NCBI RefSeq assembly: GCF_002127965.1
Contig: NZ_CP018787.1
Location: 1,302,001 to 1,366,000, forward strand
From: Oxalobacter formigenes
GTDB lineage: Bacteria; Pseudomonadota; Gammaproteobacteria; Burkholderiales; Burkholderiaceae_D
Length of the DNA: 64,000 nt
Direction of reading: 5' to 3'
Within the stretch, counting starts at the first letter, position 1. Each line of letters starts with the position of its first letter. The notes under the pieces are model-generated. The model made no database searches and had not been told where the DNA came from. It saw only the letters and a program-made list of their open reading frames with translations. Below, in pieces: positions 1 to 64,000 of this stretch. The translations under genes were made by a program, and so were the position numbers.

Positions 1-387
<387 letters not shown>

Positions 388-478
388 AGAGAGACAAACA
401 AAGGCCGGTATAATCGAAAGAGATTCACCGGCCACATTTTTGACTGAAACCAGTCCTTTTTCGGATCAGGTACGTTCC

Positions 479-865
479 ATGCGCGCGATAACCATTACGC
501 TGGCAATTTTGCTGCTCGTCATCCAGTACCCGCTCTGGCTGGGAAAAGGAGGATGGCTGCGCGTTTTCGACTTGCACAGGCAGCTTGAAACCGTTCAGGA
601 AAAGAACGAGGAACAGAAAGCCAAAAACGCCAAACTGGCGTCCGAAGTGCAAAGCCTGAAAGAGGGGACGGAAGCGATTGAAGAACGTGCGCGTTCCGAA
701 CTGTCCATGATCAAAAAAGGCGAAGTCTTCATCCAGCTGTTGAACGATAAAAACGAAGTGCCCAATGAGGTGAAAACGGAAGCAAAACCGGCAGAAACAA
801 CGGCCGAAAAGACGGACGATCAAAAAACGACAGTTGCCACTGAAAAACCCGTTGCCAAACAGTAA
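479..865 (+). CDS. ftsB: Cell division protein FtsB
   Basis: FtsB is a small bitopic inner-membrane protein that joins FtsL and FtsQ in the divisome. The 128-residue product begins with a short cytoplasmic stretch, one membrane segment (about residues 3-21), the conserved GKGGW motif just outside the membrane, and a periplasmic coiled coil rich in Glu, Lys and Gln. The family motif around [14 protein letters not shown] follows. The C-terminal tail is rich in Lys, Glu and Thr and is longer than in E. coli (103 residues). The ATG at 479 was preferred to the in-frame TTG at 440 because the hydrophobic segment follows it directly, as in the family. It lies 91 bases after eno. Confidence 0.93.
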
Positions 866-960
866 AAACGCTTCCTTTTCAGAGGGAAAGTTTCTATAAT
901 TACGAGATTGATTTGCAGCAGTGGATGTACCGTTTTCAGAGAGAAAATGCTGAAAAAAGT

Positions 961-989
961 TTGACAAGACGGTCTCGATTGCTTATAAT
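961..989 (+). promoter_or_regulatory. Sigma-70 promoter of tRNA-Asn
   Basis: A TTGACA box (961-966) and a TATAAT box (984-989) are separated by exactly 17 bases. Both match the consensus fully, as expected for a strong stable-RNA promoter. Transcription should begin near 996, a few bases before the mature tRNA. Confidence 0.92.
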
Positions 990-1001
990 CTTTTTCTTAA
1001 T

Positions 1002-1077
1002 TCCTCGATAGCTCAGTCGGTAGAGCGACGGACTGTTAATCCGCAGGTCCCTGGTTCGAGCCCAGGTCGAGGAGCCA
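1002..1077 (+). tRNA. tRNA-Asn (anticodon GTT)
   Basis: A complete 76-base tRNA with the 3' CCA encoded. The seven-base acceptor stem pairs TCCTCGA with TCGAGGA, the T loop carries GGTTCGAGCC, and the D arm reads AGCTCAGTCGGTAGAGC. The anticodon GTT is at 1035-1037 and the discriminator base is G. It has its own promoter and terminator, so it is a single-gene transcription unit. Confidence 0.97.
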
Positions 1078-1084
1078 GATTTCA

Positions 1085-1120
1085 AAAGGCCCACATGAAA
1101 ATGTGGGCCTTTTTCTTTTT
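1085..1120 (+). terminator. Intrinsic terminator of tRNA-Asn
   Basis: A 12-bp stem (1085-1096 with 1101-1112) closes on a GAAA tetraloop and is followed by a long T-rich run. Confidence 0.93.
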
Positions 1121-1204
1121 CACACATGGGCTGTTTGTCAGGCAGTGTTCCATAAAAGGATTGCCTGTTCTTTAATCAGTGAGAGATGGTTTTTCAATAA
1201 AAAA

Positions 1205-1471
1205 TTACCGGGCAGGCGTGTTGTTACGCGGCGGGTTATTCTTCCTGAAGAAATCCCATGCATCCACCACTTGCCCGTCAGGCAACCTGCAATATCCCAC
1301 CTCGTTCCCACCAGCATCCTTTTTGGAGAAAGACTGGCCGCCAACACTCACACAATACTGGCTCGATGGATTGGCCATTGCGGCCATCCTGTTATCTTTG
1401 GCGGGTGAAGTACATGCGGTCATGAAAATCACTGAGAACGCAAGCAAGTTGAGGGTAATGGTTTTTTTCAT
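1205..1471 (-). CDS. Small DUF333 lipoprotein
   Basis: An 88-residue envelope protein. The ATG at 1471 opens a signal sequence with two lysines, a hydrophobic core and a lipobox-like MTAC, so the mature protein probably starts at that cysteine with a lipid anchor. The mature part shows the DUF333 pattern: an NPSSQYC segment, a GG pair, then GYCRLPDGQVVDAWDFFR, with two cysteines that could form a disulfide. DUF333 proteins are sometimes labelled putative hemolysins, but no function is established and none is claimed here. The in-frame TTG at 1498 was rejected because it would place a hydrophilic tail before the signal sequence. Confidence 0.82.
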   Translation of the reverse strand: MKKTITLNLLAFSVIFMTACTSPAKDNRMAAMANPSSQYCVSVGGQSFSKKDAGGNEVGYCRLPDGQVVDAWDFFRKNNPPRNNTPAR

Positions 1472-1718
1472 AAGTTGATGATGTGTATGAGAATTCAATT
1501 TGCTAATTGAAATTGATATCGCGAGGACATCTGTTGCCTGTCTTTGGAATGCCGGAGAAAATATGGCAAAGCCAGCTTCCAGCTGGAAAATACGATAACA
1601 TTTTTTATAAATTTCTTGTACCTGTTTCTTTAGAAAGGGTGAGTATTCGTGAGGGGTTGCGCAGGATATTCCATCTGAAGGCCAGGGGTTTCATACAAAA
1701 AATTTTTGCATCGATTCT

Positions 1719-1747
1719 CTTGAAATTTTTTTGCGAATTCCTATATG
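1719..1747 (+). promoter_or_regulatory. Probable sigma-32 (heat-shock) promoter of the hsp20 gene
   Basis: CTTGAAA at 1719-1725 matches the sigma-32 -35 element exactly. It is followed after about 14 bases by CCTATATG (1740-1747), a fair match to the C-rich sigma-32 -10 element. The position, 65 bases before a small heat-shock gene, supports the reading. The rest of the 1499-1812 gap shows no convincing gene. Confidence 0.65.
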
Positions 1748-1750
1748 TAA

Positions 1751-1775
1751 AATGACAGCAAGAAGAGTTGTCATT
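1751..1775 (+). repeat. Inverted repeat in the hsp20 leader
   Basis: AATGACA (1751-1757) and TGTCATT (1769-1775) are perfect inverted copies around 11 bases. They lie just after the predicted heat-shock promoter and before the AGGAG ribosome site at about 1799. It could be an operator or a short leader hairpin. Confidence 0.5.
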
Positions 1776-1812
1776 CATTAATTAACTTAAGCTATTACAG
1801 GAGTTCGTTAAA

Positions 1813-2289
1813 ATGATTACTCGTACACTTTCCTTAATGCCAACATTTTCAGACAGTTTGTTTTCCGATCGACTTAACCGGATTGACAATCTGTTTAGCA
1901 AACTGACCGGTGATGAGCCGCTTTCTACATTGCCTTCCTACGATATCGTAAGAATGGATGAGACTCATCTGGATATCGTTGTCGGTCTTCCCGGATGGAG
2001 TATCGACGATATAGAAGTCCTGTCGCAAGGCGGACAGCTGAGTATTTCAGGCAAGCAAAGAGAAGATAAGCAGAATAAAGGCCATACGTATTTGTATCGT
2101 GGATTGATGCGTTCGAATTTCAACCTGAGTTTTTCCTTGCCTGAGTATGTAAAGGTAAAAAATGCAAACCTCAAGGATGGATTGCTAACGGTAAGCTTGT
2201 TGAAAGAAATACCGGAAAGCGAAAAAATCCAGAAAATCGCCATCAATTACCATGAAGGTAATCCGACAAAGGCAATCAGCAATAATTGA
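1813..2289 (+). CDS. Small heat-shock protein, Hsp20/IbpA family
   Basis: A 158-residue ATP-independent holdase that binds unfolding proteins in the cytoplasm. The central alpha-crystallin domain spans about residues 40-140. It contains the LDIVVGLPGW entry strand, the LSISGKQ strand and the FNLSFSLPEYV block, and ends near LKDGLLTVSLLKEIPE, the classic GxLxV region of the family. The C-terminal tail has an isoleucine-containing IQKIAI segment, the usual intersubunit docking motif. An AGGAG ribosome site stands ten bases before the ATG. It is a single-gene unit, with a heat-shock-like promoter in front and a strong terminator behind. It resembles E. coli IbpA/IbpB in size, but the exact symbol cannot be fixed. 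Confidence 0.93.
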   Translation: MITRTLSLMPTFSDSLFSDRLNRIDNLFSKLTGDEPLSTLPSYDIVRMDETHLDIVVGLPGWSIDDIEVLSQGGQLSISGKQREDKQNKGHTYLYRGLMRSNFNLSFSLPEYVKVKNANLKDGLLTVSLLKEIPESEKIQKIAINYHEGNPTKAISNN

Positions 2290-2319
2290 GAATGGATGAA
2301 AATCTTCTGAAGAACCTGA

Positions 2320-2352
2320 AACCTGCAAGTTTTCTTGCAGGTTTTATTTTTT
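2320..2352 (+). terminator. Terminator of the hsp20 gene
   Basis: A perfect 10-bp stem (2320-2329 with 2334-2343) with a TTTT loop, followed by a T-rich run. Confidence 0.9.
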
Positions 2353-2409
2353 GCCGTTAAATTTTTTGCGACATTCAAACATGAATAACTGATTTTTTGA
2401 ATAAATTGG

Positions 2410-2448
2410 CGTTAACACCTTGATAAGGCATGATTCAAGGTGTTAACG
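2410..2448. repeat. 14-bp perfect palindrome before the dCMP deaminase gene
   Basis: CGTTAACACCTTGA (2410-2423) is exactly repeated in inverse at 2435-2448 around 11 bases. It ends 44 bases before the preferred ATG at 2493. A weak promoter (TTGAAT at 2397, TTGATA at 2420) would place the -10 box inside it, which would suit a repressor site. A leader hairpin is the alternative. Confidence 0.7.
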
Positions 2449-2492
2449 TTCCCATCGGGTTACCTGTTCCAACCAGATCAAGACTGCCAGAC

Positions 2493-3017
2493 ATGCTAGA
2501 CATCAAACGTCAGAACTATTACATGAACATTGCCATAGCGGTGCGCGAGAATGCCAATTGCAAGGGACGCAAGGTCGGCGCTGTCATCGTCAGGGATAAC
2601 CGCATCATTTCGACAGGCTACAACGGTACACCGGAAGGCTTTACCAATTGCATGGATGGCGGGTGCGTCCGGTGTGGCAAGCGTGAAGAATACAGGCGCG
2701 AAGGCAAGAGGGGATATGACGAATGCATTTGTGTCCATGCCGAACAGAATGCCCTGATATCGGCTGCCCGGTTCGGGAATGCAATAGAGGATAGCGTCAT
2801 TTTCTCGACACTGCGTCCGTGCTTCGATTGCACCAAGCTGATGCTTCAGGCCAAAATCAGGGCCGTTTACTATCTTCATGACCTTGGAAAACTGGATGAT
2901 GCTGAACTGCAGGGGCAGTATGAACTATTGCAGTCGAAGTTTATCGAGGGTGTCTATCACGTGGATTTTGAAGACCCGAGAGCGGATTGGGCGAATGCCG
3001 TTTTGCCGAAAAAATAA
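2493..3017 (+). CDS. dCMP deaminase family protein (ComEB-like)
   Basis: A cytoplasmic zinc-dependent deaminase, about 174 residues, of the type that converts dCMP to dUMP for thymidylate supply. The zinc and proton-transfer site is visible as CVHAEQNAL (His ligand and catalytic Glu) and PCFDCTK (two Cys ligands). It also has the dCMP deaminase-specific insert with CMDGGCVRC that carries extra cysteines, and the GYNGTPEGFTNC substrate loop. The ATG at 2493 was chosen because the alternative ATG at 2430 lies inside a perfect palindrome and the family normally begins with a few residues before the first helix. The gene ends 18 bases before the convergent acr3. Confidence 0.88.
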   Translation: MLDIKRQNYYMNIAIAVRENANCKGRKVGAVIVRDNRIISTGYNGTPEGFTNCMDGGCVRCGKREEYRREGKRGYDECICVHAEQNALISAARFGNAIEDSVIFSTLRPCFDCTKLMLQAKIRAVYYLHDLGKLDDAELQGQYELLQSKFIEGVYHVDFEDPRADWANAVLPKK

Positions 3018-3035
3018 GGCCCTTGTCTGCTCGCA

Positions 3036-4097
3036 TTATTTTTCGAAGGTGTTCTGACGGGCGAAATAGTGTCTGCCAATCCACAAGGCAACGTTCACCA
3101 AAGCGATCAGGACAGGGACTTCCACCAGTGGTCCGATGACGGTCGCAAATGCCTGTGGTGAAGCGAGGCCGAAAGCTGAAATGGCGACAGCGATGGCCAG
3201 TTCAAAGTTATTGCTTGCTGCCGTGAATGACATGGCGGTGGTTTTCGCATAATCCTGCCGTGCCCATTTACCCAGTGCATAACTGACCAGAAACATAACG
3301 ACGAAGTAAATCAGCAGGGGAACGGCAATCAGCAAGGCATCCATCGGGAGTTTGAGGACATCGTTTCCTTTCAGGCTGAACATCGCCACAATCGTGAAAA
3401 GCAGGGCTACAAGGGTAAAAGGGCTGATGCGCGGTATGAATTTTGTTTCATACCAGTCGTTTCCTTTCATCCTCCTGAGCAACAGGCGAGTGAAGAATCC
3501 GGCTATGAATGGAATGCCAAGATAGATCAATACGGCCCGTGCTATCGTCAGGAAATCTACATTGATGATATTGCCTTCCAATCCGAAAAAAGGGGGGAGG
3601 AAGGTGAGGTAAAACCAGGCAAACAGGCTGAAAAACAGGATCTGGAAAATCGAATTGAAGGCAACCAGACCGGCAACGTAATCATTGTCACCGCAGGCAA
3701 GCTGATTCCAGACCAATACCATGGCAATGCATCTGGCCAGACCAATCAGAATAAGGCCTGTCATGTAACCCGGATAATCGTGCAGGAAAAAAATCGCCAG
3801 AAAAAACATCAGCGCCGGACCGATAAGCCAGTTCTGAATAAGTGACAGGACAAGAATCTTCTTGTCTGCAAAGACTTCTTTCAGTTTTTCATATCTCACT
3901 TTTGCAAGTGGCGGATACATCATGACGATGAGGCCGATTGCAATAGGAATATTCGTCGTTCCGACAGAAAGGCTGTCAATGAAAGAGGGCAGGCCTGTGA
4001 ATATTGCGCCAAGGGTAATCCCGCATAGCATGGCTGCGAATATCCACAGGGTAAGGTAACGATCGAAAAAGGAGAGCCCTCCTCTATGTGCCGTCAT
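3036..4097 (-). CDS. acr3: Arsenite efflux permease Acr3
   Basis: A 353-residue inner-membrane carrier with about ten membrane segments that expels arsenite (and sometimes antimonite) using the proton gradient. Family signatures include the opening [11 protein letters not shown] segment, [19 protein letters not shown], and [20 protein letters not shown] with the conserved cysteine that binds As(III) in the fourth segment. [20 protein letters not shown] and a late EVPVLIALV complete the set. The ATG at 4097 follows a GAGGT ribosome site that overlaps the arsM stop region, so it is preferred to the TTG at 4109. It is the last gene of arsR-arsM-acr3. Confidence 0.95.
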
Positions 4098-4105
4098 TTT
4101 CGACC

Positions 4106-4945
4106 TCAAGGTTTTCTAGCTTCAATACTCAGGCTGACGACGTAGTTTTCGAGTTTTTCTCCTGCGGGAAGGGATTCGGCAATTTCCCGGTAAAGGGGAT
4201 CGTTCCAGTCCTGCATTTGGCGGATATATCCTTGTTTGGGAGTCAGGACGATATCCGTAAAACCGGTTTTTTCCAGCATTTGACGGGTTTCATCGACCAG
4301 AACAGCACCGGCAACACAGCCGACCAGAGCGGCAGCCATACTGCGTACATTTTCGGGAAGCGGTTTCAAAATGGCCAGATCGGATACGGACAGTTTGCCA
4401 CCGGATTTCAAAACGCGGTGAATTTCCTTCCAGACCTGCGGTTTGTCAGGAGACAGGTTGATGACGCAGTTTGAAAGAACCACGTCAACCGTATTGTCCG
4501 CGACAGGGAGATGCTCGATTTCCCCAAGCCTGAATTCGACGTTATCCAGCCCGGTACGCTCGCGGTATTGCCGGATATTATGGCGTGCTTTTTCCAGCAT
4601 TTCAGGCGTCATGTCGACACCGATGACGTGTCCGGCCGCTTTCACTTTTTCACCCGCCTGAAAGACGTCGAATCCGCCGCCGCTGCCGAGATCCAGCACG
4701 GTCTGGCCGTCTTGCAAGGCAGCGATGGCAACCGGATTTCCGCAGGACAGGCCCATGTTGGCACCATCCGGCAGATTGGCAAGATCTTCTTCATCGTATC
4801 CGATGGCGGCGGCCAGACGGGCGGGATCGGCTGGGCCACTGCGGTCGCTGCAACAACAGGGGCTGGCCTGACCGATGGCAATGGCACGGTAACCGGTACG
4901 GACGGTTTCCCGGATTTCCTGTTCGTTTTTATCCTGTTTGCTCAT
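4106..4945 (-). CDS. arsM: Arsenite S-adenosylmethionine methyltransferase ArsM
   Basis: A 279-residue cytoplasmic enzyme that methylates arsenite with S-adenosylmethionine to methylated, partly volatile arsenicals. The Rossmann methyltransferase core is clear: [11 protein letters not shown] binds [12 protein letters not shown] follows, and [12 protein letters not shown] carries one of the arsenic-binding cysteines. A second expected cysteine is in LVGCVAGAV, and an N-terminal cluster CCCSD precedes the fold. The ATG at 4945 has an AAGGATT ribosome site. An upstream start at 5038 would overlap arsR by more than 50 bases and was rejected. Downstream it almost touches acr3. Methylation and efflux are therefore coupled in one arsenic-controlled operon. 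Confidence 0.95.
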
Positions 4946-4983
4946 TTGAGTAATCCTTAATGTTAAATAGCTGACCTGAGAAA

Positions 4984-5355
4984 TCAGGTATCCGATTTTT
5001 CGGACGGAAGTGGGGGAAGCCATTCCGGAGGAACGCAACTTTGTTCACGATAACTCCGGCATTTGCCTGTATTTCCCTGACAGCATTCTTCAGTCAGGTA
5101 AGCGATCAAATCGAGCATCAGGGGGATACTGGCGCGATAACGTAAAAACCGGCCTTCCTTTTCCATACTGACCATTCCACTATGGGTCAGGTTTTTCAGG
5201 TGAAAAGACAGGTTATTGGCCGGAATGTTCAATTGATTGGCAATATCGCCCGCAACAAGGCCATCCGGAGCGTGTTTGACGAGCAGGCGGAATATCTCCA
5301 GACGGATGTCTGAAGACAAGGCTTCAAAAAGGGAAGAGGCGTTTTCTGTTTTCAT
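4984..5355 (-). CDS. arsR: Arsenic-responsive repressor ArsR
   Basis: A 123-residue winged-helix repressor of the ArsR/SmtB family that releases DNA when As(III) binds. The helix-turn-helix is at about residues 33-60 (ANQLNIPANNLSFHLKNL). The metal site is not the classic ELCVCDL in the recognition helix; instead the C-terminal part has TEECCQGN followed by GKC. This pattern of a vicinal Cys pair plus a third Cys matches the C-terminal As(III) site known from the Acidithiobacillus type of ArsR. It is the first gene of the operon and a palindromic operator touches its start codon, which suggests autoregulation. Confidence 0.93.
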   Translation of the reverse strand: MKTENASSLFEALSSDIRLEIFRLLVKHAPDGLVAGDIANQLNIPANNLSFHLKNLTHSGMVSMEKEGRFLRYRASIPLMLDLIAYLTEECCQGNTGKCRSYREQSCVPPEWLPPLPSEKSDT

Positions 5356-5383
5356 ATTTCAATGATACAACAAATATTGAAAT
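5356..5383 (-). promoter_or_regulatory. Probable ArsR operator
   Basis: ATTTCAAT (5356-5363) and ATTGAAAT (5376-5383) form a perfect 8-bp inverted repeat around 12 bases, right against the arsR start codon. Size and position match ArsR-type operators; binding itself is inferred. Confidence 0.65.
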
Positions 5384-5601
5384 GATGTGAAGGATAAAGT
5401 GCTGAAAATGGTATCCGATTCTCATTTTCAGTAATTCAGGGGAATAATTATTTTCTTTCAGTGTTAGTACAAGCTGATCCGTCTGGAATTCAGGATGGAT
5501 TGATGCTTTGCGTTCAACGTACGAGGCAGGCGAAAAGGATATTTCCACAGAACGGAAATATGCCGGTTAAACCGGTTAACACGCCTGATGGTTTGCAAAT
5601 G

Positions 5602-5631
5602 AAAAAAGGATGCTTTAAAAAGCATCCTTTT
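5602..5631 (-). terminator. Terminator after the GyrI-like gene
   Basis: An 11-bp stem (5604-5614 with 5621-5631) has T runs on both strands, so it can stop transcripts from the minus-strand gene ending at 5676. The remainder of the 5384-5675 gap shows no convincing gene. Confidence 0.8.
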
Positions 5632-5675
5632 CGACTGAAAAATCCTGTGCTGTCAAAATGCGAACAGGATAAATA

Positions 5676-6161
5676 TCAGTTCGGCTCTTTCATGGTGACG
5701 GGGACGTAAATTTCAAAAAGGTCTCCTTCTTTCCACAGATAAGGGTAATGCTCGAAACTGATTCCCTTCCCGTCAATGGCATAATCGATTTGCGTTGGTG
5801 GCCATTCTTCATAAATGGCTTTATAGGCTTCTCCCAGTTTTTTGATACCGGGCACCTGGCAGGTCGCATACATGGCCAGTGGAATGGAGATAATTTCCAG
5901 ATCAGATGGAATCTTGTCTGTCGAATCGATTTCCACAGCCGCCCAGTAAGCAAACCTGTCATTATCGATCATTTTGCAGACACCATATGTAGAAGGCCTT
6001 TCCGGGATGGAATTGTTGACAGACAGCTCTCCATAAACCCGTGGGCCGAATGATTCCCAAAGCGCAGCACAATCTTTTTGCGCATTTTTCATATCCGTTT
6101 CAATTTTGATTCCGGCAACTTTTGTTTCCGGAAATTCGAGCACTGCAAATTCAAAATCCAT
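5676..6161 (-). CDS. GyrI-like small-molecule-binding domain protein
   Basis: A 161-residue stand-alone effector-binding domain of the GyrI/AraC-E (SOUL-like) fold, cytoplasmic. Such proteins bind small, often cationic or drug-like ligands, and some hydrolyse or sequester them. Recognisable parts are VAGIKIETD near the start and YGVCKMIDNDRFAYWAAVEID in the middle. The IPLAMYATCQVPG strand and GISFEHYPYLWKEGDLFEIYVPV at the end complete the pattern, with the conserved Glu-His-Tyr and Glu-Ile-Tyr-Val-Pro blocks. There is no DNA-binding domain, so it is not itself a regulator. An AGGAG ribosome site precedes the ATG. Its ligand is unknown. Confidence 0.85.
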   Translation of the reverse strand: MDFEFAVLEFPETKVAGIKIETDMKNAQKDCAALWESFGPRVYGELSVNNSIPERPSTYGVCKMIDNDRFAYWAAVEIDSTDKIPSDLEIISIPLAMYATCQVPGIKKLGEAYKAIYEEWPPTQIDYAIDGKGISFEHYPYLWKEGDLFEIYVPVTMKEPN

Positions 6162-6268
6162 GATGTTCTCCTGTCGAATGATGAAATATAAGGCTAGAAA
6201 GACACAGTTTGTTTATTGAAAATGAGCCTGTTTCCAATCCGTTTCATGACTGTCCTGAAAGCGTGTCA

Positions 6269-6541
6269 CTATTTATTAGCCCATTCCAGCACGTTCGGGC
6301 TTTGGACGTTCACGCCGAATTCCTGTGCTTTCGCCAGAATCCGGCGAGCCAGTTCAGGCTTGTCTTCATCCGAAGCGAGGTGAAAACGGGATTCGGCATC
6401 CCGGACATGTTCGGCATCCGGCATAGGGAATGCGCGTTTGCCGGGGATTCCGAATGCCGAATCGGGAAGTTCGCTGCGTCCTTCGGCAGTCAACCGGTCG
6501 GTACCGGGGTAATGGGGAAAGGGGTCGCGATGAGGTGTCAT
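6269..6541 (-). CDS. Small protein, DUF6582-like
   Basis: A 90-residue soluble protein with no signal peptide. The stretch LPDSAFGIPGKRAFPMPDAE followed by HVRDAESRFH, then RRILAKAQEFGV, resembles a small domain (DUF6582-like) found in phage and bacterial proteins with the pattern LPDsaFa-P-r-yPi-D-aHvrnA. Members often sit near phage head genes, but also occur alone. A GAGAAAG ribosome site is suitably placed. No function can be assigned. The neighbouring orphan tail-fibre gene makes a phage origin possible. Confidence 0.6.
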   Translation of the reverse strand: MTPHRDPFPHYPGTDRLTAEGRSELPDSAFGIPGKRAFPMPDAEHVRDAESRFHLASDEDKPELARRILAKAQEFGVNVQSPNVLEWANK

Positions 6542-6864
6542 TTTCGTACTTTCTCATTTTCTGTTTGGCATTTGAGCGTAGCATTTCTGTGAAAAAAGCT
6601 TTTGCCATACATCAGTCCCTGAATTTAAAGAGGAGAAATTGTCTGCTTTTCCTGTTGTTCCCGACTATCGCAAGAAAACAGGCAAAACAACAGGCGCTAC
6701 AACAAAAAGCCCTGAAATCGGCATGTTTTTAAATTTTGTTGTACCAGCTGACCGAAGAAAAATTGCCTGTTAGTATCTTTACCGGCGCGCCAACAAGTCC
6801 GTTGTATTTGATTAACTGACAACTCACCTTCACGCATAGTGACGGGAGCTTATGGGAAATTATT
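6542..6864. other. Gap without recognisable gene
   Basis: About 320 bases between divergent genes. No convincing ORF, tRNA or terminator was seen; it should contain the promoters of both neighbours. Confidence 0.5.
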
Positions 6865-8292
6865 ATGAATACATCATCTTCAGGCACTGCAAAAACCTCT
6901 CCACAAAATGACTTCAAACCCTTTGCTGTGGGAGAAGGAGCCAATGTCATCGAACAGTCCGAATACGAGAAATCAGGCTTTTTGAAAGAAGGCTTCAAAA
7001 AAGGCATGGCCCGGTCATCCGAAATCAACAAGGCCATACGACAGGGATCGTCCATAGCTGCAGCCGTTGCACGGTTCGCCGCCGCCAAAACCGGAGAAGC
7101 CCTCCTTGACAACGGCGACATCAATACCCTCTGCCGGCAAATCGAAACCGCGATCAGCTCGGTTTCCTCCCTTCTGATCGCCGAAGCCGACGGATCGGCA
7201 GATGCACTGACAGCGCACTTCACCCCGACAGTAAAAGAACTTGAAAACGGTCTCTTGGTGCACGTGCGCGCAAAGGAAAAAAATACCGGAACCAGCCCGA
7301 GCTTCAATGCCGATGAAACCGGAGAGAAACCCGTCGTCAAGGGAAACAACTTGCCACTGGAAGCCGCAGACATCGCCGGAGCCGGGCACTGGCTCGAAAT
7401 GCAATACGACGGTGCACTGGACAAATGGGTCTTGCAAAACCCCGCCAAAGGCATCACACCACCGTCTGGCGTACCCGTCGGCACCATCGAATACTTCGCC
7501 ATGCCAACCCCACCCGCAGGCTACCTGAAAGCCGATGGCGCAGCCGTGGGACGACAAACGTATCCGGAACTGTTTGAAACGATCGGGACGACCTTCGGGG
7601 AAGGCGATGGATCGACCACGTTTAATTTGCCTGATTTGATGGATCGGTTTGCGCAGGGGAGTGATGTACCAGGGCAGAAGGTGGAGGCGGGGCTGCCGAA
7701 TATAACCGGAGAAATCAATATAGATAATACCCTTGCCGGAATGTCTCATTACGAGGGGGCTTTATATCCAGTCAAATCATCCGGTTATAAAAATTCGCTG
7801 GCATCCAATAATAATGGTACGCCAGTTGCCTTTGATGCCTCACGCTCAAACCCCATCTACGGTGCATCCACTACCGTCCAGCCACCCGCATTGACCTTAT
7901 TACCCTGCATCAAGGCTTTCGATGCCGCCACCAATCCCGGCCTGATCGATATCACAGAGCTGGCCAATGAGGTCGCAACCCACAAACATGTGAACGAAAC
8001 GTATAACGACGGCACGAACTGGTATCGGAAATGGTCGGATGGCTGGCTGGAACAGGGCGGGTTTGCCGCAACTGATAATACTGGGCGTGGTGTTATTAAT
8101 TTGTTGCAGCCATACTCTACTGAGGATTACACAGTTTGTATAACCGCTTATGCGAGCCAGATTACGGGATTGTCGACCTGGACAGTTAAAGCCAGTAATC
8201 CGAAAACACAATCGAGTATTGGTATCGTGGCAAGCAGTGCTGATCCGGTCAGTTGTATGTGGCAAACATGTGGAAAAGGTATGCAGTCATGA
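6865..8292 (+). CDS. Phage tail-fibre/tail-collar protein, orphan
   Basis: A 475-residue protein of the phage tail-fibre type. The N-terminal third is helical. It is followed by a tail-collar domain (about residues 205-260), with the run VPVGTIEYFAMPTPPAGYLK, then DGAAVGRQTYPELFETIGT and FNLPDLMDRFAQG. After a second short repeat-like part, a receptor-binding tip contains NWYRKWSDGWLEQGG, a motif common at the distal ends of tail fibres. There are no head, baseplate, lysis or integrase genes nearby, so this is a single cargo or relic gene, or part of a contractile-tail device encoded elsewhere. No frameshift or truncation is visible. Confidence 0.85.
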   Translation: MNTSSSGTAKTSPQNDFKPFAVGEGANVIEQSEYEKSGFLKEGFKKGMARSSEINKAIRQGSSIAAAVARFAAAKTGEALLDNGDINTLCRQIETAISSVSSLLIAEADGSADALTAHFTPTVKELENGLLVHVRAKEKNTGTSPSFNADETGEKPVVKGNNLPLEAADIAGAGHWLEMQYDGALDKWVLQNPAKGITPPSGVPVGTIEYFAMPTPPAGYLKADGAAVGRQTYPELFETIGTTFGEGDGSTTFNLPDLMDRFAQGSDVPGQKVEAGLPNITGEINIDNTLAGMSHYEGALYPVKSSGYKNSLASNNNGTPVAFDASRSNPIYGASTTVQPPALTLLPCIKAFDAATNPGLIDITELANEVATHKHVNETYNDGTNWYRKWSDGWLEQGGFAATDNTGRGVINLLQPYSTEDYTVCITAYASQITGLSTWTVKASNPKTQSSIGIVASSADPVSCMWQTCGKGMQS

Positions 8293-8359
8293 GAAGGAAA
8301 TAAAAGATCATCAGGTCTGTTAAAAACTGAACAGACGTCAACATGTATATATCATATTT

Positions 8360-8391
8360 TGTAAAGCGCACCGTTAAATGTGCGCTTTACA
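8360..8391 (+). terminator. Long hairpin after the tail-fibre gene
   Basis: A perfect 12-bp stem (8360-8371 with 8380-8391) with an 8-base loop. It lacks a clean T run, so it may be a weak terminator or an RNA-stabilising hairpin. The rest of the gap to 8637 is AT-rich and should hold the promoter of the lanthipeptide locus, but no clear boxes could be picked. Confidence 0.6.
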
Positions 8392-8637
8392 TTAATAGTA
8401 TGTTTGTTGGTTATAAAATCTTTTTGTAACCTCCTTTTTGGCAATTTTCATTTATTTTTTGGTAGAAAAGCGGAAAAATGTCGCCCGTCGAATAAGCCAG
8501 TTTCGCAACATTTATAATGAATTGCCTTTTTCTCTTGCCTAATAGCGTCCTCAACCTTAATCTGTCACTATATTTCATTTAAAAAACAGTTTTTACCGTC
8601 TTCATGATCTCATTTGTAGGGAATTGACAAAATAGTA

Positions 8638-9561
8638 ATGCCAGACATAAAGAGACTGAATCTTATTACCTACCTTGGCCGGTATCTTTCCATTTTTCCG
8701 GCAAGTGTATCGCTTGCACAGGAGGTCTGCCGCGGGGAAGGGAAGATCCTGCTAGGTGCGGAAATGGATGGTGTTCCATGTGGCTTGCTGATTGCCGATT
8801 CACAGCAGGATGAAAAGCTTCTGCTTGAATACATCCGGATAAATGAGGATAGTCTCAGGATGGGCATCGCAACCGCATTGATAAATGCCTGTGTTGAATT
8901 GGCACCGGGAAGAAACCTTGAATGCCATGTGACGCTTGTCGATGAAGCTGATTTGGGTCTGATGCGCTTTCTTGAAAAACTCGGTTTTGAACATGTCGAC
9001 TCGTCCGATACAGTCGTTATCGACAGGAACGGTACGACTGTCAGGCAGTGGGAAGATTTCATGGCTGCCAAAGGGTCAGGTCTTATTCGCCGTTTGGAAA
9101 AAAAGGGACTTCGGGTCGTGAGTATGGCCGAGGCAGGAAAAACCGTTATGTCTAGTCTGGAAAAAAACCTTGATGGCCGATTTCCGGATGACATGAATCC
9201 GTTTTTCGCTTCGCACGATATTCTGGTCGATTACAGTTTTATCGTTCTGAAAGGAAGCGAACCGCTTGCCTACAGTATCGTCGTATCCGATGATGGCGGG
9301 AAAACGGCAATTGTCCAGTTTCTGGCAACGGCCTCGGATTACGTGGGGAGTGGTGTGTTTTTCATGTGTCTGGCGTCGTCCATTTCGGCTTTTGCGAGAG
9401 GCGAACAATGCAGCAAGGTGGCTTATACCGTATTTGAAAAGAATATGGAGATGCGGAAAATTCAGGAGAAGTACCTCGCATTCAAAGGACAGCAGTTCTG
9501 GCGGCAGTTTTTATTCCGGAAAAGCGGGCAGTTTCTGGCAGGTGCAAAACTGTGTGGTTGA
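8638..9561 (+). CDS. Tandem GNAT-type acyltransferase of the lanthipeptide locus
   Basis: A 307-residue cytoplasmic protein that looks like two GNAT folds in a row. The first half has the acyl-CoA-binding signature as SLRMGIATALINAC (R-x-G-I-A type motif A) and the following FLEKLGFEHVDSSDT block. The second half (about 170-300) has a GNAT-like strand order with YSFIVLKGSEPLAYSIVV but a degenerate CoA loop, a plausible inactive or substrate-binding half. It lies 42 bases before a Nif11-leader precursor gene and two genes before lanM, so it most likely acylates that peptide. In known Nif11-leader pathways (selidamides) GNAT enzymes fatty-acylate Lys or Orn side chains. The acyl group and target here are inference. 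An immunity acetyltransferase is the alternative. Confidence 0.78.
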   Translation: MPDIKRLNLITYLGRYLSIFPASVSLAQEVCRGEGKILLGAEMDGVPCGLLIADSQQDEKLLLEYIRINEDSLRMGIATALINACVELAPGRNLECHVTLVDEADLGLMRFLEKLGFEHVDSSDTVVIDRNGTTVRQWEDFMAAKGSGLIRRLEKKGLRVVSMAEAGKTVMSSLEKNLDGRFPDDMNPFFASHDILVDYSFIVLKGSEPLAYSIVVSDDGGKTAIVQFLATASDYVGSGVFFMCLASSISAFARGEQCSKVAYTVFEKNMEMRKIQEKYLAFKGQQFWRQFLFRKSGQFLAGAKLCG

Positions 9562-9603
9562 TTTTTTCAGGTGTATTTCTTTCAATTTTTACAGGAGGAC
9601 AGT

Positions 9604-9924
9604 ATGAGTATCGACGCGATTATCAAAAAAATGTCGGAAGATGAAAAATTTGCCGAAAAGTATGCCAAATTCGACAATCTGGACGCTGTTCTTGAACAGG
9701 CTAAAGCTGACGGATATTCGATTACGAAAGAGGATATTGAAAAATATATCGCCAGCCACAAGTCGGGCGGGGTGAGCGGCAAGCAACTAAGCAAGTCGGC
9801 TGGTGGCAAGGGAAACAAGAAAGCATGGTCTGTCGTAGGTATGATCGGTTCGCTGGCAACCGGTATGACCGGCGGCGGTTGCCCGACCTATGAAAAAATG
9901 AGTCAGGGCGCATGCGGTTTCTGA
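9604..9924 (+). CDS. Nif11-leader lanthipeptide precursor peptide
   Basis: A 106-residue precursor. Residues 1-55 are a Nif11-type leader, with NLDAVLEQAKADGYSITKED as the diagnostic core. Leader removal probably occurs after a double glycine at residues 67-68, within QLSKSAGG, leaving a 38-residue core. That core begins with a cationic KGNKK, continues with a hydrophobic Gly-rich stretch and ends in GGGCPTYEKMSQGACGF. The only two cysteines are C93 and C104. T89 and S100 each stand four positions before one of them, so two equal-sized lanthionine-type rings are possible. AGGAGG lies six bases before the ATG. The gene sits between the GNAT gene and lanM in one evident operon. Cleavage at the later GGG (90-92) would give a 14-16-residue core instead. 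Confidence 0.88.
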   Translation: MSIDAIIKKMSEDEKFAEKYAKFDNLDAVLEQAKADGYSITKEDIEKYIASHKSGGVSGKQLSKSAGGKGNKKAWSVVGMIGSLATGMTGGGCPTYEKMSQGACGF

Positions 9925-9961
9925 TGGATTTGTCCGGCTGGATTTGAATAATTTTCTGTTG

Positions 9962-12900
9962 ATGAAAATGACGGATGACATGGCGTTCGAACTGTCCGGC
10001 AAGAGCAGGAATCTTCTGGAACAGGGGAATGCCGGTTGTCCGGAACAGTTGAAGGAATGGTTTGACGACTGGTGTCGAATATCTTTCGATGGCGATGTTC
10101 AATCATTTCATAGAAGATTGTCTCTTTTTGCCGGCGCCACTGCTTTAGCTGAACGGGATGATTCTGGTACTCAAAGGATTGCGCGCTGGGTTCGCGAGAT
10201 CGAAAAGATCAACGCTCTGATGCCGACAACGCGCCAGCGTATTCTTTCCCGCATTCAGTACAATCCTTTTGGTGGGGATGACTTACCGGAAGATTTCTTT
10301 TCTTTTATTGCCCCCGTTATCGTTTATCTTGAAAACAGGCTTAAACCTGTTTTTGGCCTGAAAACAAAAAACGGAGACGCGTTTCTTGAAGAGGCAGCCT
10401 GTCAGGATATCGTCACGAACGGAACGCGTCACATTCTTCAGATATACGATTTCTTTTCGCTCGATGCATTGAACGATATGGCGCCCGGCATATTGCCATT
10501 GCCTTTTCCCGCTCTGAAAAAATATTACGACGCTTTCAGTTCGCAAATGCTTGATGGAGGACTCGCCGGGGCGTTTCACGAGTGTCCGGTGCTCGGCAAA
10601 ATGACAATTGATTATATTGACGGGTATGTCGGACATCTAAAAGAATGCCTCTCCCGGATGTTGCACGATAGCGATAAACTGCGGGAAACGTTCGGATGTT
10701 CAGGAGAAATCTCCCGTCTCGGCCTTTCGCAGGGCGACCCCCATAACGGAGGTCGTTCGGTCGTGATCGCCATGTTTGCCAATCGGGTGAAGGTGGTTTA
10801 CAAGCCTGGCAACGGCCGACTGGACAAGGCATTTGAAGCGTTTACGGATTATCTGGCTGAAATCGGGGCGATATGGCCGGTGAAATTGCCGAAACTGGTC
10901 TGCGCAGAAGACTACTGCTTCAAGGAATTCATGTCACATGATCCTCTGCCTTCAAAAGAAGCCGCCAGACGGTACTACCATCGTGCCGGTCAGCTGCTCT
11001 GTGTTGTCACATTGCTTGGTGCAAGTGATTTGCATGCCGAAAATGTCATTGCACACGGTGAATATCCGGTTATCGTCGATCTGGAAACGGTAGTGACCCC
11101 TGTTGTCAAGCGTTTTGCCACACAGGATGAAGATGAAATAGATAAAAAGGGCACAGGAAATTCCATTCTGGATAGCGGGCTACTATTCGCCCGCTTCGAT
11201 GGTTTCAATGGGGACAAGGGTGGCATTGCCGTCACGCATTCCGACGGGATGAATGTGCCTTTTTTTGCTGACCGACAGGAAATAGACGATGAAGATATCT
11301 GCTCTGGTTTGAAAGAAGGGTTTGAACAGACTTACCGTGCCATGTTGAAACAGCAGGATTCAATTATTGAAAAACTGAATGTCTTTTCCGGTTGTGATTG
11401 CCGTTTTCTTGTTCGTCCGACTCAGCTATATGTCGATTTGCTGAAGCAGATCCGTTATCCGGATGCCCTGAAAGACGGGATGTCACAAGGCTTTGAAATC
11501 GAAAAGAGTTTTTCGGCGTTCAGTTGCTGCCCGGATGATGCTGTCCTTCAGAAACTTTATGCCGTATATGAAGCGGAGTTCCTTTCGCTGGTCAAAGGCG
11601 ATGTACCTTATTTTTATACAAGCACGAATAAGCTATCCATTTGTTCCGGAACGAATGAACTTTATGACGGCTATTTTGAAAAAAGCGCATTGGAAAATGC
11701 CCGGGAATGTTTTCGCGGAATGTCAGAAAGCGGTTTGTCTCTCCAGTTGCACCTGCTGAAACGTTCGCTTGCCGCAGTATGGATTAGTGAGGAAAAACGG
11801 CCGTCGAATGCGTTTGTTTTTTCGTCTGAAGATAAAGTCAGGCGGTTGACGGTCGCAGAGATGCTTGAAGAGGCAGAGAGAATTTTTCAGGATATTCTGG
11901 ACAGTGCCATCCGGATAAATGGGGAACAGACTTGGTTCGTCAGTGAAATCGCCGCTTCAGATGCATCTGATGAAGCCATCAGCCAGAAACTGATGGATAA
12001 CTCTTTTTATAATGGTTTTTCAGGCCTGTCGGTTTTTGCCGGAGCGCTTTATCAATCGACCGGGCAACAAAAATACCGGGATTACGCACGGAAATGGCTG
12101 GAAAAATGTTTTCAGGATGCTGGCAGGCTAAAGGGAAAACAGCATGGGGGTGTAACGAATGGGCTTGGTGGCCTCTTGATGGCCTCTGCGCTTCTTGCCC
12201 AGTATCTCAATGAACCGCAATGGCTTGTGAAAGCCAATGTACTGGCGGAAGCGGGATTGGAGCTGTCGCCAGAACCCGATTATATGAGTGGTCTGGCCGG
12301 TTATATTATGGCACTGGACCGGATCGGCGCCCGAGCCACGCTGATGACAGAGGTTGCCGAAAAATTGCTGGCTCTGGCAAAAACGGTGGATGGTTTCCAT
12401 GTATGGCAATGCGATCAAAACAGTCGTCCATTGCTCGGGTTCGGGCATGGACAAAGCGGTTGCGCACTGGCATTGAAAAAGGTCTTCGATCGTACCCATG
12501 AAAGAAAATATCTGGATGCGGCGCTTTCGGCAATGGCATTTGAGCGGCAATGGCATCGTGAAGGGAAGGGCTGGCCGGATTTGCGTTTGTCCGACGATTC
12601 CGCCTTTGACGGGATGTGCGGTTTTTGCACAGGGGGCGCCGGTATTGGACTGGCCAGTCTTGACATGACTGGCATCTCCAGAGAAATCGATGAATGGATG
12701 CTGGACAATATCGGTTTTGCCATTGAAAGCGTGAAACGTTTCGATATGCAGACCAGTGATACCCTTTGCTGTGGCAATATGAGCCGGGTGCATTTTCTGG
12801 TCAGCGCAGGCATAAGGCTGGACCGTCCCGACCTGATCGACGAGGCAGTCAACAGGATGTCATGGGTGGCCGCCAGAAAAAAACGGTTCGGGCACTATAT

Positions 12901-13000
12901 TTTGAACACGAAAGCGGAATTGACCGAAGTGGGATGGTTCAACGGGCTTGCTGGGGTGGGATATGAACTTCTACGATTGGTGAAAATGGGACAAAAATAA
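9962..13000 (+). CDS. lanM: Class II lanthipeptide synthetase LanM, CCG type
   Basis: A bifunctional cytoplasmic enzyme of about 1012 residues, the usual LanM size. The N-terminal dehydratase domain phosphorylates Ser/Thr of the precursor and removes phosphate. Its kinase-like catalytic block is seen as SDLHAEN (11024-11044), followed by VIVDLET. The C-terminal LanC-like cyclase has the barrel motifs GVTNGLGG and GFGHGQSG. Its zinc ligands are FCTGG (Cys at 12626) and CCGN (two Cys at 12767-12772). CCG in place of CHG marks the ProcM-like branch with three cysteine ligands, which in cyanobacteria handles varied precursors. The start is uncertain: no good ribosome site precedes ATG 9962, ATG 9968 or TTG 9944, which suggests translational coupling to the precursor gene. 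Confidence 0.93.
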   Translation: MKMTDDMAFELSGKSRNLLEQGNAGCPEQLKEWFDDWCRISFDGDVQSFHRRLSLFAGATALAERDDSGTQRIARWVREIEKINALMPTTRQRILSRIQYNPFGGDDLPEDFFSFIAPVIVYLENRLKPVFGLKTKNGDAFLEEAACQDIVTNGTRHILQIYDFFSLDALNDMAPGILPLPFPALKKYYDAFSSQMLDGGLAGAFHECPVLGKMTIDYIDGYVGHLKECLSRMLHDSDKLRETFGCSGEISRLGLSQGDPHNGGRSVVIAMFANRVKVVYKPGNGRLDKAFEAFTDYLAEIGAIWPVKLPKLVCAEDYCFKEFMSHDPLPSKEAARRYYHRAGQLLCVVTLLGASDLHAENVIAHGEYPVIVDLETVVTPVVKRFATQDEDEIDKKGTGNSILDSGLLFARFDGFNGDKGGIAVTHSDGMNVPFFADRQEIDDEDICSGLKEGFEQTYRAMLKQQDSIIEKLNVFSGCDCRFLVRPTQLYVDLLKQIRYPDALKDGMSQGFEIEKSFSAFSCCPDDAVLQKLYAVYEAEFLSLVKGDVPYFYTSTNKLSICSGTNELYDGYFEKSALENARECFRGMSESGLSLQLHLLKRSLAAVWISEEKRPSNAFVFSSEDKVRRLTVAEMLEEAERIFQDILDSAIRINGEQTWFVSEIAASDASDEAISQKLMDNSFYNGFSGLSVFAGALYQSTGQQKYRDYARKWLEKCFQDAGRLKGKQHGGVTNGLGGLLMASALLAQYLNEPQWLVKANVLAEAGLELSPEPDYMSGLAGYIMALDRIGARATLMTEVAEKLLALAKTVDGFHVWQCDQNSRPLLGFGHGQSGCALALKKVFDRTHERKYLDAALSAMAFERQWHREGKGWPDLRLSDDSAFDGMCGFCTGGAGIGLASLDMTGISREIDEWMLDNIGFAIESVKRFDMQTSDTLCCGNMSRVHFLVSAGIRLDRPDLIDEAVNRMSWVAARKKRFGHYILNTKAELTEVGWFNGLAGVGYELLRLVKMGQK

Positions 13001-13037
13001 TAAATTCCCCACAAAAGGAATTTATATGGAACTGGTT

Positions 13038-13065
13038 AAAAAAGCCTGCTTTCACAGGCTTTTTT
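13038..13065. terminator. Bidirectional terminator after lanM
   Basis: An 11-bp stem (13038-13048 with 13055-13065) with A and T runs on both sides serves lanM and the convergent lipoprotein gene. It also marks the end of the lanthipeptide operon. Confidence 0.9.
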
Positions 13066-13073
13066 ATGGTTCT

Positions 13074-13910
13074 TTACTTTGTGTTTTGTAATGCCATTTC
13101 ATCAAATTGCTTGAGGCGAGAAGCTATATCCTGTTCGGATAAACGCGAATCCCCACGCCATTTTTTTTCTAATATGGTTCTGTTGGATAGCATTTTCTTT
13201 TCTGCATCGGCAAGTATAGACATGACTGCATTTCCATTTTCAGGTATTCGAATATTGGCCAGACATGCTTTGGTATCATTAGTCAAACAAATGTTATCAC
13301 CATCAATATAATTGGCCGATTCAATAATCATCCAGTTGGTTTTAATATTATTTTGTACGGCTGTGTATAAAGTGTCTTTGTTTTTGATGAGGAAAGGGGT
13401 GAGAAATTCACAATTATTCAACATTACGTTTTTCATAATGTAATTATTTATCTGGCATACGAGAGCCACCTTTTCGCCTTTTTTGATTTTTGCAAGCGTA
13501 TTTTCGGAATTGTTGTCAAATTGCGCGTGAACTCCCTGAAACATGCCTGATCCTGATAATAAAAGATATGGATTCCCTGTGATGTCCTTGGCAATGTCAT
13601 TTACATTTCCAAAGACAAGGACATTATGATTTTTATATTGCATATCTGCGGAAACTTCATTGGCAAAATAATCTTTCGATATCTTTAAGGATGAGACCGG
13701 ACCAACAAGATTCAAGGTTTTTAAAACCTCTTCCTTGCTCAAAAGAGCGGATTTGCCCAAAACGAGTGATGCACCTGCATCATCGACTGTCAGGTTTTTA
13801 ATAAAATTTTCACCTTTGATATTTGAAGAAGAGTTTTGACCGCTTTTCCCGCCACACGCAGCAAGAATGGATGTCAGTAATATAATTAGCGCCACTTTGC
13901 CCATCTTCAT
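13074..13910 (-). CDS. Lipoprotein with tRNA_anti-like OB fold
   Basis: A 278-residue envelope lipoprotein. The signal sequence ends in a clear lipobox, LAACGG, with lipidation at the cysteine at residue 19. The central part (about residues 95-170) has the pattern of the tRNA_anti-like OB-fold family: NHNVLVFGNVNDIAKDITG, then a Gly-rich strand, VHAQFDNN, and KIKKGEKVALVCQINNYIM ending in NCEF. In this family the fold is used outside nucleic-acid binding and its role is unknown. The gene is much richer in A and T than its neighbours, with runs such as AAT/AAA codons for Asn and Lys, which suggests recent arrival. It converges on lanM and is not obviously part of that pathway. Confidence 0.72.
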   Translation of the reverse strand: MKMGKVALIILLTSILAACGGKSGQNSSSNIKGENFIKNLTVDDAGASLVLGKSALLSKEEVLKTLNLVGPVSSLKISKDYFANEVSADMQYKNHNVLVFGNVNDIAKDITGNPYLLLSGSGMFQGVHAQFDNNSENTLAKIKKGEKVALVCQINNYIMKNVMLNNCEFLTPFLIKNKDTLYTAVQNNIKTNWMIIESANYIDGDNICLTNDTKACLANIRIPENGNAVMSILADAEKKMLSNRTILEKKWRGDSRLSEQDIASRLKQFDEMALQNTK

Positions 13911-14630
13911 TTTTTCTCCTTGAATAGTTTGTAATCAATAAAAGATGATAGATAAATTGAAAATCGAGAGTCAGGATAAACTATATCCTTTTTTTTCGGT
14001 TAATAATATAAATTCATGGCCTGAAGCAACGTAATTTATAACTTGATTTGTGTTCTCAAAAAAATTATAACGGGGCAAACTGGAGAAGATAGTGTAAAAC
14101 AGATAGCAATAAATCCATGAACCGAAAAATGGATAAAATGTCATTATTCTTAAAGCAGTAAAGAGATTTTTTATTAATAAATGTTTGTGAGGCTTGTTTG
14201 GGATTTTGGCTTATTTTTTAAAAATTGGTTTCAAGTGAGATGTGTTTTTTATTGTCCCGAAAATACAATTTTTCAGAAAATTTTAATCAGGAAGGATCAA
14301 CTATCCTTCATAATGAGCTCGTTAGAAGACATTCGTTGGATAATTTGATTATCCATCATGTTCTATGGAATAAATAGTTCGTGTTTTTGAGTTAACTTCA
14401 GGTTTTTCCATAAATCAAGAGGCATGTAAACTGTCTATCCGTGATTTTTGTGTGTTATCTGATGTGCATGGAGGAAAATATTTTTTGTTGAATCGACAGT
14501 TTTCCTGTCGGAAATCATCCGGACGTCATGAAGCGGATATCGAATTTGCAAGTCAGTATATAATACTGCCATTGCGACCGATGCATGACAGTTTCCTGTC
14601 CTTTTCACCTTAACGAACTGAAGGATCAAG
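13911..14630. other. AT-rich gap without recognisable gene
   Basis: About 720 bases, clearly more AT-rich than the rest, with no convincing ORF on either strand. A TATAAT at 14559-14564 lies 67 bases before the glutaredoxin-like gene and could be its -10 box, but no good -35 box stands at the right distance. Confidence 0.55.
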
Positions 14631-14888
14631 ATGAACAAAAAAGTAGAGATTTACTGTGTCGATGGCCACCCCGCTTGCGATCTGGCTGTCGGGATTTTCG
14701 ATGCCAAGGGCATTGAATATACCAAGATTCCTGTCGATACCGACATGAAACTGGCCGTTGAAATGTGGGCTCGTTCCGAACGCCATGTTTTGCCACAGAT
14801 TTTTATCGGATACGATCATATCGGCGCATTGCCTGAGCTGATCGATCTGGTCGAAAGCGGCGAGCTGGATGAATTGCTGAAAGACTGA
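14631..14888 (+). CDS. Glutaredoxin-like protein with HPAC active site
   Basis: An 85-residue thioredoxin-fold protein of glutaredoxin size. It has the first strand VEIYCV, the active-site turn at DGHPACDLA, the cis-proline strand VLPQIFIG and the GSH-binding end HIGALPELIDL. Where glutaredoxins carry CPYC or CGFS, this one has HPAC: the N-terminal nucleophilic cysteine is replaced by histidine and only the second cysteine remains. A further cysteine (C9) sits on the preceding strand. Classical disulfide reduction is therefore doubtful; a monothiol, metal-binding or regulatory role is possible. It forms a single-gene unit with its own terminator. Confidence 0.8.
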   Translation: MNKKVEIYCVDGHPACDLAVGIFDAKGIEYTKIPVDTDMKLAVEMWARSERHVLPQIFIGYDHIGALPELIDLVESGELDELLKD

Positions 14889-14926
14889 TTTTCCGCCTGT
14901 TCATCCTTTAAGGATATCCCGTTTTC

Positions 14927-14956
14927 AAAAAGGTGACGTTATCGTCACCTTTTTTA
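14927..14956. terminator. Bidirectional terminator between glutaredoxin and pilus genes
   Basis: A perfect 12-bp stem including flanking A/T runs (14927-14938 with 14943-14954), loop TTAT, with T tracts on both strands. Confidence 0.92.
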
Positions 14957-14988
14957 TTTCCCGATCCACGGATGGAGCCGGTTTGAAT

Positions 14989-16011
14989 TTAAAAGCCCAC
15001 ACTGATCACGACGGTATCGGTATAGGTTCCGGCAGGCGGGGTTGTCTGGCCTGTCAATACTTTCGAGTTGTAAACGAATCCCTGTGTTGAAGTGCCGGTT
15101 CCGGCACCCGGATTGACGTCGGCGCTTCCTGAAGCCCGGGTCTGTCCTGCCGTCGATCCCCAGCGTGTGGTGCCACTCGCTCCCTGATAAATTTCATAGT
15201 TGATGTAATTGCCGCCGTTGGCCATGCGTCGCTGGCCGCTGGATGCATTGCTGCCGTCTGAGAGACCGACGGTATAAGATGTGCCTTTGGTACACTGGAC
15301 GCTGATGGTTTGCGTGACAGGCGAAAAGGCACTGACAAGAGGGGCGGTGCCAAAGCTGATGTTGGGGGCGTTGATGGTGCAGTCATTGCCGATCGTCAGG
15401 CTGAGATTGACGACGCTTGAGGTCGAGCCGGTGTTGACGGGGCCGATACAAAGGTTGCCGACGCTGACGAGTGTGCAGATGCTCCAGCTCCAGTTGACCG
15501 TTACCGTATCGGTATAGGTGCCGCTGCTGAGATTCAAGGCTCCGGTAACCGTCCTGAAGTACATCGGCAGGGGAGCGTTGTTGCTGCCGGTGAGACCCAA
15601 AAGGTTCAACAGGGTGGAGTTGTAATAGTTGAGCGCCGTTCCCGGTGTGATCTGGTAAGTGTAAGTCTGGTCGGCAAAAATCTGGTAGGGAATGGTGTCA
15701 CCCGCGGCATTCTTGAGTTTGGAACCGTTGGTCGTGGAGACGACGGCATTGATGTAGCCCGGAGCGCCCAGAACAGTCAATAATGAACCACCGCAGGCCA
15801 CGCCTGCATTGGCGATCGATGTGTTTTGCGTGCTGCTGTTGATCTTGATGGACGTCTGGGAGCCAAAAGAAGCCGTACCCGTTCCGGTTGAAGCCTGACA
15901 GCCCGGTGCGGCGCTTGCCATGACCGGAAGCAGAAAACAGAGAAGTGCGACCAGCCACAGGCATGGTTTTTTCATGGTTTCAAGGCAGATGGATGGTATC
16001 TGACACGTCAT
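14989..16011 (-). CDS. CsuE-like pilus tip adhesin (two spore-coat-U domains)
   Basis: A 340-residue secreted protein, the last gene of an archaic chaperone-usher pilus operon. A signal peptide ends near VMASAAPGC. Two consecutive spore-coat-U (SCPU) domains follow, each an incomplete immunoglobulin-like fold needing a donor strand, and each closing with the family's GTYTDTV motif (SSGTYTDTVTVNWSW and PAGTYTDTVVISVGF). The two-domain layout matches CsuE, the tip adhesin of Acinetobacter Csu pili that attaches to surfaces by hydrophobic contact. The start at 16011 has an AAGGAA ribosome site inside the end of the usher gene; the inner ATG at 15975 would give a more compact signal peptide. Confidence 0.88.
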   Translation of the reverse strand: MTCQIPSICLETMKKPCLWLVALLCFLLPVMASAAPGCQASTGTGTASFGSQTSIKINSSTQNTSIANAGVACGGSLLTVLGAPGYINAVVSTTNGSKLKNAAGDTIPYQIFADQTYTYQITPGTALNYYNSTLLNLLGLTGSNNAPLPMYFRTVTGALNLSSGTYTDTVTVNWSWSICTLVSVGNLCIGPVNTGSTSSVVNLSLTIGNDCTINAPNISFGTAPLVSAFSPVTQTISVQCTKGTSYTVGLSDGSNASSGQRRMANGGNYINYEIYQGASGTTRWGSTAGQTRASGSADVNPGAGTGTSTQGFVYNSKVLTGQTTPPAGTYTDTVVISVGF

Positions 16012-16015
16012 ATGA

Positions 16016-18502
16016 TCATTCCTTTATGCATTCCAGTGGCCCGACTGTCGAGATAGTCCCGTTGGCTTTTTTCCTGTCCACGGAAAATGTGGTATGGCAC
16101 GGCTTGCCATCCGGCAGCGAAACGGAGACGCGATTTTCCGGATCGGCGTCGTCGAACCATGCAAAGCCATCCAGACCGACTGGCGAAATTTTTCCGGAAG
16201 CGAGTCGCGCGACAGAACCGGCGGGCAATGGTTTGTTCTGGCTGTCGACGAGCCGGATTCCGACAGGCAAGGTCTGTTTCACCGGAAAGCGCATGAGATA
16301 GCCGTTGCCGGATTTGACGGCGACGCGTTTTTCGACTTCGGGAACCTGCATGTCCAGCGGAAGGTTCAGGGGATCGATTTCGTATTTCGCTGCGTAATAT
16401 CCCGGTACAGACGGCACCATCAGATGGCCGTCAGGGTCGGTCGTGCCGATCAGGTTGTTTTCGTAACGTACCGGAATGGCAGGTACCCCGTCAGTCGAGA
16501 CGAGAACGAACGAATCCTGCACCATGTTTGTGGCAAAGACAGACTTGTCCATCATGACAAGGGCACCGCTCATTTCTCCCCATGTCGTATTGTTGTTGTC
16601 GGGGCCATAAAATCCGTCACGCATCTGCATCCTGTCGTTTCGCCAGGTCAGGTCGGCCTGCCGGTAGTTGGGGCCGGATGAATCGAAACTGTAGCCCAGA
16701 TTCCACCCGAGGCCACCGTCAGTCGGAACCGTCCGGCTGTAATCGAATCGCTGGGAATAGTCTCCCTGCTGATTGCGCGTCGTCGTAGTGGAAATGGTAT
16801 CCCTGTTTTGTTTTCCGAATGGCAGAATCCACTGGATGAAACCGGACCAGTCGCCGTCGTTACTGGATTTGTTGGCGGAAAGATAAAATGTACCGAAGTT
16901 GCCCGGAGTAATGCTCCATGTCAGGTTGGTCAGACGGGTCGTATTGCCGTCATTGTTTTTGATTGAAAAAATGCCTCCGCTCAGGCTGCCGAAATGCCCA
17001 ATGGGAATGCCGGCCGTGATCTGTACGCTTTGCTGGTAAGGCCGCTGCCAGATTCCGATGGTAGAAAGGTCACGCCAGTTTGGGCTGTATCGGACCCATT
17101 GGGCCGCAGCATTGAAATGCCGGTTGGTATATTGATAACCGCCCGTCATTTGCCGGCCACTCATCCTGTTGCCGGAACTGGCGCTGTACGAGGCATTCGC
17201 CACGCCGAACATCCCAAGCCGTACGGTTGCACCCAATCCGCCGACTGTCAGGGATTTCCCGCCTTCGACGTGCGACCCGACGGTCAGGGCATCCGTCAGC
17301 CCATATCTCAGGCTACCGCTATAAGCCAGTTTGCCGTAATCGAAACTGGCAATGCCATACCGTTGCCGCAAGACCCCGAAACTGGCAGCATAATCCGTGA
17401 GTCCTTTTTTCAGCAGCTCGCCTGTGACGTAGAAGGGCAGTGTGGTCGATACCTGTCGTCCAAGGGCATCGGTCGTCACCACGACCGCTTCGCCTGCTCC
17501 GTTGACGAACGGAGTCGTCGTGACGGAAAAAGGCCCGGGGTTCAACTGGTTGCTTTGTGCGCGGTTTCCATCGAGATACAGGTCTAGCGTTGAGGGAACG
17601 GCTGCCGATCCGGAAAACTGTGGCAGGGGGTAGGTTATGATATCGGGCCGGACACTGAAGTTTTTCGATATCTGGAAACCGCCGATCCGGACGGGATTGT
17701 TCCACGAAAGTCCCCGGGTCACGAGATCGCCGGCTTCATACGTCAGGATGCGGACTTCGTCTGAATAATGCCAGCGGGTGTCGTAACGGATATAGCCGCT
17801 TTGGCTTTCAGAGAGGTTGTCTGAAAAATTATGCCGGTATATGCCGGTGTTGGCGAGTGTGCCGTAAGGGCTGAAAAGCCGCAGTTCGCTCCATGCGTTG
17901 GTATTGCTTCCAGTCTGCTGGTTTTTCTGGACATAGATATCGTAATTGACCAGCATGCCGAGACCGGACTGTGGCGGGTAAAAAGGCCGCTTTTCCCTCA
18001 GGTCCAGTGTCTGTTCCGGGAGACTGTTTACGGGAACATTGATTCGTAATTGCTGGGCAGGACTGTCGTAATGGACTTTGATGCCTTTTGCATCGTCAAG
18101 GGCAATGTCAGTGTCACCGGAGGCGGTCAACTGATGTTGCCAGGGAGAAGATGGAATCCCTGCAGCAGCCAGATCACGTGTATTGACCCAGTACTGCCTG
18201 TTCCTGTAATGGACAGGGGCGACATGGCCGGTCGGCCGTTCATTGGCGACCAGTTCCCGATACAGGTTCATGTCCCGTTCTTTTGTCGTGGCAGAAAGGG
18301 CAGCCCGGTTTTCGGCATGGGCATTTGAAGTCAAAGCGGCCGGCAAGCCCATCAGTAAAAGATGGGATATCAGGATGGACAGGAGGGTACGAGTAACGGT
18401 TTTGCCTGAAACGTCGTCAGATACTGCGCAATATCGGGTTTCCGGTTTTAATGTTGACTGGCACTGTCTCCTTTTAATCGGCTTCTTCGACATTGGCGGC
18501 AT
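16016..18502 (-). CDS. Outer-membrane usher protein of archaic pilus (CsuD-like)
   Basis: An 828-residue outer-membrane usher that accepts chaperone-subunit complexes and threads the growing pilus. After a long signal region ending near SNAHA comes an N-terminal chaperone-docking domain (ELVANERPTGHVAP and YRNRQYWVNTRDLAAAGI). The 24-strand barrel follows, with the plug near VVTTDALGRQVSTTLPFYV, and then two C-terminal domains with VPSVPGYYAAKYEIDPLNLP. The order and the overlap with the chaperone gene by 29 bases are typical of csuC-csuD. A second possible start is the ATG at 18493. It is complete, with no frameshift. Confidence 0.92.
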   Translation of the reverse strand: MPPMSKKPIKRRQCQSTLKPETRYCAVSDDVSGKTVTRTLLSILISHLLLMGLPAALTSNAHAENRAALSATTKERDMNLYRELVANERPTGHVAPVHYRNRQYWVNTRDLAAAGIPSSPWQHQLTASGDTDIALDDAKGIKVHYDSPAQQLRINVPVNSLPEQTLDLREKRPFYPPQSGLGMLVNYDIYVQKNQQTGSNTNAWSELRLFSPYGTLANTGIYRHNFSDNLSESQSGYIRYDTRWHYSDEVRILTYEAGDLVTRGLSWNNPVRIGGFQISKNFSVRPDIITYPLPQFSGSAAVPSTLDLYLDGNRAQSNQLNPGPFSVTTTPFVNGAGEAVVVTTDALGRQVSTTLPFYVTGELLKKGLTDYAASFGVLRQRYGIASFDYGKLAYSGSLRYGLTDALTVGSHVEGGKSLTVGGLGATVRLGMFGVANASYSASSGNRMSGRQMTGGYQYTNRHFNAAAQWVRYSPNWRDLSTIGIWQRPYQQSVQITAGIPIGHFGSLSGGIFSIKNNDGNTTRLTNLTWSITPGNFGTFYLSANKSSNDGDWSGFIQWILPFGKQNRDTISTTTTRNQQGDYSQRFDYSRTVPTDGGLGWNLGYSFDSSGPNYRQADLTWRNDRMQMRDGFYGPDNNNTTWGEMSGALVMMDKSVFATNMVQDSFVLVSTDGVPAIPVRYENNLIGTTDPDGHLMVPSVPGYYAAKYEIDPLNLPLDMQVPEVEKRVAVKSGNGYLMRFPVKQTLPVGIRLVDSQNKPLPAGSVARLASGKISPVGLDGFAWFDDADPENRVSVSLPDGKPCHTTFSVDRKKANGTISTVGPLECIKE

Positions 18503-19283
18503 TTATTCTGACTAATTGTTTGCCGTTGATAATGCCCAGCAGCGTGCTGCCGGAACCCATTTTGGCCGTGACAGGCCAGCTCATCGTTTTGCCCGGCAGG
18601 ATATAACCGGCAGCTCCTCCCGGATCGGTTTTCATTCCGTCCGGCTTCGCAAACGTCAGGTTTCTCAGGTGGACGTGTATCGGCCCCTTGTTGCTGACTT
18701 CGAGTGTTTTCTGTTTCTGGTCGTTTTTGATGCGCCAGGACAGGGAGTTATCGACAATGGCCTTGTCCGCATCGGTTTTCCCGTTACCCTGCATGGACTG
18801 GCTGGAAAGTCCTTCGCCGAAAACAAAAACGGGAATGGAATAGCGCATACGGAATTTGACGCCATTCGTTACCTTCTGCGCTTCAGGCTCGACAGAGGGA
18901 ATCTCATCGAGAATGACACGGTAGGTCAGCTCTTTACCCGGCGGAGCAGGAGTGGTCCGTATCAGCCGGACCAGTTGCCGTTTGCCGGGTTCGATTTGCA
19001 TGATGGGAGGGCTGCCGACGATGTCGTTCTGTTCGGTCAGCTCTTCCTTGCCACCGGTGTGCGACCATGAATACACCCGCATCTGGTAGGTTTGCAGGGT
19101 ATTACCGCGGTTTTCCAGCCACATCGCGGCCGCTTTTTCCTTGCTGTCGATAAAAACATTGGTCGGCCAGATCAATATGGCCGCCGCAGCGGGCAACAGC
19201 CCGGTCAGGAAATAAGCAGCCACAAGCATCAGGAGCCGGGCAACACGGTTCTGTTTACCGTCAAGGTCTGTCAGTCGCATCAT
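18474..19283 (-). CDS. Periplasmic pilus chaperone (CsuC-like)
   Basis: A 269-residue periplasmic chaperone of the PapD/FimC superfamily, archaic branch. The signal peptide covers about residues 1-35 (LMLVAAYFLTGLLPAAAA). The first Ig-like domain begins with ILIWPTNVFID and contains WLENRGNTLQTYQMRVYSW. The subunit-binding edge is near PPIMQIEPGKRQLVRLIR, where the conserved Arg and the RxIR strand cap incoming pilins. The second domain ends at AAGYILPGKTMSWPV. It folds the SCPU pilins encoded beside it and hands them to the usher, whose gene overlaps its 3' end. Confidence 0.92.
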   Translation of the reverse strand: MMRLTDLDGKQNRVARLLMLVAAYFLTGLLPAAAAILIWPTNVFIDSKEKAAAMWLENRGNTLQTYQMRVYSWSHTGGKEELTEQNDIVGSPPIMQIEPGKRQLVRLIRTTPAPPGKELTYRVILDEIPSVEPEAQKVTNGVKFRMRYSIPVFVFGEGLSSQSMQGNGKTDADKAIVDNSLSWRIKNDQKQKTLEVSNKGPIHVHLRNLTFAKPDGMKTDPGGAAGYILPGKTMSWPVTAKMGSGSTLLGIINGKQLVRINAANVEEAD

Positions 19284-19347
19284 GGTCGTCTATCCTGAAA
19301 AAACGGGATGATTTTCAATTTGTATCCCGGTTAAAAATAAAAAGGCT

Positions 19348-19881
19348 TTACCATGACAGCGTGACCACGACTGTATCGGTATAGGTTCCCGGCCTGGCGT
19401 TGCCCGGCAGGGTCAACCTGCCGTATATCGGCAGGGTAATATTGTTGCCTGTCCCGACGCTCGCGATCGTTACGGCCTGATTCAGCCCGATGGCGTTCTG
19501 ATACGCCGCGTCGGAATACAATTGGTAAAGCAGTGTCCCGCCACCCGTTCGGGCAAGCCGCCTGCCGCCGCTGTAATTCTGGCCTCCATCGAGAGACATC
19601 GTGAGACTCATATTGGGAGTGCAATTCAATTGGTAAGAAGCGTTAGCAACGAGCGAGGCATTGACCGTCTGGGTCGAGAGTGTGGATTGCGTGCCGAAAT
19701 TCAGCGTGCCGAATACAGGCGTGCCTGTACTGCCCGATACCAGACAGCCGTTCTGGATGATCGCCTGTACCTGAAACGGACATCCGGAAGGGGAGGAACT
19801 CAGTGTGCAGTCTCCCAGTGCCGGTAACGGTAACAGGCATGCGGCAAGGCATATCGCTGAAAAATCACGGACCCTTCCCAT
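19348..19881 (-). CDS. Minor pilin with spore-coat-U domain (CsuA/CsuB-like)
   Basis: A 177-residue secreted subunit with one SCPU domain. The signal peptide runs to LPALGDC. The mature domain shows the family order: an early GCLVSGSTGTPVFGTLNFG strand with a cysteine, SYQLNCTPNMSLTMSLDGGQ with the partner cysteine, RRLARTGGGTLLYQLYSDAA, and a closing ARPGTYTDTVVVTLSW strand. It lies between the major pilin and the chaperone gene, where Acinetobacter has two minor pilins (CsuA, CsuB); here only one is found. Confidence 0.88.
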   Translation of the reverse strand: MGRVRDFSAICLAACLLPLPALGDCTLSSSPSGCPFQVQAIIQNGCLVSGSTGTPVFGTLNFGTQSTLSTQTVNASLVANASYQLNCTPNMSLTMSLDGGQNYSGGRRLARTGGGTLLYQLYSDAAYQNAIGLNQAVTIASVGTGNNITLPIYGRLTLPGNARPGTYTDTVVVTLSW

Positions 19882-19897
19882 CCTGGCACCGGTTTGG

Positions 19898-20449
19898 TCA
19901 GTAAGTCAGCTGGACGGTCAGGGTGTCGGTATAGTTTCCGGGCGTCAATCCGGAGCCTCCCGATGCCTGTCCATAGATATTGACGGATTCTGCTGTTCCA
20001 TTGTTGGCGCTGGTAAAGAACGCAGTGCCGTTGGTGATTTTGCTGCTGTGGCCGGCATCGGTATATATGTCGTAAGAAACGTATTTGGAACCGTTTGCCA
20101 TGGCATGCAAATGGCCAGACCCGGCATTGGGGTCATTGGTTCCGCTGATGATCGTCAGTGTAGGAGGGGTCGTGGTGGCGCACTGCAGCGAAATCGGGGA
20201 TGAGCCGGAGCCGTTGACCTGTGCCGTCGCCGTCGTGAAAAGGGTCGATTGCGAACCGAAATCAAGCGTTCCCCAGGTTGCACCGGCTACCGGCGCACTT
20301 CCGTTGATTGAACAGGCGCCTGCCAGGGTAATCGTCGCGTTGATGACGCCGTTTACGTTGACTGCCTGTGTCGGGATCGACACACAGAATATGCCCAACA
20401 TACCCAAAACACCCGTCAGCACGGAAGACTTCAGGAATTTGATTTTCAT
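19898..20449 (-). CDS. Major pilin with spore-coat-U domain (CsuA/B-like)
   Basis: A 183-residue secreted subunit, first gene of the pilus operon and so probably the main shaft protein. The ATG at 20449 follows an AAAGGA ribosome site and opens a signal peptide (MKIKFLKSS to PTQA); the in-frame start at 20533 was rejected. The SCPU domain shows GACSINGSAPVAGATWGTLD, a second cysteine in SLQCATTTPPTL, KYVSYDIYTDAGH and the closing GLTPGNYTDTLTVQLTY strand. The order major pilin, minor pilin, chaperone, usher, tip is that of the archaic (sigma-class) systems. The operon is divergent from the Fur-box porin gene. Confidence 0.9.
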   Translation of the reverse strand: MKIKFLKSSVLTGVLGMLGIFCVSIPTQAVNVNGVINATITLAGACSINGSAPVAGATWGTLDFGSQSTLFTTATAQVNGSGSSPISLQCATTTPPTLTIISGTNDPNAGSGHLHAMANGSKYVSYDIYTDAGHSSKITNGTAFFTSANNGTAESVNIYGQASGGSGLTPGNYTDTLTVQLTY

Positions 20450-20683
20450 GATCCGGATCCTTTCCAGAGTTGAGTGATTCATATTCAGGATCGTATCGGT
20501 AATCTTCAAGGGGATATTGTTATTTATCAGCAAGATAGACGGGCTTGTTCAGAAATGTCGAATGCCGGTTCACGTTTTTTCAAGTGACGGAAATCTCATC
20601 ATTAAATCTCTTTTTTTTAACCGTTTTTCTGGCGGTGCCCGTTTTTCTCATGTTGAAAAACCAGACAGAAGAATTTATTGAAT

Positions 20684-20702
20684 GAGAATGATTATTATTT
20701 AC
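20684..20702 (+). promoter_or_regulatory. Fur box before the first porin and feo genes
   Basis: The 19 bases starting GAGAATGATTATTATTT match the Fur consensus GATAATGATAATCATTATC at 14 of 19 positions. The site lies 77 bases before the porin start, so iron-bound Fur should repress the porin and perhaps the feo genes behind it. Confidence 0.75.
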
Positions 20703-20778
20703 ATATGACATTTACAGCCATATAATATTTCCCGCCTGCAGGCATATCGATCTTTAACAATTCATTCAGGGATTACCA

Positions 20779-21846
20779 ATGAAACGAAAACTCATTGTTT
20801 TTGCAGGCATGGGGTTTGCGCTGGGCATCGCTCATGCGCAGACTAATGTCACGATTTACGGGACTGTCGATACGGGATTCATCAAGGAATCGGGAAGCGA
20901 TGTGCGGATGGATGAAAACAACGCGAACGTCATCGGATTCAGGGGTACGGAAGAGCTGGGAAGTGGGTTAAGGGCCACTTTCCAGCTCGAGAGACAGTTT
21001 CAGTTACCGGATGGGACAAACAAGGATACATACAGCCTTGATGATTCCATTTCAAGAGCGTTAGGCAATCGGAGACAGACTATCGACTGGACAGGTGCCG
21101 CCAATGTCGGGCTTGAAGGGAACTGGGGGGCTTTCCGTTTGGGCCGGGTTAATGAAATGTCCGTTGAATATTATACGGACATTGATCCTTTCTTGCAGGG
21201 AACGACCGGTTCTTCGCTGGCAAAGTACAGTTTGCTGCGATCCGAACAGCTTTCCAATACGATCCGCTACGACAGTCCTCTATTCTCCGGCGTTCGCTTC
21301 GGGCTGACGTATACGCTCGGGGCGGACGATCATGACCGTACGATTAGCCGGGATATTTTCAACGACGGTTTCGGTGTTTCGCTCAGGTATGAGAACGGTC
21401 CGCTTTTTCTGACGGGCAATTTCAGCCGGCAGGCCGATTCGGACCGTTCATATGTCTGGAATCTGGGCGGGGCATGGGATTTCGATCCTGTCCGTCTCTC
21501 GCTCGGTTACCAGAAAAGTAATCTGAAGGATCTTTCCGTCCTGAATCTGGATGACATCGATTCGCCGGTCACACAGAAAACATGGCTTCTAGGCCTTCAG
21601 TACAAGGTGGGTGCCGGTACGGTCAATGCCTCTTATAACCGCGCTACCGTGGACGGGACTGTTCACGGAAACGCCAACAAGTACGCACTTGGCTACACTT
21701 ACGACCTGTCGAAACGGACGTCGCTTTATGCGGTCGTTTCGTATCTGGACAGCGACAACGGCTATGTGGCCAGCCTGAACAACGATATGGGAACCGAAAA
21801 CACATCCATTACGGGTGTCCAGTTCGGTATGACTCACAACTTCTGA
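20779..21846 (+). CDS. Trimeric porin, betaproteobacterial OmpC-like, iron-regulated
   Basis: A 355-residue outer-membrane 16-strand porin. The signal peptide ends in IAHAQ and is followed at once by the family's first strand TNVTIYGTVDTGF. Further signatures are GFRGTEELGSGLRATFQLER, the constriction-loop region with NVGLEGNWGAFRLGR, repeated aromatic-ending strands, and the closing GVQFGMTHNF with terminal phenylalanine, the insertion signal. It is very similar along its whole length to the porin at 28238-29317. A Fur box precedes it and feoA follows at 71 bases, so it may help bring ferrous iron across the outer membrane; this role is inference. Confidence 0.92.
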   Translation: MKRKLIVFAGMGFALGIAHAQTNVTIYGTVDTGFIKESGSDVRMDENNANVIGFRGTEELGSGLRATFQLERQFQLPDGTNKDTYSLDDSISRALGNRRQTIDWTGAANVGLEGNWGAFRLGRVNEMSVEYYTDIDPFLQGTTGSSLAKYSLLRSEQLSNTIRYDSPLFSGVRFGLTYTLGADDHDRTISRDIFNDGFGVSLRYENGPLFLTGNFSRQADSDRSYVWNLGGAWDFDPVRLSLGYQKSNLKDLSVLNLDDIDSPVTQKTWLLGLQYKVGAGTVNASYNRATVDGTVHGNANKYALGYTYDLSKRTSLYAVVSYLDSDNGYVASLNNDMGTENTSITGVQFGMTHNF

Positions 21847-21858
21847 TATGGGAGAAAA

Positions 21859-21890
21859 CCGGCAATGACAACCAGGATGGTCATTGCCGG
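21859..21890 (+). other. Hairpin between porin and feoA
   Basis: An 11-bp perfect stem (21859-21869 with 21880-21890) without a T run. It may stabilise or partly end the porin message, letting a smaller amount of transcript continue into feoA. Confidence 0.6.
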
Positions 21891-21917
21891 TCCCTTATCC
21901 GGTTAAATGAAAGGGGG

Positions 21918-22151
21918 ATGCACATGATGCCTTTGGGAATGGCAGGGAAGGGATGTACCTGCATCATCGGCAGAATCGGCGGACGCGAGGAAACGAGGCA
22001 TTATCTTGAAAACCTCGGATTTTGTGTCGGCGAGCCGATAACGGTAATCACTGAAATGAATGGCAGCGTCATCGTGAACATCCGACATTCACGTGTGGCG
22101 CTGGGCAAGGAAATGACGGAAAACATCATGATCAGGGAGATCAGGCAATGA
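21918..22151 (+). CDS. feoA: Ferrous iron transport protein FeoA (first copy)
   Basis: A 77-residue cytoplasmic SH3-like protein that supports FeoB-driven Fe(II) uptake. It has the family pattern: GKGCTCIIGRIGG, a helix with TRHYLENLGFCVGEPITV, and a last strand with NGSVIVNIRHSRVALGKEM. A cysteine pair near the N-terminus is unusual and could bind metal. Its stop overlaps the start of the second feoA in an ATGA arrangement, so the two are translated together. Confidence 0.9.
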   Translation: MHMMPLGMAGKGCTCIIGRIGGREETRHYLENLGFCVGEPITVITEMNGSVIVNIRHSRVALGKEMTENIMIREIRQ

Positions 22152-22369
22152 AAACATTAAAAGATGCGTGTATTGGTGAAGTCGCCATCATTCGCAAAAT
22201 ACACGGGGAAGGCGCAACCAGACGCCGCATGCTGGATATGGGGATGACGAAAGGGACAGCCCTGTCTGTCATGAAAGTCGCTCCATTGGGCGATCCCGTA
22301 GAAGTTCGTGTCCGGAATTCGGAGCTTTCCTTCAGGAAAGCCGATGCGGAACTGATTGAAATCGAATAA
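22148..22369 (+). CDS. feoA: Ferrous iron transport protein FeoA (second copy)
   Basis: A 73-residue SH3-like FeoA with the regular motif order: LKDACIGEVAIIRKIHGEGA, RRRMLDMGMTKGTALSVMKV, then DPVEVRVRNSELSFRKADAE. It diverges considerably from the preceding copy, so the two are old paralogues with possibly distinct roles, not a recent duplication. It overlaps the first copy by four bases and precedes feoB by 63. Confidence 0.93.
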   Translation: MKTLKDACIGEVAIIRKIHGEGATRRRMLDMGMTKGTALSVMKVAPLGDPVEVRVRNSELSFRKADAELIEIE

Positions 22370-22432
22370 AAAACAGGCGGACAGAACGCAAAAAAGTGCT
22401 GTCGGCCAATGAACTGAATTCTGGAATTTATT

Positions 22433-24589
22433 ATGACAATCCGTATTGCACTTGCCGGAAACCCGAATGCGGGCAAGACCACCCTGTTCAATGCCCTGAC
22501 GGGCGCACGCCAGTCAGTCGGCAACTGGCCGGGCGTGACGGTGGAAAAGAAGGAAGGACGGCTGAAAAACCGTCCGGACGTGACGGTGACCGATTTGCCG
22601 GGTATTTATTCGCTGTCGCCTTACTCGCTGGAAGAAATCATCGCACGAAATTATCTTCTGGATGAAAAACCGGACGTTATCCTGAATATCGTGGATGGGA
22701 CGAATCTGGAACGGAACCTGTATCTCACCACGCAACTGCTGGAACTGGGCATTCCCGTTGTCGTTGCCATCAATATGATGGATGTCCTCGCAAAAAGCGG
22801 CGATCTCATCGACACCGACTTGCTGGAAAAAGAACTGGGCTGCGAGGTGACAGGTATCTCGGCGCTCAAAGAAACAGGAGTGGCAGAAGCGGTCGAAAAA
22901 GCGCTGGCCTCCGCACAGGATCCGGATGCCGTTCCGGTCCCGAGACATCGCTTTTCGGGAAGTGTGGAACATGCACTGGCCCATATTGAGGAAGCCGTCC
23001 TTCACGATTTGCCTGAACATGTCCAGCGCGGATTTGCCATCAGGCTTTTCGAGCGCGACGGCGAAACGGCAAAACGGTTGAACCTGTCGGATGAATGGCG
23101 TGCCCATCTGGAACAGGATATAAGGAACTGTGAAGAGGAAATGGACAATGACTGCGAAAGCATCATTGCCACAGAACGTTACAACTGGATCAGCGGCCTC
23201 ATGGAAAAATGCTGCCGTCATATCAGCAACCATCTTTCCGTTTCGGACAGGATCGACGCGATTGTCACCAACCGTTTTCTGGGCTTGCCGATTTTCGCCG
23301 CCATCATGTCCTTCGTCTACTATGTTTCCGTCACATCACTGGGCGGTTTTGTAACGGACTGGACGAATGACGAATTGTTCGGAAAAATCGTTCCGGATGC
23401 TGTCAAGGCAGGGCTTGTTGCCGTGGATTGTGCCGAATGGCTCCAGAATCTGATACTGGACGGGATTATTGCCGGTACCGGTGCCGTTCTCGGGTTCGTT
23501 CCGCAAATCCTTATCCTTTTTGCTTTTCTCGCATTTATGGAATATTGCGGTTACATGGCCCGGATCGCTTTCATACTGGATCGGGTGTTTCACCGGTTCG
23601 GCCTTTCAGGAAAATCCTTCATTTCAATCCTGATCGGAACTGGCTGTGGCGTTCCGGGAATCATGTCCTCTCGCACGATCGAAAACGAACGCGACCGGAA
23701 AATGACCATCATCACCACGACGTTCATTCCATGCAGTGCGAAACTGCCGATCATCGCCCTTTTTTCGGGAGCCTTGTTCGCCGGGGCATGGTGGGTTGCA
23801 CCGGCAGCTTATTTCACGGGAATCGCCGCCATCATTATTTCCGGCATTATCCTGAAAAAGACGCGACTTTTTGCCGGTGATCCTGCGCCTTTCGTCATGG
23901 AGCTTCCTCCTTATCGCTGGCCGACTATCGGCAATATTGTCCGCAGCATGTGGGAACGTGGCTCTTTATTCATCCGCAAGGCGGGCACCATCATCCTGCT
24001 GTCCACCATTTTTGTCTGGTTTGTTTCCAAATACGGTTTTACAGATGGCCATTTCGGAGCGGTTGAAGACATGAACGACGGTCTGATTGCCTGGCTGGGA
24101 AATGCCATTTCGTGGATCTTTTCGCCGCTGGGCTGGGGGGACTGGAAAGCGTCAGTCGCTACGATCACGGGCCTGGTCGCCAAGGAAAACGTCGTCGGTA
24201 CATTCGGAATTCTCTTCGGTTTTGCGGAAGTGGCCGAAGACGGACAGGAAATATGGGGCACCCTTGCCACCCATTTCAGCCTTCTGGCAGCCTGGTCTTT
24301 CCTTGTTTTCAACCTGCTTTGCGCCCCTTGTTTTGCAGCCATCGGTGCCATCCGCCGCGAAATGAACAGCGCGAAATGGACTTTCTTTGCCATCGCCTAC
24401 CAGACCGGCTTTGCATGGTGCACGGCATTGTGCATGTACCAGCTCGGTAACTGGATATTCAACGGGGTTTTCGGTTTCTGGACAGGGGTTGCCATTGCAC
24501 TGGTTCTGGCGGCACTGTACCTGCTTTTCCGGTCATCCCGTGAAAAGAAACGCCTGTCCATGACGGTCTCGAATACGCAAGGAGCATAA
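22433..24589 (+). CDS. feoB: Ferrous iron transporter FeoB
   Basis: A 718-residue inner-membrane Fe(II) transporter. The N-terminal GTPase domain (1-170) has G1 as GNPNAGKTTLFNALTG, G3 as DLPGIYSLSP and the G4-type NMMD; a helical regulatory domain follows. The membrane part starts near residue 275 and has two Gate repeats. The first contains GTGCGVPGIMSSRTI, with the cysteine thought to act in transport, and the second AKENVVGTFGILFG. The segment FIPCSAKLPIIALFSG is a further family hallmark. Length is slightly below the E. coli protein (773). It lies in the order feoA-feoA-feoB plus a Cys-rich partner, downstream of a Fur-box porin. Confidence 0.97.
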   Translation: MTIRIALAGNPNAGKTTLFNALTGARQSVGNWPGVTVEKKEGRLKNRPDVTVTDLPGIYSLSPYSLEEIIARNYLLDEKPDVILNIVDGTNLERNLYLTTQLLELGIPVVVAINMMDVLAKSGDLIDTDLLEKELGCEVTGISALKETGVAEAVEKALASAQDPDAVPVPRHRFSGSVEHALAHIEEAVLHDLPEHVQRGFAIRLFERDGETAKRLNLSDEWRAHLEQDIRNCEEEMDNDCESIIATERYNWISGLMEKCCRHISNHLSVSDRIDAIVTNRFLGLPIFAAIMSFVYYVSVTSLGGFVTDWTNDELFGKIVPDAVKAGLVAVDCAEWLQNLILDGIIAGTGAVLGFVPQILILFAFLAFMEYCGYMARIAFILDRVFHRFGLSGKSFISILIGTGCGVPGIMSSRTIENERDRKMTIITTTFIPCSAKLPIIALFSGALFAGAWWVAPAAYFTGIAAIIISGIILKKTRLFAGDPAPFVMELPPYRWPTIGNIVRSMWERGSLFIRKAGTIILLSTIFVWFVSKYGFTDGHFGAVEDMNDGLIAWLGNAISWIFSPLGWGDWKASVATITGLVAKENVVGTFGILFGFAEVAEDGQEIWGTLATHFSLLAAWSFLVFNLLCAPCFAAIGAIRREMNSAKWTFFAIAYQTGFAWCTALCMYQLGNWIFNGVFGFWTGVAIALVLAALYLLFRSSREKKRLSMTVSNTQGA

Positions 24590-24590
24590 T

Positions 24591-24794
24591 ATGATTGCCA
24601 CCATTCTCATCAGTCTGGCACTGCTGGCCATTGTCGGAAGCATTATTTTCCGGATGATCCGGAAATGGCGCAGCGGACAATCGGTGTCATGCGGCGGAAG
24701 TTGCAGCGGGTGTGGCGGCGATTCCGTCTGTCACCCGAAACATCCAGCCGGACAAGCGATTAACTGGTATCCCCGGCAGAAGCCGGAACCGTGA
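24591..24794 (+). CDS. FeoB-associated Cys-rich membrane protein
   Basis: A 67-residue protein with a single N-terminal membrane segment (IATILISLALLAIVGSIIF) followed by a basic stretch and a cysteine cluster CGGSCSGCGGDSVC. This is the layout of the FeoB-associated Cys-rich family, often found in place of FeoC. The cysteines face the cytoplasm if the N-terminus is outside, and could bind Fe(II) or an Fe-S cluster. It starts one base after the feoB stop, so it is translationally coupled. It is the last gene of the feo operon. Confidence 0.87.
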   Translation: MIATILISLALLAIVGSIIFRMIRKWRSGQSVSCGGSCSGCGGDSVCHPKHPAGQAINWYPRQKPEP

Positions 24795-24875
24795 ATGGCA
24801 AATCCGGAACCCGAATAAGGGGTAGTGATATTTTTTATTTATAAAACCTCGCAAGCTACAGGCACTGTCCTGCTC

Positions 24876-24922
24876 AACTCTCATGTCTGTCGATATTGGC
24901 AGGCATGAGAGTTTTATTTTTG
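24876..24922 (+). terminator. Terminator of the feo operon
   Basis: AACTCTCATG (24876-24885) pairs with CATGAGAGTT (24904-24913) around an 18-base loop that can pair further, followed by a T-rich run. The rest of the 24795-25290 gap shows nothing recognisable. Confidence 0.8.
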
Positions 24923-25290
24923 GCGGAGTGACAGATTGCTGTTTTAATTGGATATGTTTAAAAAACATATTTAGTATCAAATTGATAAACAGGTTTATTC
25001 ATGTCTGTTCTTCGTATGGAAGGCGGCGTTTAAATCCGGAAGACTGCATCGGAAACTGTTTTTATCACGGTTTTTGTCATAGGCGTGCAGTATTGCCGGA
25101 TTTAAATCCATATTGATGATTTTTATCATATTTGCCCTTTTTCCCGGTCTTAAACTCACGCTGAAAAGGGCATCATCCGGTCGTTTCGTAAAGATGAGGT
25201 TCGGCAGGCCTGACAGAAAAAAGGCTTGTATCGGCCAGTCGTGAAACGCTTATGAAGCGTGGCAGGTATTTTTATATGCCGGGGTATTCC

Positions 25291-26241
25291 ATGAAATTCA
25301 GATCAATTATTTTGCCGGTCATGCTGTTGGTTACGGTGGGTATCACCGGATGCGACCAGACAGGCAAAAAAGCCAATGAAAAACCTGCAGACGCAGCCGC
25401 AAATAGTGCGTCGGCCAGACCGGATGCCGTTTCCGCCGCAAAGCTCGATTTGTATTCACAGGCATATAAAGTCATGATGAGTGGACAGACAAGCCTCAGG
25501 CCTTCTTATGAGGGATTTGTCGCCCGGCTTGAAAACACGCGAAACAATGAGGAAATTCTGTACATCTCCGGCGGCAGACTCGAATATGCGCTTGAATTGT
25601 TCAGGCAGGGGTATGCCATACATGGTGGCGATATGCCGGAACTGGACAGGAACGTTCTGGATGTCATCGATGCGGGAAATAGCCTGATGGCAAAAAGGGC
25701 CGGACAGGAGCCGATAGAAGGCAATCAAAAGGAAAATGATAGCCCTGATCGTGCAACGGACGGAACTTCACCATTACCGTCCGGTTATGAAGCCCTGTTT
25801 GCCGCAATGGATCGGATGGAAACGCTTTTGTTCAAATACAGGAAGAGTGAATCGGAAAAACGGATGGCATGGTTCAAAAAGGCAGGCAATTCATTGGGCT
25901 TTTATACGGAACGAAGTCTTGCTGAAGCACAGGATCTTTTGGCATTGTTTATCGCTTCGAAAAATGCCATCAATGACAGTGAAACGTACGACAAGGGCGA
26001 TCTTGTTCTTTCCAGTCTGGAAGAGTCACTGGCAGCGCAGCGCAGGGCTTATGTCAATGCCAGATCAGAGGAGGTGGAAGGGCTGGAAAATTATCCTGCC
26101 GTTTACCGGGTTTTAACGAGTATGGCCGGAAGCTATCGTGACCTCAGGCAAAACAGGACGCTGTCAGATTTGTCTGCCCTGAATAAAAAATATAACGAAG
26201 CGATCAAGGCCAACAATCGGGTTTCAATGCTGATCCAGTGA
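25291..26241 (+). CDS. DUF3829 lipoprotein (YiiG-like), first of two
   Basis: A lipoprotein of 316 residues. The signal sequence ends in VGITGC, a good lipobox. A linker rich in Ala, Lys and Ser follows, then an all-helical DUF3829 domain (about 50-316) with the typical YSQAYKVMMSGQTSLRPSYE entry, KYRKSESEKRMAWFKKAG and YNEAIKANNRVSML end. Compared with the paralogue that follows it carries an extra Glu/Asp/Pro-rich stretch near the middle. An alternative ATG at 25252 would add a tyrosine-rich tail before the signal, so 25291 was preferred. Function is unknown; related E. coli YiiG is an uncharacterised lipoprotein. Confidence 0.8.
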   Translation: MKFRSIILPVMLLVTVGITGCDQTGKKANEKPADAAANSASARPDAVSAAKLDLYSQAYKVMMSGQTSLRPSYEGFVARLENTRNNEEILYISGGRLEYALELFRQGYAIHGGDMPELDRNVLDVIDAGNSLMAKRAGQEPIEGNQKENDSPDRATDGTSPLPSGYEALFAAMDRMETLLFKYRKSESEKRMAWFKKAGNSLGFYTERSLAEAQDLLALFIASKNAINDSETYDKGDLVLSSLEESLAAQRRAYVNARSEEVEGLENYPAVYRVLTSMAGSYRDLRQNRTLSDLSALNKKYNEAIKANNRVSMLIQ

Positions 26242-26387
26242 CGCAATTGCGGGAATTTCATGTCCGTTTGTCGCCATTCGGGTATAAAAGAAGGTTTCTT
26301 TGAAGAAGGCTGTCAAAATTTTCACCGATATCTGGAATAATAGGAAAATATTTTCGTCTTGCCATTGTCCTTTTCCGGAATCGAAAA

Positions 26388-27392
26388 ATGAGAATTCCCG
26401 CTTTTGTCCGTCTCTTCGCTCTCGCCGCATTCACATTGAGCCTCTCCGGCTGTGTCGTCCTCATCCCGACGGTTGTTGAAGCCGTCAATCAGTACCGTCT
26501 GAACAATGAAGCGGAAGGTGCGGTTCTCGAGTCGAATACCGGCGCCTTGAAACTCGTCAAGGACAGTAACGACCCTGAAACCGGCAAGCTGAACGATTAC
26601 ATTTCCGGTTATAACAGCATCATGGTCGGTAACTGGAGCCTGTGGCCATCCTGGAATACCCTGACGAACCATACAATGAAGGCCAAACCGGCCGATACGA
26701 TTTCCTTCCCGGTCGTCGCCGGGCTTGAAAAAGGGATAACTTCCTTCAAAAAGGGATTGGCGGTCAATGCGCAGGCATCTCCTGAATTGAATGCGGCGGT
26801 GACGGCTGCCGTAACAGCAGGGGAAAAGCTCTTGAAAGACGAACGCAGCAGCCTGCCTTACTTCCGGGATCAGGTATATCGTCGCGACAATCTGGATGGT
26901 GGCCGGGTTGTCCTGCCGATTCTGAAAGCGGATTATACGAAGCTGATCGATGCCATGAATGACATCGGTGCGATTCTCATCAAAAAACAAAGGGCGGAAA
27001 CCCTGCGCAGAATGGATGTTTTCAAGTCGCAAAGGAATATGGTTCCGTATTATGCCGAACAGAGTCTGCTTTATGGACAGGATCTGGTGACCCTCTTTAA
27101 CGATCCGGAAAACAGTGTGGCCGACAATGCCAAATACGTGGCAGGTGACAAGATCGTTGCCAGTCTTGAGCTTTCCCTGAAAAACCTGAAGAAATCGCTT
27201 GAAGCCGATTATCCGAAACGGGAAGGCAACAATGACCTGGACAGCATCATCAGCCATCTGGAAGGCACGATCAAGGTATACAGGTTCATGAAAGAAAAGA
27301 AAACGGCGAAATCTTTCAATCTGATGATGAAGCGTTACAGCAATGCCGTTGAAAGCTATAACCGTATCCTGAAGTTCACCCGTCCGGTATAA
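26388..27392 (+). CDS. DUF3829 lipoprotein (YiiG-like), second of two
   Basis: A 334-residue lipoprotein with lipobox LSLSGC. The mature part is helical and matches the preceding gene in layout: YISGYNSIMVGNWSLWPSW, then KKGLAVNAQASPELNAAV, AETLRRMDVFKSQRNMVPYY and the closing MMKRYSNAVESYNRILKF. Sequence identity to its neighbour is modest, so the duplication is old. A Trp-rich GNWSLWPSW motif is distinctive. It sits 146 bases after its partner and before a shared terminator, so both are probably one operon. Confidence 0.82.
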   Translation: MRIPAFVRLFALAAFTLSLSGCVVLIPTVVEAVNQYRLNNEAEGAVLESNTGALKLVKDSNDPETGKLNDYISGYNSIMVGNWSLWPSWNTLTNHTMKAKPADTISFPVVAGLEKGITSFKKGLAVNAQASPELNAAVTAAVTAGEKLLKDERSSLPYFRDQVYRRDNLDGGRVVLPILKADYTKLIDAMNDIGAILIKKQRAETLRRMDVFKSQRNMVPYYAEQSLLYGQDLVTLFNDPENSVADNAKYVAGDKIVASLELSLKNLKKSLEADYPKREGNNDLDSIISHLEGTIKVYRFMKEKKTAKSFNLMMKRYSNAVESYNRILKFTRPV

Positions 27393-27422
27393 AACAGCTC
27401 ATACGGGCTGCGTCAGACAGAA

Positions 27423-27473
27423 AAAAAGCACTTCGGCACTGAACGGAACGATTCATGACCTGAAGTGCTTTTT
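27423..27473 (+). terminator. Terminator of the DUF3829 pair
   Basis: AAAAAGCACTTC pairs with GAAGTGCTTTTT around a long loop, with the T run directly after the stem. Confidence 0.75.
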
Positions 27474-27574
27474 ATATGCCGGTATTTTCGGCTATCATGT
27501 CGTCTGTTCAGGTTAATCGGATTCGGCATTTATTCACCATCACGCTTGTGATATTTCCATAAGGACAGGTTTCC

Positions 27575-28024
27575 ATGAAAACGCCACTTGAAAACATCGT
27601 CGAATGGTTCAACGCTCTACCGGTTTCGTATCGTCAGGCAGTCGCAGTGGAAGTGGCTTCCATGATGCCCGGAATGGAGCCCAATATCAGCAATCCCTTT
27701 TATCACAAGCAGTTCATCGCCAAAATCAGTGAACCCCAGCCCGACAGGATGAAAGAAGAGGGGCTTGTCGTTTCCCTGAAAGCCCTGATCGAAGACATAA
27801 TCACCGTCCGGACCAAAGAAAACGAAAATTGGGAACAGATGGAAAAAGAACTGAAAGAAGCGGCTGAACTTACCGGCAGCTGTTCCCTTGCCGAACACGC
27901 TTATCAGAAGCAGATTCAATACAAGCAATGGACAGCCATACGCGAGAGCTGGAAAGCGATGGCGGCACAATCCCTTACTTATCAGGCGCTTTGCCTCTGG
28001 CGCAAGGCCCTTCAGACAGCATAA
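27575..28024 (+). CDS. Unrecognised 149-residue protein
   Basis: A soluble protein without signal peptide or membrane segment, mostly predicted helical and rich in Glu, Lys and Gln. Noticeable blocks are the opening PLENIVEWFNALPVSYRQAV and a charged middle helix (KENENWEQMEKELKEAAE). A Trp-containing C-terminal helix follows (QWTAIRESWKAMAAQS). I do not recognise the family. The gene has a strong terminator behind it and is followed by a Fur-box porin, with no obvious functional link. Codon use looks like that of the neighbours. Confidence 0.65.
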   Translation: MKTPLENIVEWFNALPVSYRQAVAVEVASMMPGMEPNISNPFYHKQFIAKISEPQPDRMKEEGLVVSLKALIEDIITVRTKENENWEQMEKELKEAAELTGSCSLAEHAYQKQIQYKQWTAIRESWKAMAAQSLTYQALCLWRKALQTA

Positions 28025-28079
28025 ACAGCTGTTTCAAAAGCTGTACCGTTTCAGTTACGAAACGAAAACAAACGGTAAA

Positions 28080-28123
28080 AAAGCATTGTTATTCTTTCAG
28101 GAAAGCAATGCTTTCGTTTTTTT
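28080..28123 (+). terminator. Terminator after the 149-residue gene
   Basis: AAAGCATTG (28080-28088) pairs with CAATGCTTT (28106-28114), followed by a run of seven T after one CG pair. Confidence 0.85.
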
Positions 28124-28131
28124 ATAATTTT

Positions 28132-28150
28132 GAGAATGATAATTATTCTC
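28132..28150 (+). promoter_or_regulatory. Fur box before the second porin
   Basis: GAGAATGATAATTATTCTC is a nearly perfect palindrome and matches the Fur consensus at 16 of 19 positions. It lies 88 bases before the porin start. Confidence 0.85.
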
Positions 28151-28237
28151 ATTTGATGAGTTTGCATTTATAATGCAGTCCACTATGCGAGCCCATGCAG
28201 TGGCTCACAAATGAATCTCAGTCAGGAAGTTTCACTC

Positions 28238-29317
28238 ATGTATAAAAAATTGATAGCCTTGTCGGCGCTGGGACTGGCCATGTCCGCGCAGGCACAGACC
28301 AATGTCATTATTTACGGTACCGTCGATACCGGCTTCGTCAAGGAAACAGGCAGCAGTACGCGGATGGATGAGAGTGCCGCCAACCTGATCGGCGTACGCG
28401 GATCGGAAGAGCTGGCAAACGGTATTAAAGCGACTTTCCAGCTTGAACGGCAATTCCAGCTCCCTGACGGCACCAACAAGGAAACCTACAGCCTTGACGA
28501 TTCCATTTCAAGAGCGCTCGGCAACCGTGGGCAGACAATCGACTGGACAGGTGCCGCCAACGTTGGCCTTGAAGGGCCGTGGGGCTGGGTCCGTCTGGGG
28601 CGTGTCAATGAAATGTCGTCAGAATTCTTTACCGAACTCGATCCGTTTTTGCAGGCGGCAACCGGTTCGGCACTCGCCAAGTACAATCTTTTGCGCAGTG
28701 AACAGCTTTCCAATACGGTTCGCTACGACAGTCCCGAATTCGCCGGGTTCGTCGTCGGCCTGACTTACACGTTAAGTGCGGATGACCATAAAAAACCGGT
28801 GGGAGTAAACAGCGACATTTACAATGCCGGTTTCGGCGGCTCGCTGCGCTACAGCAATGGACCTGTTTCGCTGATGACCAACTATAATCGTCAGGCCGAT
28901 TCCAATAAATCGTTCGTCTGGAATATCGGGGGTGCCTATACGCTGGGCGACTGGCGTTTCTCGGCAGGATATCAGGGAAGCCAGCTGAAAAACCTGTCGT
29001 TGATCCCTGATCTCGACCTTGGCGTTGATACGCCGATCAACCAGAAAGAATGGTTGCTGGGTGTCCAGTACCATATAGGACAGGGCACTATCAATGCATC
29101 GTATAACCGCGCTTCGGTCGATAAAACCGCCCACGATGGTGACGTCAACAAATACGCTCTGGGTTATACCTATGACTTGTCGAAGCGGACACAGTTATAC
29201 GGCATGGTGTCCTATACTGACAGCGACAACAGCTTTGTCGGCAGTATCTACAATAACAACGGAGCGGAAAGGGAATCCGTTACCGGTGTTCAGGTCGGTA
29301 TCACGCACAGTTTTTGA
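28238..29317 (+). CDS. Trimeric porin, paralogue of the first, iron-regulated
   Basis: A 359-residue outer-membrane porin. The ATG at 28238 follows AGGAAG and opens a signal peptide ending MSAQAQ; the in-frame ATG at 28211 was rejected. The first strand TNVIIYGTVDTGF, the central GAANVGLEGPWGWVRLGR and the last strand GVQVGITHSF with terminal Phe are diagnostic. It shares most of its sequence with the porin at 20779-21846, including the stretch around ERQFQLPDGTNK; differences gather in exposed loops. Its Fur box is even better than that of the paralogue. It probably widens outer-membrane uptake under iron limitation, but substrate is unknown. Confidence 0.93.
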   Translation: MYKKLIALSALGLAMSAQAQTNVIIYGTVDTGFVKETGSSTRMDESAANLIGVRGSEELANGIKATFQLERQFQLPDGTNKETYSLDDSISRALGNRGQTIDWTGAANVGLEGPWGWVRLGRVNEMSSEFFTELDPFLQAATGSALAKYNLLRSEQLSNTVRYDSPEFAGFVVGLTYTLSADDHKKPVGVNSDIYNAGFGGSLRYSNGPVSLMTNYNRQADSNKSFVWNIGGAYTLGDWRFSAGYQGSQLKNLSLIPDLDLGVDTPINQKEWLLGVQYHIGQGTINASYNRASVDKTAHDGDVNKYALGYTYDLSKRTQLYGMVSYTDSDNSFVGSIYNNNGAERESVTGVQVGITHSF

Positions 29318-29344
29318 TGTAAAAAGGAAGAAAAAACTTTGTCT

Positions 29345-29372
29345 GGAGCACGCCAGCCGTGCTCCTTTTTTA
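29345..29372 (+). terminator. Terminator of the second porin
   Basis: GGAGCACG (29345-29352) pairs with CGTGCTCC (29358-29365), followed by TTTTTT. Confidence 0.92.
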
Positions 29373-29387
29373 TGTGAACAGAATTGA

Positions 29388-30206
29388 TTACTGTTTCTTT
29401 TCGGCTTTTTCCGCCATATCCAGCCAGCGTTGAGACTCGGCATCATTCTTTTGAACCCCCAATTGGCCGAGCTTGTAAATGCCTGAGAGCACCTTCATCG
29501 CCAGCACATTCCCGTTTTTGGCAGATTCCCTGTACCAGTACAACGCCCGATTGGCATCATAGGGTACACCATTTGCCTTGGCATATGAGTCGGCCAGAAA
29601 GAGCTGGGCTTCGCTATCGCCTTTTTCTGCACCGAGGATGTAATACTGGACGGCTCGGTTAGGGTCTTTTTTGACACCCTGTCCCTTGTCGTAAAAAAGG
29701 CCGATATCCGCATAAGCCCCGACATCACCATGTTCAGCCGCCCGACGGTACCATTGCATGGCTTCTTTGTAGTCTTTTTTGACTCCTGTTCCCGTTACCG
29801 CCAGATAACCCATTTTCATTTCAGCGTCAGGATAGTTTTGATCTGCGGCTTTACGGAACCATTGAATAGCTTCATTCATATTTTCTGGTATCGGTTTACC
29901 GTGTTGATACATGAGACCCAGATTGAATTGGGCAGCAGCAAATCCGGCTTCAGCCGCATTCCGGTACCATTTATACGCCTCTTCCGGGTTTTCCTTTATT
30001 CCCAATCCCTTCTTGTACATATAACCAATGCGATTCATGGTAGCAGGATTATTGGCCGCATCAGGCTTCATGAAATAGCTCAAGGCTTCCTGATATTTTC
30101 CTGAGTCATAAAGTCGGTTTCCTTCTTTTACGTTGTCAGCAAAGACTAATGATGTGCTCATCCAAAATAAAAAGAGGAAAACAAAAGATTTGAGAAAAAT
30201 TTTCAT
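29388..30206 (-). CDS. Sel1-repeat (TPR-like) secreted protein
   Basis: A 272-residue exported protein. The ATG at 30206 opens a signal peptide (IFLKSFVFLFLFWMSTSLVFA). The rest is a chain of about six Sel1 repeats of roughly 36 residues, each with the pattern A-x-x-x-L-G-x-x-Y-x-x-G-x-G-V-x-x-D, for example AAQFNLGLMYQHGKPIPENM and YADIGLFYDKGQGVKKDPNR. Such solenoids bind other proteins; bacterial members serve in envelope stress, symbiosis or signalling. No catalytic domain is present. The upstream TTG/ATG at 30227 was rejected because it only adds residues before the signal. Confidence 0.88.
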   Translation of the reverse strand: MKIFLKSFVFLFLFWMSTSLVFADNVKEGNRLYDSGKYQEALSYFMKPDAANNPATMNRIGYMYKKGLGIKENPEEAYKWYRNAAEAGFAAAQFNLGLMYQHGKPIPENMNEAIQWFRKAADQNYPDAEMKMGYLAVTGTGVKKDYKEAMQWYRRAAEHGDVGAYADIGLFYDKGQGVKKDPNRAVQYYILGAEKGDSEAQLFLADSYAKANGVPYDANRALYWYRESAKNGNVLAMKVLSGIYKLGQLGVQKNDAESQRWLDMAEKAEKKQ

Positions 30207-30277
30207 TTTATAAATTAGTTTGTACAAACAAGGCCAGCCTATTATGGCTAGCCTTGTTTGTTTCGGTCAAGCGGATA

Positions 30278-31960
30278 TCACTGGGAAAGATCTTTGTCGT
30301 CCTTTCTTTTATCAGTATTTCTTTTAACAGCCAAATTAACCCCCACCTCCTGCCCCTGAGACACCCCGAAATCCGCCAGAACAGACGTGACCCACCTCTT
30401 CAATTCTTCGGGACTCCTGACCTGCGCAGGTGGCTGGAAAGGGATGTTGAGTAGCGAAAGCATCCCCAGAGGTATCCCGTACATCAGCGATTCCCCCACA
30501 TGGGCCTGTCCTGTCTTGTCCAGCAGTTTCGCGTGCAGGTTGGCCGAGACGCTGGCTGCTGACATCCCGGTTAACGTCGCCAGACTGTCGACTTTGCCCA
30601 GTAAGGCCGTTACCGGAATTTTGACGATCTGGTTCCCGAGGTTCTGGTACAGGTAATCCGTCACGTTTTGCAGGGTCTTTTCCGGGTCATTGGGGTCGAT
30701 GATTTTTTCGGGGGTCATGGGTTTCATGGCGTCCATTTCCCGCTGGTATGTTTTCAGTGTGTCCTGCACGGCTCTCAGGGCTTTGGGGTCGCCCCCGGTC
30801 ATGCCATAGACCATTTCCCCCATCAGGGAGGCGAAGGAGTAGAAGGCGGTTTTGGCTTCCAGAGGCGCCATTTTCATGCCTTTTTCGAAGGAATAGGCTT
30901 GCCGGCTTCCGTGTTTGGGGTCGTAGGTGTATCCCTGTGCTTCGTTGAATTCCTGTATGGCCCGGCCGACGGTTTCATTGTCCATGTTCTGGAAGATGGC
31001 CGGGATCAGTTTGCCGGTGGTCTGGTCGGGTTCGCTAACGGGGCGACTGCCGTCTTCGCCGTGGACGGGGTTTTTCGGGGCAAGCGCCTTGTTGACGTAG
31101 CCGGTGACCGCTTTCCCGGCCTGCCTCTCTGCTTCGGCATAGCTCGAATCCGGATGCCCTGCCGGATTCTTTTTCCACGATTCGTTTCCTTCCATCGGGG
31201 CGATGGCGTTATCGTTCAGGTAGTCGTATGCGCGGCCCATGCTTTGATCCTGCGGAATATTCACACTCATGATCTGCGAAAGGAAATTGTCATCCACCTT
31301 CACGACCTTCACCGGTTCATCCGCATATTGAATCGCCTTCTGTATTGACGGCACCCCATCGCGTTCCGGAACATATTCAAGAGTGCGATAGCCGGTTGTC
31401 TGAGGATTTTTGTCATCCAGACGGAGTTCCAGTGTTTGGGCTCCTTCCTGCTGTTTTTGTCTGAGCTGGCTTTCCAGTTCGATCCATTGCCTGAAAACCG
31501 GGTCATGTCTGGCGTTCAGGATGAAGCTGATATCTTTCTGATCCTGTGTCATCCCATTGACCTTGTTTTTCCAGCCATGGATGTAGTCATCTCTTTCCGG
31601 GCCGGTCAAGGGACGTCCCAGTGGGCTTTTGGGGTCGTTTCCTGCACTGAAACGATTCATGAGCATGTCGTTTCGTCTGCTGGCGTCCAGTCCCTTGTAC
31701 GGGTCGTCGGGGTCGGTTTTGAAGACGGGGGCCCGTTTATCGTTATCGGTGACGACTGGTTTTTGAGTATTTTGCTGGAGGGATTTTAGCTGTTCGGCCT
31801 GCGCGGCCTGTTGTTCCCGCAATATCCTTGCCTGTTCCCGTTCCTGTTCGCGCCTCCGTCTCTCGGCTTCACGTTCCAGTGCACGGTTTTGTTCTTCGGG
31901 GTCCTGGCTTCCTGAGTACATGTCTCCGGCAGCCCCAAAGTAGTCATCGATTCCACTCAT
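30278..31960 (-). CDS. Unrecognised 560-residue protein, possibly phage-derived
   Basis: A long soluble protein. Residues 20-60 form a highly charged coiled coil rich in Glu, Arg and Gln. A middle part follows with regularly spaced phrases such as PDDPYKGLDASRRNDMLMNR and GWKNKVNGMTQDQKDISFIL. The C-terminal part is mainly helical with short hydrophobic pieces (GESLMYGIPLGMLSLLNIPF) but no clear membrane span. It has no signal peptide. The style recalls internal or polyvalent proteins of large phages and conjugative elements, but no family is recognised. It stands between a Sel1 gene and three tandem terminators. No phage neighbours lie beside it. Confidence 0.7.
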   Translation of the reverse strand: MSGIDDYFGAAGDMYSGSQDPEEQNRALEREAERRRREQEREQARILREQQAAQAEQLKSLQQNTQKPVVTDNDKRAPVFKTDPDDPYKGLDASRRNDMLMNRFSAGNDPKSPLGRPLTGPERDDYIHGWKNKVNGMTQDQKDISFILNARHDPVFRQWIELESQLRQKQQEGAQTLELRLDDKNPQTTGYRTLEYVPERDGVPSIQKAIQYADEPVKVVKVDDNFLSQIMSVNIPQDQSMGRAYDYLNDNAIAPMEGNESWKKNPAGHPDSSYAEAERQAGKAVTGYVNKALAPKNPVHGEDGSRPVSEPDQTTGKLIPAIFQNMDNETVGRAIQEFNEAQGYTYDPKHGSRQAYSFEKGMKMAPLEAKTAFYSFASLMGEMVYGMTGGDPKALRAVQDTLKTYQREMDAMKPMTPEKIIDPNDPEKTLQNVTDYLYQNLGNQIVKIPVTALLGKVDSLATLTGMSAASVSANLHAKLLDKTGQAHVGESLMYGIPLGMLSLLNIPFQPPAQVRSPEELKRWVTSVLADFGVSQGQEVGVNLAVKRNTDKRKDDKDLSQ

Positions 31961-31980
31961 TACGTATCTTTTGCCAATGA

Positions 31981-32090
31981 AAAAGCCTTCCGGCTCATGA
32001 GGTAATGGCGGAAGGCTTCAGAAATAAAAAAAGCCTCCCGTCAGGAAGGCTTCAGGTATAAAAAAGGCCCCTCCATTGGAAAAGCCTCGT
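31981..32090 (-). terminator. Three tandem minus-strand terminator hairpins
   Basis: Reading the minus strand there are three hairpins in about 110 bases: around 32060-32090, around 32026-32053 and at 31983-32018. Each carries the phrase AGGCTT or AGGCCT and each is followed by four to seven T. They lie upstream of the 560-residue gene and opposite in direction to the HipA-like gene, so they can stop transcripts coming from the minus strand across hipA. Confidence 0.7.
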
Positions 32091-32269
32091 GTCAATTTCG
32101 AAAACCGGGCGCATGTCGCCCGTCTCTTTCATTTATACAGGATAAATACTCTTCGGTCAGCTATGTCACTTGTATTTTGTAATAAAATCCGACCGGAAGA
32201 AGGGATGAAACTATGTCAGGCTTTCTCTATCTGATAAGATGGGGAATGTCTCTTCAAGCGAGGTGATCC

Positions 32270-33538
32270 ATGCAATGCACGATTGAAATTTTCGACCGCG
32301 GTCAATGGCAGCCTTGCTGCATCGTCGAAACGGAAAATCCGTCGGCCGGATCGCAATCGCCTTCCGTTCTGACGTATCTGCCCGATTATGTTGAAAACGG
32401 CAGCCTGCCCGTCTCGATTCATTTTCCTGTCCGCAAGGAACCCTACCGTCTGTCTCATTGGCCTTCTTTCATGCTGGATATGGTACCGCGCGGGGAAGGG
32501 CGGGAATATCTGCTTTATGAATGCCACATTCAGGAAGAGCTTGCGACCGACTGGAAACTGATGCTTGTCGGGGCGATCAATCCGATCGGCAATTTGCGGA
32601 TTGCCGAAGCGAACGTGTTTTACCGGAATTTTTTAAGCAAAAAAGCGCCGCTCTGGGTCAATCGGGGGTTTACGATCAAGGAAATTCTTGAGCGGAGCGA
32701 GAATTTTGTGGAATACCTTGAAGAGCATGGCATGCTGTCGGCAGGAACGACGTCCGTTCAGGGGAAAACACCCAAATTTTTGATGACGCAGGACAAGGAC
32801 GGCCTGTGGTATGCGGATGCTGCCTTGCCGGACACAAGGGCGGCGCGTCATTTTCTGGTCAAGCTTTCCCGGGGTCGCAATCTGGCAGACTGGAAAATTC
32901 TTGAAAACGAAACGGCTTATGTTCGTGTCGCCCGTGAAATGGGTCTGGCTGTCGGTGAATTGCCGAAGTGGCAAAGCGATATGCTGTTCATTCCGCGTTT
33001 TGACCGAACGGTCACGGAAACGGGCGTTATCCGGCACCATCAGGAAAGCATCGCTTCGCTGTGCCAGCTGGCCGATGCCTCCGAAAGACCTTCCCATAAT
33101 GTCGCTTTGAAGACCTTGCGGAAATTTGTGTCCGATCCTTTTGCGACGACGGTGGAATACCTGAAACGGGATATTCTCAATATGGCGATGGGCAATATCG
33201 ATAACCATCCCTTCAATAAAGCGGTCAGGATGCTGCATGGAAAAATCGGACTGACCCCCATTTTTGACTTTTCGCCGTCTTATCTGTTGACGGACGATAT
33301 TGAACGGTCGATGGAATGGATGGATAAAAACGGGGATATTCTCGATAACTGGAACGATATTCTGGACAGTCTGGACATCCCTCCGGAAGAAATGTCGGCT
33401 GTTCTGGTCGAGATTGACCGTTTTGGGCGCAAACTGGACAGCTTGCAGGACATCATGACACAGCAGGGTGTGGATGAGGATATCGTCGATGCCCGTTATT
33501 ACGGCATCCAGAACTTGCGCTCCCAGCTGAAAAACTGA
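32270..33538 (+). CDS. HipA-like serine/threonine kinase, solitary
   Basis: A 422-residue protein of the HipA toxin-kinase family. The kinase-like motifs are present: LFIPRFDR, the catalytic NMAMGNIDNHPFNKA with Asp and Asn, and the metal-binding PIFDFSPSYLL. An N-terminal HipA-type domain with VPRGEGREYLLYE precedes them. In E. coli HipA phosphorylates glutamyl-tRNA synthetase and causes persistence, and is held in check by HipB. No hipB-like helix-turn-helix gene is found on either side here, so this may be a chromosomal stand-alone kinase or have its partner elsewhere. The sequence is intact and full length. Confidence 0.87.
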   Translation: MQCTIEIFDRGQWQPCCIVETENPSAGSQSPSVLTYLPDYVENGSLPVSIHFPVRKEPYRLSHWPSFMLDMVPRGEGREYLLYECHIQEELATDWKLMLVGAINPIGNLRIAEANVFYRNFLSKKAPLWVNRGFTIKEILERSENFVEYLEEHGMLSAGTTSVQGKTPKFLMTQDKDGLWYADAALPDTRAARHFLVKLSRGRNLADWKILENETAYVRVAREMGLAVGELPKWQSDMLFIPRFDRTVTETGVIRHHQESIASLCQLADASERPSHNVALKTLRKFVSDPFATTVEYLKRDILNMAMGNIDNHPFNKAVRMLHGKIGLTPIFDFSPSYLLTDDIERSMEWMDKNGDILDNWNDILDSLDIPPEEMSAVLVEIDRFGRKLDSLQDIMTQQGVDEDIVDARYYGIQNLRSQLKN

Positions 33539-33561
33539 ATGCTTGAAAAGTCAGGCCGGGT

Positions 33562-34395
33562 TCAGTCCCGGTAAAGGCTTTTCAGCAGGGCGATTTCTTC
33601 GGCATGGCCCGGCAGTTCGTTGGGCGTTTCCAGACAGAACGGCAGGTTTTTCAATACAGGATGGTTGATGATCCGGGTGATCGCGTCGATGCCGATGGTG
33701 CCTTCCCCGATTGTCGCGTGTCTGTCCTTGTGGCTGCCGAAGGGCATCAGGCTGTCGTTCAGGTGGATGGCATGGAGATGCTTCAGACCAATGACTGAAT
33801 CGAATTCTTCCAGTACGTCGTCAAGCCGGTTGACGACGTCGTAACCGGCAGACCAGACGTGGCAGGTATCGAGACAGACGCCTGTTTTCGGATGGTTGCC
33901 GCAGCCGTCTAGGATGGCTTTCAATTCTTCGAAGCGGCTGCCGACTTCACTGCCCGATCCGGACATCGTTTCCAGCAAAAGCGTCGGTTCGGGACCGGTT
34001 TCCAGCACCCGGTTCAACAGGTCGATGATCAGTTCGATTCCCTTGCCGATCCCCTGTCCGACATGGCTGCCCGGATGGAAGTTGTACAGGTTGCCGGGAA
34101 GAAGCGCCATGCGGCTGATGTCGTCTAAAATGGTTTCAAAGGCAAAGTCGCGCAGGCGCTCGTCTTTGGCGCAGGCGTTCAGGGTATAGGGGGCGTGAAC
34201 GACGATCGGAGCAAAACCGTTTTCGTCCATCAATTGCTTCAAGGCCAAACCGTCGGCCAGGTCCAGTTTCTTTGCTGCACCGCCACGCGGATTGCGCAAA
34301 AAGCATTGAAAGGTATTGGCGCCGATGGAAAGCGCGTCCTTTCCCATCCGGAAAAGACCTTTTGAAACAGAGAGATGGCAGCCGATATTAAACAT
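33562..34395 (-). CDS. nfo: Deoxyribonuclease IV (AP endonuclease Nfo)
   Basis: A 277-residue zinc enzyme that cuts DNA 5' to abasic sites in base excision repair. The TIM-barrel zinc-site motifs are seen: CHLSVSKG at the start, [75 protein letters not shown] and GEGTIG near the end. It follows moeA by 14 bases and is probably co-transcribed with moaA-mobA-moeA. A small hairpin overlaps its stop codon and could end the message weakly. Confidence 0.96.
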
Positions 34396-34409
34396 ATTTA
34401 TAAGCTACT

Positions 34410-35699
34410 CTAGGCGAGGCCTTCCAGAAGGACGATATCGACCTGTTCACCTGCGCGCACCTGTTCGCGTTCTTCGGGCAAGACGATGATACAGTTGGCT
34501 TCCGCCATCGAACGCAGGATGCCGGAACCCTGTTCGCCGGTCGTCCTGACCGTCAGGCCGTCGGCATTTTCGGTCACGACGCCGCGCTGGAATTCAGTGC
34601 GTCCCGCTCTTTTGGACAGATTGGTGGCTGTCTGTGCCTTGACGGTCACGAGTGGCGAGTGCGTCGCTCCCATCATATGCAAAAGGGCATCCCGCACGAA
34701 AAAGTAAAACGAGATCATGACGGCGACCGGATTACCGGGCAAACCGAAGAGAATGGCGCTCTGCTTGCCGGAGTTGATTTTCCCGAAAGCCATCGGTCTG
34801 CCGGGGCGCATTTTGATCGACCAGAAGGCAACGTCACCCATATTGGCCATGACCTGTTTTGTATAATCGGCCACGCCGACGGATACGCCACCGGAGGTGA
34901 CGATGGCATCGGCATTTTCGGCGGCGGTTTTCAGGGTGGCTTCCAGTTCGGCCGGATCGTCGGCCACAATGCCCATATCCATTACATCGCAGCCAAGCCG
35001 TTCCATCATGGCAGCCAGCACCGCACGGTTGCTGTCGTAAACGGCGCCGTCGTCCAGTTCCATGCCTGTTGGACGCAGTTCATCGCCTGTGGAGAGCAGG
35101 GCAACGCGGACACGGCGGCGCACAGGCACTTCGGCCACACCCAGCGAGGCAAGCAGGCCAATATGGGCAGGACGCAGCACGGTGCCTTCAGTCAGGGCGA
35201 CCGAACCGGCGGCCAGATTTTCCCCGGCACGACGGATGTTGTCGCCACAGACAGCGGTTTTCGGCGGGATGGTCAAATGGGTTTCATCGAGCAGTTTGAC
35301 GTTTTCCTGCTGGACTACGGTATCGCAGCCTTGCGGAATCATCGCGCCGGTCATGATGCGAATGCATTCGCCGAAACCGACCCGGGTGGTATAGGGATGG
35401 CCTGCGTAGGAATAACCGGCCACTTTCAGGGTCACGGGCTGGGAGAGGTCGAGGTTTTTGCAGGAAAAGGCATAGCCGTCCATTGCCGAGTTGTCGAAGG
35501 CGGGAACGGAAAAGGACGAGACAATGTCTTCGGCCAGAACGCGTCCCAAACTGTTTTTCAGGACAACCCGTTCGATGGCGCCGACAGGAGAAACAAAACT
35601 GTGAATAAGGTCGTGCGCCAGTCTGACCGACAGGGAATCGGGATTGTAGGAAGGGAGGCCACGGGTCAGTTCGTCAAGGACAGAAGCGTGTTGGGTCAT
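34410..35699 (-). CDS. moeA: Molybdopterin molybdotransferase MoeA
   Basis: A 429-residue cytoplasmic enzyme that inserts molybdate into adenylated molybdopterin in the last step of cofactor synthesis. Signatures are the early SVPAFDNSAMDGYAF, GECIRIMTGAMIPQGCDTVV, the DGAVYDSNRAVLAAMMERLG block with TGDEL before it, and the TSGGVSVGVADYTKQV and LPGNPVAVMISFYFFVRD segments of the active site. It overlaps mobA by four bases (ATGA) and follows moaA and mobA in the same direction. Confidence 0.96.
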   Translation of the reverse strand: MTQHASVLDELTRGLPSYNPDSLSVRLAHDLIHSFVSPVGAIERVVLKNSLGRVLAEDIVSSFSVPAFDNSAMDGYAFSCKNLDLSQPVTLKVAGYSYAGHPYTTRVGFGECIRIMTGAMIPQGCDTVVQQENVKLLDETHLTIPPKTAVCGDNIRRAGENLAAGSVALTEGTVLRPAHIGLLASLGVAEVPVRRRVRVALLSTGDELRPTGMELDDGAVYDSNRAVLAAMMERLGCDVMDMGIVADDPAELEATLKTAAENADAIVTSGGVSVGVADYTKQVMANMGDVAFWSIKMRPGRPMAFGKINSGKQSAILFGLPGNPVAVMISFYFFVRDALLHMMGATHSPLVTVKAQTATNLSKRAGRTEFQRGVVTENADGLTVRTTGEQGSGILRSMAEANCIIVLPEEREQVRAGEQVDIVLLEGLA

Positions 35700-36352
35700 G
35701 AGCGTTTTTCCGGTTGGGGGGAAGCTGGCTGGTATTTTTCCAGATCGACGGGCGTATTGATGTTTTCAAACGCATGAGTATCATTAAAGCATACTTCAAC
35801 GGTCTTTAATGTTGAAGTCCAGCTGTCGATTTTTCGACCGCCGTTTTCCAGAAAAGATTCAAGATGCGGCCTGAGCGTTTTTTTCATCAGGGAAAATACC
35901 GGCTGGATGCGACACCCATCGCCAGAAGGAATACAGGCTATCGCCAGGTCGGCCTGTTCCTTTTCCAGTGCAATAGCCAGTTTTTCGACCAGTTCAGGCG
36001 AAACGAAAGGAGTGTCACACGGCACGGTGAGCAGCCAGGGTGATTCGCAATGACGCAGTCCGGTCAGAAAACCGGCCAGCGGGCCCGAATAATCGAGTGG
36101 TACGTCCTTGAAAACAGGATATCCGAATGACCGGTACGTTTCACCGTTCCGGTTGGCGTTGATAATGAGTTTGTTGACTTGCGGGGCAATCCGGTCGATA
36201 ACGTGTTTTACCATCGGTTTGCCGTCGAAGACTTGCAAGCCCTTGTCTGCCATACCCATGCGTTTGCCCTGGCCTCCTGCCAGAATGACTCCGGTCACCC
36301 GGTCTTTGTATGAAGCGGGAAAAGCGTCTTTCTGACGTGTTATGTCTGCCAA
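35696..36352 (-). CDS. mobA: Molybdenum cofactor guanylyltransferase MobA
   Basis: A 218-residue enzyme that attaches GMP to the molybdenum cofactor. It has the nucleotidyltransferase motif VTGVILAGGQGKRMGMADKG, then DRIAPQVNKLIINANRN, SGPLAGFLTGLRHCESPWLL and VPCDTPFVSPELVEKL. The start is set to a TTG at 36352 because a GGAGG site lies eight bases before it, inside the end of moaA; the GTG at 36298 would begin right at the conserved domain and the TTG at 36367 lacks a ribosome site. It is coupled on both sides. Confidence 0.92.
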   Translation of the reverse strand: MADITRQKDAFPASYKDRVTGVILAGGQGKRMGMADKGLQVFDGKPMVKHVIDRIAPQVNKLIINANRNGETYRSFGYPVFKDVPLDYSGPLAGFLTGLRHCESPWLLTVPCDTPFVSPELVEKLAIALEKEQADLAIACIPSGDGCRIQPVFSLMKKTLRPHLESFLENGGRKIDSWTSTLKTVEVCFNDTHAFENINTPVDLEKYQPASPQPEKRS

Positions 36353-36356
36353 TGGA

Positions 36357-37469
36357 TCAGCCTCCAATATAGGACATTTCTATTTTTTTGCTTCCGGCCA
36401 AAGGCAGGGTATTGTTTGCCCGCAGTTCGGAATAGCGGTTGTCCCTTTCCTGCCAGTGCTGTGCCAGTGCGCTCGAGATTTCGTCATCCGACCAGCCGTC
36501 TCTCAGCATGGACCGGATATCATGGCCATCCGTTGCGAAAAGGCATTTGTACAGTTTGCCTTCGGTAGACAGGCGAAGGCGCGTACAGTCGCGGCAAAAC
36601 GCCTGGGTAACGCTGGCGATAAAACCGATTTCACCGCTGCCGTCACGATAGCGCCAGCGTTCGGCAGTTTCGCCTGCGTAATGGCGGTCCAGCGGCTCGA
36701 TCGGCATTTCGGAGCCGATCAGGCGGATCAGCTTTTCAGAAGGGATGATTTCCCTTTCTTCCCAGTCGTTCGACGAACCGACGTCCATGTATTCGATGAA
36801 ACGGACGATGACGGGCGAGTTCCGGAAATGGCGGGCAAGCGGGAGAACCTGATGTTCGTTCATGCCTTTTTTGACTACGGTATTGACCTTGACGGGGTCG
36901 AACCCGACCGCAAGGGCCGTGTCGATACCGTGTAAAACGTCCCTGACGGAAAAATCGACATCGTTCATCTGGCGAAAAACCGTGTCATCAAGGGCATCGA
37001 GCGATACCGTAATGCGTTTCAGGCCTGCGTCGAAGAGGGTTTGGGCTTTTTTCGCCAGCATGGAACCGTTTGTCGTCAGGGTCAGATCGATGGGGCGGCC
37101 TTCCGGTGTTTTCAGTCGGGAAAGCTGTTCGATCAGCCGTTCGACATTCTTGCGCAAAAGCGGTTCCCCTCCCGTCAGCCGGATCTTTTCGACACCACGG
37201 GCCACGAAAAGACGGGCAAGCCGGGCGATCTCTTCGAAGGAAAGCATGTCGGAATGGGGAATGAAGCGGAAATCCTTGCCGAAAACCTGTTTCGGCATGC
37301 AATAGACACACCTGAAATTGCACCGGTCGGTGACGGAAATGCGCAAGTCTTTAAGTGGGCGTTCAAGTCTGTCGAGCACAGGAATACTCATCGCAGGCAG
37401 GATGATTTCCGGCCTGACAGGCATTTCAGGGTTTTCCTGTCGCAGGATGGGAATGACTGAACGGCTCAT
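36357..37469 (-). CDS. moaA: GTP 3',8-cyclase MoaA (radical SAM)
   Basis: A 370-residue radical-SAM enzyme that starts molybdopterin synthesis from GTP. The first iron-sulfur cluster is bound by CNFRCVYC, the second by the C-terminal set near [20 protein letters not shown], and the chain ends in a Gly-Gly pair (SYIGG). [15 protein letters not shown] and the [13 protein letters not shown] block are also typical. An N-terminal extension of about 28 residues resembles other betaproteobacterial MoaA proteins. The ATG at 37469 was preferred to a TTG two codons earlier. First gene of moaA-mobA-moeA-nfo. Confidence 0.96.
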
Positions 37470-37475
37470 CGACAA

Positions 37476-37839
37476 ATGGTCAAAAAAGAGAAATGAGAGA
37501 CTGTAACGATATCACGAACCCGAAATTGTTTCATAAAAGGGGCTCCAGATCAAAAGAATGAAACGTTTTCGTCCGGAAAAAGACAGGACGGGGGAATGGG
37601 TATACATGTGGAACGGACATTTTTCGTTTTGAAAGGAAAATTTCAAATAATCCGTTTTCCATGATAAAACTCCGGAATGAATGGAGCTTTTTTACGATCA
37701 CTCAAATGGCTGTCTTTTTCAACTCTCTAATATGAATCCATTAAGGAATCCGGTTTTTTTGAAATCGATGAAAAATATCGGTTTTCAGGAGAAAACGAAA
37801 CAGGATGAATCGAAGACAGTTTTTTGAAAAGGACTCAAG
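37476..37839. other. Gap between moaA and pirin gene
   Basis: About 360 bases between divergent genes; presumably both promoters. No palindrome, RNA or convincing ORF was seen. Confidence 0.5.
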
Positions 37840-38538
37840 ATGATTACCGTCAGAAACGCACAGGACAGGGGCTATGCCGATCACGGCTGGCTTCAGTCTT
37901 ATCATACATTTTCTTTCGCAGACTATTACGACCCGCGCTTTATGGGCTTCCGATCGCTACGCGTGATCAACGAAGACCGTGTTGCGGTCGGCAAAGGGTT
38001 CGGGTTGCATCCACACAATGATATGGAAATCATTTCCTATGTCGTTTCCGGCGCGCTGGAACACAAGGACAGCATGGGCAGCCATGAAATCATGCAGGCC
38101 GGTGAAGTCCAGCGCATCAGTGCCGGTTCCGGCATCATGCACAGTGAATATTGTGGTTCGAAGGATGAGCCCGTCCATTTCCTGCAAATCTGGATCATGC
38201 CGGACGAGCAGAACGTCCGTCCCGAATATGCACAGGCTTCCTTTTCCGATATCGAACCGGACAGCATGGTTCTGATCGCCAGCAAGACCGCACGCTACAA
38301 TTCGATCGCCATTCATCAGGACGCTGACGTTTACGCCGCCAAACTGAAAGAAGGCGGGGTGATCAATCACGATGTGGCCCGCGGCCGGGGCGTCTGGATT
38401 CAAATGATCGAGGGCGAACTGTCGATTAACAATGAAAAAACCATTTATACCGGCGACGGGGCAGCTATCGAAAATGTCGATCATCTGATGCTGGTTGCCA
38501 GCAAGGACACACATTTCCTGCTGTTCGACCTGAAATAA
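37840..38538 (+). CDS. Pirin family protein (YhhW-like quercetin 2,3-dioxygenase)
   Basis: A 232-residue cytoplasmic bicupin. The N-terminal metal cupin has HPHNDMEIISYVVSGALEHKD with the His-His-Glu set and SAGSGIMHSEY with the last His. DHGWLQSYHTFSFADYYDPR at the start is the family hallmark. The second cupin is degenerate. E. coli YhhW opens quercetin in vitro; other pirins act as redox or regulatory proteins, so the true role is open. Its neighbours (moa genes and pgaBCD) give no clear hint. Confidence 0.92.
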   Translation: MITVRNAQDRGYADHGWLQSYHTFSFADYYDPRFMGFRSLRVINEDRVAVGKGFGLHPHNDMEIISYVVSGALEHKDSMGSHEIMQAGEVQRISAGSGIMHSEYCGSKDEPVHFLQIWIMPDEQNVRPEYAQASFSDIEPDSMVLIASKTARYNSIAIHQDADVYAAKLKEGGVINHDVARGRGVWIQMIEGELSINNEKTIYTGDGAAIENVDHLMLVASKDTHFLLFDLK

Positions 38539-38854
38539 TATGGATGGACAGGAATGCAAAATGGCCAGGCAAAATTCAAAACAGGATCTTTTGACGCCGG
38601 ATAATGGCGCGGCCTTTTTTATAGGGTAGCATTCGCGGATGCACTTGAACGTGACCGATACCGATAGCCATACATTGACGAACCATGTTCCGGGGCCTGC
38701 CGTTGAAGCGGGGATTTTAAAGGGTTCTTGCGTCTGTTCCCGTACAGCGGACAGAGGTATACGGTTTCGGCTTCGAATGCATCTGCACGTGTTCACAAGC
38801 AGCCGCAATCTGCCCGGATGCACCGGACTCCTGAAAAACAGGCCTCTTTTTTCC

Positions 38855-38896
38855 CCTCATGCCGGACAACCTCTCCCATCTGGCATGAGGCTTTTT
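38855..38896 (+). terminator. Orphan terminator-like hairpin 1
   Basis: CCTCATGCC (38855-38863) pairs with GGCATGAGG (38882-38890), followed by CTTTTT. No gene directly precedes it on the plus strand apart from the pirin gene 300 bases earlier. Confidence 0.7.
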
Positions 38897-39083
38897 CGAA
38901 AACGAAAGGGCCTTGTATGGAATATTTCGTTTCAAATGGAAAGCTTCCTCCGTAAAGACAGGAAAATCCGTCAGATGCCGCGAGAAAGTGGAAAGGAAAA
39001 AACCGGGATCGCGGAAGAAACGCGACAGCAGAGCGGTTTGAGAATCGGTATCTGAACAAGCGCAAATGCCTGAAAATCATGAG

Positions 39084-39113
39084 AAAGGGGTGGAATTTTC
39101 CGCCCTTTTTTTG
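39084..39113 (+). terminator. Orphan terminator-like hairpin 2
   Basis: AAAGGG...GGAA pairs with TTCC...CCCTTT with a one-base bulge, followed by a run of T. It points along the plus strand, towards the convergent pgaD. Confidence 0.65.
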
Positions 39114-39238
39114 TATTTGAACAGGATATTTGTGGCAAGCGTGCAGGCAGAGCTGGTATTTTTGCACTGCAACCGTCCAGCCGCAGGTTTCGCTCTCAGG
39201 ACGGATTCAGACAGGAAAATTCATGCTTTCAGAACCAC

Positions 39239-39781
39239 TCAGGCGGCGATTTTCTCACCTTGTGCCGTATCGTTGTGGATGGTGCGAACGTCAACAGGCC
39301 GCTGTTTTTTGACGGGCGATATCATGGCGTCATGCCTGATTCCGACAATGTTTCCGTTATCGTCGAACATGCAGGTCAGGATTTTCGCCTGCTGCATGTT
39401 CCGTACGTTCCCCGTTTCAAGATGGCAGAATCCGGCCGTTTCTTCCAGACTGACCGGTTGCGGACGGGGAATGCATCTGTCACGGTGTGTCGCAAATCGA
39501 AGCGTATCGTAGACGACCCACAGCAAAAAGGCGCAGACAAATCCGCCAATGACGGGAAAGTATCTTGAAATGATCTTTTTTATCGCCAGGATATCCTCGT
39601 AACCCATCCAGTTCCCGAAGTGCGAGTAATCGATTATCGAGCTGCCAAGGGCAAACAATGTGGACAGGACATAAAGCAGTATGCCCCAGAACAGAACGGG
39701 CAGGACTATCCCCAGTGCCCTCTGCCGGGTCGATTGTTTGTGCTTGTAACATATGATCAGATTGCTTGGGTCAATTATCAT
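39239..39781 (-). CDS. pgaD: PGA biosynthesis accessory protein PgaD
   Basis: A 180-residue inner-membrane protein with two membrane segments (about residues 23-46 and 74-92) and a cytoplasmic tail. It is the small partner of the glycosyltransferase PgaC; together they bind c-di-GMP in E. coli, which stabilises PgaD and starts poly-N-acetylglucosamine synthesis. The opening MIIDPSNLIICYKHKQS matches the PgaD pattern, as does the short Arg-rich stretch after the second membrane segment. It overlaps pgaC by four bases. The C-terminal tail is longer than in E. coli. Confidence 0.85.
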   Translation of the reverse strand: MIIDPSNLIICYKHKQSTRQRALGIVLPVLFWGILLYVLSTLFALGSSIIDYSHFGNWMGYEDILAIKKIISRYFPVIGGFVCAFLLWVVYDTLRFATHRDRCIPRPQPVSLEETAGFCHLETGNVRNMQQAKILTCMFDDNGNIVGIRHDAMISPVKKQRPVDVRTIHNDTAQGEKIAA

Positions 39782-41082
39782 TTCGTTTTCCTGATGTCGT
39801 TTGATTTATCGTTTTGCAAAAGTGTCGTGTTGTTGTCCGGTTCGCCTCCGATTCCCCTGTCTGTCGTATGCCAGCGGCCCCGTTTCTTTCCACTGGAAAA
39901 AAACATGGCTTTCGGAAAGGCAATGATGGAGACGATCCAGTTCAGCAACCAGTAGAAAAGCGGATACCAGATGATTTCCAGATAAATGCCGCCCAGATTG
40001 CTGTCGTATTTCCGGGCCATGAAAAAGCAGACCGCAAACTGCAAGAGGCAGGTGACGCCCAGAACCAGCCCGGTATAGGGGAATGAGAAAAACGGTTCCG
40101 GAAAAGGGGTGACCAGTCTGAAAAGCCCGATTCCCATCAGTAGCAGAATGGTATAACTCCAGACGATGCTGGCGATATATTCGATAAAGATAGGCCAGAA
40201 ACGGCGTACTTTCCAGCTGAACAGGTAGTGGCAATAGTTTTTGAATGCCTCTGCGCCACCCAGAGCCCAGCGCAGCCGCTGTTTGAAGAGGCCTGCCAGT
40301 GTCTCGGGCATCAGTATCCAGCAAAGGGCATGGGGCTCGAAATGGATATCCCAGTTGTTGAGCTGGAGCCGCCAGCTGATGTCGATATCCTCTGTAATGG
40401 TCAGTTCATTCCAGTATCCGACACTGTGCAGCGCACGCCGGCGGAAGGCGCCGATCACTCCGGATATGGTAAAGAGGCGGCCGTAAATCTGCTGGGCACG
40501 TTTCAAGAGCCCGACGATGGCTGAAAATTCGCCAACCTGGATTCTGCCCAACAGCGTGCTGCGAGTACGGATGCAGGGATTGCCGGTCACCGCGCCGACG
40601 CGAGGGTCACGGAGAAAGTGGGACATGATCCAGGTCACCGCGTAGTGATCCAGTATGGCGTCGCCGTCGATACAGACCAGAAATTCCCCTCTGGCGGCCA
40701 TCGCTCCCGCTTTCAGCGCAACGGCCTTGCCCTGATTGGTCGCCAGCTGGACAACCCGCATGCGGGGAATGGTTTTCGCCAGTGTTTCCAGCTGATATCC
40801 CGTATCGTCGGAGCTGCCGTCATTGATGGCAAGAATCTCGTAGTTGGGATAATGCAGCTCAGCCAGTGCAGTGAATGTCTCGATGGCATTCGAGGATTCG
40901 TTATAACACGGTACCAGTACTGAAACCAGCGGGTATTCCGGCAGTTGGGGCGGATTCGCATAGCTTTTGCCTCTTTCGTAGCGGGAGTAATAGAGCAGCG
41001 CTCCCGTCATCCAGAGGTATGACATCAAAAGCGGATAGAAGAAGGCGAAATCGAACAGCAGTACAGTCAGGCGGTCAAGCAT
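39778..41082 (-). CDS. pgaC: Poly-beta-1,6-N-acetylglucosamine synthase PgaC
   Basis: A 434-residue inner-membrane family-2 glycosyltransferase. It has an N-terminal membrane segment, then the catalytic domain with VSVLVPCYNESSN, ILAINDGSSDDTG, the metal motif CIDGDAILD, GAVTGNPCIRTRSTLLGRIQ and the acceptor loop ITEDIDISWRLQLNNW. The QxxRW motif appears as QRLRWALGGAE. Three or four membrane segments follow. An AGGAG ribosome site precedes the ATG, 11 bases after pgaB. It makes and starts to export the PGA polymer of the biofilm matrix. Confidence 0.96.
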   Translation of the reverse strand: MLDRLTVLLFDFAFFYPLLMSYLWMTGALLYYSRYERGKSYANPPQLPEYPLVSVLVPCYNESSNAIETFTALAELHYPNYEILAINDGSSDDTGYQLETLAKTIPRMRVVQLATNQGKAVALKAGAMAARGEFLVCIDGDAILDHYAVTWIMSHFLRDPRVGAVTGNPCIRTRSTLLGRIQVGEFSAIVGLLKRAQQIYGRLFTISGVIGAFRRRALHSVGYWNELTITEDIDISWRLQLNNWDIHFEPHALCWILMPETLAGLFKQRLRWALGGAEAFKNYCHYLFSWKVRRFWPIFIEYIASIVWSYTILLLMGIGLFRLVTPFPEPFFSFPYTGLVLGVTCLLQFAVCFFMARKYDSNLGGIYLEIIWYPLFYWLLNWIVSIIAFPKAMFFSSGKKRGRWHTTDRGIGGEPDNNTTLLQNDKSNDIRKTK

Positions 41083-41093
41083 ATCTCTCCTGT

Positions 41094-43103
41094 TCAGTTC
41101 CGGATGGAAAACCAGTGGGAAATCATGCCGATATCCGGATGACCCATGATAGGATCGTCAGGGTAGTAACCGAAATTGAGCGCGCCGTGTTGTAAGAGCT
41201 GTTGCATCTGTTTTGCCATGATGTCGTTTGGCATGGGCCTCAAGTGATCCGGCCGCCAGTCCTTTGCCTGCAATTCAAATACCGTCTTGCGCAATCCCAG
41301 AGGGTGTGCGGAGACTTTTGCGATGAGTGTTTCCATCCATTGTCCGGCATGGTCGGCGGCGCCTTCCATGTAAGGCATCGCTTCGATTGCGGTATAGTCG
41401 TACGTGGTCAGGAAGTCATCGAAATTCTGGGCCATCCATTCTTCCGCGTACGGCGAGAGAATGGCCGGAGCGTATATATTCCGGGCCGTGTAGACGGGAG
41501 GATGCCATTTTTCGACGGTTGCCTGAAGTTCTTTCGTGAAGTCGATCAGTGCGCGGCTTTTCGCACGGGTGAATTTTTGCATCATTTTCGGGTTTTTCCG
41601 GATCAGTTCCGGATCGTCAGGCAATCCCATACTGGTAAGCCAGGCTTTTCCGGCTGGGCTGACATCCTCATAATCGCCGATGATGGCATCGTCATGGAAA
41701 ATGATTCCCATAAAAGGCGCATGACTGGCGAGGTCTTCATAAATTTCGTTGATGATGCGCCGGTTTTCTGCATCGAAGGGGGTCAGGCGGGTGTAAAAAA
41801 CTTTCTTGTCGGGAGAAACGGCGGTAATGACCGGACGGTTCGGCAGATCGAAACCCAATACAGGCATCCATGCGTAAACCTCGCATTTGTATCGTGTTGC
41901 CAGCTGCCAGGCGATGTAGCTGAAAAAGTCGGCACGCATGGGAAGGTGGCGGTTCGGAAAATACATGGCGTCTGCCGTCCCGTTTCCGTCCGGGTCGGCA
42001 AAAGCCTGAAGGTAGATCACATTTGCACCCGACGCCCTGACGCGATCGAAGAGCAGGGACGTGTTTTTTTCACGCTGGGCGGGATTGTCGTCGTAGATCA
42101 TGTCCAGATCGACATGCATGACGCGCTGTACCGGCAGATCGGATACGGGAAGTTGTGCCATCGCGTTGCGGCGTGAATAAAGCGTGCTTCCCGCCATGAC
42201 GCCGGCTTCCATTTTTCGCATCATGTTCGGCAGGTCGATTTCTTCATGCATCATGAGTCGTGGAATGGTCGGCCAGTCGGCATAGAAAGCCAGTGAAGCC
42301 GTCAGCTCATACCCTGCTTCCAGGGCGGCGGCGACGCCGACCTGATTGTAACGGCCATAGGGCCATACAGCGACCTGCGGCCGACGGCCTGTTTTCTCAT
42401 AGATGATGTCGGCAGAACGCTTCCAGTCGTTGCGAACCCTTTTTTTGAAAGCATCGACCGATTCATAGGAGCCGGTTTTCGGGTCGTACCATCTGTATGC
42501 GCCAGAAGGAAGCTGCATTCCCTGCGGATTGCCCTGATGTCCTTCGTGCAGATTGTGCGAATGGGAAGCCAGCTCGACAAGGCCGGAATCGGCCATTTCC
42601 CTGATCTGCTCCCAGCTGAGAAAAAAGGAACGGGGAAGCTGTCTGGTTCCTCCGTAGTTGACCATTTTATTGTCCGGGGTTTCCAGCCAGCCTGTTTCCA
42701 GCGCCAGCAGGGCGGTATAGCCGTAGGATTTCAGCATGGGATAAACCGTTTCGTAGAAACTGCGGTATCCGTCATCAAACGAAAGCAGGACGGATTTGGG
42801 CGGCAGTTCCCGATTGTTTTCCCGGGCTTTCAGAATGTCACTGACGCTGACGACGGTATAGCCGTTTTTTTTCAGCCAGTCGAAATGTTCCTTCAGTTCC
42901 GCCTGTGTGACAGGGGCAGTGTCGTCAGGAATGCTGCCATCCAGAACGGGAACCACATTGTGGTAACACAAGGTGATGAATGAGGGAGTGAGCGGAGCGG
43001 CCTGCGCAACGGCGGCGACAAGGGAAAAGGCAAAAACAGCGAGACACAAAACACATTTTCGTGGGGCTGACACTATTCTGGAAATAATTGCGGAAATGAC
43101 CAT
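41094..43103 (-). CDS. pgaB: PGA deacetylase/hydrolase lipoprotein-like PgaB
   Basis: A protein of about 669 residues that partly deacetylates PGA in the periplasm before export. The ATG at 43103 opens a signal sequence (CVLCLAVFAFSLVAAVAQA). The NodB-type deacetylase domain has FITLCYHNV, SFDDGYRSFYETVYPMLK, LASHSHNLHEGHQGN and VWPYGRYNQVGVAAALEAG. The C-terminal glycoside-hydrolase domain includes VMHVDLDMIYDDNPAQREKN and the catalytic IFHDDAIIGDYED. There is no lipobox, unlike E. coli PgaB, so it may be soluble. A start at 43229 was rejected. First gene of pgaB-pgaC-pgaD; pgaA is not next to it. Confidence 0.93.
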   Translation of the reverse strand: MVISAIISRIVSAPRKCVLCLAVFAFSLVAAVAQAAPLTPSFITLCYHNVVPVLDGSIPDDTAPVTQAELKEHFDWLKKNGYTVVSVSDILKARENNRELPPKSVLLSFDDGYRSFYETVYPMLKSYGYTALLALETGWLETPDNKMVNYGGTRQLPRSFFLSWEQIREMADSGLVELASHSHNLHEGHQGNPQGMQLPSGAYRWYDPKTGSYESVDAFKKRVRNDWKRSADIIYEKTGRRPQVAVWPYGRYNQVGVAAALEAGYELTASLAFYADWPTIPRLMMHEEIDLPNMMRKMEAGVMAGSTLYSRRNAMAQLPVSDLPVQRVMHVDLDMIYDDNPAQREKNTSLLFDRVRASGANVIYLQAFADPDGNGTADAMYFPNRHLPMRADFFSYIAWQLATRYKCEVYAWMPVLGFDLPNRPVITAVSPDKKVFYTRLTPFDAENRRIINEIYEDLASHAPFMGIIFHDDAIIGDYEDVSPAGKAWLTSMGLPDDPELIRKNPKMMQKFTRAKSRALIDFTKELQATVEKWHPPVYTARNIYAPAILSPYAEEWMAQNFDDFLTTYDYTAIEAMPYMEGAADHAGQWMETLIAKVSAHPLGLRKTVFELQAKDWRPDHLRPMPNDIMAKQMQQLLQHGALNFGYYPDDPIMGHPDIGMISHWFSIRN

Positions 43104-43890
43104 GCTACGTATAAATATGACTAAAAAATTCCTTATCCTACCGGTACGAATATGGCCCGGGTTAAACAAGTCGTTGAAATGAATGGGAAAAACGGAAAAT
43201 TGTACAGGGAATGGATAAAATTCGCACATCTTGGGGTGGGTTGCCCGTTTTCCACCGATGCCCTGTTAAATCCTGTTGTCTCTTCGGATACATGCCGCAG
43301 AGAGACAAACTTGCCAATAATCAGTTTTCCGGAAATGGCATATCCCTGACGCAGGCTTGAGAAAGTCCGGGTAAATACCGTCAATTGCGGTTTTCTCTGG
43401 AATCTGCGGGATAAGCACACGGGTTTTTCCGGCCACTGTTTCCGGGCAAGCCCGGTCAAACAGCGCTTTATGTTTACTGATAACGCATAAGGTACGCAAC
43501 AGGTTGACAGGTATGTCCATATTTCAGGCGTTACTTGCGTTTTTCTTTCATTACACCTGCAAACAGGAGGAAATACGGGATTGATGCAATCGGTCTTTAC
43601 CGTGGGCTCAGTGGGAAAGCATCGTCTGTTTTGCCGGACTGGTTACAGGTTGCCGGATATGGCGGGTTTGATAATGGGTTCACCTTTTTACGGCGCTTGC
43701 CGGTGAAACGGATCATCGGCATGTCGATCATCATGGCTGTGCTCACCATTATGGCAACCTGAACGGCTTCACATGAGGATAGTGATTTTCTGCCCGGTGT
43801 TCTGAACGCAAGCGCATTCAGATGAAAGGGCTCAAAAAAAACCGCATCAGATGACGCGGTTTTTTTTTGCAGAGGAACAATAACGGAGTT
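43104..43890. other. Gap between pgaB and rne
   Basis: Nearly 790 bases with no recognised gene. Short frames exist at 43266-43520 (minus) and 43535-43762 (plus) but neither resembles a known family, and pgaA is not hidden there. The segment should hold the pgaB leader and promoter. Confidence 0.5.
43834..43868 (-). terminator. Terminator of rne
   Basis: AAAAAAACCGC pairs with GCGGTTTTTTT across a short loop (CATCAGATGAC), with T runs on both strands; it lies 23 bases after the rne stop. Confidence 0.88.
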
Positions 43891-46824
43891 TTATTCCTTG
43901 CGGGTATCGACCTGAACCAATGGGCCATCGTCGATGACAACCGCTTTTCTGCGTCTGCGTACCGGTGGTTTGGCAGCTTCCACTTCAACCGGAGAGTCTT
44001 CCTGAACTTTTTTGAGTTTTTCAGGATCGGTCGACGCCATCGTCAGACCGGCTTCAGCCAGAATACGATCCAGTTCGGCGGCTGCATCGGCCGCAGAAGG
44101 GGCGGCAACAGTCGTTTGAACGGACACGGTTTCGACTTCGATCACGTTTTCAGCGACAAAGCGAACAGTAGTCGAGCCTTCGGAGACAGTTTCGACAGCG
44201 ACAGGCGTTTCAAAAACCGCTTCGGCCGGTATGGTTTGTGCCGTTTCGACTTCAGTAACAACCGGTTCAACAACGGCCTCTGTCACGACTGGAGCAGGCG
44301 TTTCCGGTTTAGCTGCCGTGTCGGTTTCGGCGCCAGACACGACTGGAACTTCAACGGAGCCGTTTTCGATAACGACAGCTTCTTCAGAGCTGACTTCCTT
44401 CACTTCGGCTTCAGTTGTTTCAGTTGCGGCTTCAGCTTCTCCACGACTTGAATTGCGGCGTCTTGGATGGGAGCGGCGGCCTTCGCGGCGTGCAGGAACT
44501 TCGTCACCGGACGGGCTTGCTTCGGTTTGTTCTGCACCTTCAACGCCATCAGCAGCCGTTTCTTTGATATTGGATGTATCGGCAGATGCGGCAGCCGGTC
44601 CGGTTACGGTTTCAGCCGATACTGTTTCATCCGTCTGTTCTGTCGTTTCTGCATTCGGATCACGACGGTTACGGTTGCGTCCTCCACGACGGCGACGGCG
44701 GCGGGTTTCTTCTTCTGCGCCCGTGCGTTCGGCCGTTTCGTTTTCAGTGACGGCTTCCGTTTCACTTGCAATGACCTGAACCGCTTCGGAAACAGGAACG
44801 AGTGCCCTTGCGCCCGGTTTGGCAACGGCTGTTGTCGATGCTTCTGCCGAATCGGCATTTTCTTCGTTTCTGGCCGGTTTTCTGTCTTCACGCTGACGGT
44901 CGTTTCTGTCCGCATTTTTCGGACGACGGCCCCGTTTCTGACCGGCATTTGCGTTTTCGGTTTCATCCGCTTCCGGAGCGGCAGCAACAGGCGTTGCCGG
45001 AGAGACCGGTGTGCGTGCCTTGTCATCGCGTTCACCACGATTACGGTTGCGGTTACGATTGCGGTCGTTGTTCCTGCCTTTCCTGGCATTGTTTTTCGCC
45101 GGTTTTTCTTCCGGTTCGGCCGGTGTTTCTTCCTTGCCGATGCCGAAAATGCCCAGGAGTTTGCTGAAAAAGCCCTGTTCTTGTGCGACCGGTTTGCGTT
45201 CGACGACCGGAGCCGCAGGAATACCTTCAGGTATGTTCTTGACCATCGCTTCCTGAACCGGTTTGACCGGTTCTTTCTGGCGTTTGGCAAAACTCATGTC
45301 ATCGTCGGACTGTTCGGCCAGCTTGTAGCTGACTTGCGGTTCTTCCAGTCTCGGATCATCGTGCTTGATGCGTTCAAGCTTGTAGTGCGGTGTTTCCAGA
45401 TGGGTGTTCGGAATCAGGACGATTTCGACCTTGTGACGGTTTTCGACCTTCATGATTTCGCCACGTTTTTCGTTCAGAAGGAATGCGGCGACGTCGACCG
45501 GAATCTGGACATGAATGACGGCCGAGCTTTCCTTCATCGATTCTTCCTCGATGATGCGGAGAACCTGCAATGCGGAAGATTCGGTATCGCGGATATGGCC
45601 GGTGCCGTTGCAACGGGGACAGGTGATGTGGCTGCCTTCGGACAGGGAAGGGCGCAAACGCTGGCGCGACAGTTCCATCAGGCCGAAACGGGTGATCTTG
45701 TCCATCTGGACACGGGCACGGTCGTAATGCAGCGCTTCTTTCAGGCGATTCTCGATTTCACGGCGGTTTTTCGCCGATTCCATATCGATGAAGTCGATGA
45801 CGATCAGGCCGCCAAGATCGCGCAGGCGCAACTGGCGGGCGACTTCTTCTGCCGCTTCGCAGTTGGTGTTGAATGCCGTGGTTTCAATATCGGTTCCACG
45901 GGTGGAGCGGGCGGAGTTGACGTCGACGGCAACCAGCGCTTCGGTATGGTCGATGACGATGGAACCCCCGGACGGCAGGGAAACGACACGTGAATAAGCC
46001 GTTTCGATCTGGTGTTCGATCTGGAAACGGGAAAACAGGGGCACGTCGTCGCGATAACGTTTGACACGGTTGACCATGTCGGGCATGACATGGCTCATGA
46101 ACTGGCGGGCCTGTTCGTAGATTTCGTCGGTATCGATCAGGATTTCGCCGATATCCGGCTGGAAGTAATCGCGAATGGCGCGGATAACGAGGGACGATTC
46201 ATGATAAATCAGGAATGCGCCAGGAGCGGAGCTGCCTGCGCCTTCGATGGCGTTCCAGAGTTGAAGCAGGTAATTCAGATCCCACTGCAATTCCTCCGTG
46301 CTCCGTCCAATACCTGCGGTACGGGCGATAATCGACATGCCAGCCGGTACTTCCAGCTTGTCCATCGCTTCACGCAGTTCCTGACGTTCTTCACCTTCGA
46401 CGCGGCGGGAAACACCGCCTCCGCGCGGATTGTTCGGCATCAGAACCAGATAACGGCCAGCCAGTGAAATGAAAGTGGTCAGGGCTGCGCCCTTGTTGCC
46501 GCGTTCTTCCTTTTCGACCTGAACCATGATTTCCTGGCCTTCGGTCATCGCGTCCTTGATGGCGGCGCTTCTGACATCGACACCGTCCTTGAAGAGGGAT
46601 CGGGCGACTTCCTTGAACGGCAGGAAACCGTGACGGTCTTCACCATAGTTTACGAAACAGGCTTCAAGGGATGGTTCGATACGGGTGATGACTGCCTTGT
46701 ATATATTGGACTTGTGCAGTTCCCGTGAATTGGATTCAATATCGATGTCGATGAGTTTTTGTCCATCGACGATTGCAACGCGCAATTCTTCCTGCTGCGT
46801 CGCGTTAAACAACATACGTTTCAT
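43891..46824 (-). CDS. rne: Ribonuclease E
   Basis: A 977-residue endonuclease that directs mRNA decay and rRNA/tRNA processing from the inner face of the membrane. The N-terminal catalytic half has the S1 domain (SNIYKAVITRIEPSLEACFVNY), the 5' sensor and RNase H-like parts, the DNase I-like active site with ALVAVDVNSARSTRG and IVIDFIDM, and the Zn-link CPRCNGTGH that joins subunits. After about residue 490 comes a disordered scaffold with an Arg-rich RNA-binding stretch (ARKGRNNDRNRNRNRNR) and long Glu/Val/Thr-rich segments. The degradosome motifs are too variable to place. The gene lies back to back with rluC. Confidence 0.97.
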   Translation of the reverse strand: MKRMLFNATQQEELRVAIVDGQKLIDIDIESNSRELHKSNIYKAVITRIEPSLEACFVNYGEDRHGFLPFKEVARSLFKDGVDVRSAAIKDAMTEGQEIMVQVEKEERGNKGAALTTFISLAGRYLVLMPNNPRGGGVSRRVEGEERQELREAMDKLEVPAGMSIIARTAGIGRSTEELQWDLNYLLQLWNAIEGAGSSAPGAFLIYHESSLVIRAIRDYFQPDIGEILIDTDEIYEQARQFMSHVMPDMVNRVKRYRDDVPLFSRFQIEHQIETAYSRVVSLPSGGSIVIDHTEALVAVDVNSARSTRGTDIETTAFNTNCEAAEEVARQLRLRDLGGLIVIDFIDMESAKNRREIENRLKEALHYDRARVQMDKITRFGLMELSRQRLRPSLSEGSHITCPRCNGTGHIRDTESSALQVLRIIEEESMKESSAVIHVQIPVDVAAFLLNEKRGEIMKVENRHKVEIVLIPNTHLETPHYKLERIKHDDPRLEEPQVSYKLAEQSDDDMSFAKRQKEPVKPVQEAMVKNIPEGIPAAPVVERKPVAQEQGFFSKLLGIFGIGKEETPAEPEEKPAKNNARKGRNNDRNRNRNRNRGERDDKARTPVSPATPVAAAPEADETENANAGQKRGRRPKNADRNDRQREDRKPARNEENADSAEASTTAVAKPGARALVPVSEAVQVIASETEAVTENETAERTGAEEETRRRRRRGGRNRNRRDPNAETTEQTDETVSAETVTGPAAASADTSNIKETAADGVEGAEQTEASPSGDEVPARREGRRSHPRRRNSSRGEAEAATETTEAEVKEVSSEEAVVIENGSVEVPVVSGAETDTAAKPETPAPVVTEAVVEPVVTEVETAQTIPAEAVFETPVAVETVSEGSTTVRFVAENVIEVETVSVQTTVAAPSAADAAAELDRILAEAGLTMASTDPEKLKKVQEDSPVEVEAAKPPVRRRRKAVVIDDGPLVQVDTRKE

Positions 46825-47374
46825 ATATGCTCACCCCGTGGCTTTGCAGCCAACGGTCCTTTAATTGAAACGCCTTTTAAAGCGCTTCATCAATTTTGCC
46901 GGGGTGTACGCGGGGAATAAGGGTCGGGATTGAAAAGAGATGCCAGAAACAGGGCAAAACGGCGCAAGCCGTCCATGCCGTCCCTTGGGCAGGGATGGGT
47001 CTGATTGGTTTCGAGGTCAGCGATTACGCCTGCAATATGCATGTCATTCATCAAGAAAAGTATTTATCCTGAAAAGAGCAAATCAAAGCCGAACTTAAAA
47101 ATCTTCAGTTATCAAACACATCATCGACGGGCAGCAAACTGTTTCTGCCTGTCATCAAATTCTTTGTATCCTGACGCAAAATCCACATTTTCGTGTCCTT
47201 CCCGGTTGACGCTATGGCGCAACCCAGGTTTGCACGGGAATGGTGCGTACACATCTTTTCCATTAAATTTATCAATGACGGGGGCCAATGGAAGCCCCAA
47301 CTGTGTAGAATGCTTATTATTATTGTACACAGACAGCCATATATTAAATTGGCTGATGGCAGATTATATATCAA
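46825..47374. other. Divergent region between rne and rluC
   Basis: About 550 bases. It should hold the long, structured rne leader (rne is usually autoregulated through its leader) and the rluC promoter. No convincing gene was seen. Confidence 0.55.
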
Positions 47375-48394
47375 ATGGCTCAAATACGTAGAGGAAATAT
47401 CAGTAAAAGTGTTAAAAAACAGGTCGATACTGCGGATATTTCATCATTTCAGCAGGTTCGGCAGGTCACCGTAACGGAAAACGATGACGGACAACGGATC
47501 GATAACTTCCTGTTTCGTACCTGTAAAGGCGTCCCGAAAAGCCATATTTACCGGATTTTGCGTTCCGGTGAGGTTCGCGTAAACAAAAAGCGGATCGACC
47601 AGACTTACCGCCTGCAGGAAGGCGATACGATTCGTATTCCCCCCATCAAGGTGGCCGAGCGGGAAGAAAAACACGTTCCCGGCGCCAGTTTCGACATCCT
47701 GTATGAAGACGACAGCATTCTGGTCATCAACAAACCCGCAGGCGTAGCTGTCCACGGCGGTTCCGGTGTTTCCTATGGTGTTATCGAACAGCTGCGCGCC
47801 GCACGGCCCAATGCCAGGTTTCTGGAACTCGTTCACCGGCTGGACAAGGAAACCTCCGGCATTCTCGTTCTGGCGAAAAAGCGGAGCGCTCTGGTCAAAT
47901 TGCATGAGCAGATCCGGGAAGGGTCGATAGACAAGCGTTATCAGGCGCTGGTCAAGGGAGACTGGAAAAACCAGCGCCAGCACGTCAAGCTGCCTTTGCT
48001 GAAATATCATACGGCCGACGGCGAACGACGGGTCAGGGTCGATGCCGGCGGCCTGGCTTCGCATACCATTTTCAACGTATTGAAGCGCTTTCCCGAATTC
48101 ACGCTTTTGGAAGCCGAACTGAAAACAGGGCGAACTCACCAGATCCGTGTGCATCTGGCTTCATCCGGGCATGTCATTGCCGGTGACGACAAATACGGTG
48201 ACTTTGAACTGAACCGGGAAATCCAGAAGGGCAAAAAAGGTGAAGACGCCTTGAAACGCATGTTCCTGCATGCATACAAAATTACCTTCATACATCCGGA
48301 AACCGGCAAGCCCCTTACGGTTTCAGCCCCGTTGCCGGACGAATGTTCCGGCTACCTGAAAGGCCTTGACGCCGAAAATGACAAGGACGTGTGA
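47375..48394 (+). CDS. rluC: 23S rRNA pseudouridine synthase RluC
   Basis: A 339-residue enzyme that makes pseudouridines in 23S rRNA (positions 955, 2504 and 2580 in E. coli). It has an N-terminal S4 RNA-binding domain (RIDNFLFRTCKGVPKSHIYR and GEVRVNKKRIDQTYRLQEGD) and the catalytic motif LVHRLDKETSGILVLAKKR with the essential Asp. LKTGRTHQIRVHLASSGHVI and GDDKYGDFELNR follow. It is next to rne in divergent orientation, as in many betaproteobacteria. Confidence 0.95.
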   Translation: MAQIRRGNISKSVKKQVDTADISSFQQVRQVTVTENDDGQRIDNFLFRTCKGVPKSHIYRILRSGEVRVNKKRIDQTYRLQEGDTIRIPPIKVAEREEKHVPGASFDILYEDDSILVINKPAGVAVHGGSGVSYGVIEQLRAARPNARFLELVHRLDKETSGILVLAKKRSALVKLHEQIREGSIDKRYQALVKGDWKNQRQHVKLPLLKYHTADGERRVRVDAGGLASHTIFNVLKRFPEFTLLEAELKTGRTHQIRVHLASSGHVIAGDDKYGDFELNREIQKGKKGEDALKRMFLHAYKITFIHPETGKPLTVSAPLPDECSGYLKGLDAENDKDV

Positions 48395-48457
48395 GGTATT
48401 TACGGTAAAATCCGCTTTTGTCAAACCGGCAAATGGCCGGATAAGGATTCATTCGAT

Positions 48458-49117
48458 ATGTCCAAACAACAATTTAACCTGATCGTTTTCGATTGGGACG
48501 GCACCCTGATGGACAGTACGTCCGCCATCGTCAAGAGCCTTCAGGATTCGGCAGCCGATCTGGGCTTGCCCACACCAGACAAAAAGAAAGCGGCGCATGT
48601 GATCGGCCTCGGCCTTCGAGAAGCGCTGGAAACCGTCCTGCCGGACGTCAGCCCGGAATACTATCCGAAACTCATCGAGCGCTATCGTACCCATTTCCTG
48701 AAAAACAGCGTATCGCTTTCCCTGTTCGACGGTGTCAGGGAAATGCTCGACGACCTGAAGAATCAGGATTATTTTCTGGCAGTGGCCACCGGAAAAAGCC
48801 GGGCCGGTCTGAACCGCGCCATCGACGAGGTGGGCTTGCAGGGATATTTCGATGCCAGCCGCACGGCTGATGAAACGCATTCCAAACCTCATCCGGCCAT
48901 GTTGCTGGAACTGACCGAACAGTTGGGCGAACCGATGAAACGCACGGTCATGATCGGTGATACCACCCATGATTTGCTGATGGCAAACAATGCCGGTGCC
49001 TCGGGCATCGCTGTACAATACGGTGCACATTCACCCAAAGAACTGCAATTGATGCATCCGATGTATTCAGCCGATACGGTCGAAGAACTGCATCGCTGGC
49101 TGAATGAAAATGCCTGA
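48458..49117 (+). CDS. HAD-family hydrolase, phosphoglycolate phosphatase-like
   Basis: A 219-residue phosphatase of the haloacid dehalogenase superfamily with a helical cap. Motif I is IVFDWDGTLMDST with both catalytic Asp, motif II is AVATGKSRAG, motif III the Lys in TADETHSKPHPAML, and motif IV IGDTTHDLLMANNAG. Substrate is uncertain; relatives act on phosphoglycolate, pyrophosphate or nucleotides. It sits between rluC and sppA, a common placement in Burkholderiales and probably an operon. Confidence 0.93.
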   Translation: MSKQQFNLIVFDWDGTLMDSTSAIVKSLQDSAADLGLPTPDKKKAAHVIGLGLREALETVLPDVSPEYYPKLIERYRTHFLKNSVSLSLFDGVREMLDDLKNQDYFLAVATGKSRAGLNRAIDEVGLQGYFDASRTADETHSKPHPAMLLELTEQLGEPMKRTVMIGDTTHDLLMANNAGASGIAVQYGAHSPKELQLMHPMYSADTVEELHRWLNENA

Positions 49118-49149
49118 TTATCAACCTGCCAATCCAAAGCGAGCTGAAC

Positions 49150-50097
49150 ATGAGTGAAAACGGCTGGGAACGTGAAGTTCTCGAAAAACTGATGCTGCAA
49201 ACCCTGAAAGAGCAACGGGCACGCCGCCGGTGGGGTATCTTTTTCAAGCTGACGACGATCATTCTGGTTATTTTTGTCATTTTCTCGATCAAGAGCCTTT
49301 CTTTTTCCAGCAAGGAAACCGTTCCCGTCCAGAAACATACGGCGATGGTCGAAATCCGCGGGACGATCGATTCCTCCGGCAATTCGTCGGCAGCCAATAT
49401 CATCAAGGCGCTGGACAAGGCCTATGACGAGCCACTGGCAACAGGCGTTATCCTGAAAATCAACAGCCCGGGCGGAAGCCCTGTTCAGGCAGGCATGATT
49501 TATGATGAAATCCGGCGTTTGCGTGAGGTTCATCCCGACAAGCCTCTTTACGTCGTCGTTGAAGAATTATGCGCTTCCGGCGGTTATTATGTTGCCGCAG
49601 CGGCAGACAAGATCTTTGTCGACAAGGCCAGTCTGGTCGGTTCCATCGGTGTCATGATCAACGGTTTCGGAGTCACCGGCCTGATGCAGAAACTCGGCGT
49701 CGAGCGCCGCCTGTTGACGGCCGGGGAATACAAGGGTTTTCTCGACCCGTTTTCTCCCCAAACGCCACAGCAGGTCCAGTATGCCCAATCCATGCTGAAC
49801 CAGATTCACCAGCAATTCATCGAAGTTGTCCGTCAGGGCAGGGGCGACAGGCTGAAAGAAAACAGGGAAATCTATAGCGGTCTGGTTTTTCTCGGTCCTG
49901 AAGCGATCAAAATGGGGCTGGCTGACGAACTGGGTACGGTCGAAAGTGTTGCCCGTGACGTGATCGGGGAACCTGTCATCGTCGATTACACCGAACAGGA
50001 AAGACTGTCTGACCGTTTCCTGAAGAAATTCGGTGCCTCCGTCGGTTATGGAGCGGTTCAGGCCGGTCTGGATATCAATCCCGTTCCCTTGCATTGA
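49150..50097 (+). CDS. sppA: Signal peptide peptidase SppA-type S49 protease
   Basis: A 315-residue inner-membrane protease that degrades cleaved signal peptides. One membrane segment lies at about residues 35-55 (FKLTTIILVIFVIFSIKSL). The S49 domain has the SGNSSAANIIKALDKAYDEP helix, KINSPGGSPVQAG, the nucleophile serine in EELCASGGYYVAAAADKI, SIGVMINGFGVTGL and the catalytic lysine in LTAGEYKGFLDPFSP. It is the short single-domain form, in which Ser and Lys come from neighbouring subunits. It starts 32 bases after the HAD gene. Confidence 0.93.
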   Translation: MSENGWEREVLEKLMLQTLKEQRARRRWGIFFKLTTIILVIFVIFSIKSLSFSSKETVPVQKHTAMVEIRGTIDSSGNSSAANIIKALDKAYDEPLATGVILKINSPGGSPVQAGMIYDEIRRLREVHPDKPLYVVVEELCASGGYYVAAAADKIFVDKASLVGSIGVMINGFGVTGLMQKLGVERRLLTAGEYKGFLDPFSPQTPQQVQYAQSMLNQIHQQFIEVVRQGRGDRLKENREIYSGLVFLGPEAIKMGLADELGTVESVARDVIGEPVIVDYTEQERLSDRFLKKFGASVGYGAVQAGLDINPVPLH

Positions 50098-50244
50098 TTC
50101 ATTTTTGACTGTCCGGCTTTCATGAAAAATTGAAGCCGGACATTTATTTTTTTCGCGTTTTGCTGTTACTATTAAGAGCAATCTTGCCGATAGGCAGCAG
50201 ATAAAGGCAGATAACTTGTTTTACGGACCCGATGGAGGCTGAAA

Positions 50245-50712
50245 ATGTCGAAACGAATCCTGAAAGGATTGGTTGGAATCGTCGCTGTACTGACTCTCTT
50301 TGCCAGTGCCAATGCTGAAAATGTCACTGTACCGGCAAAAAGCGTTTTGTCGTACCGGCAACAGCAGGTTATCCGGAATGAATTCTCCAAAATCGAGTCA
50401 CCGTCCGAACGTAAAATGGCAATGGAATGGAGCGATGCCAAAAAAGTGGCCGAAACCATGTGCCGCCCCATTGCACTGAAATATTTTCAGAAACAATTCA
50501 GGGATGCAGACCGCGTTTTTCTCGGTAACGTCCAGAGCGACAGTTTGAAACTTCAGAGTAATGAGTTGTTGACCGGGACGGGTCAGGTAAGGGCAGGCGG
50601 AACCTGGCATTACTTCACGTTTTCCTGTCAGCTGAATCCAAGAAACGGCCGCGCAGTTTCGTTTGCCGCCGATATTACACGTTCGGAAACCTACTCCCGC
50701 CAGTCGATTTGA
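50245..50712 (+). CDS. Unrecognised exported protein, 155 residues
   Basis: A small periplasmic protein: signal peptide ending in ASANA, then a compact domain with two cysteines (in ETMCRPIAL and FTFSCQLNP) that could form a disulfide. Hydrophobic strands and a WHYFTFSC motif suggest a beta-rich C-terminal half. I do not recognise a family. It is followed 29 bases later by another exported gene, so both may form one unit. Confidence 0.65.
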   Translation: MSKRILKGLVGIVAVLTLFASANAENVTVPAKSVLSYRQQQVIRNEFSKIESPSERKMAMEWSDAKKVAETMCRPIALKYFQKQFRDADRVFLGNVQSDSLKLQSNELLTGTGQVRAGGTWHYFTFSCQLNPRNGRAVSFAADITRSETYSRQSI

Positions 50713-50741
50713 CTGGAAATGGGTAAACAGTCAGGGAAACT

Positions 50742-51452
50742 ATGAGAAAACAGGATATAGCCAAAATCTTGCTTGTCTTGTGCGGCATGATGCCGCTGGC
50801 TTCCAATACGTTCGCCGCAAATCAGGACAAGCCCCTGAGCCCGGATGACGTTCCTTCCGAATGCAACAAGAAAAACGGGGCTGTCATCGATGTCAGTACC
50901 CTGCGCAAGCGGATTGCGACGACACCCAAAAAAACAAGCACCTGGATCGACAGCACTTATGGTTTCCAGTTTGTCTATCCATCCGGACTGAGACCATCAC
51001 ACCAGTTTGACGCCACTTATCTGCAACCCGGTAACTGGAGTTATTTCGGTACAAAAGACAATGGCCGCCGTCTCGTCTCGATTGAACTGCCGACGACACC
51101 CCGAAAAACGACAGTTGCGAATTTGCGCATCGGAGTGAGCGGCGATCCGGCTGTCGTCGCACAATGCCTTGCCGTTCCGGCAAATGCTGACCCGAAGAGC
51201 CTGAAAACGTTCAAAAACAACGATATTATCTACACCTATTTCACGGCAAAAGACGCCGCGATGAGCAAAAGCATCGATGTCGAGGTGTATCGTACCGTTC
51301 ATCAAAACCGGTGCTATTCAATCGAATTGATGGTCAATGCCGTCAATCCTTCCGTACAGGACCCGCCGGACACGGATGCGATGAAACCGGATCTGGCCAT
51401 GAAAAGGCTGAATGCCCTGTGGCGCCAGATGGACTTCAGGTGGCTCCCCTGA
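50742..51452 (+). CDS. Unrecognised exported protein, 236 residues
   Basis: A secreted protein with a signal peptide ending near SNTFAA. The mature part contains WIDSTYGFQFVYPSGLRPS, a motif often seen at the start of domains that describe a transient state or PsbP-like fold, and several beta strands. It has three cysteines (in SECNKK, AQCLAV and NRCYSI). The C-terminus ends WRQMDFRWLP. No family can be named with confidence; a PsbP-like or lipoprotein-like fold is a guess. It lies directly after a second exported unknown. Confidence 0.62.
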   Translation: MRKQDIAKILLVLCGMMPLASNTFAANQDKPLSPDDVPSECNKKNGAVIDVSTLRKRIATTPKKTSTWIDSTYGFQFVYPSGLRPSHQFDATYLQPGNWSYFGTKDNGRRLVSIELPTTPRKTTVANLRIGVSGDPAVVAQCLAVPANADPKSLKTFKNNDIIYTYFTAKDAAMSKSIDVEVYRTVHQNRCYSIELMVNAVNPSVQDPPDTDAMKPDLAMKRLNALWRQMDFRWLP

Positions 51453-51635
51453 TGGTTGCCTGACGCCGTATTGCCCTGAAAACCCTTTTTTACGGCATCC
51501 TGACGCAGAAGGAGGATGCCCGGGTTATTGTCTTCATTGATTCTGATCGTTATCACGTTGCGTGTCGGGTCGTTTCACCTGCGTGAAAAAAGGCCAGCGT
51601 TTGCGGAAACCGGCCCGGTTTCCTTCCGCATCATT

Positions 51636-51683
51636 CATATAAAAAATATATAAATTTCAAACAAAAAAAGTATTTTTTATATG
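51636..51683. repeat. 13-bp perfect AT-rich palindrome before the BASS transporter
   Basis: CATATAAAAAATA (51636-51648) is repeated exactly in inverse at 51671-51683 around 22 bases, all AT-rich, ending 76 bases before the transporter start. It may be an operator or a promoter-associated bend. A G/C hairpin at 51602-51630 precedes it and could end transcripts from the exported-protein genes. The rest of the 51453-51759 gap shows nothing else. Confidence 0.6.
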
Positions 51684-51759
51684 GATGTCAAAAGAATAAA
51701 CTGACATTGCCGATCTCGGGTTTTGTTTGTCAAATCAGTCAGCATAGTCAGGTGACGCC

Positions 51760-52698
51760 ATGAATACCATCATCACTTTTGTCAAAAACTGGACATTGCC
51801 TCTGGGTATCGTACTGGGTTTCATCGGTTTTCCAGTCTTGTGGCACCTCAATTTTCTGGTGCCGTATCTGATTTTCACCATGCTGCTTCTGACGTTTTCG
51901 AAAATCCCGCTATCCAATCTCAAATTCAGTACCTTTCATTTTTTGATGGTTGCAGTGCAACTGGTCGGAAGCGTTGCCGTTTATGCGGCTTTAAGGCCGG
52001 TGAATATCATCATCGCTGAAGCCGCCATGGTCATCATCATGACGCCGACGGGGACGGCGACAGCCGTCGTGACGCAAAAACTCGGGGGCAATGCCGCCAG
52101 CCTGACCAGTTACATGATTCTCTCCAATCTGGCGACGGCGATCACAGCCCCCCTGCTTTTTCCGTTCATTCATCCGATGACCGCAGGGATCGGCTTTTGG
52201 GAAGCGTTTTTCTTCATCCTGCAAAAAGTTTTCCCCCTCCTGATCCTGCCTTTCATCATGGCGATGGTCATCAGGCATTTTGTTCCCCCGTTGGGACAGA
52301 GACTGGCCAAATGGCAGGAATGGGCTTTTTATCTCTGGGGCATTACCCTCATGATCGTTATTGCCAAAACGATCCACACGCTGGTTACCGAACCGAATGA
52401 TGGCATGATGGCGTTTTCGCTGATGATTTCCGCCGCTGTCATCTGCTTTGTGCTCTTTACATGCGGCAAGTGGGTCGGCTCGTTCTTCGACGAAAGGGTG
52501 ACTGCCGGACAGGCGATGGGGCAGAAAAACGCCATTCTGGCGGCATGGCTCTCGCAAACATATCTTTCTCCCATTACTGCCGTTGCTGCAAGTTCTTACA
52601 TTGTCTGGCAAAACGCGTTCAATGCCTGGCAACTCTGGAGGCAAAGGCGGCGAACGGAACGGGAATCGCTTTTGAAATCGGAAGAAAAAGCACTCTGA
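51760..52698 (+). CDS. BASS-type (bile acid:sodium symporter-like) membrane transporter
   Basis: A 312-residue protein with about nine membrane segments in the fold of the bile acid/sodium symporter superfamily. Diagnostic are the broken-helix pieces: MVIIMTPTGTATAVVTQKLG in the first crossing and GQAMGQKNAILAAWLSQTY in the second. The loop GNAASLTSYMILSNLATAIT also matches. The substrate cannot be read from the sequence; relatives carry bile acids, pantoate, pyruvate or arsenite-like anions. It is a single gene with a palindrome in front. Confidence 0.82.
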   Translation: MNTIITFVKNWTLPLGIVLGFIGFPVLWHLNFLVPYLIFTMLLLTFSKIPLSNLKFSTFHFLMVAVQLVGSVAVYAALRPVNIIIAEAAMVIIMTPTGTATAVVTQKLGGNAASLTSYMILSNLATAITAPLLFPFIHPMTAGIGFWEAFFFILQKVFPLLILPFIMAMVIRHFVPPLGQRLAKWQEWAFYLWGITLMIVIAKTIHTLVTEPNDGMMAFSLMISAAVICFVLFTCGKWVGSFFDERVTAGQAMGQKNAILAAWLSQTYLSPITAVAASSYIVWQNAFNAWQLWRQRRRTERESLLKSEEKAL

Positions 52699-52828
52699 GT
52701 GCCCGTCGGGCCCCGATTTGGTGTTTTTCGTTAAAATTGAGACTTCAAACAGTCGCTCTTCATGGCATCAGCCTGTATCATTCGCTATGAGTACCTTATT
52801 CTGAATTGTTAGAAAGCGATTGTTCCCG

Positions 52829-53812
52829 ATGGAAGACACTCTATTCTCCAGTTTGCAGGCCGATCTGTTTGCCGAACCCGTCACGGAAACGGAAGCGAAA
52901 AAGGATAATTCACCAGACGATGTCACCACACTCAGGAAGCGCCTGAACAAAATCCTTGCCAAAACAGACGATTTCAGAATCCTTGAACGTATTCCCTTGA
53001 CCAGACCCGGTATCGATTTGCCATATTCCCTTTCAGAAAAACATGGCGATGAAATCGCCATCGTTTTTCTGGATACCGAAACGACTGGCCTGTCGTCCGA
53101 TATGGACGTCATTATCGAGCTGGGACTCGTCAAAGCGCTGTTTTCTCCCACGGCACACCGTCTTGTTTCCATCGAACGCATCGTCAGTGCCTATGAAGAT
53201 CCGGGCAAGCCGATCACGCCTTTCATTACCGAACTGACCGGCATTACGGACGACATGGTTCGTGGCAAGCGGATCGATGAAACGATGGTTGCCGGTTTTC
53301 TGGACGATGCCGTCCTGATCGTCGCGCACAATGCCGCTTTCGACCGGCCGTTTTTCGAAAAACGTTTCAGAGGTTTTGAGGAGAAAAAATGGGCGTGTTC
53401 ACTGGTCGGCATTGACTGGAACGGACTGGGCTTCAAAAACCTGAAACTGGAAGAGCTGGTTTTGAAGTCAGGCTATTTTTATGAAGCGCATCGGGCTTGT
53501 ATCGATTGTCTGGCGCTGGCCTGGCTGCTTCACTGCCAGCCCGACGCATTTGCCAGTCTTTTGAAACAGGCAGAAAAAAGAACCGTGACGGTGCAAGCTT
53601 TCGGTGCGCCTTTTGAGGCGAAAGATGAGCTTAAAGCCCGTGCTTACCGGTGGCACGACGGGACAACCGGTCCCAACCGTCACTGGTGGAAAGAAATCGC
53701 CGAAGAAGAGCTGGCGGAAGAAAAAGCGTTTCTGGACGAGCTGTACGCCCACGGTTCGGAACGCGCCGGGTTTTCTTACAAAACAGCGGCAGAACGCTTC
53801 AAGGCACTCTGA
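52829..53812 (+). CDS. DEDDh 3'-5' exonuclease (DNA polymerase III epsilon-like)
   Basis: A 327-residue protein with a DnaQ-type exonuclease domain at about residues 75-240. The acidic catalytic residues are seen as FLDTETTGL (DxE), IVAHNAAFDRPFFEKRF (Asp), and EAHRACIDCLAL (HxxxD). The N-terminal 70 residues and the C-terminal Glu-rich part (WWKEIAEEELAEEKAFLDEL) are not part of the replicative subunit, so it is a stand-alone exonuclease of unknown role. The ATG at 52829 was preferred to a TTG at 52820. Confidence 0.9.
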   Translation: MEDTLFSSLQADLFAEPVTETEAKKDNSPDDVTTLRKRLNKILAKTDDFRILERIPLTRPGIDLPYSLSEKHGDEIAIVFLDTETTGLSSDMDVIIELGLVKALFSPTAHRLVSIERIVSAYEDPGKPITPFITELTGITDDMVRGKRIDETMVAGFLDDAVLIVAHNAAFDRPFFEKRFRGFEEKKWACSLVGIDWNGLGFKNLKLEELVLKSGYFYEAHRACIDCLALAWLLHCQPDAFASLLKQAEKRTVTVQAFGAPFEAKDELKARAYRWHDGTTGPNRHWWKEIAEEELAEEKAFLDELYAHGSERAGFSYKTAAERFKAL

Positions 53813-53828
53813 TTCTTATGCCTGTTTC

Positions 53829-54359
53829 TTATCCCTGTTTTGCCAGTCCCGTTTTTTTCAGCCAGTCTTTCAGAGATTGGTCCGCTTTCTCGCGCAGATG
53901 TCCGATGATCGCCAGACCCGGCAAGACAGTCGCTTGTGGACAGGCTTGCCGGATGTAACGTTCACTCATGCCGAGCCCGCTGCCTTCGTGAGTGCAGAAC
54001 GGAGCGATTGTCTTGCCGGAAAAATTATACGATTCCAGAAAAGTCAGCACCGGCATCGGCATGACACCCCACCAGATCGGGTAACCCAGATAGATGACGT
54101 CGTAAGCGTCGAAATCGGGCACGCTTGCGGTCAATTCAGGACGGGCATTTTCACCCAGTTCGATTTTCGCCACTTCAGTCGATTCATCATAATCGGCCGG
54201 ATAGGGTTTGACGGCCTCGATATGAAACAGCTCGGCTCCAGTCAAGGCAGCGATTTTTTTCGCAATCACTTCCGTATTGCCGACTGGCAGATCCATGATT
54301 TTTCCATCGAAATAATTGCTTCCCTTGCGGGAATACCAGGCAATCAGGCTTTTTGACAT
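53829..54359 (-). CDS. Flavodoxin family protein
   Basis: A 176-residue FMN-binding protein of the Flavodoxin_4 type. The phosphate loop follows MSKSLIAWYSRKGSNYFDGK, and IYLGYPIWWGVMPMPVLTFL and FCTHEGSGLGMSERYIRQ provide the flavin loops. The ATG at 54359 has GGAGAGGAAC before it; an upstream frame starting at 54494 was rejected. Such flavodoxins pass electrons between reductases and oxidoreductases in anaerobes and pathogens. Its partner is not encoded nearby. Confidence 0.9.
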   Translation of the reverse strand: MSKSLIAWYSRKGSNYFDGKIMDLPVGNTEVIAKKIAALTGAELFHIEAVKPYPADYDESTEVAKIELGENARPELTASVPDFDAYDVIYLGYPIWWGVMPMPVLTFLESYNFSGKTIAPFCTHEGSGLGMSERYIRQACPQATVLPGLAIIGHLREKADQSLKDWLKKTGLAKQG

Positions 54360-54495
54360 GTTCCTCTCCATCCTTAGACTATCAAAACGAATAGGAAAAT
54401 TTCTTTTCCGGACAGCTTCACTATAGTCCTCGCAACAGTCTGGATATAGATTGAAATCTGCCCGATTCTTGCCCGATTCTCTCAGGCGCGGCATT

Positions 54496-55440
54496 TTAAT
54501 GACGAATCAGTTGCCTTAACACGTTCAGGGAAGAGAGCAGGATTCCGCCGATGATCATCAGTCCTCCGACGATCTGCGGCATTGAAACCGTTTCATGCAG
54601 GAGAATGACCGCTTCCAGACTGGAAAAGAGCGGAATACTGTAATAGACGATTCCGGCACGGGCTGCTCCGATATATTCTACCGACCGGTTCCAGAGCAGG
54701 TAGCCGATCAGGGTAGGGATGACGGCAATATAGAAAATGATCCAGAGGGTCTGTCCATCGGGAAAATGCCAGTCTGTCGCCATCGCTTCAGCTGCCATGA
54801 GAGGGCAGAGTGCGAAGAAACCGAAAGCAAGCATCGCCGTCATCAGCGCTTTTTGCGGCATCGTCCCCGGTCTTTTTCGGACCAGAATGCTGTAAACGGC
54901 GAAAAGCGAGGCAGCCAGCAGCATCCAGAGGTCGCCAATGGTAAAGGACAGATCGGAAAACCGGTGGAATTCGCCTTTCAGCACCAGTACCAGAACGCCG
55001 ATGACAGCAATGACCAGCCCCAGAATCTGGGGGAATGACAAACGCTCATGCAGAAAAGCAATGGCAAAAAAAGCCATGAAAACCGGTGCCGTGGCCGCAA
55101 TCAGTGACATATTGGTGGCGTCTGTAGTCCGGCCTGCCTCGAACATCAGGATGCTGTACATCGAAAAGCCGAGCACGCCGGCGGCAAGAATCCATTTCCA
55201 GTTCTTTTTGAGAGCTGGCCGGTTGTTTTTCACTGCGACAAAGCCGAAAGGCAACATACATGAAAACGTGAACAGCCAGCGCCAGAAAGCCAGCTCGACC
55301 GGCGACATGGAAAAGGCGATCAGGCGTGCCAGCGGGAAGGTTGTGCTCCACAAGACAGTTGCCGACAGGGCCAGCAAATAACCTTTGGCGGACGTGGATG
55401 GAGTCATGGTGTGTCGGGAACAAGCGGAAAAAGAAGCCAT
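54496..55440 (-). CDS. EamA/DMT superfamily exporter
   Basis: A 314-residue inner-membrane protein with ten membrane segments in two EamA repeats. The opening LLALSATVLWSTTFPLARLI and the internal repeat LLAASLFAVYSILVRKRPG are typical, as is the closing EYIGAARAGIVYYSIPLFSS. It probably exports a metabolite or amino acid; substrate is unknown. A GAGGT ribosome site precedes the ATG at 55440. Confidence 0.9.
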   Translation of the reverse strand: MASFSACSRHTMTPSTSAKGYLLALSATVLWSTTFPLARLIAFSMSPVELAFWRWLFTFSCMLPFGFVAVKNNRPALKKNWKWILAAGVLGFSMYSILMFEAGRTTDATNMSLIAATAPVFMAFFAIAFLHERLSFPQILGLVIAVIGVLVLVLKGEFHRFSDLSFTIGDLWMLLAASLFAVYSILVRKRPGTMPQKALMTAMLAFGFFALCPLMAAEAMATDWHFPDGQTLWIIFYIAVIPTLIGYLLWNRSVEYIGAARAGIVYYSIPLFSSLEAVILLHETVSMPQIVGGLMIIGGILLSSLNVLRQLIRH

Positions 55441-55529
55441 GTTACCTCAAATGACAGGAGTTGGAGGAGAGGATTGACCAGCCTGTACAAGACCGTCACC
55501 TTTCTTTGGGCCGGTCTGTTCAATAAATG

Positions 55530-55559
55530 AAAAAAGGGAATGCTGTTGCAGCATTCCCT
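55530..55559 (-). terminator. Terminator of the RTX adhesin gene
   Basis: AGGGAATGCTG pairs with CAGCATTCCCT around TTG; on the minus strand it is followed by a run of T, 20 bases after the adhesin stop codon. Confidence 0.9.
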
Positions 55560-55578
55560 GTAAGGACAGGCAACAAAA

Positions 55579-58500
55579 CTAGAACTTGATGTTCTCGTTG
55601 TTGACCAGTTGATTCATCAATTCCTGAACGATGTCTCCCCCATGATGGTCGAAACCGGACATGGTTATCGTCGCGAGATTGGTCATATGGGCGCTTCCGT
55701 CATGGCCGTCCACATCGATAGACAGTTTGACCGTCAAGGTGCCGTCATCATTTTTCTGGACGTCATCGAAGCTGAGATAGCCACCGTTCACAAGCGATTC
55801 CAGACTGGTCGGTTTGTCGTGACCCGTGATCAGCTCACTGATATCGAGCACGTCGGCATTCACATCGAGAGGACCTTTCGACTCGTTCAGGTTGCCCAGA
55901 TGGAAATCCGTAATGGTATCGCCGTGCGTTACACCGTCCAGATCACCGGCAGTGTATTTGAATATATCGTTACCGGTACCGCCTGCCAGAATGTCATCCC
56001 CCTTACCGCCGACCAGCACATCGTTGCCGCTGCCGCCGAGCAGGATATCGTGGCCTTCGCCTCCGTAGAGGTGATCGTTTCCACCCATTCCGACAAGGAT
56101 GTCGTCGCCCGTTCCACCGTAAAGATGGTCATTGCCATCATGGCTGCTTTCGATATTCAGGTTTTCAATGCCATTCGTGAAATGGCTGATTTCCTGTGCC
56201 GTACCATGATCGAACAGATGATGGATTCCGGCCGCCAGATCATCTCCCTGTGCATGGGCACCCATCAGATAGTCGAGATGATCCAGGCTGCCTTTTTGCG
56301 TCAGACTGTTGTCGCCGTCACCGATCAGGAGATCGTTGCCACCCTGTCCGACAAGGATGTCGTGGCCGGTTCCCCCGATCAGCAGATCGTTCTGGTTACT
56401 GGCTGCATCGGGACTGGAAAGGGTGTCGGCAAAATCCGGATGAGCCATCAGGAACTGATGGATGCCTGCCAGACTGCTTATATCGCCACCCGCAGCCGCC
56501 ACAGCTGAGAAAAGGGCGATGTCCCCATCGAGTGCAGAGCCGTCTTTCGCGACGTAATGGACGTGATCGCCGAAAACGATGTCGTTGCCTGCTCCGGCAT
56601 AGACGGTATCCCGGTCTCCATCGACAGGAGGAATAACGACTCCGGGTTTGAGAAACTCGGTCAGATCATGGCTGTTATGGAGAATCTGGCCTCCTCCCGT
56701 ATTGTCGAAATGATCCAGCGTACCACCGTCCAGTCCTGATCCGGCGAAACCGGCGCTGTTCATTTCCAGATCGGGAACCATACCCAATAATTTTTCATAG
56801 CCATCCGTATGCGAAAGAACATATTGGCGTGCATATATGAAATAATCCGGGGCATAGGAATCATGCGGCCAACTGGCAGGCCAGTCCGGCTGACGGTGCA
56901 ACGAATCGTAATTGATGACGGCGCCATTTACCGTAATGGCATTGGGAACCCCGTCAGAGATGAAAAATACTTTATTGACTACATCCGTTCCCTGAACGGG
57001 AGGGACGGCAGACTGTTGGGCAAACCATTGGCAGACTTCTTCGAAGGCCGCCTGATAATTGGTATTGGACGCTCCGCCATCCCGGATATGATTGGCCAGT
57101 TCGTTTACGTAACTCTTGAGTTCGTTAACATTGTCCTGAGTCACGGAGAGCCAGCTGTTTTCGAATGCACTGGAATGGAATCCGACCAGCTGGATATTGA
57201 CGGTTATCCCTCCCTGAGCCGTCTGGGCGGCAATGGAATCGATCAGATTGTTCAGCGCTTCCACAGAGGAGGCAAGACGTGTATTGCCATTGTCAAGACC
57301 GGCATACATGGAATTGGACACGTCGAGCACCAGCGACAGATTGTAAGTGACCGTATTCTGGACACCGTCTATATGGCCTTTGTCCCCGATAATGATATCC
57401 GCTCCGCTTCCGCCGGTAATCGTATCGGAATGAACCCCTCCGACCTGCATGCCAACCGTTTCCAGATGGACCGTTTGCGACACGACGTCCCCGTCGCTGT
57501 CGGTCACCGAGACAGTGATGTCATGTGCTTGCCCTTGCGTCCCGAAGGCGGTGTTGACGACTTCGCTGTTTTGCTCATAGCTGACTTCGCCTGTTTTTTC
57601 ATTGACCTCGAGAGAAGAGAGGGTCTGGTGATTGCCGCCGACACTGCCTTCCGTATGATGGGGAGGGACGGTTTGTCCGTCAACAGTCACCGTGACAGTT
57701 TTGCCATCGCCGTTATCCGCTCCGAAATCGAAGTCGAATCCGGCCTTGAAATGGTCCACACCGTCGGTGGCATTCACCATATCCTGCACTGCTTCGGCAA
57801 ACAGCGTATTGACCGTCGGGACATCGTCGATGATATCGACCTTGACGTCGACCGTGAACTGATTGCCATAGGCGTCCTGAACGACCATTTTGACGGTATC
57901 GGCACCTTCGACCGTATTGGTTCCCTGTTCATTTCCGGAATCGATCGCCTTGTTCAGTGTGTAGTGCCACTGACCGTCCTTGCCGAAAGTGACGGTTCCG
58001 AATTCGCCCCCACCGGCCTTGACAATCACATATCCGTCAGGCGGGGTGAGAGTCGCCATCTCGGAATGGTCGGTCGCGTTGTCGAGGCCGTGTTCGTTGA
58101 CGACGATGTGGGCGATCTTGCTGCCATCAGGGCCCGTGGCACCGGAGACATTGACGTCGATCTTGGTTTCAGCCCAGTCGCCGTCGGCATCCCTGATCTT
58201 GACGTCAAAACTGTCCTGCCCCTGTCTGGCGTCCGGGTTGGCCTTGTAAGTGTAGGTACCGTCAGCGTGAATGGTCAGGGTACCCAGTTTGCCGGCAATG
58301 TCATAAGAGCCTTTTGAAGCGATATCGGTAATGTCGACGGCTTTTCCCTCAACCGAAATCGTCAGTTGTTTTCCTTTACCGTCGTCCGCCCCGAAATCGA
58401 CATCCAGCTTGCCGCCATCAGTGGACTGTTGACCGGCCATCACATCGTTGACAATGTTGTCTGTCACATTGACCGTCGGGACATCGTCGATGATATCGAC

Positions 58501-60681
58501 CTTGACGTCGACCGTGAACTGATTGCCATAGGCGTCCTGAACGACCATTTTGACGGTATCGGCACCTTCGACCGTATTGGTTCCCTGTTCATTTCCGGAA
58601 TCGATCGCCTTGTTCAGTGTGTAGTGCCACTGACCGTCCTTGCCGAAAGTGACGGTTCCGAATTCGCCCCCACCGGCCTTGACAATCACATATCCGTCAG
58701 GCGGGGTGAGAGTCGCCATCTCGGAATGGTCGGTCGCGTTGTCGAGGCCGTGTTCGTTGACGACGATGTGGGCGATCTTGCTGCCATCAGGGCCCGTGGC
58801 ACCGGAGACATTGACGTCGATCTTGGTTTCAGCCCAGTCGCCGTCGGCATCCCTGATCTTGACGTCAAAACTGTCCTGCCCCTGTCTGGCGTCCGGGTTG
58901 GCCTTGTAAGTGTAGGTACCGTCAGCGTGAATGGTCAGGGTACCCAGTTTGCCGGCAATGTCATAAGAGCCTTTTGAAGCGATATCGGTAATGTCGACGG
59001 CTTTTCCCTCAACCGAAATCGTCAGTTGTTTTCCTTTACCGTCGTCCGCCCCGAAATCGACATCCAGCTTGCCGCCATCAGTGGACTGTTGACCGGCCAT
59101 CACATCGTTGACAATGTTGTCTGTCACATTGACCGTCGGGACATCGTCGATGATATCGACCTTGACGTCGACCGTGAACCGGTTGCCGTGGGCATCCTGA
59201 ACGACCATCTTGACGGTATCGGCATCGGTCACCGTATTGTTGCTGTCGTTTTCGCCCCCGGAAAAGATCGCTTCGTTCAGGGTGTAGTGCCATTGACCGT
59301 CCAATCCTTTTTCCATGTGGCCATGGGTCCCCTGGCCGTTTTCGGCGACGTCGACAATCGTGTAACCGTCGGGCATTGTGACCGGTTTCGAGATTTCTGA
59401 AGTATTGTCGACATCGTTCAGTCCGGCTTCATCGACAACGACATGGGCGATGCTGTCGGCGTCGGGTCCGGAAGGCGGTGTGACCGTCACATCCAGCTTG
59501 ACATCTTTCGTGTCGCCGTCGGCATCGGTGATGGTCAGGGTGAAACTGTCCTGTGCATTGCCCGAAATGTTCGGATTGGCCTGATAACTGTAGCTGCCGT
59601 CCGCATAAACAGTCAGTGTGCCGTATTCGCCTGCAAGTTCGTAAGAACCTGCCTGGGCAAGATTGGTCACGTCGTAGCGATGGTCTCCGACGGAAATCGT
59701 CATGGATTTGCCTGCACCGTCATCCGCCCCGAAGTCGTAATGAATCGAACCGGCTATTTCACTGACGGATGAGCCCGATCCCACCGAAATCTGCTGGTAA
59801 TCGGAGCCGGCCAGATCCAGCAGGGGAACGTCGTCGACGATATCTACCTTGACGTCGACCGTGAACCGGTTCCCGTTGCCGTCTTCAACCGTCATTTTGA
59901 CGCTGTCCGCATCCGTGACGGTATTCGCTCCCGGATTGTTTCCCGAATCGATCGCCTCGTTCAGGGTGTAGTGCCAGTTGCCTTGGCCATCGTTCGATAC
60001 GGTGCCGTGTTTGCCATCTTCAACATCAATGATTTTGAAACCGTCAGGGGCTTTTATCAAAGCGCTTTCAGATGCGTCGGCAGTATTGTCCAGCCCGTGT
60101 TCATTGACGACGAGATGATCGCTGACGACCGGATCATTATCGGTCGGTGGAACATCCGGACTTTCCGGATCGGAATCAGGTTCGAGAAGGAAGGTATCGA
60201 GCCCTCCGTCATATATTTCACTTTCCGGGACGGGATTGGAAAAGGTGCCTGTTTCGAAACCGGGCGTGACTTCCCCGCGTGCGGCATCCTGATCGACAAC
60301 CACGAACGAGTGGGAACCGGAATGATTCGGGTCTCCACGGGTTCCCGCATCCGCTCCGGCCGCAGTCGCCTCGGCGATTTCCGTCGGATCAGCCCCGGCT
60401 GCGATCATTGCCTGAATGTCGGCTACGCTCAGATCGGTGGCAGCCTTGTTATCGGATTCAGCCATCGGATCGATGACGGACGCGTCCAGAACAAGTTTTT
60501 CGTTACTGCCGACCGTGGCGAAATTGCCGTTGTCAAATGCGATATGGACGGTGCTTCCATTAGCTGCCTGTACGGTATCGTTGAGTTCTACTGTATCACC
60601 GGTGCGCAGTTGCCGGGTGACGCCTCTGGTATTGGTAACCGTTACCGAACCGACCAGTCCTCTGACTATTCCTGTGGCCAT
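55579..60681 (-). CDS. Giant RTX adhesin, LapA/BapA-like, with VWA domain
   Basis: A 1700-residue surface protein exported by a type I system. Residues 1-70 form a retention module (GIVRGLVGSVTVTNTRGV, then GDTVELNDTV). A LapG-type cleavage site TAAG follows at about 106-109, after a first IAAG. Next come about five T1SS-143-type beta repeats of roughly 220 residues or less, two of them identical at DNA level. A von Willebrand factor A domain then has the MIDAS motif DVSNSM and GLDNGNTRLASSVEALN. The C-terminal part has RTX nonapeptides (GGTGDDILVGMGGNDHLYGG) and a secretion signal ending NNENIKF. No ABC transporter or LapD/LapG genes lie nearby. Confidence 0.93.
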   Translation of the reverse strand: MATGIVRGLVGSVTVTNTRGVTRQLRTGDTVELNDTVQAANGSTVHIAFDNGNFATVGSNEKLVLDASVIDPMAESDNKAATDLSVADIQAMIAAGADPTEIAEATAAGADAGTRGDPNHSGSHSFVVVDQDAARGEVTPGFETGTFSNPVPESEIYDGGLDTFLLEPDSDPESPDVPPTDNDPVVSDHLVVNEHGLDNTADASESALIKAPDGFKIIDVEDGKHGTVSNDGQGNWHYTLNEAIDSGNNPGANTVTDADSVKMTVEDGNGNRFTVDVKVDIVDDVPLLDLAGSDYQQISVGSGSSVSEIAGSIHYDFGADDGAGKSMTISVGDHRYDVTNLAQAGSYELAGEYGTLTVYADGSYSYQANPNISGNAQDSFTLTITDADGDTKDVKLDVTVTPPSGPDADSIAHVVVDEAGLNDVDNTSEISKPVTMPDGYTIVDVAENGQGTHGHMEKGLDGQWHYTLNEAIFSGGENDSNNTVTDADTVKMVVQDAHGNRFTVDVKVDIIDDVPTVNVTDNIVNDVMAGQQSTDGGKLDVDFGADDGKGKQLTISVEGKAVDITDIASKGSYDIAGKLGTLTIHADGTYTYKANPDARQGQDSFDVKIRDADGDWAETKIDVNVSGATGPDGSKIAHIVVNEHGLDNATDHSEMATLTPPDGYVIVKAGGGEFGTVTFGKDGQWHYTLNKAIDSGNEQGTNTVEGADTVKMVVQDAYGNQFTVDVKVDIIDDVPTVNVTDNIVNDVMAGQQSTDGGKLDVDFGADDGKGKQLTISVEGKAVDITDIASKGSYDIAGKLGTLTIHADGTYTYKANPDARQGQDSFDVKIRDADGDWAETKIDVNVSGATGPDGSKIAHIVVNEHGLDNATDHSEMATLTPPDGYVIVKAGGGEFGTVTFGKDGQWHYTLNKAIDSGNEQGTNTVEGADTVKMVVQDAYGNQFTVDVKVDIIDDVPTVNTLFAEAVQDMVNATDGVDHFKAGFDFDFGADNGDGKTVTVTVDGQTVPPHHTEGSVGGNHQTLSSLEVNEKTGEVSYEQNSEVVNTAFGTQGQAHDITVSVTDSDGDVVSQTVHLETVGMQVGGVHSDTITGGSGADIIIGDKGHIDGVQNTVTYNLSLVLDVSNSMYAGLDNGNTRLASSVEALNNLIDSIAAQTAQGGITVNIQLVGFHSSAFENSWLSVTQDNVNELKSYVNELANHIRDGGASNTNYQAAFEEVCQWFAQQSAVPPVQGTDVVNKVFFISDGVPNAITVNGAVINYDSLHRQPDWPASWPHDSYAPDYFIYARQYVLSHTDGYEKLLGMVPDLEMNSAGFAGSGLDGGTLDHFDNTGGGQILHNSHDLTEFLKPGVVIPPVDGDRDTVYAGAGNDIVFGDHVHYVAKDGSALDGDIALFSAVAAAGGDISSLAGIHQFLMAHPDFADTLSSPDAASNQNDLLIGGTGHDILVGQGGNDLLIGDGDNSLTQKGSLDHLDYLMGAHAQGDDLAAGIHHLFDHGTAQEISHFTNGIENLNIESSHDGNDHLYGGTGDDILVGMGGNDHLYGGEGHDILLGGSGNDVLVGGKGDDILAGGTGNDIFKYTAGDLDGVTHGDTITDFHLGNLNESKGPLDVNADVLDISELITGHDKPTSLESLVNGGYLSFDDVQKNDDGTLTVKLSIDVDGHDGSAHMTNLATITMSGFDHHGGDIVQELMNQLVNNENIKF
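57808..59179 (-). repeat. Perfect 660-bp tandem duplication inside the adhesin gene
   Basis: Bases 57808-58519 are identical, without a single mismatch seen, to 58468-59179, an offset of exactly 660 bases (220 codons). Just outside, the sequence departs into more divergent related repeats. The duplication is recent or kept equal by gene conversion. Confidence 0.95.
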
Positions 60682-60754
60682 GATTCACTTCGTTTTCGTT
60701 AATTCATTGATATGCCAAACCGTCTGGGCAATGGATGCCGGACGGGATACTTGC

Positions 60755-60768
60755 TTGATATAAATCAA
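60755..60768. promoter_or_regulatory. Perfect FNR/Anr box before the RTX adhesin gene
   Basis: TTGATATAAATCAA matches the FNR consensus TTGAT-N4-ATCAA exactly. Its centre lies about 80 bases before the adhesin ATG, so a start site 41.5 bases further on would leave a 39-base leader, the geometry of a class II FNR-activated promoter. The -10 region there is weak. The gap 60769-61104 shows nothing else. Confidence 0.8.
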
Positions 60769-61104
60769 GAATAGTCCTTCAAATGAAGTGCAAATATTGT
60801 CCTTTGGTACTAGTTTTTGACGTGAAATATCGAAATTCAGCCAGGATTTTCAGGCGGAAATGAAAAATGGCGGACGGCAAGTAAACGGAACATTCTCCGT
60901 TTTGTTTAATTGATCAAATCGCAATTAAAAGTAATGATAAAAATTCTTTAAACAAATAACTGATAACTCTTGAACAAAAACAAGTCCTCCATTTTCGATG
61001 TCCTGAAAATGAAAAAAACTGAATGAAAAAAATCCGTCTCATGACATGATATTTGCCAATAAACAACACTTTTTATCCAATATCCGACATTACCGGGGAG
61101 GGAA

Positions 61105-62241
61105 ATGAAGTCAGCAAATTTGGTCAAAACGGTCATTCTCAGCCGTCACGGTATCCGTTCCCCCAAGGAAAGCGATGCGGTGCTCAGGCAATGGTCGACA
61201 AGAGCCTGGCCAACATGGCCGGGAAATCAGGGAGATCTGACGGAAAGGGGAAAAGAGCTGGTCAAGGCACAATGGGCAGCCATGAGACCTTTTCTCGTCG
61301 AAAATGGCTTGATTCCTGCAAGCGGCTTGCATCAGGCTCGCGACTATGCGCTGATTGCCGATGAAGACCAGAGGACGCGCATGACGGCGATTGCCATGTT
61401 TGAAGGCCTTTTTCCCGCTTGCCACATCAGGCCACAATACGGCAGCCGTTACGATCTGCTCTTTCATCCGGACAGTTCCATGTACCGGACAATGGATCGC
61501 CAGAAAGCGCTTGCCGAAGTTCAGGCGCTCCTCGATTGTCTGGATAGTGACCCCGTCATCGGCAATGCCCTGACTATCTTGCAGGACATCACGAAATGCT
61601 GCCGGCCTTCGCTATGCGGCGCACTCGGTGGGACGACTTCCTGTACATTGCAGGGCTTGCCGAACCGGATGAGTATCGATCCGCGAAAACCCAAACTCGA
61701 TATCGCAGGAAAATGGCAAGTCGCCTCTACACTGGCGGAAATCATGCTGCTGGAATTTGCCCAGTGGCCGGAAAAGGAAGCGGGATGGGGAGAAGTGGAT
61801 GAGACGGTGTTAAGGCAGATCATTCCCTTGCACAACGCTGTGTTCAATGCCACTCACAGGGCGCATTCGCTGGCAAAAGCGGGGGGAACGCATATGCTGG
61901 AATATATCCGGGAAACGCTTCTTTCGGAAAAATCGCCGCCCCTGACGATACTGGTCGGGCACGACACCAATATTGCCTACGTCAGTGGAATGCTCGACAT
62001 TCACTGGACTGATCCGGAACTGGGATGCGATCCCATCATCCCGGGAAGCTTCATCACATTCGAACTCTGGCAGAAGACAGAAAGCGTCAGGGAAATCAGG
62101 ATCGGTTTTCACGCTCCGTCACTGGAATTTTTGCGGACCTCGCCAGCCTCATTGACCCGACCTGTCTCCATACCGGTTGACAAAGCCGTTTATGAACCCG
62201 ACACTTTCCGCAAAATGGTTGAGAATGTGACATCTCCTTAA
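61105..62241 (+). CDS. Histidine acid phosphatase, no signal peptide
   Basis: A 378-residue enzyme of the branch of the histidine phosphatases that includes AppA phytase and Agp glucose-1-phosphatase. The catalytic motif is ILSRHGIRSPKE with the nucleophilic His and two Arg; AWPTWPGNQGDLTERGKELV and the partner GHDTNIAYVSG (His-Asp) follow. Family members are normally periplasmic, but here the strong GGAGGG ribosome site and the frame's upstream stop codon leave no room for a signal peptide, so it is probably cytoplasmic. Cysteines in KCCRPSLCG are numerous for a cytoplasmic protein. It stands before a PI-PLC gene. Confidence 0.88.
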   Translation: MKSANLVKTVILSRHGIRSPKESDAVLRQWSTRAWPTWPGNQGDLTERGKELVKAQWAAMRPFLVENGLIPASGLHQARDYALIADEDQRTRMTAIAMFEGLFPACHIRPQYGSRYDLLFHPDSSMYRTMDRQKALAEVQALLDCLDSDPVIGNALTILQDITKCCRPSLCGALGGTTSCTLQGLPNRMSIDPRKPKLDIAGKWQVASTLAEIMLLEFAQWPEKEAGWGEVDETVLRQIIPLHNAVFNATHRAHSLAKAGGTHMLEYIRETLLSEKSPPLTILVGHDTNIAYVSGMLDIHWTDPELGCDPIIPGSFITFELWQKTESVREIRIGFHAPSLEFLRTSPASLTRPVSIPVDKAVYEPDTFRKMVENVTSP

Positions 62242-62712
62242 AACGCATTGTCCGTTTTGTCGCTGACATCGTAATGACATTGAACACTATATCCCTTATG
62301 GAATCGGGCATTGGCGATATTTTTTCATTATCCTCTCCATTTTCAATCCAGCCATTTGGTTTCCAGAAAGAAATATATTTTTTCTTTTGGCAATCTTCAT
62401 GAAAAAATGTCTCGGAAATAATACTTATGAATAAAAGTTGTCGGAAATATGAAATCTTCTTCCGGGAATATCGGCAGTTTCGGTATAGCATGAAATTCAG
62501 GCAGAGGCTTGCCGGCCTGAAAATAGTTTTAAAAGAAGGTTTCACAATTGAAATGAAGAAAACGACAGAATGGCCATTTCCGGGATCGTCAATGGATCGT
62601 TCGAACATCATTTATTCCGTATGACGTGACGGCGATATTGTTTATGCTCTCCTGATTTCATTGCATTTGCCGGGGCCGCTCGCTTCAAGCTACCACATGA
62701 GGAGTGAACACT
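62242..62712. other. Gap between phosphatase and PI-PLC gene
   Basis: About 470 AT-rich bases, with an open frame at 62427-62624 that has no family resemblance. An AGGAG site at its end belongs to the next gene. Confidence 0.5.
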
Positions 62713-64000
62713 ATGGATAAGGTGCTTAACGTCCAATTCAGCTCTGGGGCCTATTCGGATTCAGACGATTTCAAACTCACGGACAGTCAGAATTCAGGAA
62801 CGGTAAGAAGCATGTTCTGGAGAATTGATACACCGGGTTTTTTAGAGTTCAGTGCAAAACTCAGCTCAGATGAAATGCAGACATCGTTTGTCCGGTTTTG
62901 CCTGAATGCTTCCATCATGCATCGGTACGACGATGAATTATGCCATAACCATATTACGGTCGACGTAAACGGATACAAAATTGTCAGCGAAGGTACCGCT
63001 TACATGATCGACGGAGAAAGTTTCCGGGATTTTTTGTTTATGCTTCCCGGGGGTGTGTTGAAGTCAGGTGTCAATACGATCCGTTTTTCGTATGAATCCT
63101 ATGACGGGACAGGTCTCTTCGTTAAAAAGGCGTGGCTTGAAATTTTCAGCGCGCTCGACAATAGCAAGTGGATGTTGGCTATTAATAATTTTACTCTCTT
63201 GTCAGGCATCAGTATGCCGGGAACACATGATTCAGCCGCATTCAGAAAATGGTATAAATCGCCATATACCTGCCACGACACCAGTATTACAGAACAACTC
63301 CAGGGGGGTATCCGCGTTCTGGATATTCGTCTGAAGACAAAACGCTCGCAAGTCGTAACCTGTCACGGTGATGTGGGGCCAAATGAATTCCAGCCTTTCA
63401 ACGATGTTCTGGATGAGTGCCACCGTTTTTTGACGACAAACCCGTCTGAAGCCATTGTCATGATTTTGAAGGTTGATGACTGGGCGGATTATCGAAACGA
63501 TCCGTCAGGAGGCAAAAAACTGATCAAAAACGGACTGGAAAATTTCAGGTCAATTTTATATCGCGGCAAAAGTATGCCGACAATGAACGAAGTACGGGGA
63601 AAAATCGTATTGTTGAACCGGATCGACGACAGTCTCGATTTTGGTGCACCTGTCTCCATTCCCCATAATGTCGCGGGAACTTACCTTGCCGATTCTGTCA
63701 ATCGTCAGTACAGGGTCTATGTACAGGACAAATGCGAACTTTATTCGCAAGACTACACACGTTCGGCGGCCAAAACGTACAAATTCAACTGTTTCATGGA
63801 CGCTCTCAGAAAACGGGGAAATGAAGGGCAATGGGGTGAGGTTTATCTGAATTTTGCCTCGGCCTGTTTTTTCAAAAGATTCACTGTCGGAAGGAAACAG
63901 GTGGATATCCCCATGTTCGGCATTTACATCATGGATTCGTTTTTGAACGAGATCGGTAAAGGTTCCAATCTTCCCCGTGCTCTGGGGTGGCTGATGTTTG
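62713..64000 (+). CDS. PI-PLC family phospholipase (3' end outside window)
   Basis: An open frame of 429 codons running off the window, starting at an ATG with AGGAG eleven bases before it. The first 150 residues form a beta-rich domain of unknown family with strands such as TRFC-like VRFCLNASIMHRYDDE and NGYKIVSEGTAYMIDG. From about residue 155 the phosphatidylinositol-specific phospholipase C X domain begins: GISMPGTHDSAAF with the first catalytic His (172), RVLDIRLKTKRSQVVTCHGD with the second His (218), and SEAIVMILKVDDW. It has no signal peptide. Such enzymes cleave phosphatidylinositol; the substrate here is inferred from family only. Confidence 0.88.
   Translation, partial: MDKVLNVQFSSGAYSDSDDFKLTDSQNSGTVRSMFWRIDTPGFLEFSAKLSSDEMQTSFVRFCLNASIMHRYDDELCHNHITVDVNGYKIVSEGTAYMIDGESFRDFLFMLPGGVLKSGVNTIRFSYESYDGTGLFVKKAWLEIFSALDNSKWMLAINNFTLLSGISMPGTHDSAAFRKWYKSPYTCHDTSITEQLQGGIRVLDIRLKTKRSQVVTCHGDVGPNEFQPFNDVLDECHRFLTTNPSEAIVMILKVDDWADYRNDPSGGKKLIKNGLENFRSILYRGKSMPTMNEVRGKIVLLNRIDDSLDFGAPVSIPHNVAGTYLADSVNRQYRVYVQDKCELYSQDYTRSAAKTYKFNCFMDALRKRGNEGQWGEVYLNFASACFFKRFTVGRKQVDIPMFGIYIMDSFLNEIGKGSNLPRALGWLMF

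Follow-up and report, generated by a model that had tools for sequence, protein, structure and literature searches.

The window, by which we mean the whole stretch of 64,000 nucleotides of Oxalobacter formigenes DNA that was analysed, carries three adjacent plus-strand genes that encode a GNAT acyltransferase, a precursor peptide with a Nif11-type leader and a class II lanthipeptide synthetase (LanM). We read this locus, with somewhat better than even confidence, as a divergent betaproteobacterial lanthipeptide pathway of the nostolysamide/selidamide type, in which the GNAT would put an acyl group, likely a fatty one, on the first lysine of the core (Lys1). The combination of a Nif11 precursor, LanM and tandem GNAT is already known, as is a class II lanthipeptide gene found in O. 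formigenes only, according to the accessible parts of the two sources (PMC13060382, PMC9812493). New are the betaproteobacterial host lineage, the core, the distance of the enzymes (among the aligned rows at most 27% full-length identity for LanM and at most 20% for the GNAT) and the finding of no intact C39 peptidase in the genome.

Organisation of the locus

All three frames, which encode proteins of 307, 106 and 1018 aa within 8638-13000, are intact, and their matches are well above chance (Table 1). The gaps are 42 bases between the GNAT and precursor genes and 19 bases between the precursor gene and the TTG start codon of LanM at 9944 (an in-frame ATG lies at 9962), so that the three tightly spaced plus-strand genes of the initial annotation were found in place. 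The ATG of the precursor is immediately preceded by AGGAGG. Where a terminator had been proposed to close the locus, a terminator-like hairpin of 12 pairs is followed by a run rich in T, but terminator-like sites show no excess in the whole region (four against a shuffle mean of 5.0), and since this hairpin is flanked by convergent genes, the other one being 13074-13910, it may serve both. Promoter-like sites were at chance level (6 against 6.5).

Table 1. Features of the lanthipeptide locus, in positions of the window.
Feature	Position	Strand	Evidence
GNAT, two GNAT-like domains, 307 aa	8638..9561	+	PF00583 (6.3e-14), 4ava match, low-confidence model
Precursor, Nif11 leader and core, 106 aa	9604..9924	+	TIGR03798 (5.4e-12), PF07862 (9.6e-07), AGGAGG
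Predicted leader, residues 1-68, ending in SAGG	9604..9807	+	End of TIGR03798 match; putative cut
Predicted core, 38 aa, KGNKKAWSVVGMIGSLATGMTGGGCPTYEKMSQGACGF	9808..9921	+	Putative cleavage site
LanM class II lanthipeptide synthetase, 1018 aa	9944..13000	+	TIGR03897 (4.1e-168)
LanM dehydratase residues K287, D362, H364, N367, D379, E381, R487, R491, T493	10802..11422	+	Five-row alignment, CylM alignment
LanM cyclase residue H835 and zinc ligands C895, C942, C943 (CCG type)	12446..12772	+	Alignment
Terminator-like hairpin, T-rich tail	13037..13066	+	12 pairs

Precursor peptide

The precursor scored 45.8 bits against the curated leader_Nif11 model TIGR03798 (cut-off 32.3), which bears out the earlier description of a 106-residue peptide with a Nif11 leader, and it also matched PF07862. 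The final position of the TIGR03798 profile (68/68) aligns to residue 68, and because the curated model ends at Gly68, the remaining 38 residues are the expected core. This predicted core starts with a Lys and contains six Ser/Thr and two Cys (Cys25 and Cys36), with further lysines at positions 4, 5 and 30; its calculated monoisotopic mass, unmodified, is 3808.787. At an E-value of 0.001 the precursor was the sole match in its own genome, and the search of plasmids at 0.1 gave no match. Nif11-type leaders are also those of the prochlorosins.

Lanthipeptide synthetase

LanM reached 561 bits with TIGR03897, of which the cut-off is 304, matched both the DUF4135 and the LANC_like domain, and among solved structures matched LicM2 (3.7e-53) and CylM (1.1e-36). 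The nine dehydratase residues in Table 1 are invariant in a five-row alignment, were also aligned to CylM, and presumably have the catalytic roles known for that enzyme. All dehydratase residues checked are retained and the zinc set consists of three Cys, in agreement with the CCG-type LanM called at first. A CCC zinc set was seen in 75 of 89 compared LanM rows, which comprised the window LanM and, from 91 LanM-like ORFs at 1e-10, the 88 of at least 850 aa, taken one per locus.

In a tree of 40 of these 89 rows, selected by us and not including ProcM, the window LanM formed a branch with a length of 2.95 outside every starred set, and the place of this long branch in the tree is unsure. Its full-length identity was at most 27% among the aligned rows, with 39 relatives in the tree; the loci of these relatives were taken from a scan of genome contigs as the best 80 of 482 confirmed matches, so that a closer LanM has possibly been missed. 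Among 293 other genomes of the family, 13 had LanM matches at 0.001, and as 12 of these fall within open frames of only 420-501 aa, they look LanC-like instead of LanM (the remaining frame has 838 aa). At 1e-20, matches were found in 3 of 397 other genomes of the phylum, in 2 of 398 other genomes of the order, one of them with 34% identity over about 210 residues, and in 38 plasmid records, the best at 25-27%. In phages there was a single partial match, and in viral contigs none was confirmed.

Comparison with known systems

The npu cluster for nostolysamides in Nostoc punctiforme PCC 73102, as described in the part of the source that was accessible (PMC13060382), encodes a tandem GNAT, NpuN (WP_012412981.1), next to a Nif11 precursor, NpuA, and a three-Cys LanM, NpuM, and a fatty acyl group is transferred to the Lys that follows the double glycine. 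NpuN puts long acyl groups on Lys1 and spares the other lysines; among the NpuA variants K1A, K3A and K1A/K3A, it still acylates K3A alone. The Oxalobacter locus shares with this system the Gly-Gly Nif11 leader, the single precursor, the three-Cys LanM, the tandem GNAT and Lys1 of the core. The NpuA core, however, has 25 aa with four Cys, against 38 aa with two Cys here, the npu cluster encodes a PCAT (NpuT) that the Oxalobacter locus lacks, the host is a cyanobacterium instead of a betaproteobacterium, and the GNATs of the two are not demonstrably one clade. The CCG zinc set is shared with the ProcM-type LanM (PMC13060382, same part), whereas ProcM has many substrates and the Oxalobacter LanM has one.

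In phaeornamide, a GNAT and a LanM act on an NHLP precursor (PMC9505594), and the presence of both enzymes in one cluster is common to the Oxalobacter locus and the phaeornamide/selidamide class, where the side chain of a basic residue is acylated (PMC9505594, PMC12703449). Going by the accessible text of these papers, the NHLP precursor, an arginase making ornithine, a hydroxylase and the transporter genes phaT1/T2/T3 belong to phaeornamide only, none of them being among the Oxalobacter neighbours examined. The joining of acylation and lanthionine formation that the initial annotation had proposed was thus soundly reasoned but is not new, in view of nostolysamides (PMC13060382) and phaeornamide (PMC9505594). 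That annotation knew of no described product with this core, and the core remains new. A BAGEL4 survey has reported a class II lanthipeptide gene restricted to O. formigenes strains, more than one of them, and this is most likely the present locus, the markers of the genome being consistent with that species; in its accessible part the survey gives presence only and no GNAT, core or pathway (PMC9812493).

GNAT protein

With PF00583 (52.7 bits), two stretches of the GNAT passed, the location being given for the best one only (residues 32-117), and residues 179-281 in the C-terminal half matched 4ava, a solved lysine acetyltransferase, at 0.0023, the only PDB match at 0.01. These matches, with a structure model of low confidence, support the tandem arrangement claimed earlier. 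The two P-loops, LRMGIA and DYVGSG, deviate at the first position from the consensus [QR]xxGx[GA]. The predicted structure, built from an 8-row alignment, had a pLDDT of 59, and its domain arrangement is therefore untrustworthy; using Foldseek, alignments with tandem GNATs spanned some 300 columns, other matches were non-GNAT proteins, and the top solved matches include glucosamine and aminoglycoside acetyltransferases. The predicted structure of a relative GNAT (L061) had a pLDDT of 86.5 and shares many solved tandem-GNAT matches with that of the window GNAT, but as the latter was built with relatives in its alignment, the agreement of the two is not independent.

Single-sequence phmmer gave no link between the window GNAT and the GNATs of the LanM loci, and their full-length alignment showed 17-20% identity. 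A selidamide GNAT profile (NpuN not among the sequences compared) reached the N-terminal domain only, with 10.3 bits, a weaker match than that of PF00583, and another profile comparison, likewise confined to this domain, gave a probability of 65%. The C-terminal P-loop DYVGSG is unlike the corresponding stretch in the cyanobacterial enzymes. At the sequence level, membership of the selidamide clade does not appear detectably supported.

In six of the best 80 of 482 LanM loci, LanM and a precursor of the Nif11 or NHLP type are accompanied by a GNAT with a length of about 290-340 aa, as found by pattern matching among ORFs of 220-380 aa (five matches, two accepted) and then phmmer; as this hunt was seeded by two GNATs and confined to contigs, GNATs past a contig edge or unlike both would be missed. 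Three of these six loci have Lys1 in a precursor, and in four the core ends in CWGSxC, which is absent from the window core. The GNAT itself was found in its own genome only, both within the genus (1/13, own included) and within the phylum (1/398, own included), with no match in plasmids at 0.01 and no pattern match in viral contigs by a scan that detects close relatives only. A search of 12 further Oxalobacter genomes, six of which are less than 90% complete, matched neither the GNAT nor LanM.

The better fit to generic GNAT models than to the selidamide profile, the acetyltransferases among the top matches of the low-confidence model, and the GNAT genes near 198 of 1412 class II clusters that the accessible part of one study takes as toxin modules (PMC12715929) are what would be expected if the locus made a plain class II lanthipeptide and the GNAT were a neighbour acting elsewhere, for example in self-protection or on a small molecule. 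We consider this rather unlikely, although deserving of weight, as the GNAT opens the tight three-gene run, is like LanM unmatched in the 12 other Oxalobacter genomes, and agrees with nostolysamides in its two-domain layout and in the presence of Lys1; for NpuN a role in self-resistance has been argued against, in the text available (PMC13060382). Still less probable in our view is that the GNAT modifies the peptide in another way than with a fatty acyl group on Lys1, namely by adding a short group such as acetyl, by acting on a different Lys, or by modifying the N-terminus once the leader has been cut off. The four lysines of the core and the divergent DYVGSG would allow this, and sequence cannot reveal the length of an acyl chain, but the characterised Nif11/LanM-associated tandem GNAT, NpuN, puts its long acyl on Lys1 only, as far as described (PMC13060382).

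Leader removal

No intact C39 peptidase was found in the genome; the single PF03412 match, near 2.289 Mb, has Pro and Asn at the catalytic Cys and His positions when aligned with two PCATs, and reads as a member of a Lap-type secretion gene group. As for a subtilase serving as LanP, the one PF00082 match of the genome reads as an autotransporter-type gene elsewhere and is a possible but not an obvious leader peptidase. A relic whose genes are open but which makes no product, export and leader removal being lost, would fit the missing C39 peptidase, the long LanM branch and the absence of the GNAT and LanM from the 12 other Oxalobacter genomes. It is nevertheless very improbable, given three intact frames, the retention of all catalytic residues checked and the reported presence of the gene in several O. 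formigenes strains (PMC9812493, accessible part).

Proposed pathway

In the acylated lanthipeptide pathway that we favour, LanM would bind the Nif11 leader and dehydrate part of the six Ser/Thr in the core. Judging from its family and the residues present, it would then use Cys25 and Cys36 to form at most two thioether rings. The tandem GNAT would move an acyl group, most likely fatty, from acyl-CoA to the side chain of Lys1; we infer this fatty acylation by analogy with NpuN and NpuA. A protease encoded elsewhere, other than a recognised intact C39 enzyme, would cut the leader after SAGG. The product, of which the N-terminal half is hydrophobic and rich in Gly, would probably act on the membranes of competitors, which is speculative. 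The family matches, the retained catalytic and zinc residues, the Gly-Gly followed by Lys as in NpuA, the GNATs in six other LanM loci, with which the window GNAT aligns along its length and shares solved structural matches, and the tight, intact frames together suggest such a pathway. Counted against it are the lack of a detectable affiliation of the GNAT with the selidamide clade, its off-consensus P-loops and its low-confidence, non-independent model, the core end without CWGSxC, Lys1 in half of the six GNAT-bearing loci from the best 80 of 482, the lack of an intact C39 peptidase and the long branch of LanM. Within these observations, it is possible but unlikely that a separate tandem-GNAT lineage outside the NpuN clade has been recruited in this gut betaproteobacterium to lipidate a Nif11-leader lanthipeptide that matures without a C39 peptidase. 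The leader would then be removed by a protease from outside the cluster or be retained; if retained, the fatty tag would anchor the peptide in the membrane of the producing cell, and the peptide would not be exported.

Acylation of Lys1 by the GNAT would extend the range of lipidated class II lanthipeptides to betaproteobacteria and to the human gut, where the oxalate-eating host species is studied for kidney-stone prevention. The absent C39 peptidase poses a clear question on export and leader removal. With only three genes, the set could be reconstructed in E. coli immediately. More speculatively, the locus may help to explain a competitive difference between O. formigenes and its sister species.

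Genomic setting

A prophage or insertion has no support so far, as no flanking repeat pair stood out and the only tRNA of the window lies at 1002. The flanks match other Oxalobacter genomes in pieces of 66-79% identity, which are far apart in one of them (G012), making an empty site unreadable. The GC content was mildly, though not tellingly, lower in the three genes (0.48-0.49) than in eight of nine other compared genes (0.52-0.59), the ninth having 0.37.

Locus layout and host genome

Profile matches bear out the initial annotation of a GNAT gene, a Nif11 precursor gene and a LanM gene on one strand, and a hairpin with a T-rich tail is present where it had placed the terminator. The hairpin is perhaps common to the LanM gene and the convergent gene beyond it. 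It is very probable that the locus is a class II lanthipeptide pathway.

Positions of the features discussed, in the window, the host contig (G000:C1), two other host loci (L029, L155) and a cyanobacterial LanM locus (L095)
Feature	Position	Strand	Match or remark
GNAT gene	window 8638-9561	+	PF00583
Precursor gene, Nif11 leader	window 9604-9924	+	TIGR03798
LanM gene	window 9944-13000	+	TIGR03897
Hairpin with T-rich tail	window 13037-13066		downstream of LanM gene
Lipoprotein-like protein gene	window 13074-13910	-	tRNA_anti-like domain
Phage tail-collar gene	window 6865-8292 (as DNA ~6747-8063)
Usher gene, fimbria cluster	window 14989-20533	-	Usher, PapC_C
RTX-type surface protein gene	window 55579-60681		1700 aa, repeat-rich
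Csy4 genes	G000:C1 1846742-1847323 and 1996792-1997250
Lap-like gene group	L029 3445-11975 (G000:C1 near 2.283-2.292 Mb)
Subtilase autotransporter-type gene	L155 1312-2751 and 2769-3863		two pieces, different frames
Selidamide-type GNAT genes	L095 184-1068 and 15733-16617		one on each side of one LanM

The host genome is one contig of 2.47 Mb. Csy4 is a mark of type I-F CRISPR, and the two Csy4 genes above cut-off perhaps represent two such systems or one system and a degenerate second one. Oxalyl-CoA decarboxylase scored 887.7 bits against the curated cut-off of 739.4, which one of 14 control genomes passed. In the accessible part of PMC9812493, the betaproteobacterium O. formigenes is described with a type I-F CRISPR and a class II lanthipeptide gene and three sister species with type I-C CRISPR, the lanthipeptide gene being absent from all other species studied there. 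GNAT and LanM gave no match in the 12 other Oxalobacter genomes searched. Taken together, these features point to O. formigenes as the probable host.

LanM synthetase

Compared with CylM, the LanM keeps K287, D362, H364, N367, D379, E381, R487, R491 and T493, in columns invariant with four distant LanMs; the roles of these residues are those assigned in CylM. H835 is also kept in the alignment to LicM2, and the His at this position is missing in two of the four distant LanMs. The zinc ligands C895, C942 and C943 form the CCG set, as had been proposed, and a comparison of 89 LanM rows gave CCC in 75 (the window LanM among them), CCH in six and other sets in eight. In a tree of 40 of these rows the window LanM had an end branch of 2.95 inside no starred set, with a top identity of 27% across 983 columns. 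Four GNAT-associated LanMs of cyanobacteria group in one clade (SH-aLRT 98), outside which the window LanM was placed, and the six GNAT-associated rows require three changes on the tree, so that GNAT association is not bound to a single LanM clade.

Precursor and GNAT

The TIGR03798 match reaches its final model position at the last Gly of SAGG (precursor residue 68), and the core is therefore predicted to be KGNKKAWSVVGMIGSLATGMTGGGCPTYEKMSQGACGF, with 38 residues, two Cys and six Ser/Thr. Cleavage might instead fall at one of two other glycine runs, HKSGG or MTGGG; the end of the model speaks for SAGG. The precursor was the sole match within the host genome.

The tandem GNAT of the initial annotation was recovered as two passing PF00583 stretches (best at 32-117) and a match of the second half to the solved lysine acetyltransferase 4ava (0.0023), and from their sequences both halves look like GNATs. 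The structure model had a pLDDT of 59, with residues 92-147 and 284-307 below 50; Foldseek aligned about 300 of its columns to the solved tandem GNATs 5kf1, VipF and the clavulanic acid tandem GNAT at low TM-scores (about 0.2-0.3), and some other matches were non-GNAT proteins. Many solved entries were also matched by the GNAT model of the cyanobacterial locus L061 (pLDDT 86.5), an agreement that is not independent because L061 and six other relatives were in the alignment behind the window model.

GNAT-associated relatives and known systems

From a LanM scan of genome_contigs the best 80 of 482 confirmed loci were taken (identity 24-29%), 65 of them cyanobacterial by title. Seven GNAT genes of one family were found in six of these 80 loci, namely L061, L069, L086, L095 and L097 of cyanobacteria and L109 of Paenibacillus. 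The window GNAT showed 17-20% identity to them in full-length alignment, and profile methods recognised the N-terminal domain and no more; by layout and setting it would work as they do. Candidate cores begin with Lys in L061, L097 and L109, Arg in L086 (Gly in a second candidate on the other strand), and Gln in L095 (Asn in a second); the two candidates of L069 start with Ser and Trp. Lys1, the first core residue, is thus no fixed rule for selidamide-type GNATs, since the Nif11 core near the GNATs of L095 (Aff. Roholtiella sp.) begins with Gln. Cores of L061, L086, L095 and L097 end in CWGSxC, which is absent from the window core.

The kind of pathway is already known. The accessible text of PMC13060382 describes NpuA, NpuM and NpuN of the nostolysamide cluster with a Nif11 leader, a cut at Gly-Gly, a three-Cys LanM and a tandem GNAT; NpuN places a long-chain acyl on Lys1 only, with relatively broad acyl-CoA use, and the antibacterial and antifungal activity is independent of the acyl group. 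Phaeornamide likewise comes from a cluster with GNAT and LanM, according to the part of PMC9505594 available. We lean slightly towards acylation of Lys1 with a fatty acyl by the neighbouring GNAT. Oxalobacter does not occur in the accessible part of PMC2887384, and the papers listed for Oxalobacter with Nif11 or lanthipeptides and for O. formigenes with bacteriocins, in a search with most subscription journals outside its scope, gave no account of this product. Points of interest are the host, the new core, the distant enzymes and the manner of leader removal.

Leader removal and export

In the npu cluster there is a gene for the PCAT NpuT, and most related clusters have one for an ABC transporter (PMC13060382, accessible text); neither is encoded at the window locus. 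PF03412 (Peptidase_C39) matched a single place in the host genome at 0.01, near 2.289 Mb, beside genes read as TolC-, LapG-, LapD- and HlyD-like. With these neighbours and, in alignment, Pro and Asn where two PCATs from LanM loci carry the catalytic Cys and His, the gene is probably an adhesin exporter. Taken with the RTX-type gene of the window, the TolC-, LapG-, LapD-, LapB- and HlyD-like group at L029 resembles a Lap-type adhesin system, with gene names by reading only. The single S8 protease match in the host genome was an autotransporter-like gene distant from the locus. The subtilase pieces at L155 are either two genes or a break.

Neighbouring genes

The lipoprotein-like gene convergent with LanM has a GC of 0.37 against 0.48-0.59 across 11 other genes compared, and an immunity role would be speculative. 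The tail-collar gene just upstream of the locus is a member of a dispersed family: the stretch 2400-8330 had 36 matching pieces in the host genome, self counted, the others among the matches listed all lying within 6747-8063, and another genome (G003) had 14 pieces matching the tail-collar stretch. Beside the usher gene are chaperone-like and pilin-like genes, and this is a chaperone-usher fimbria cluster, assigned partly by reading of the sequences.
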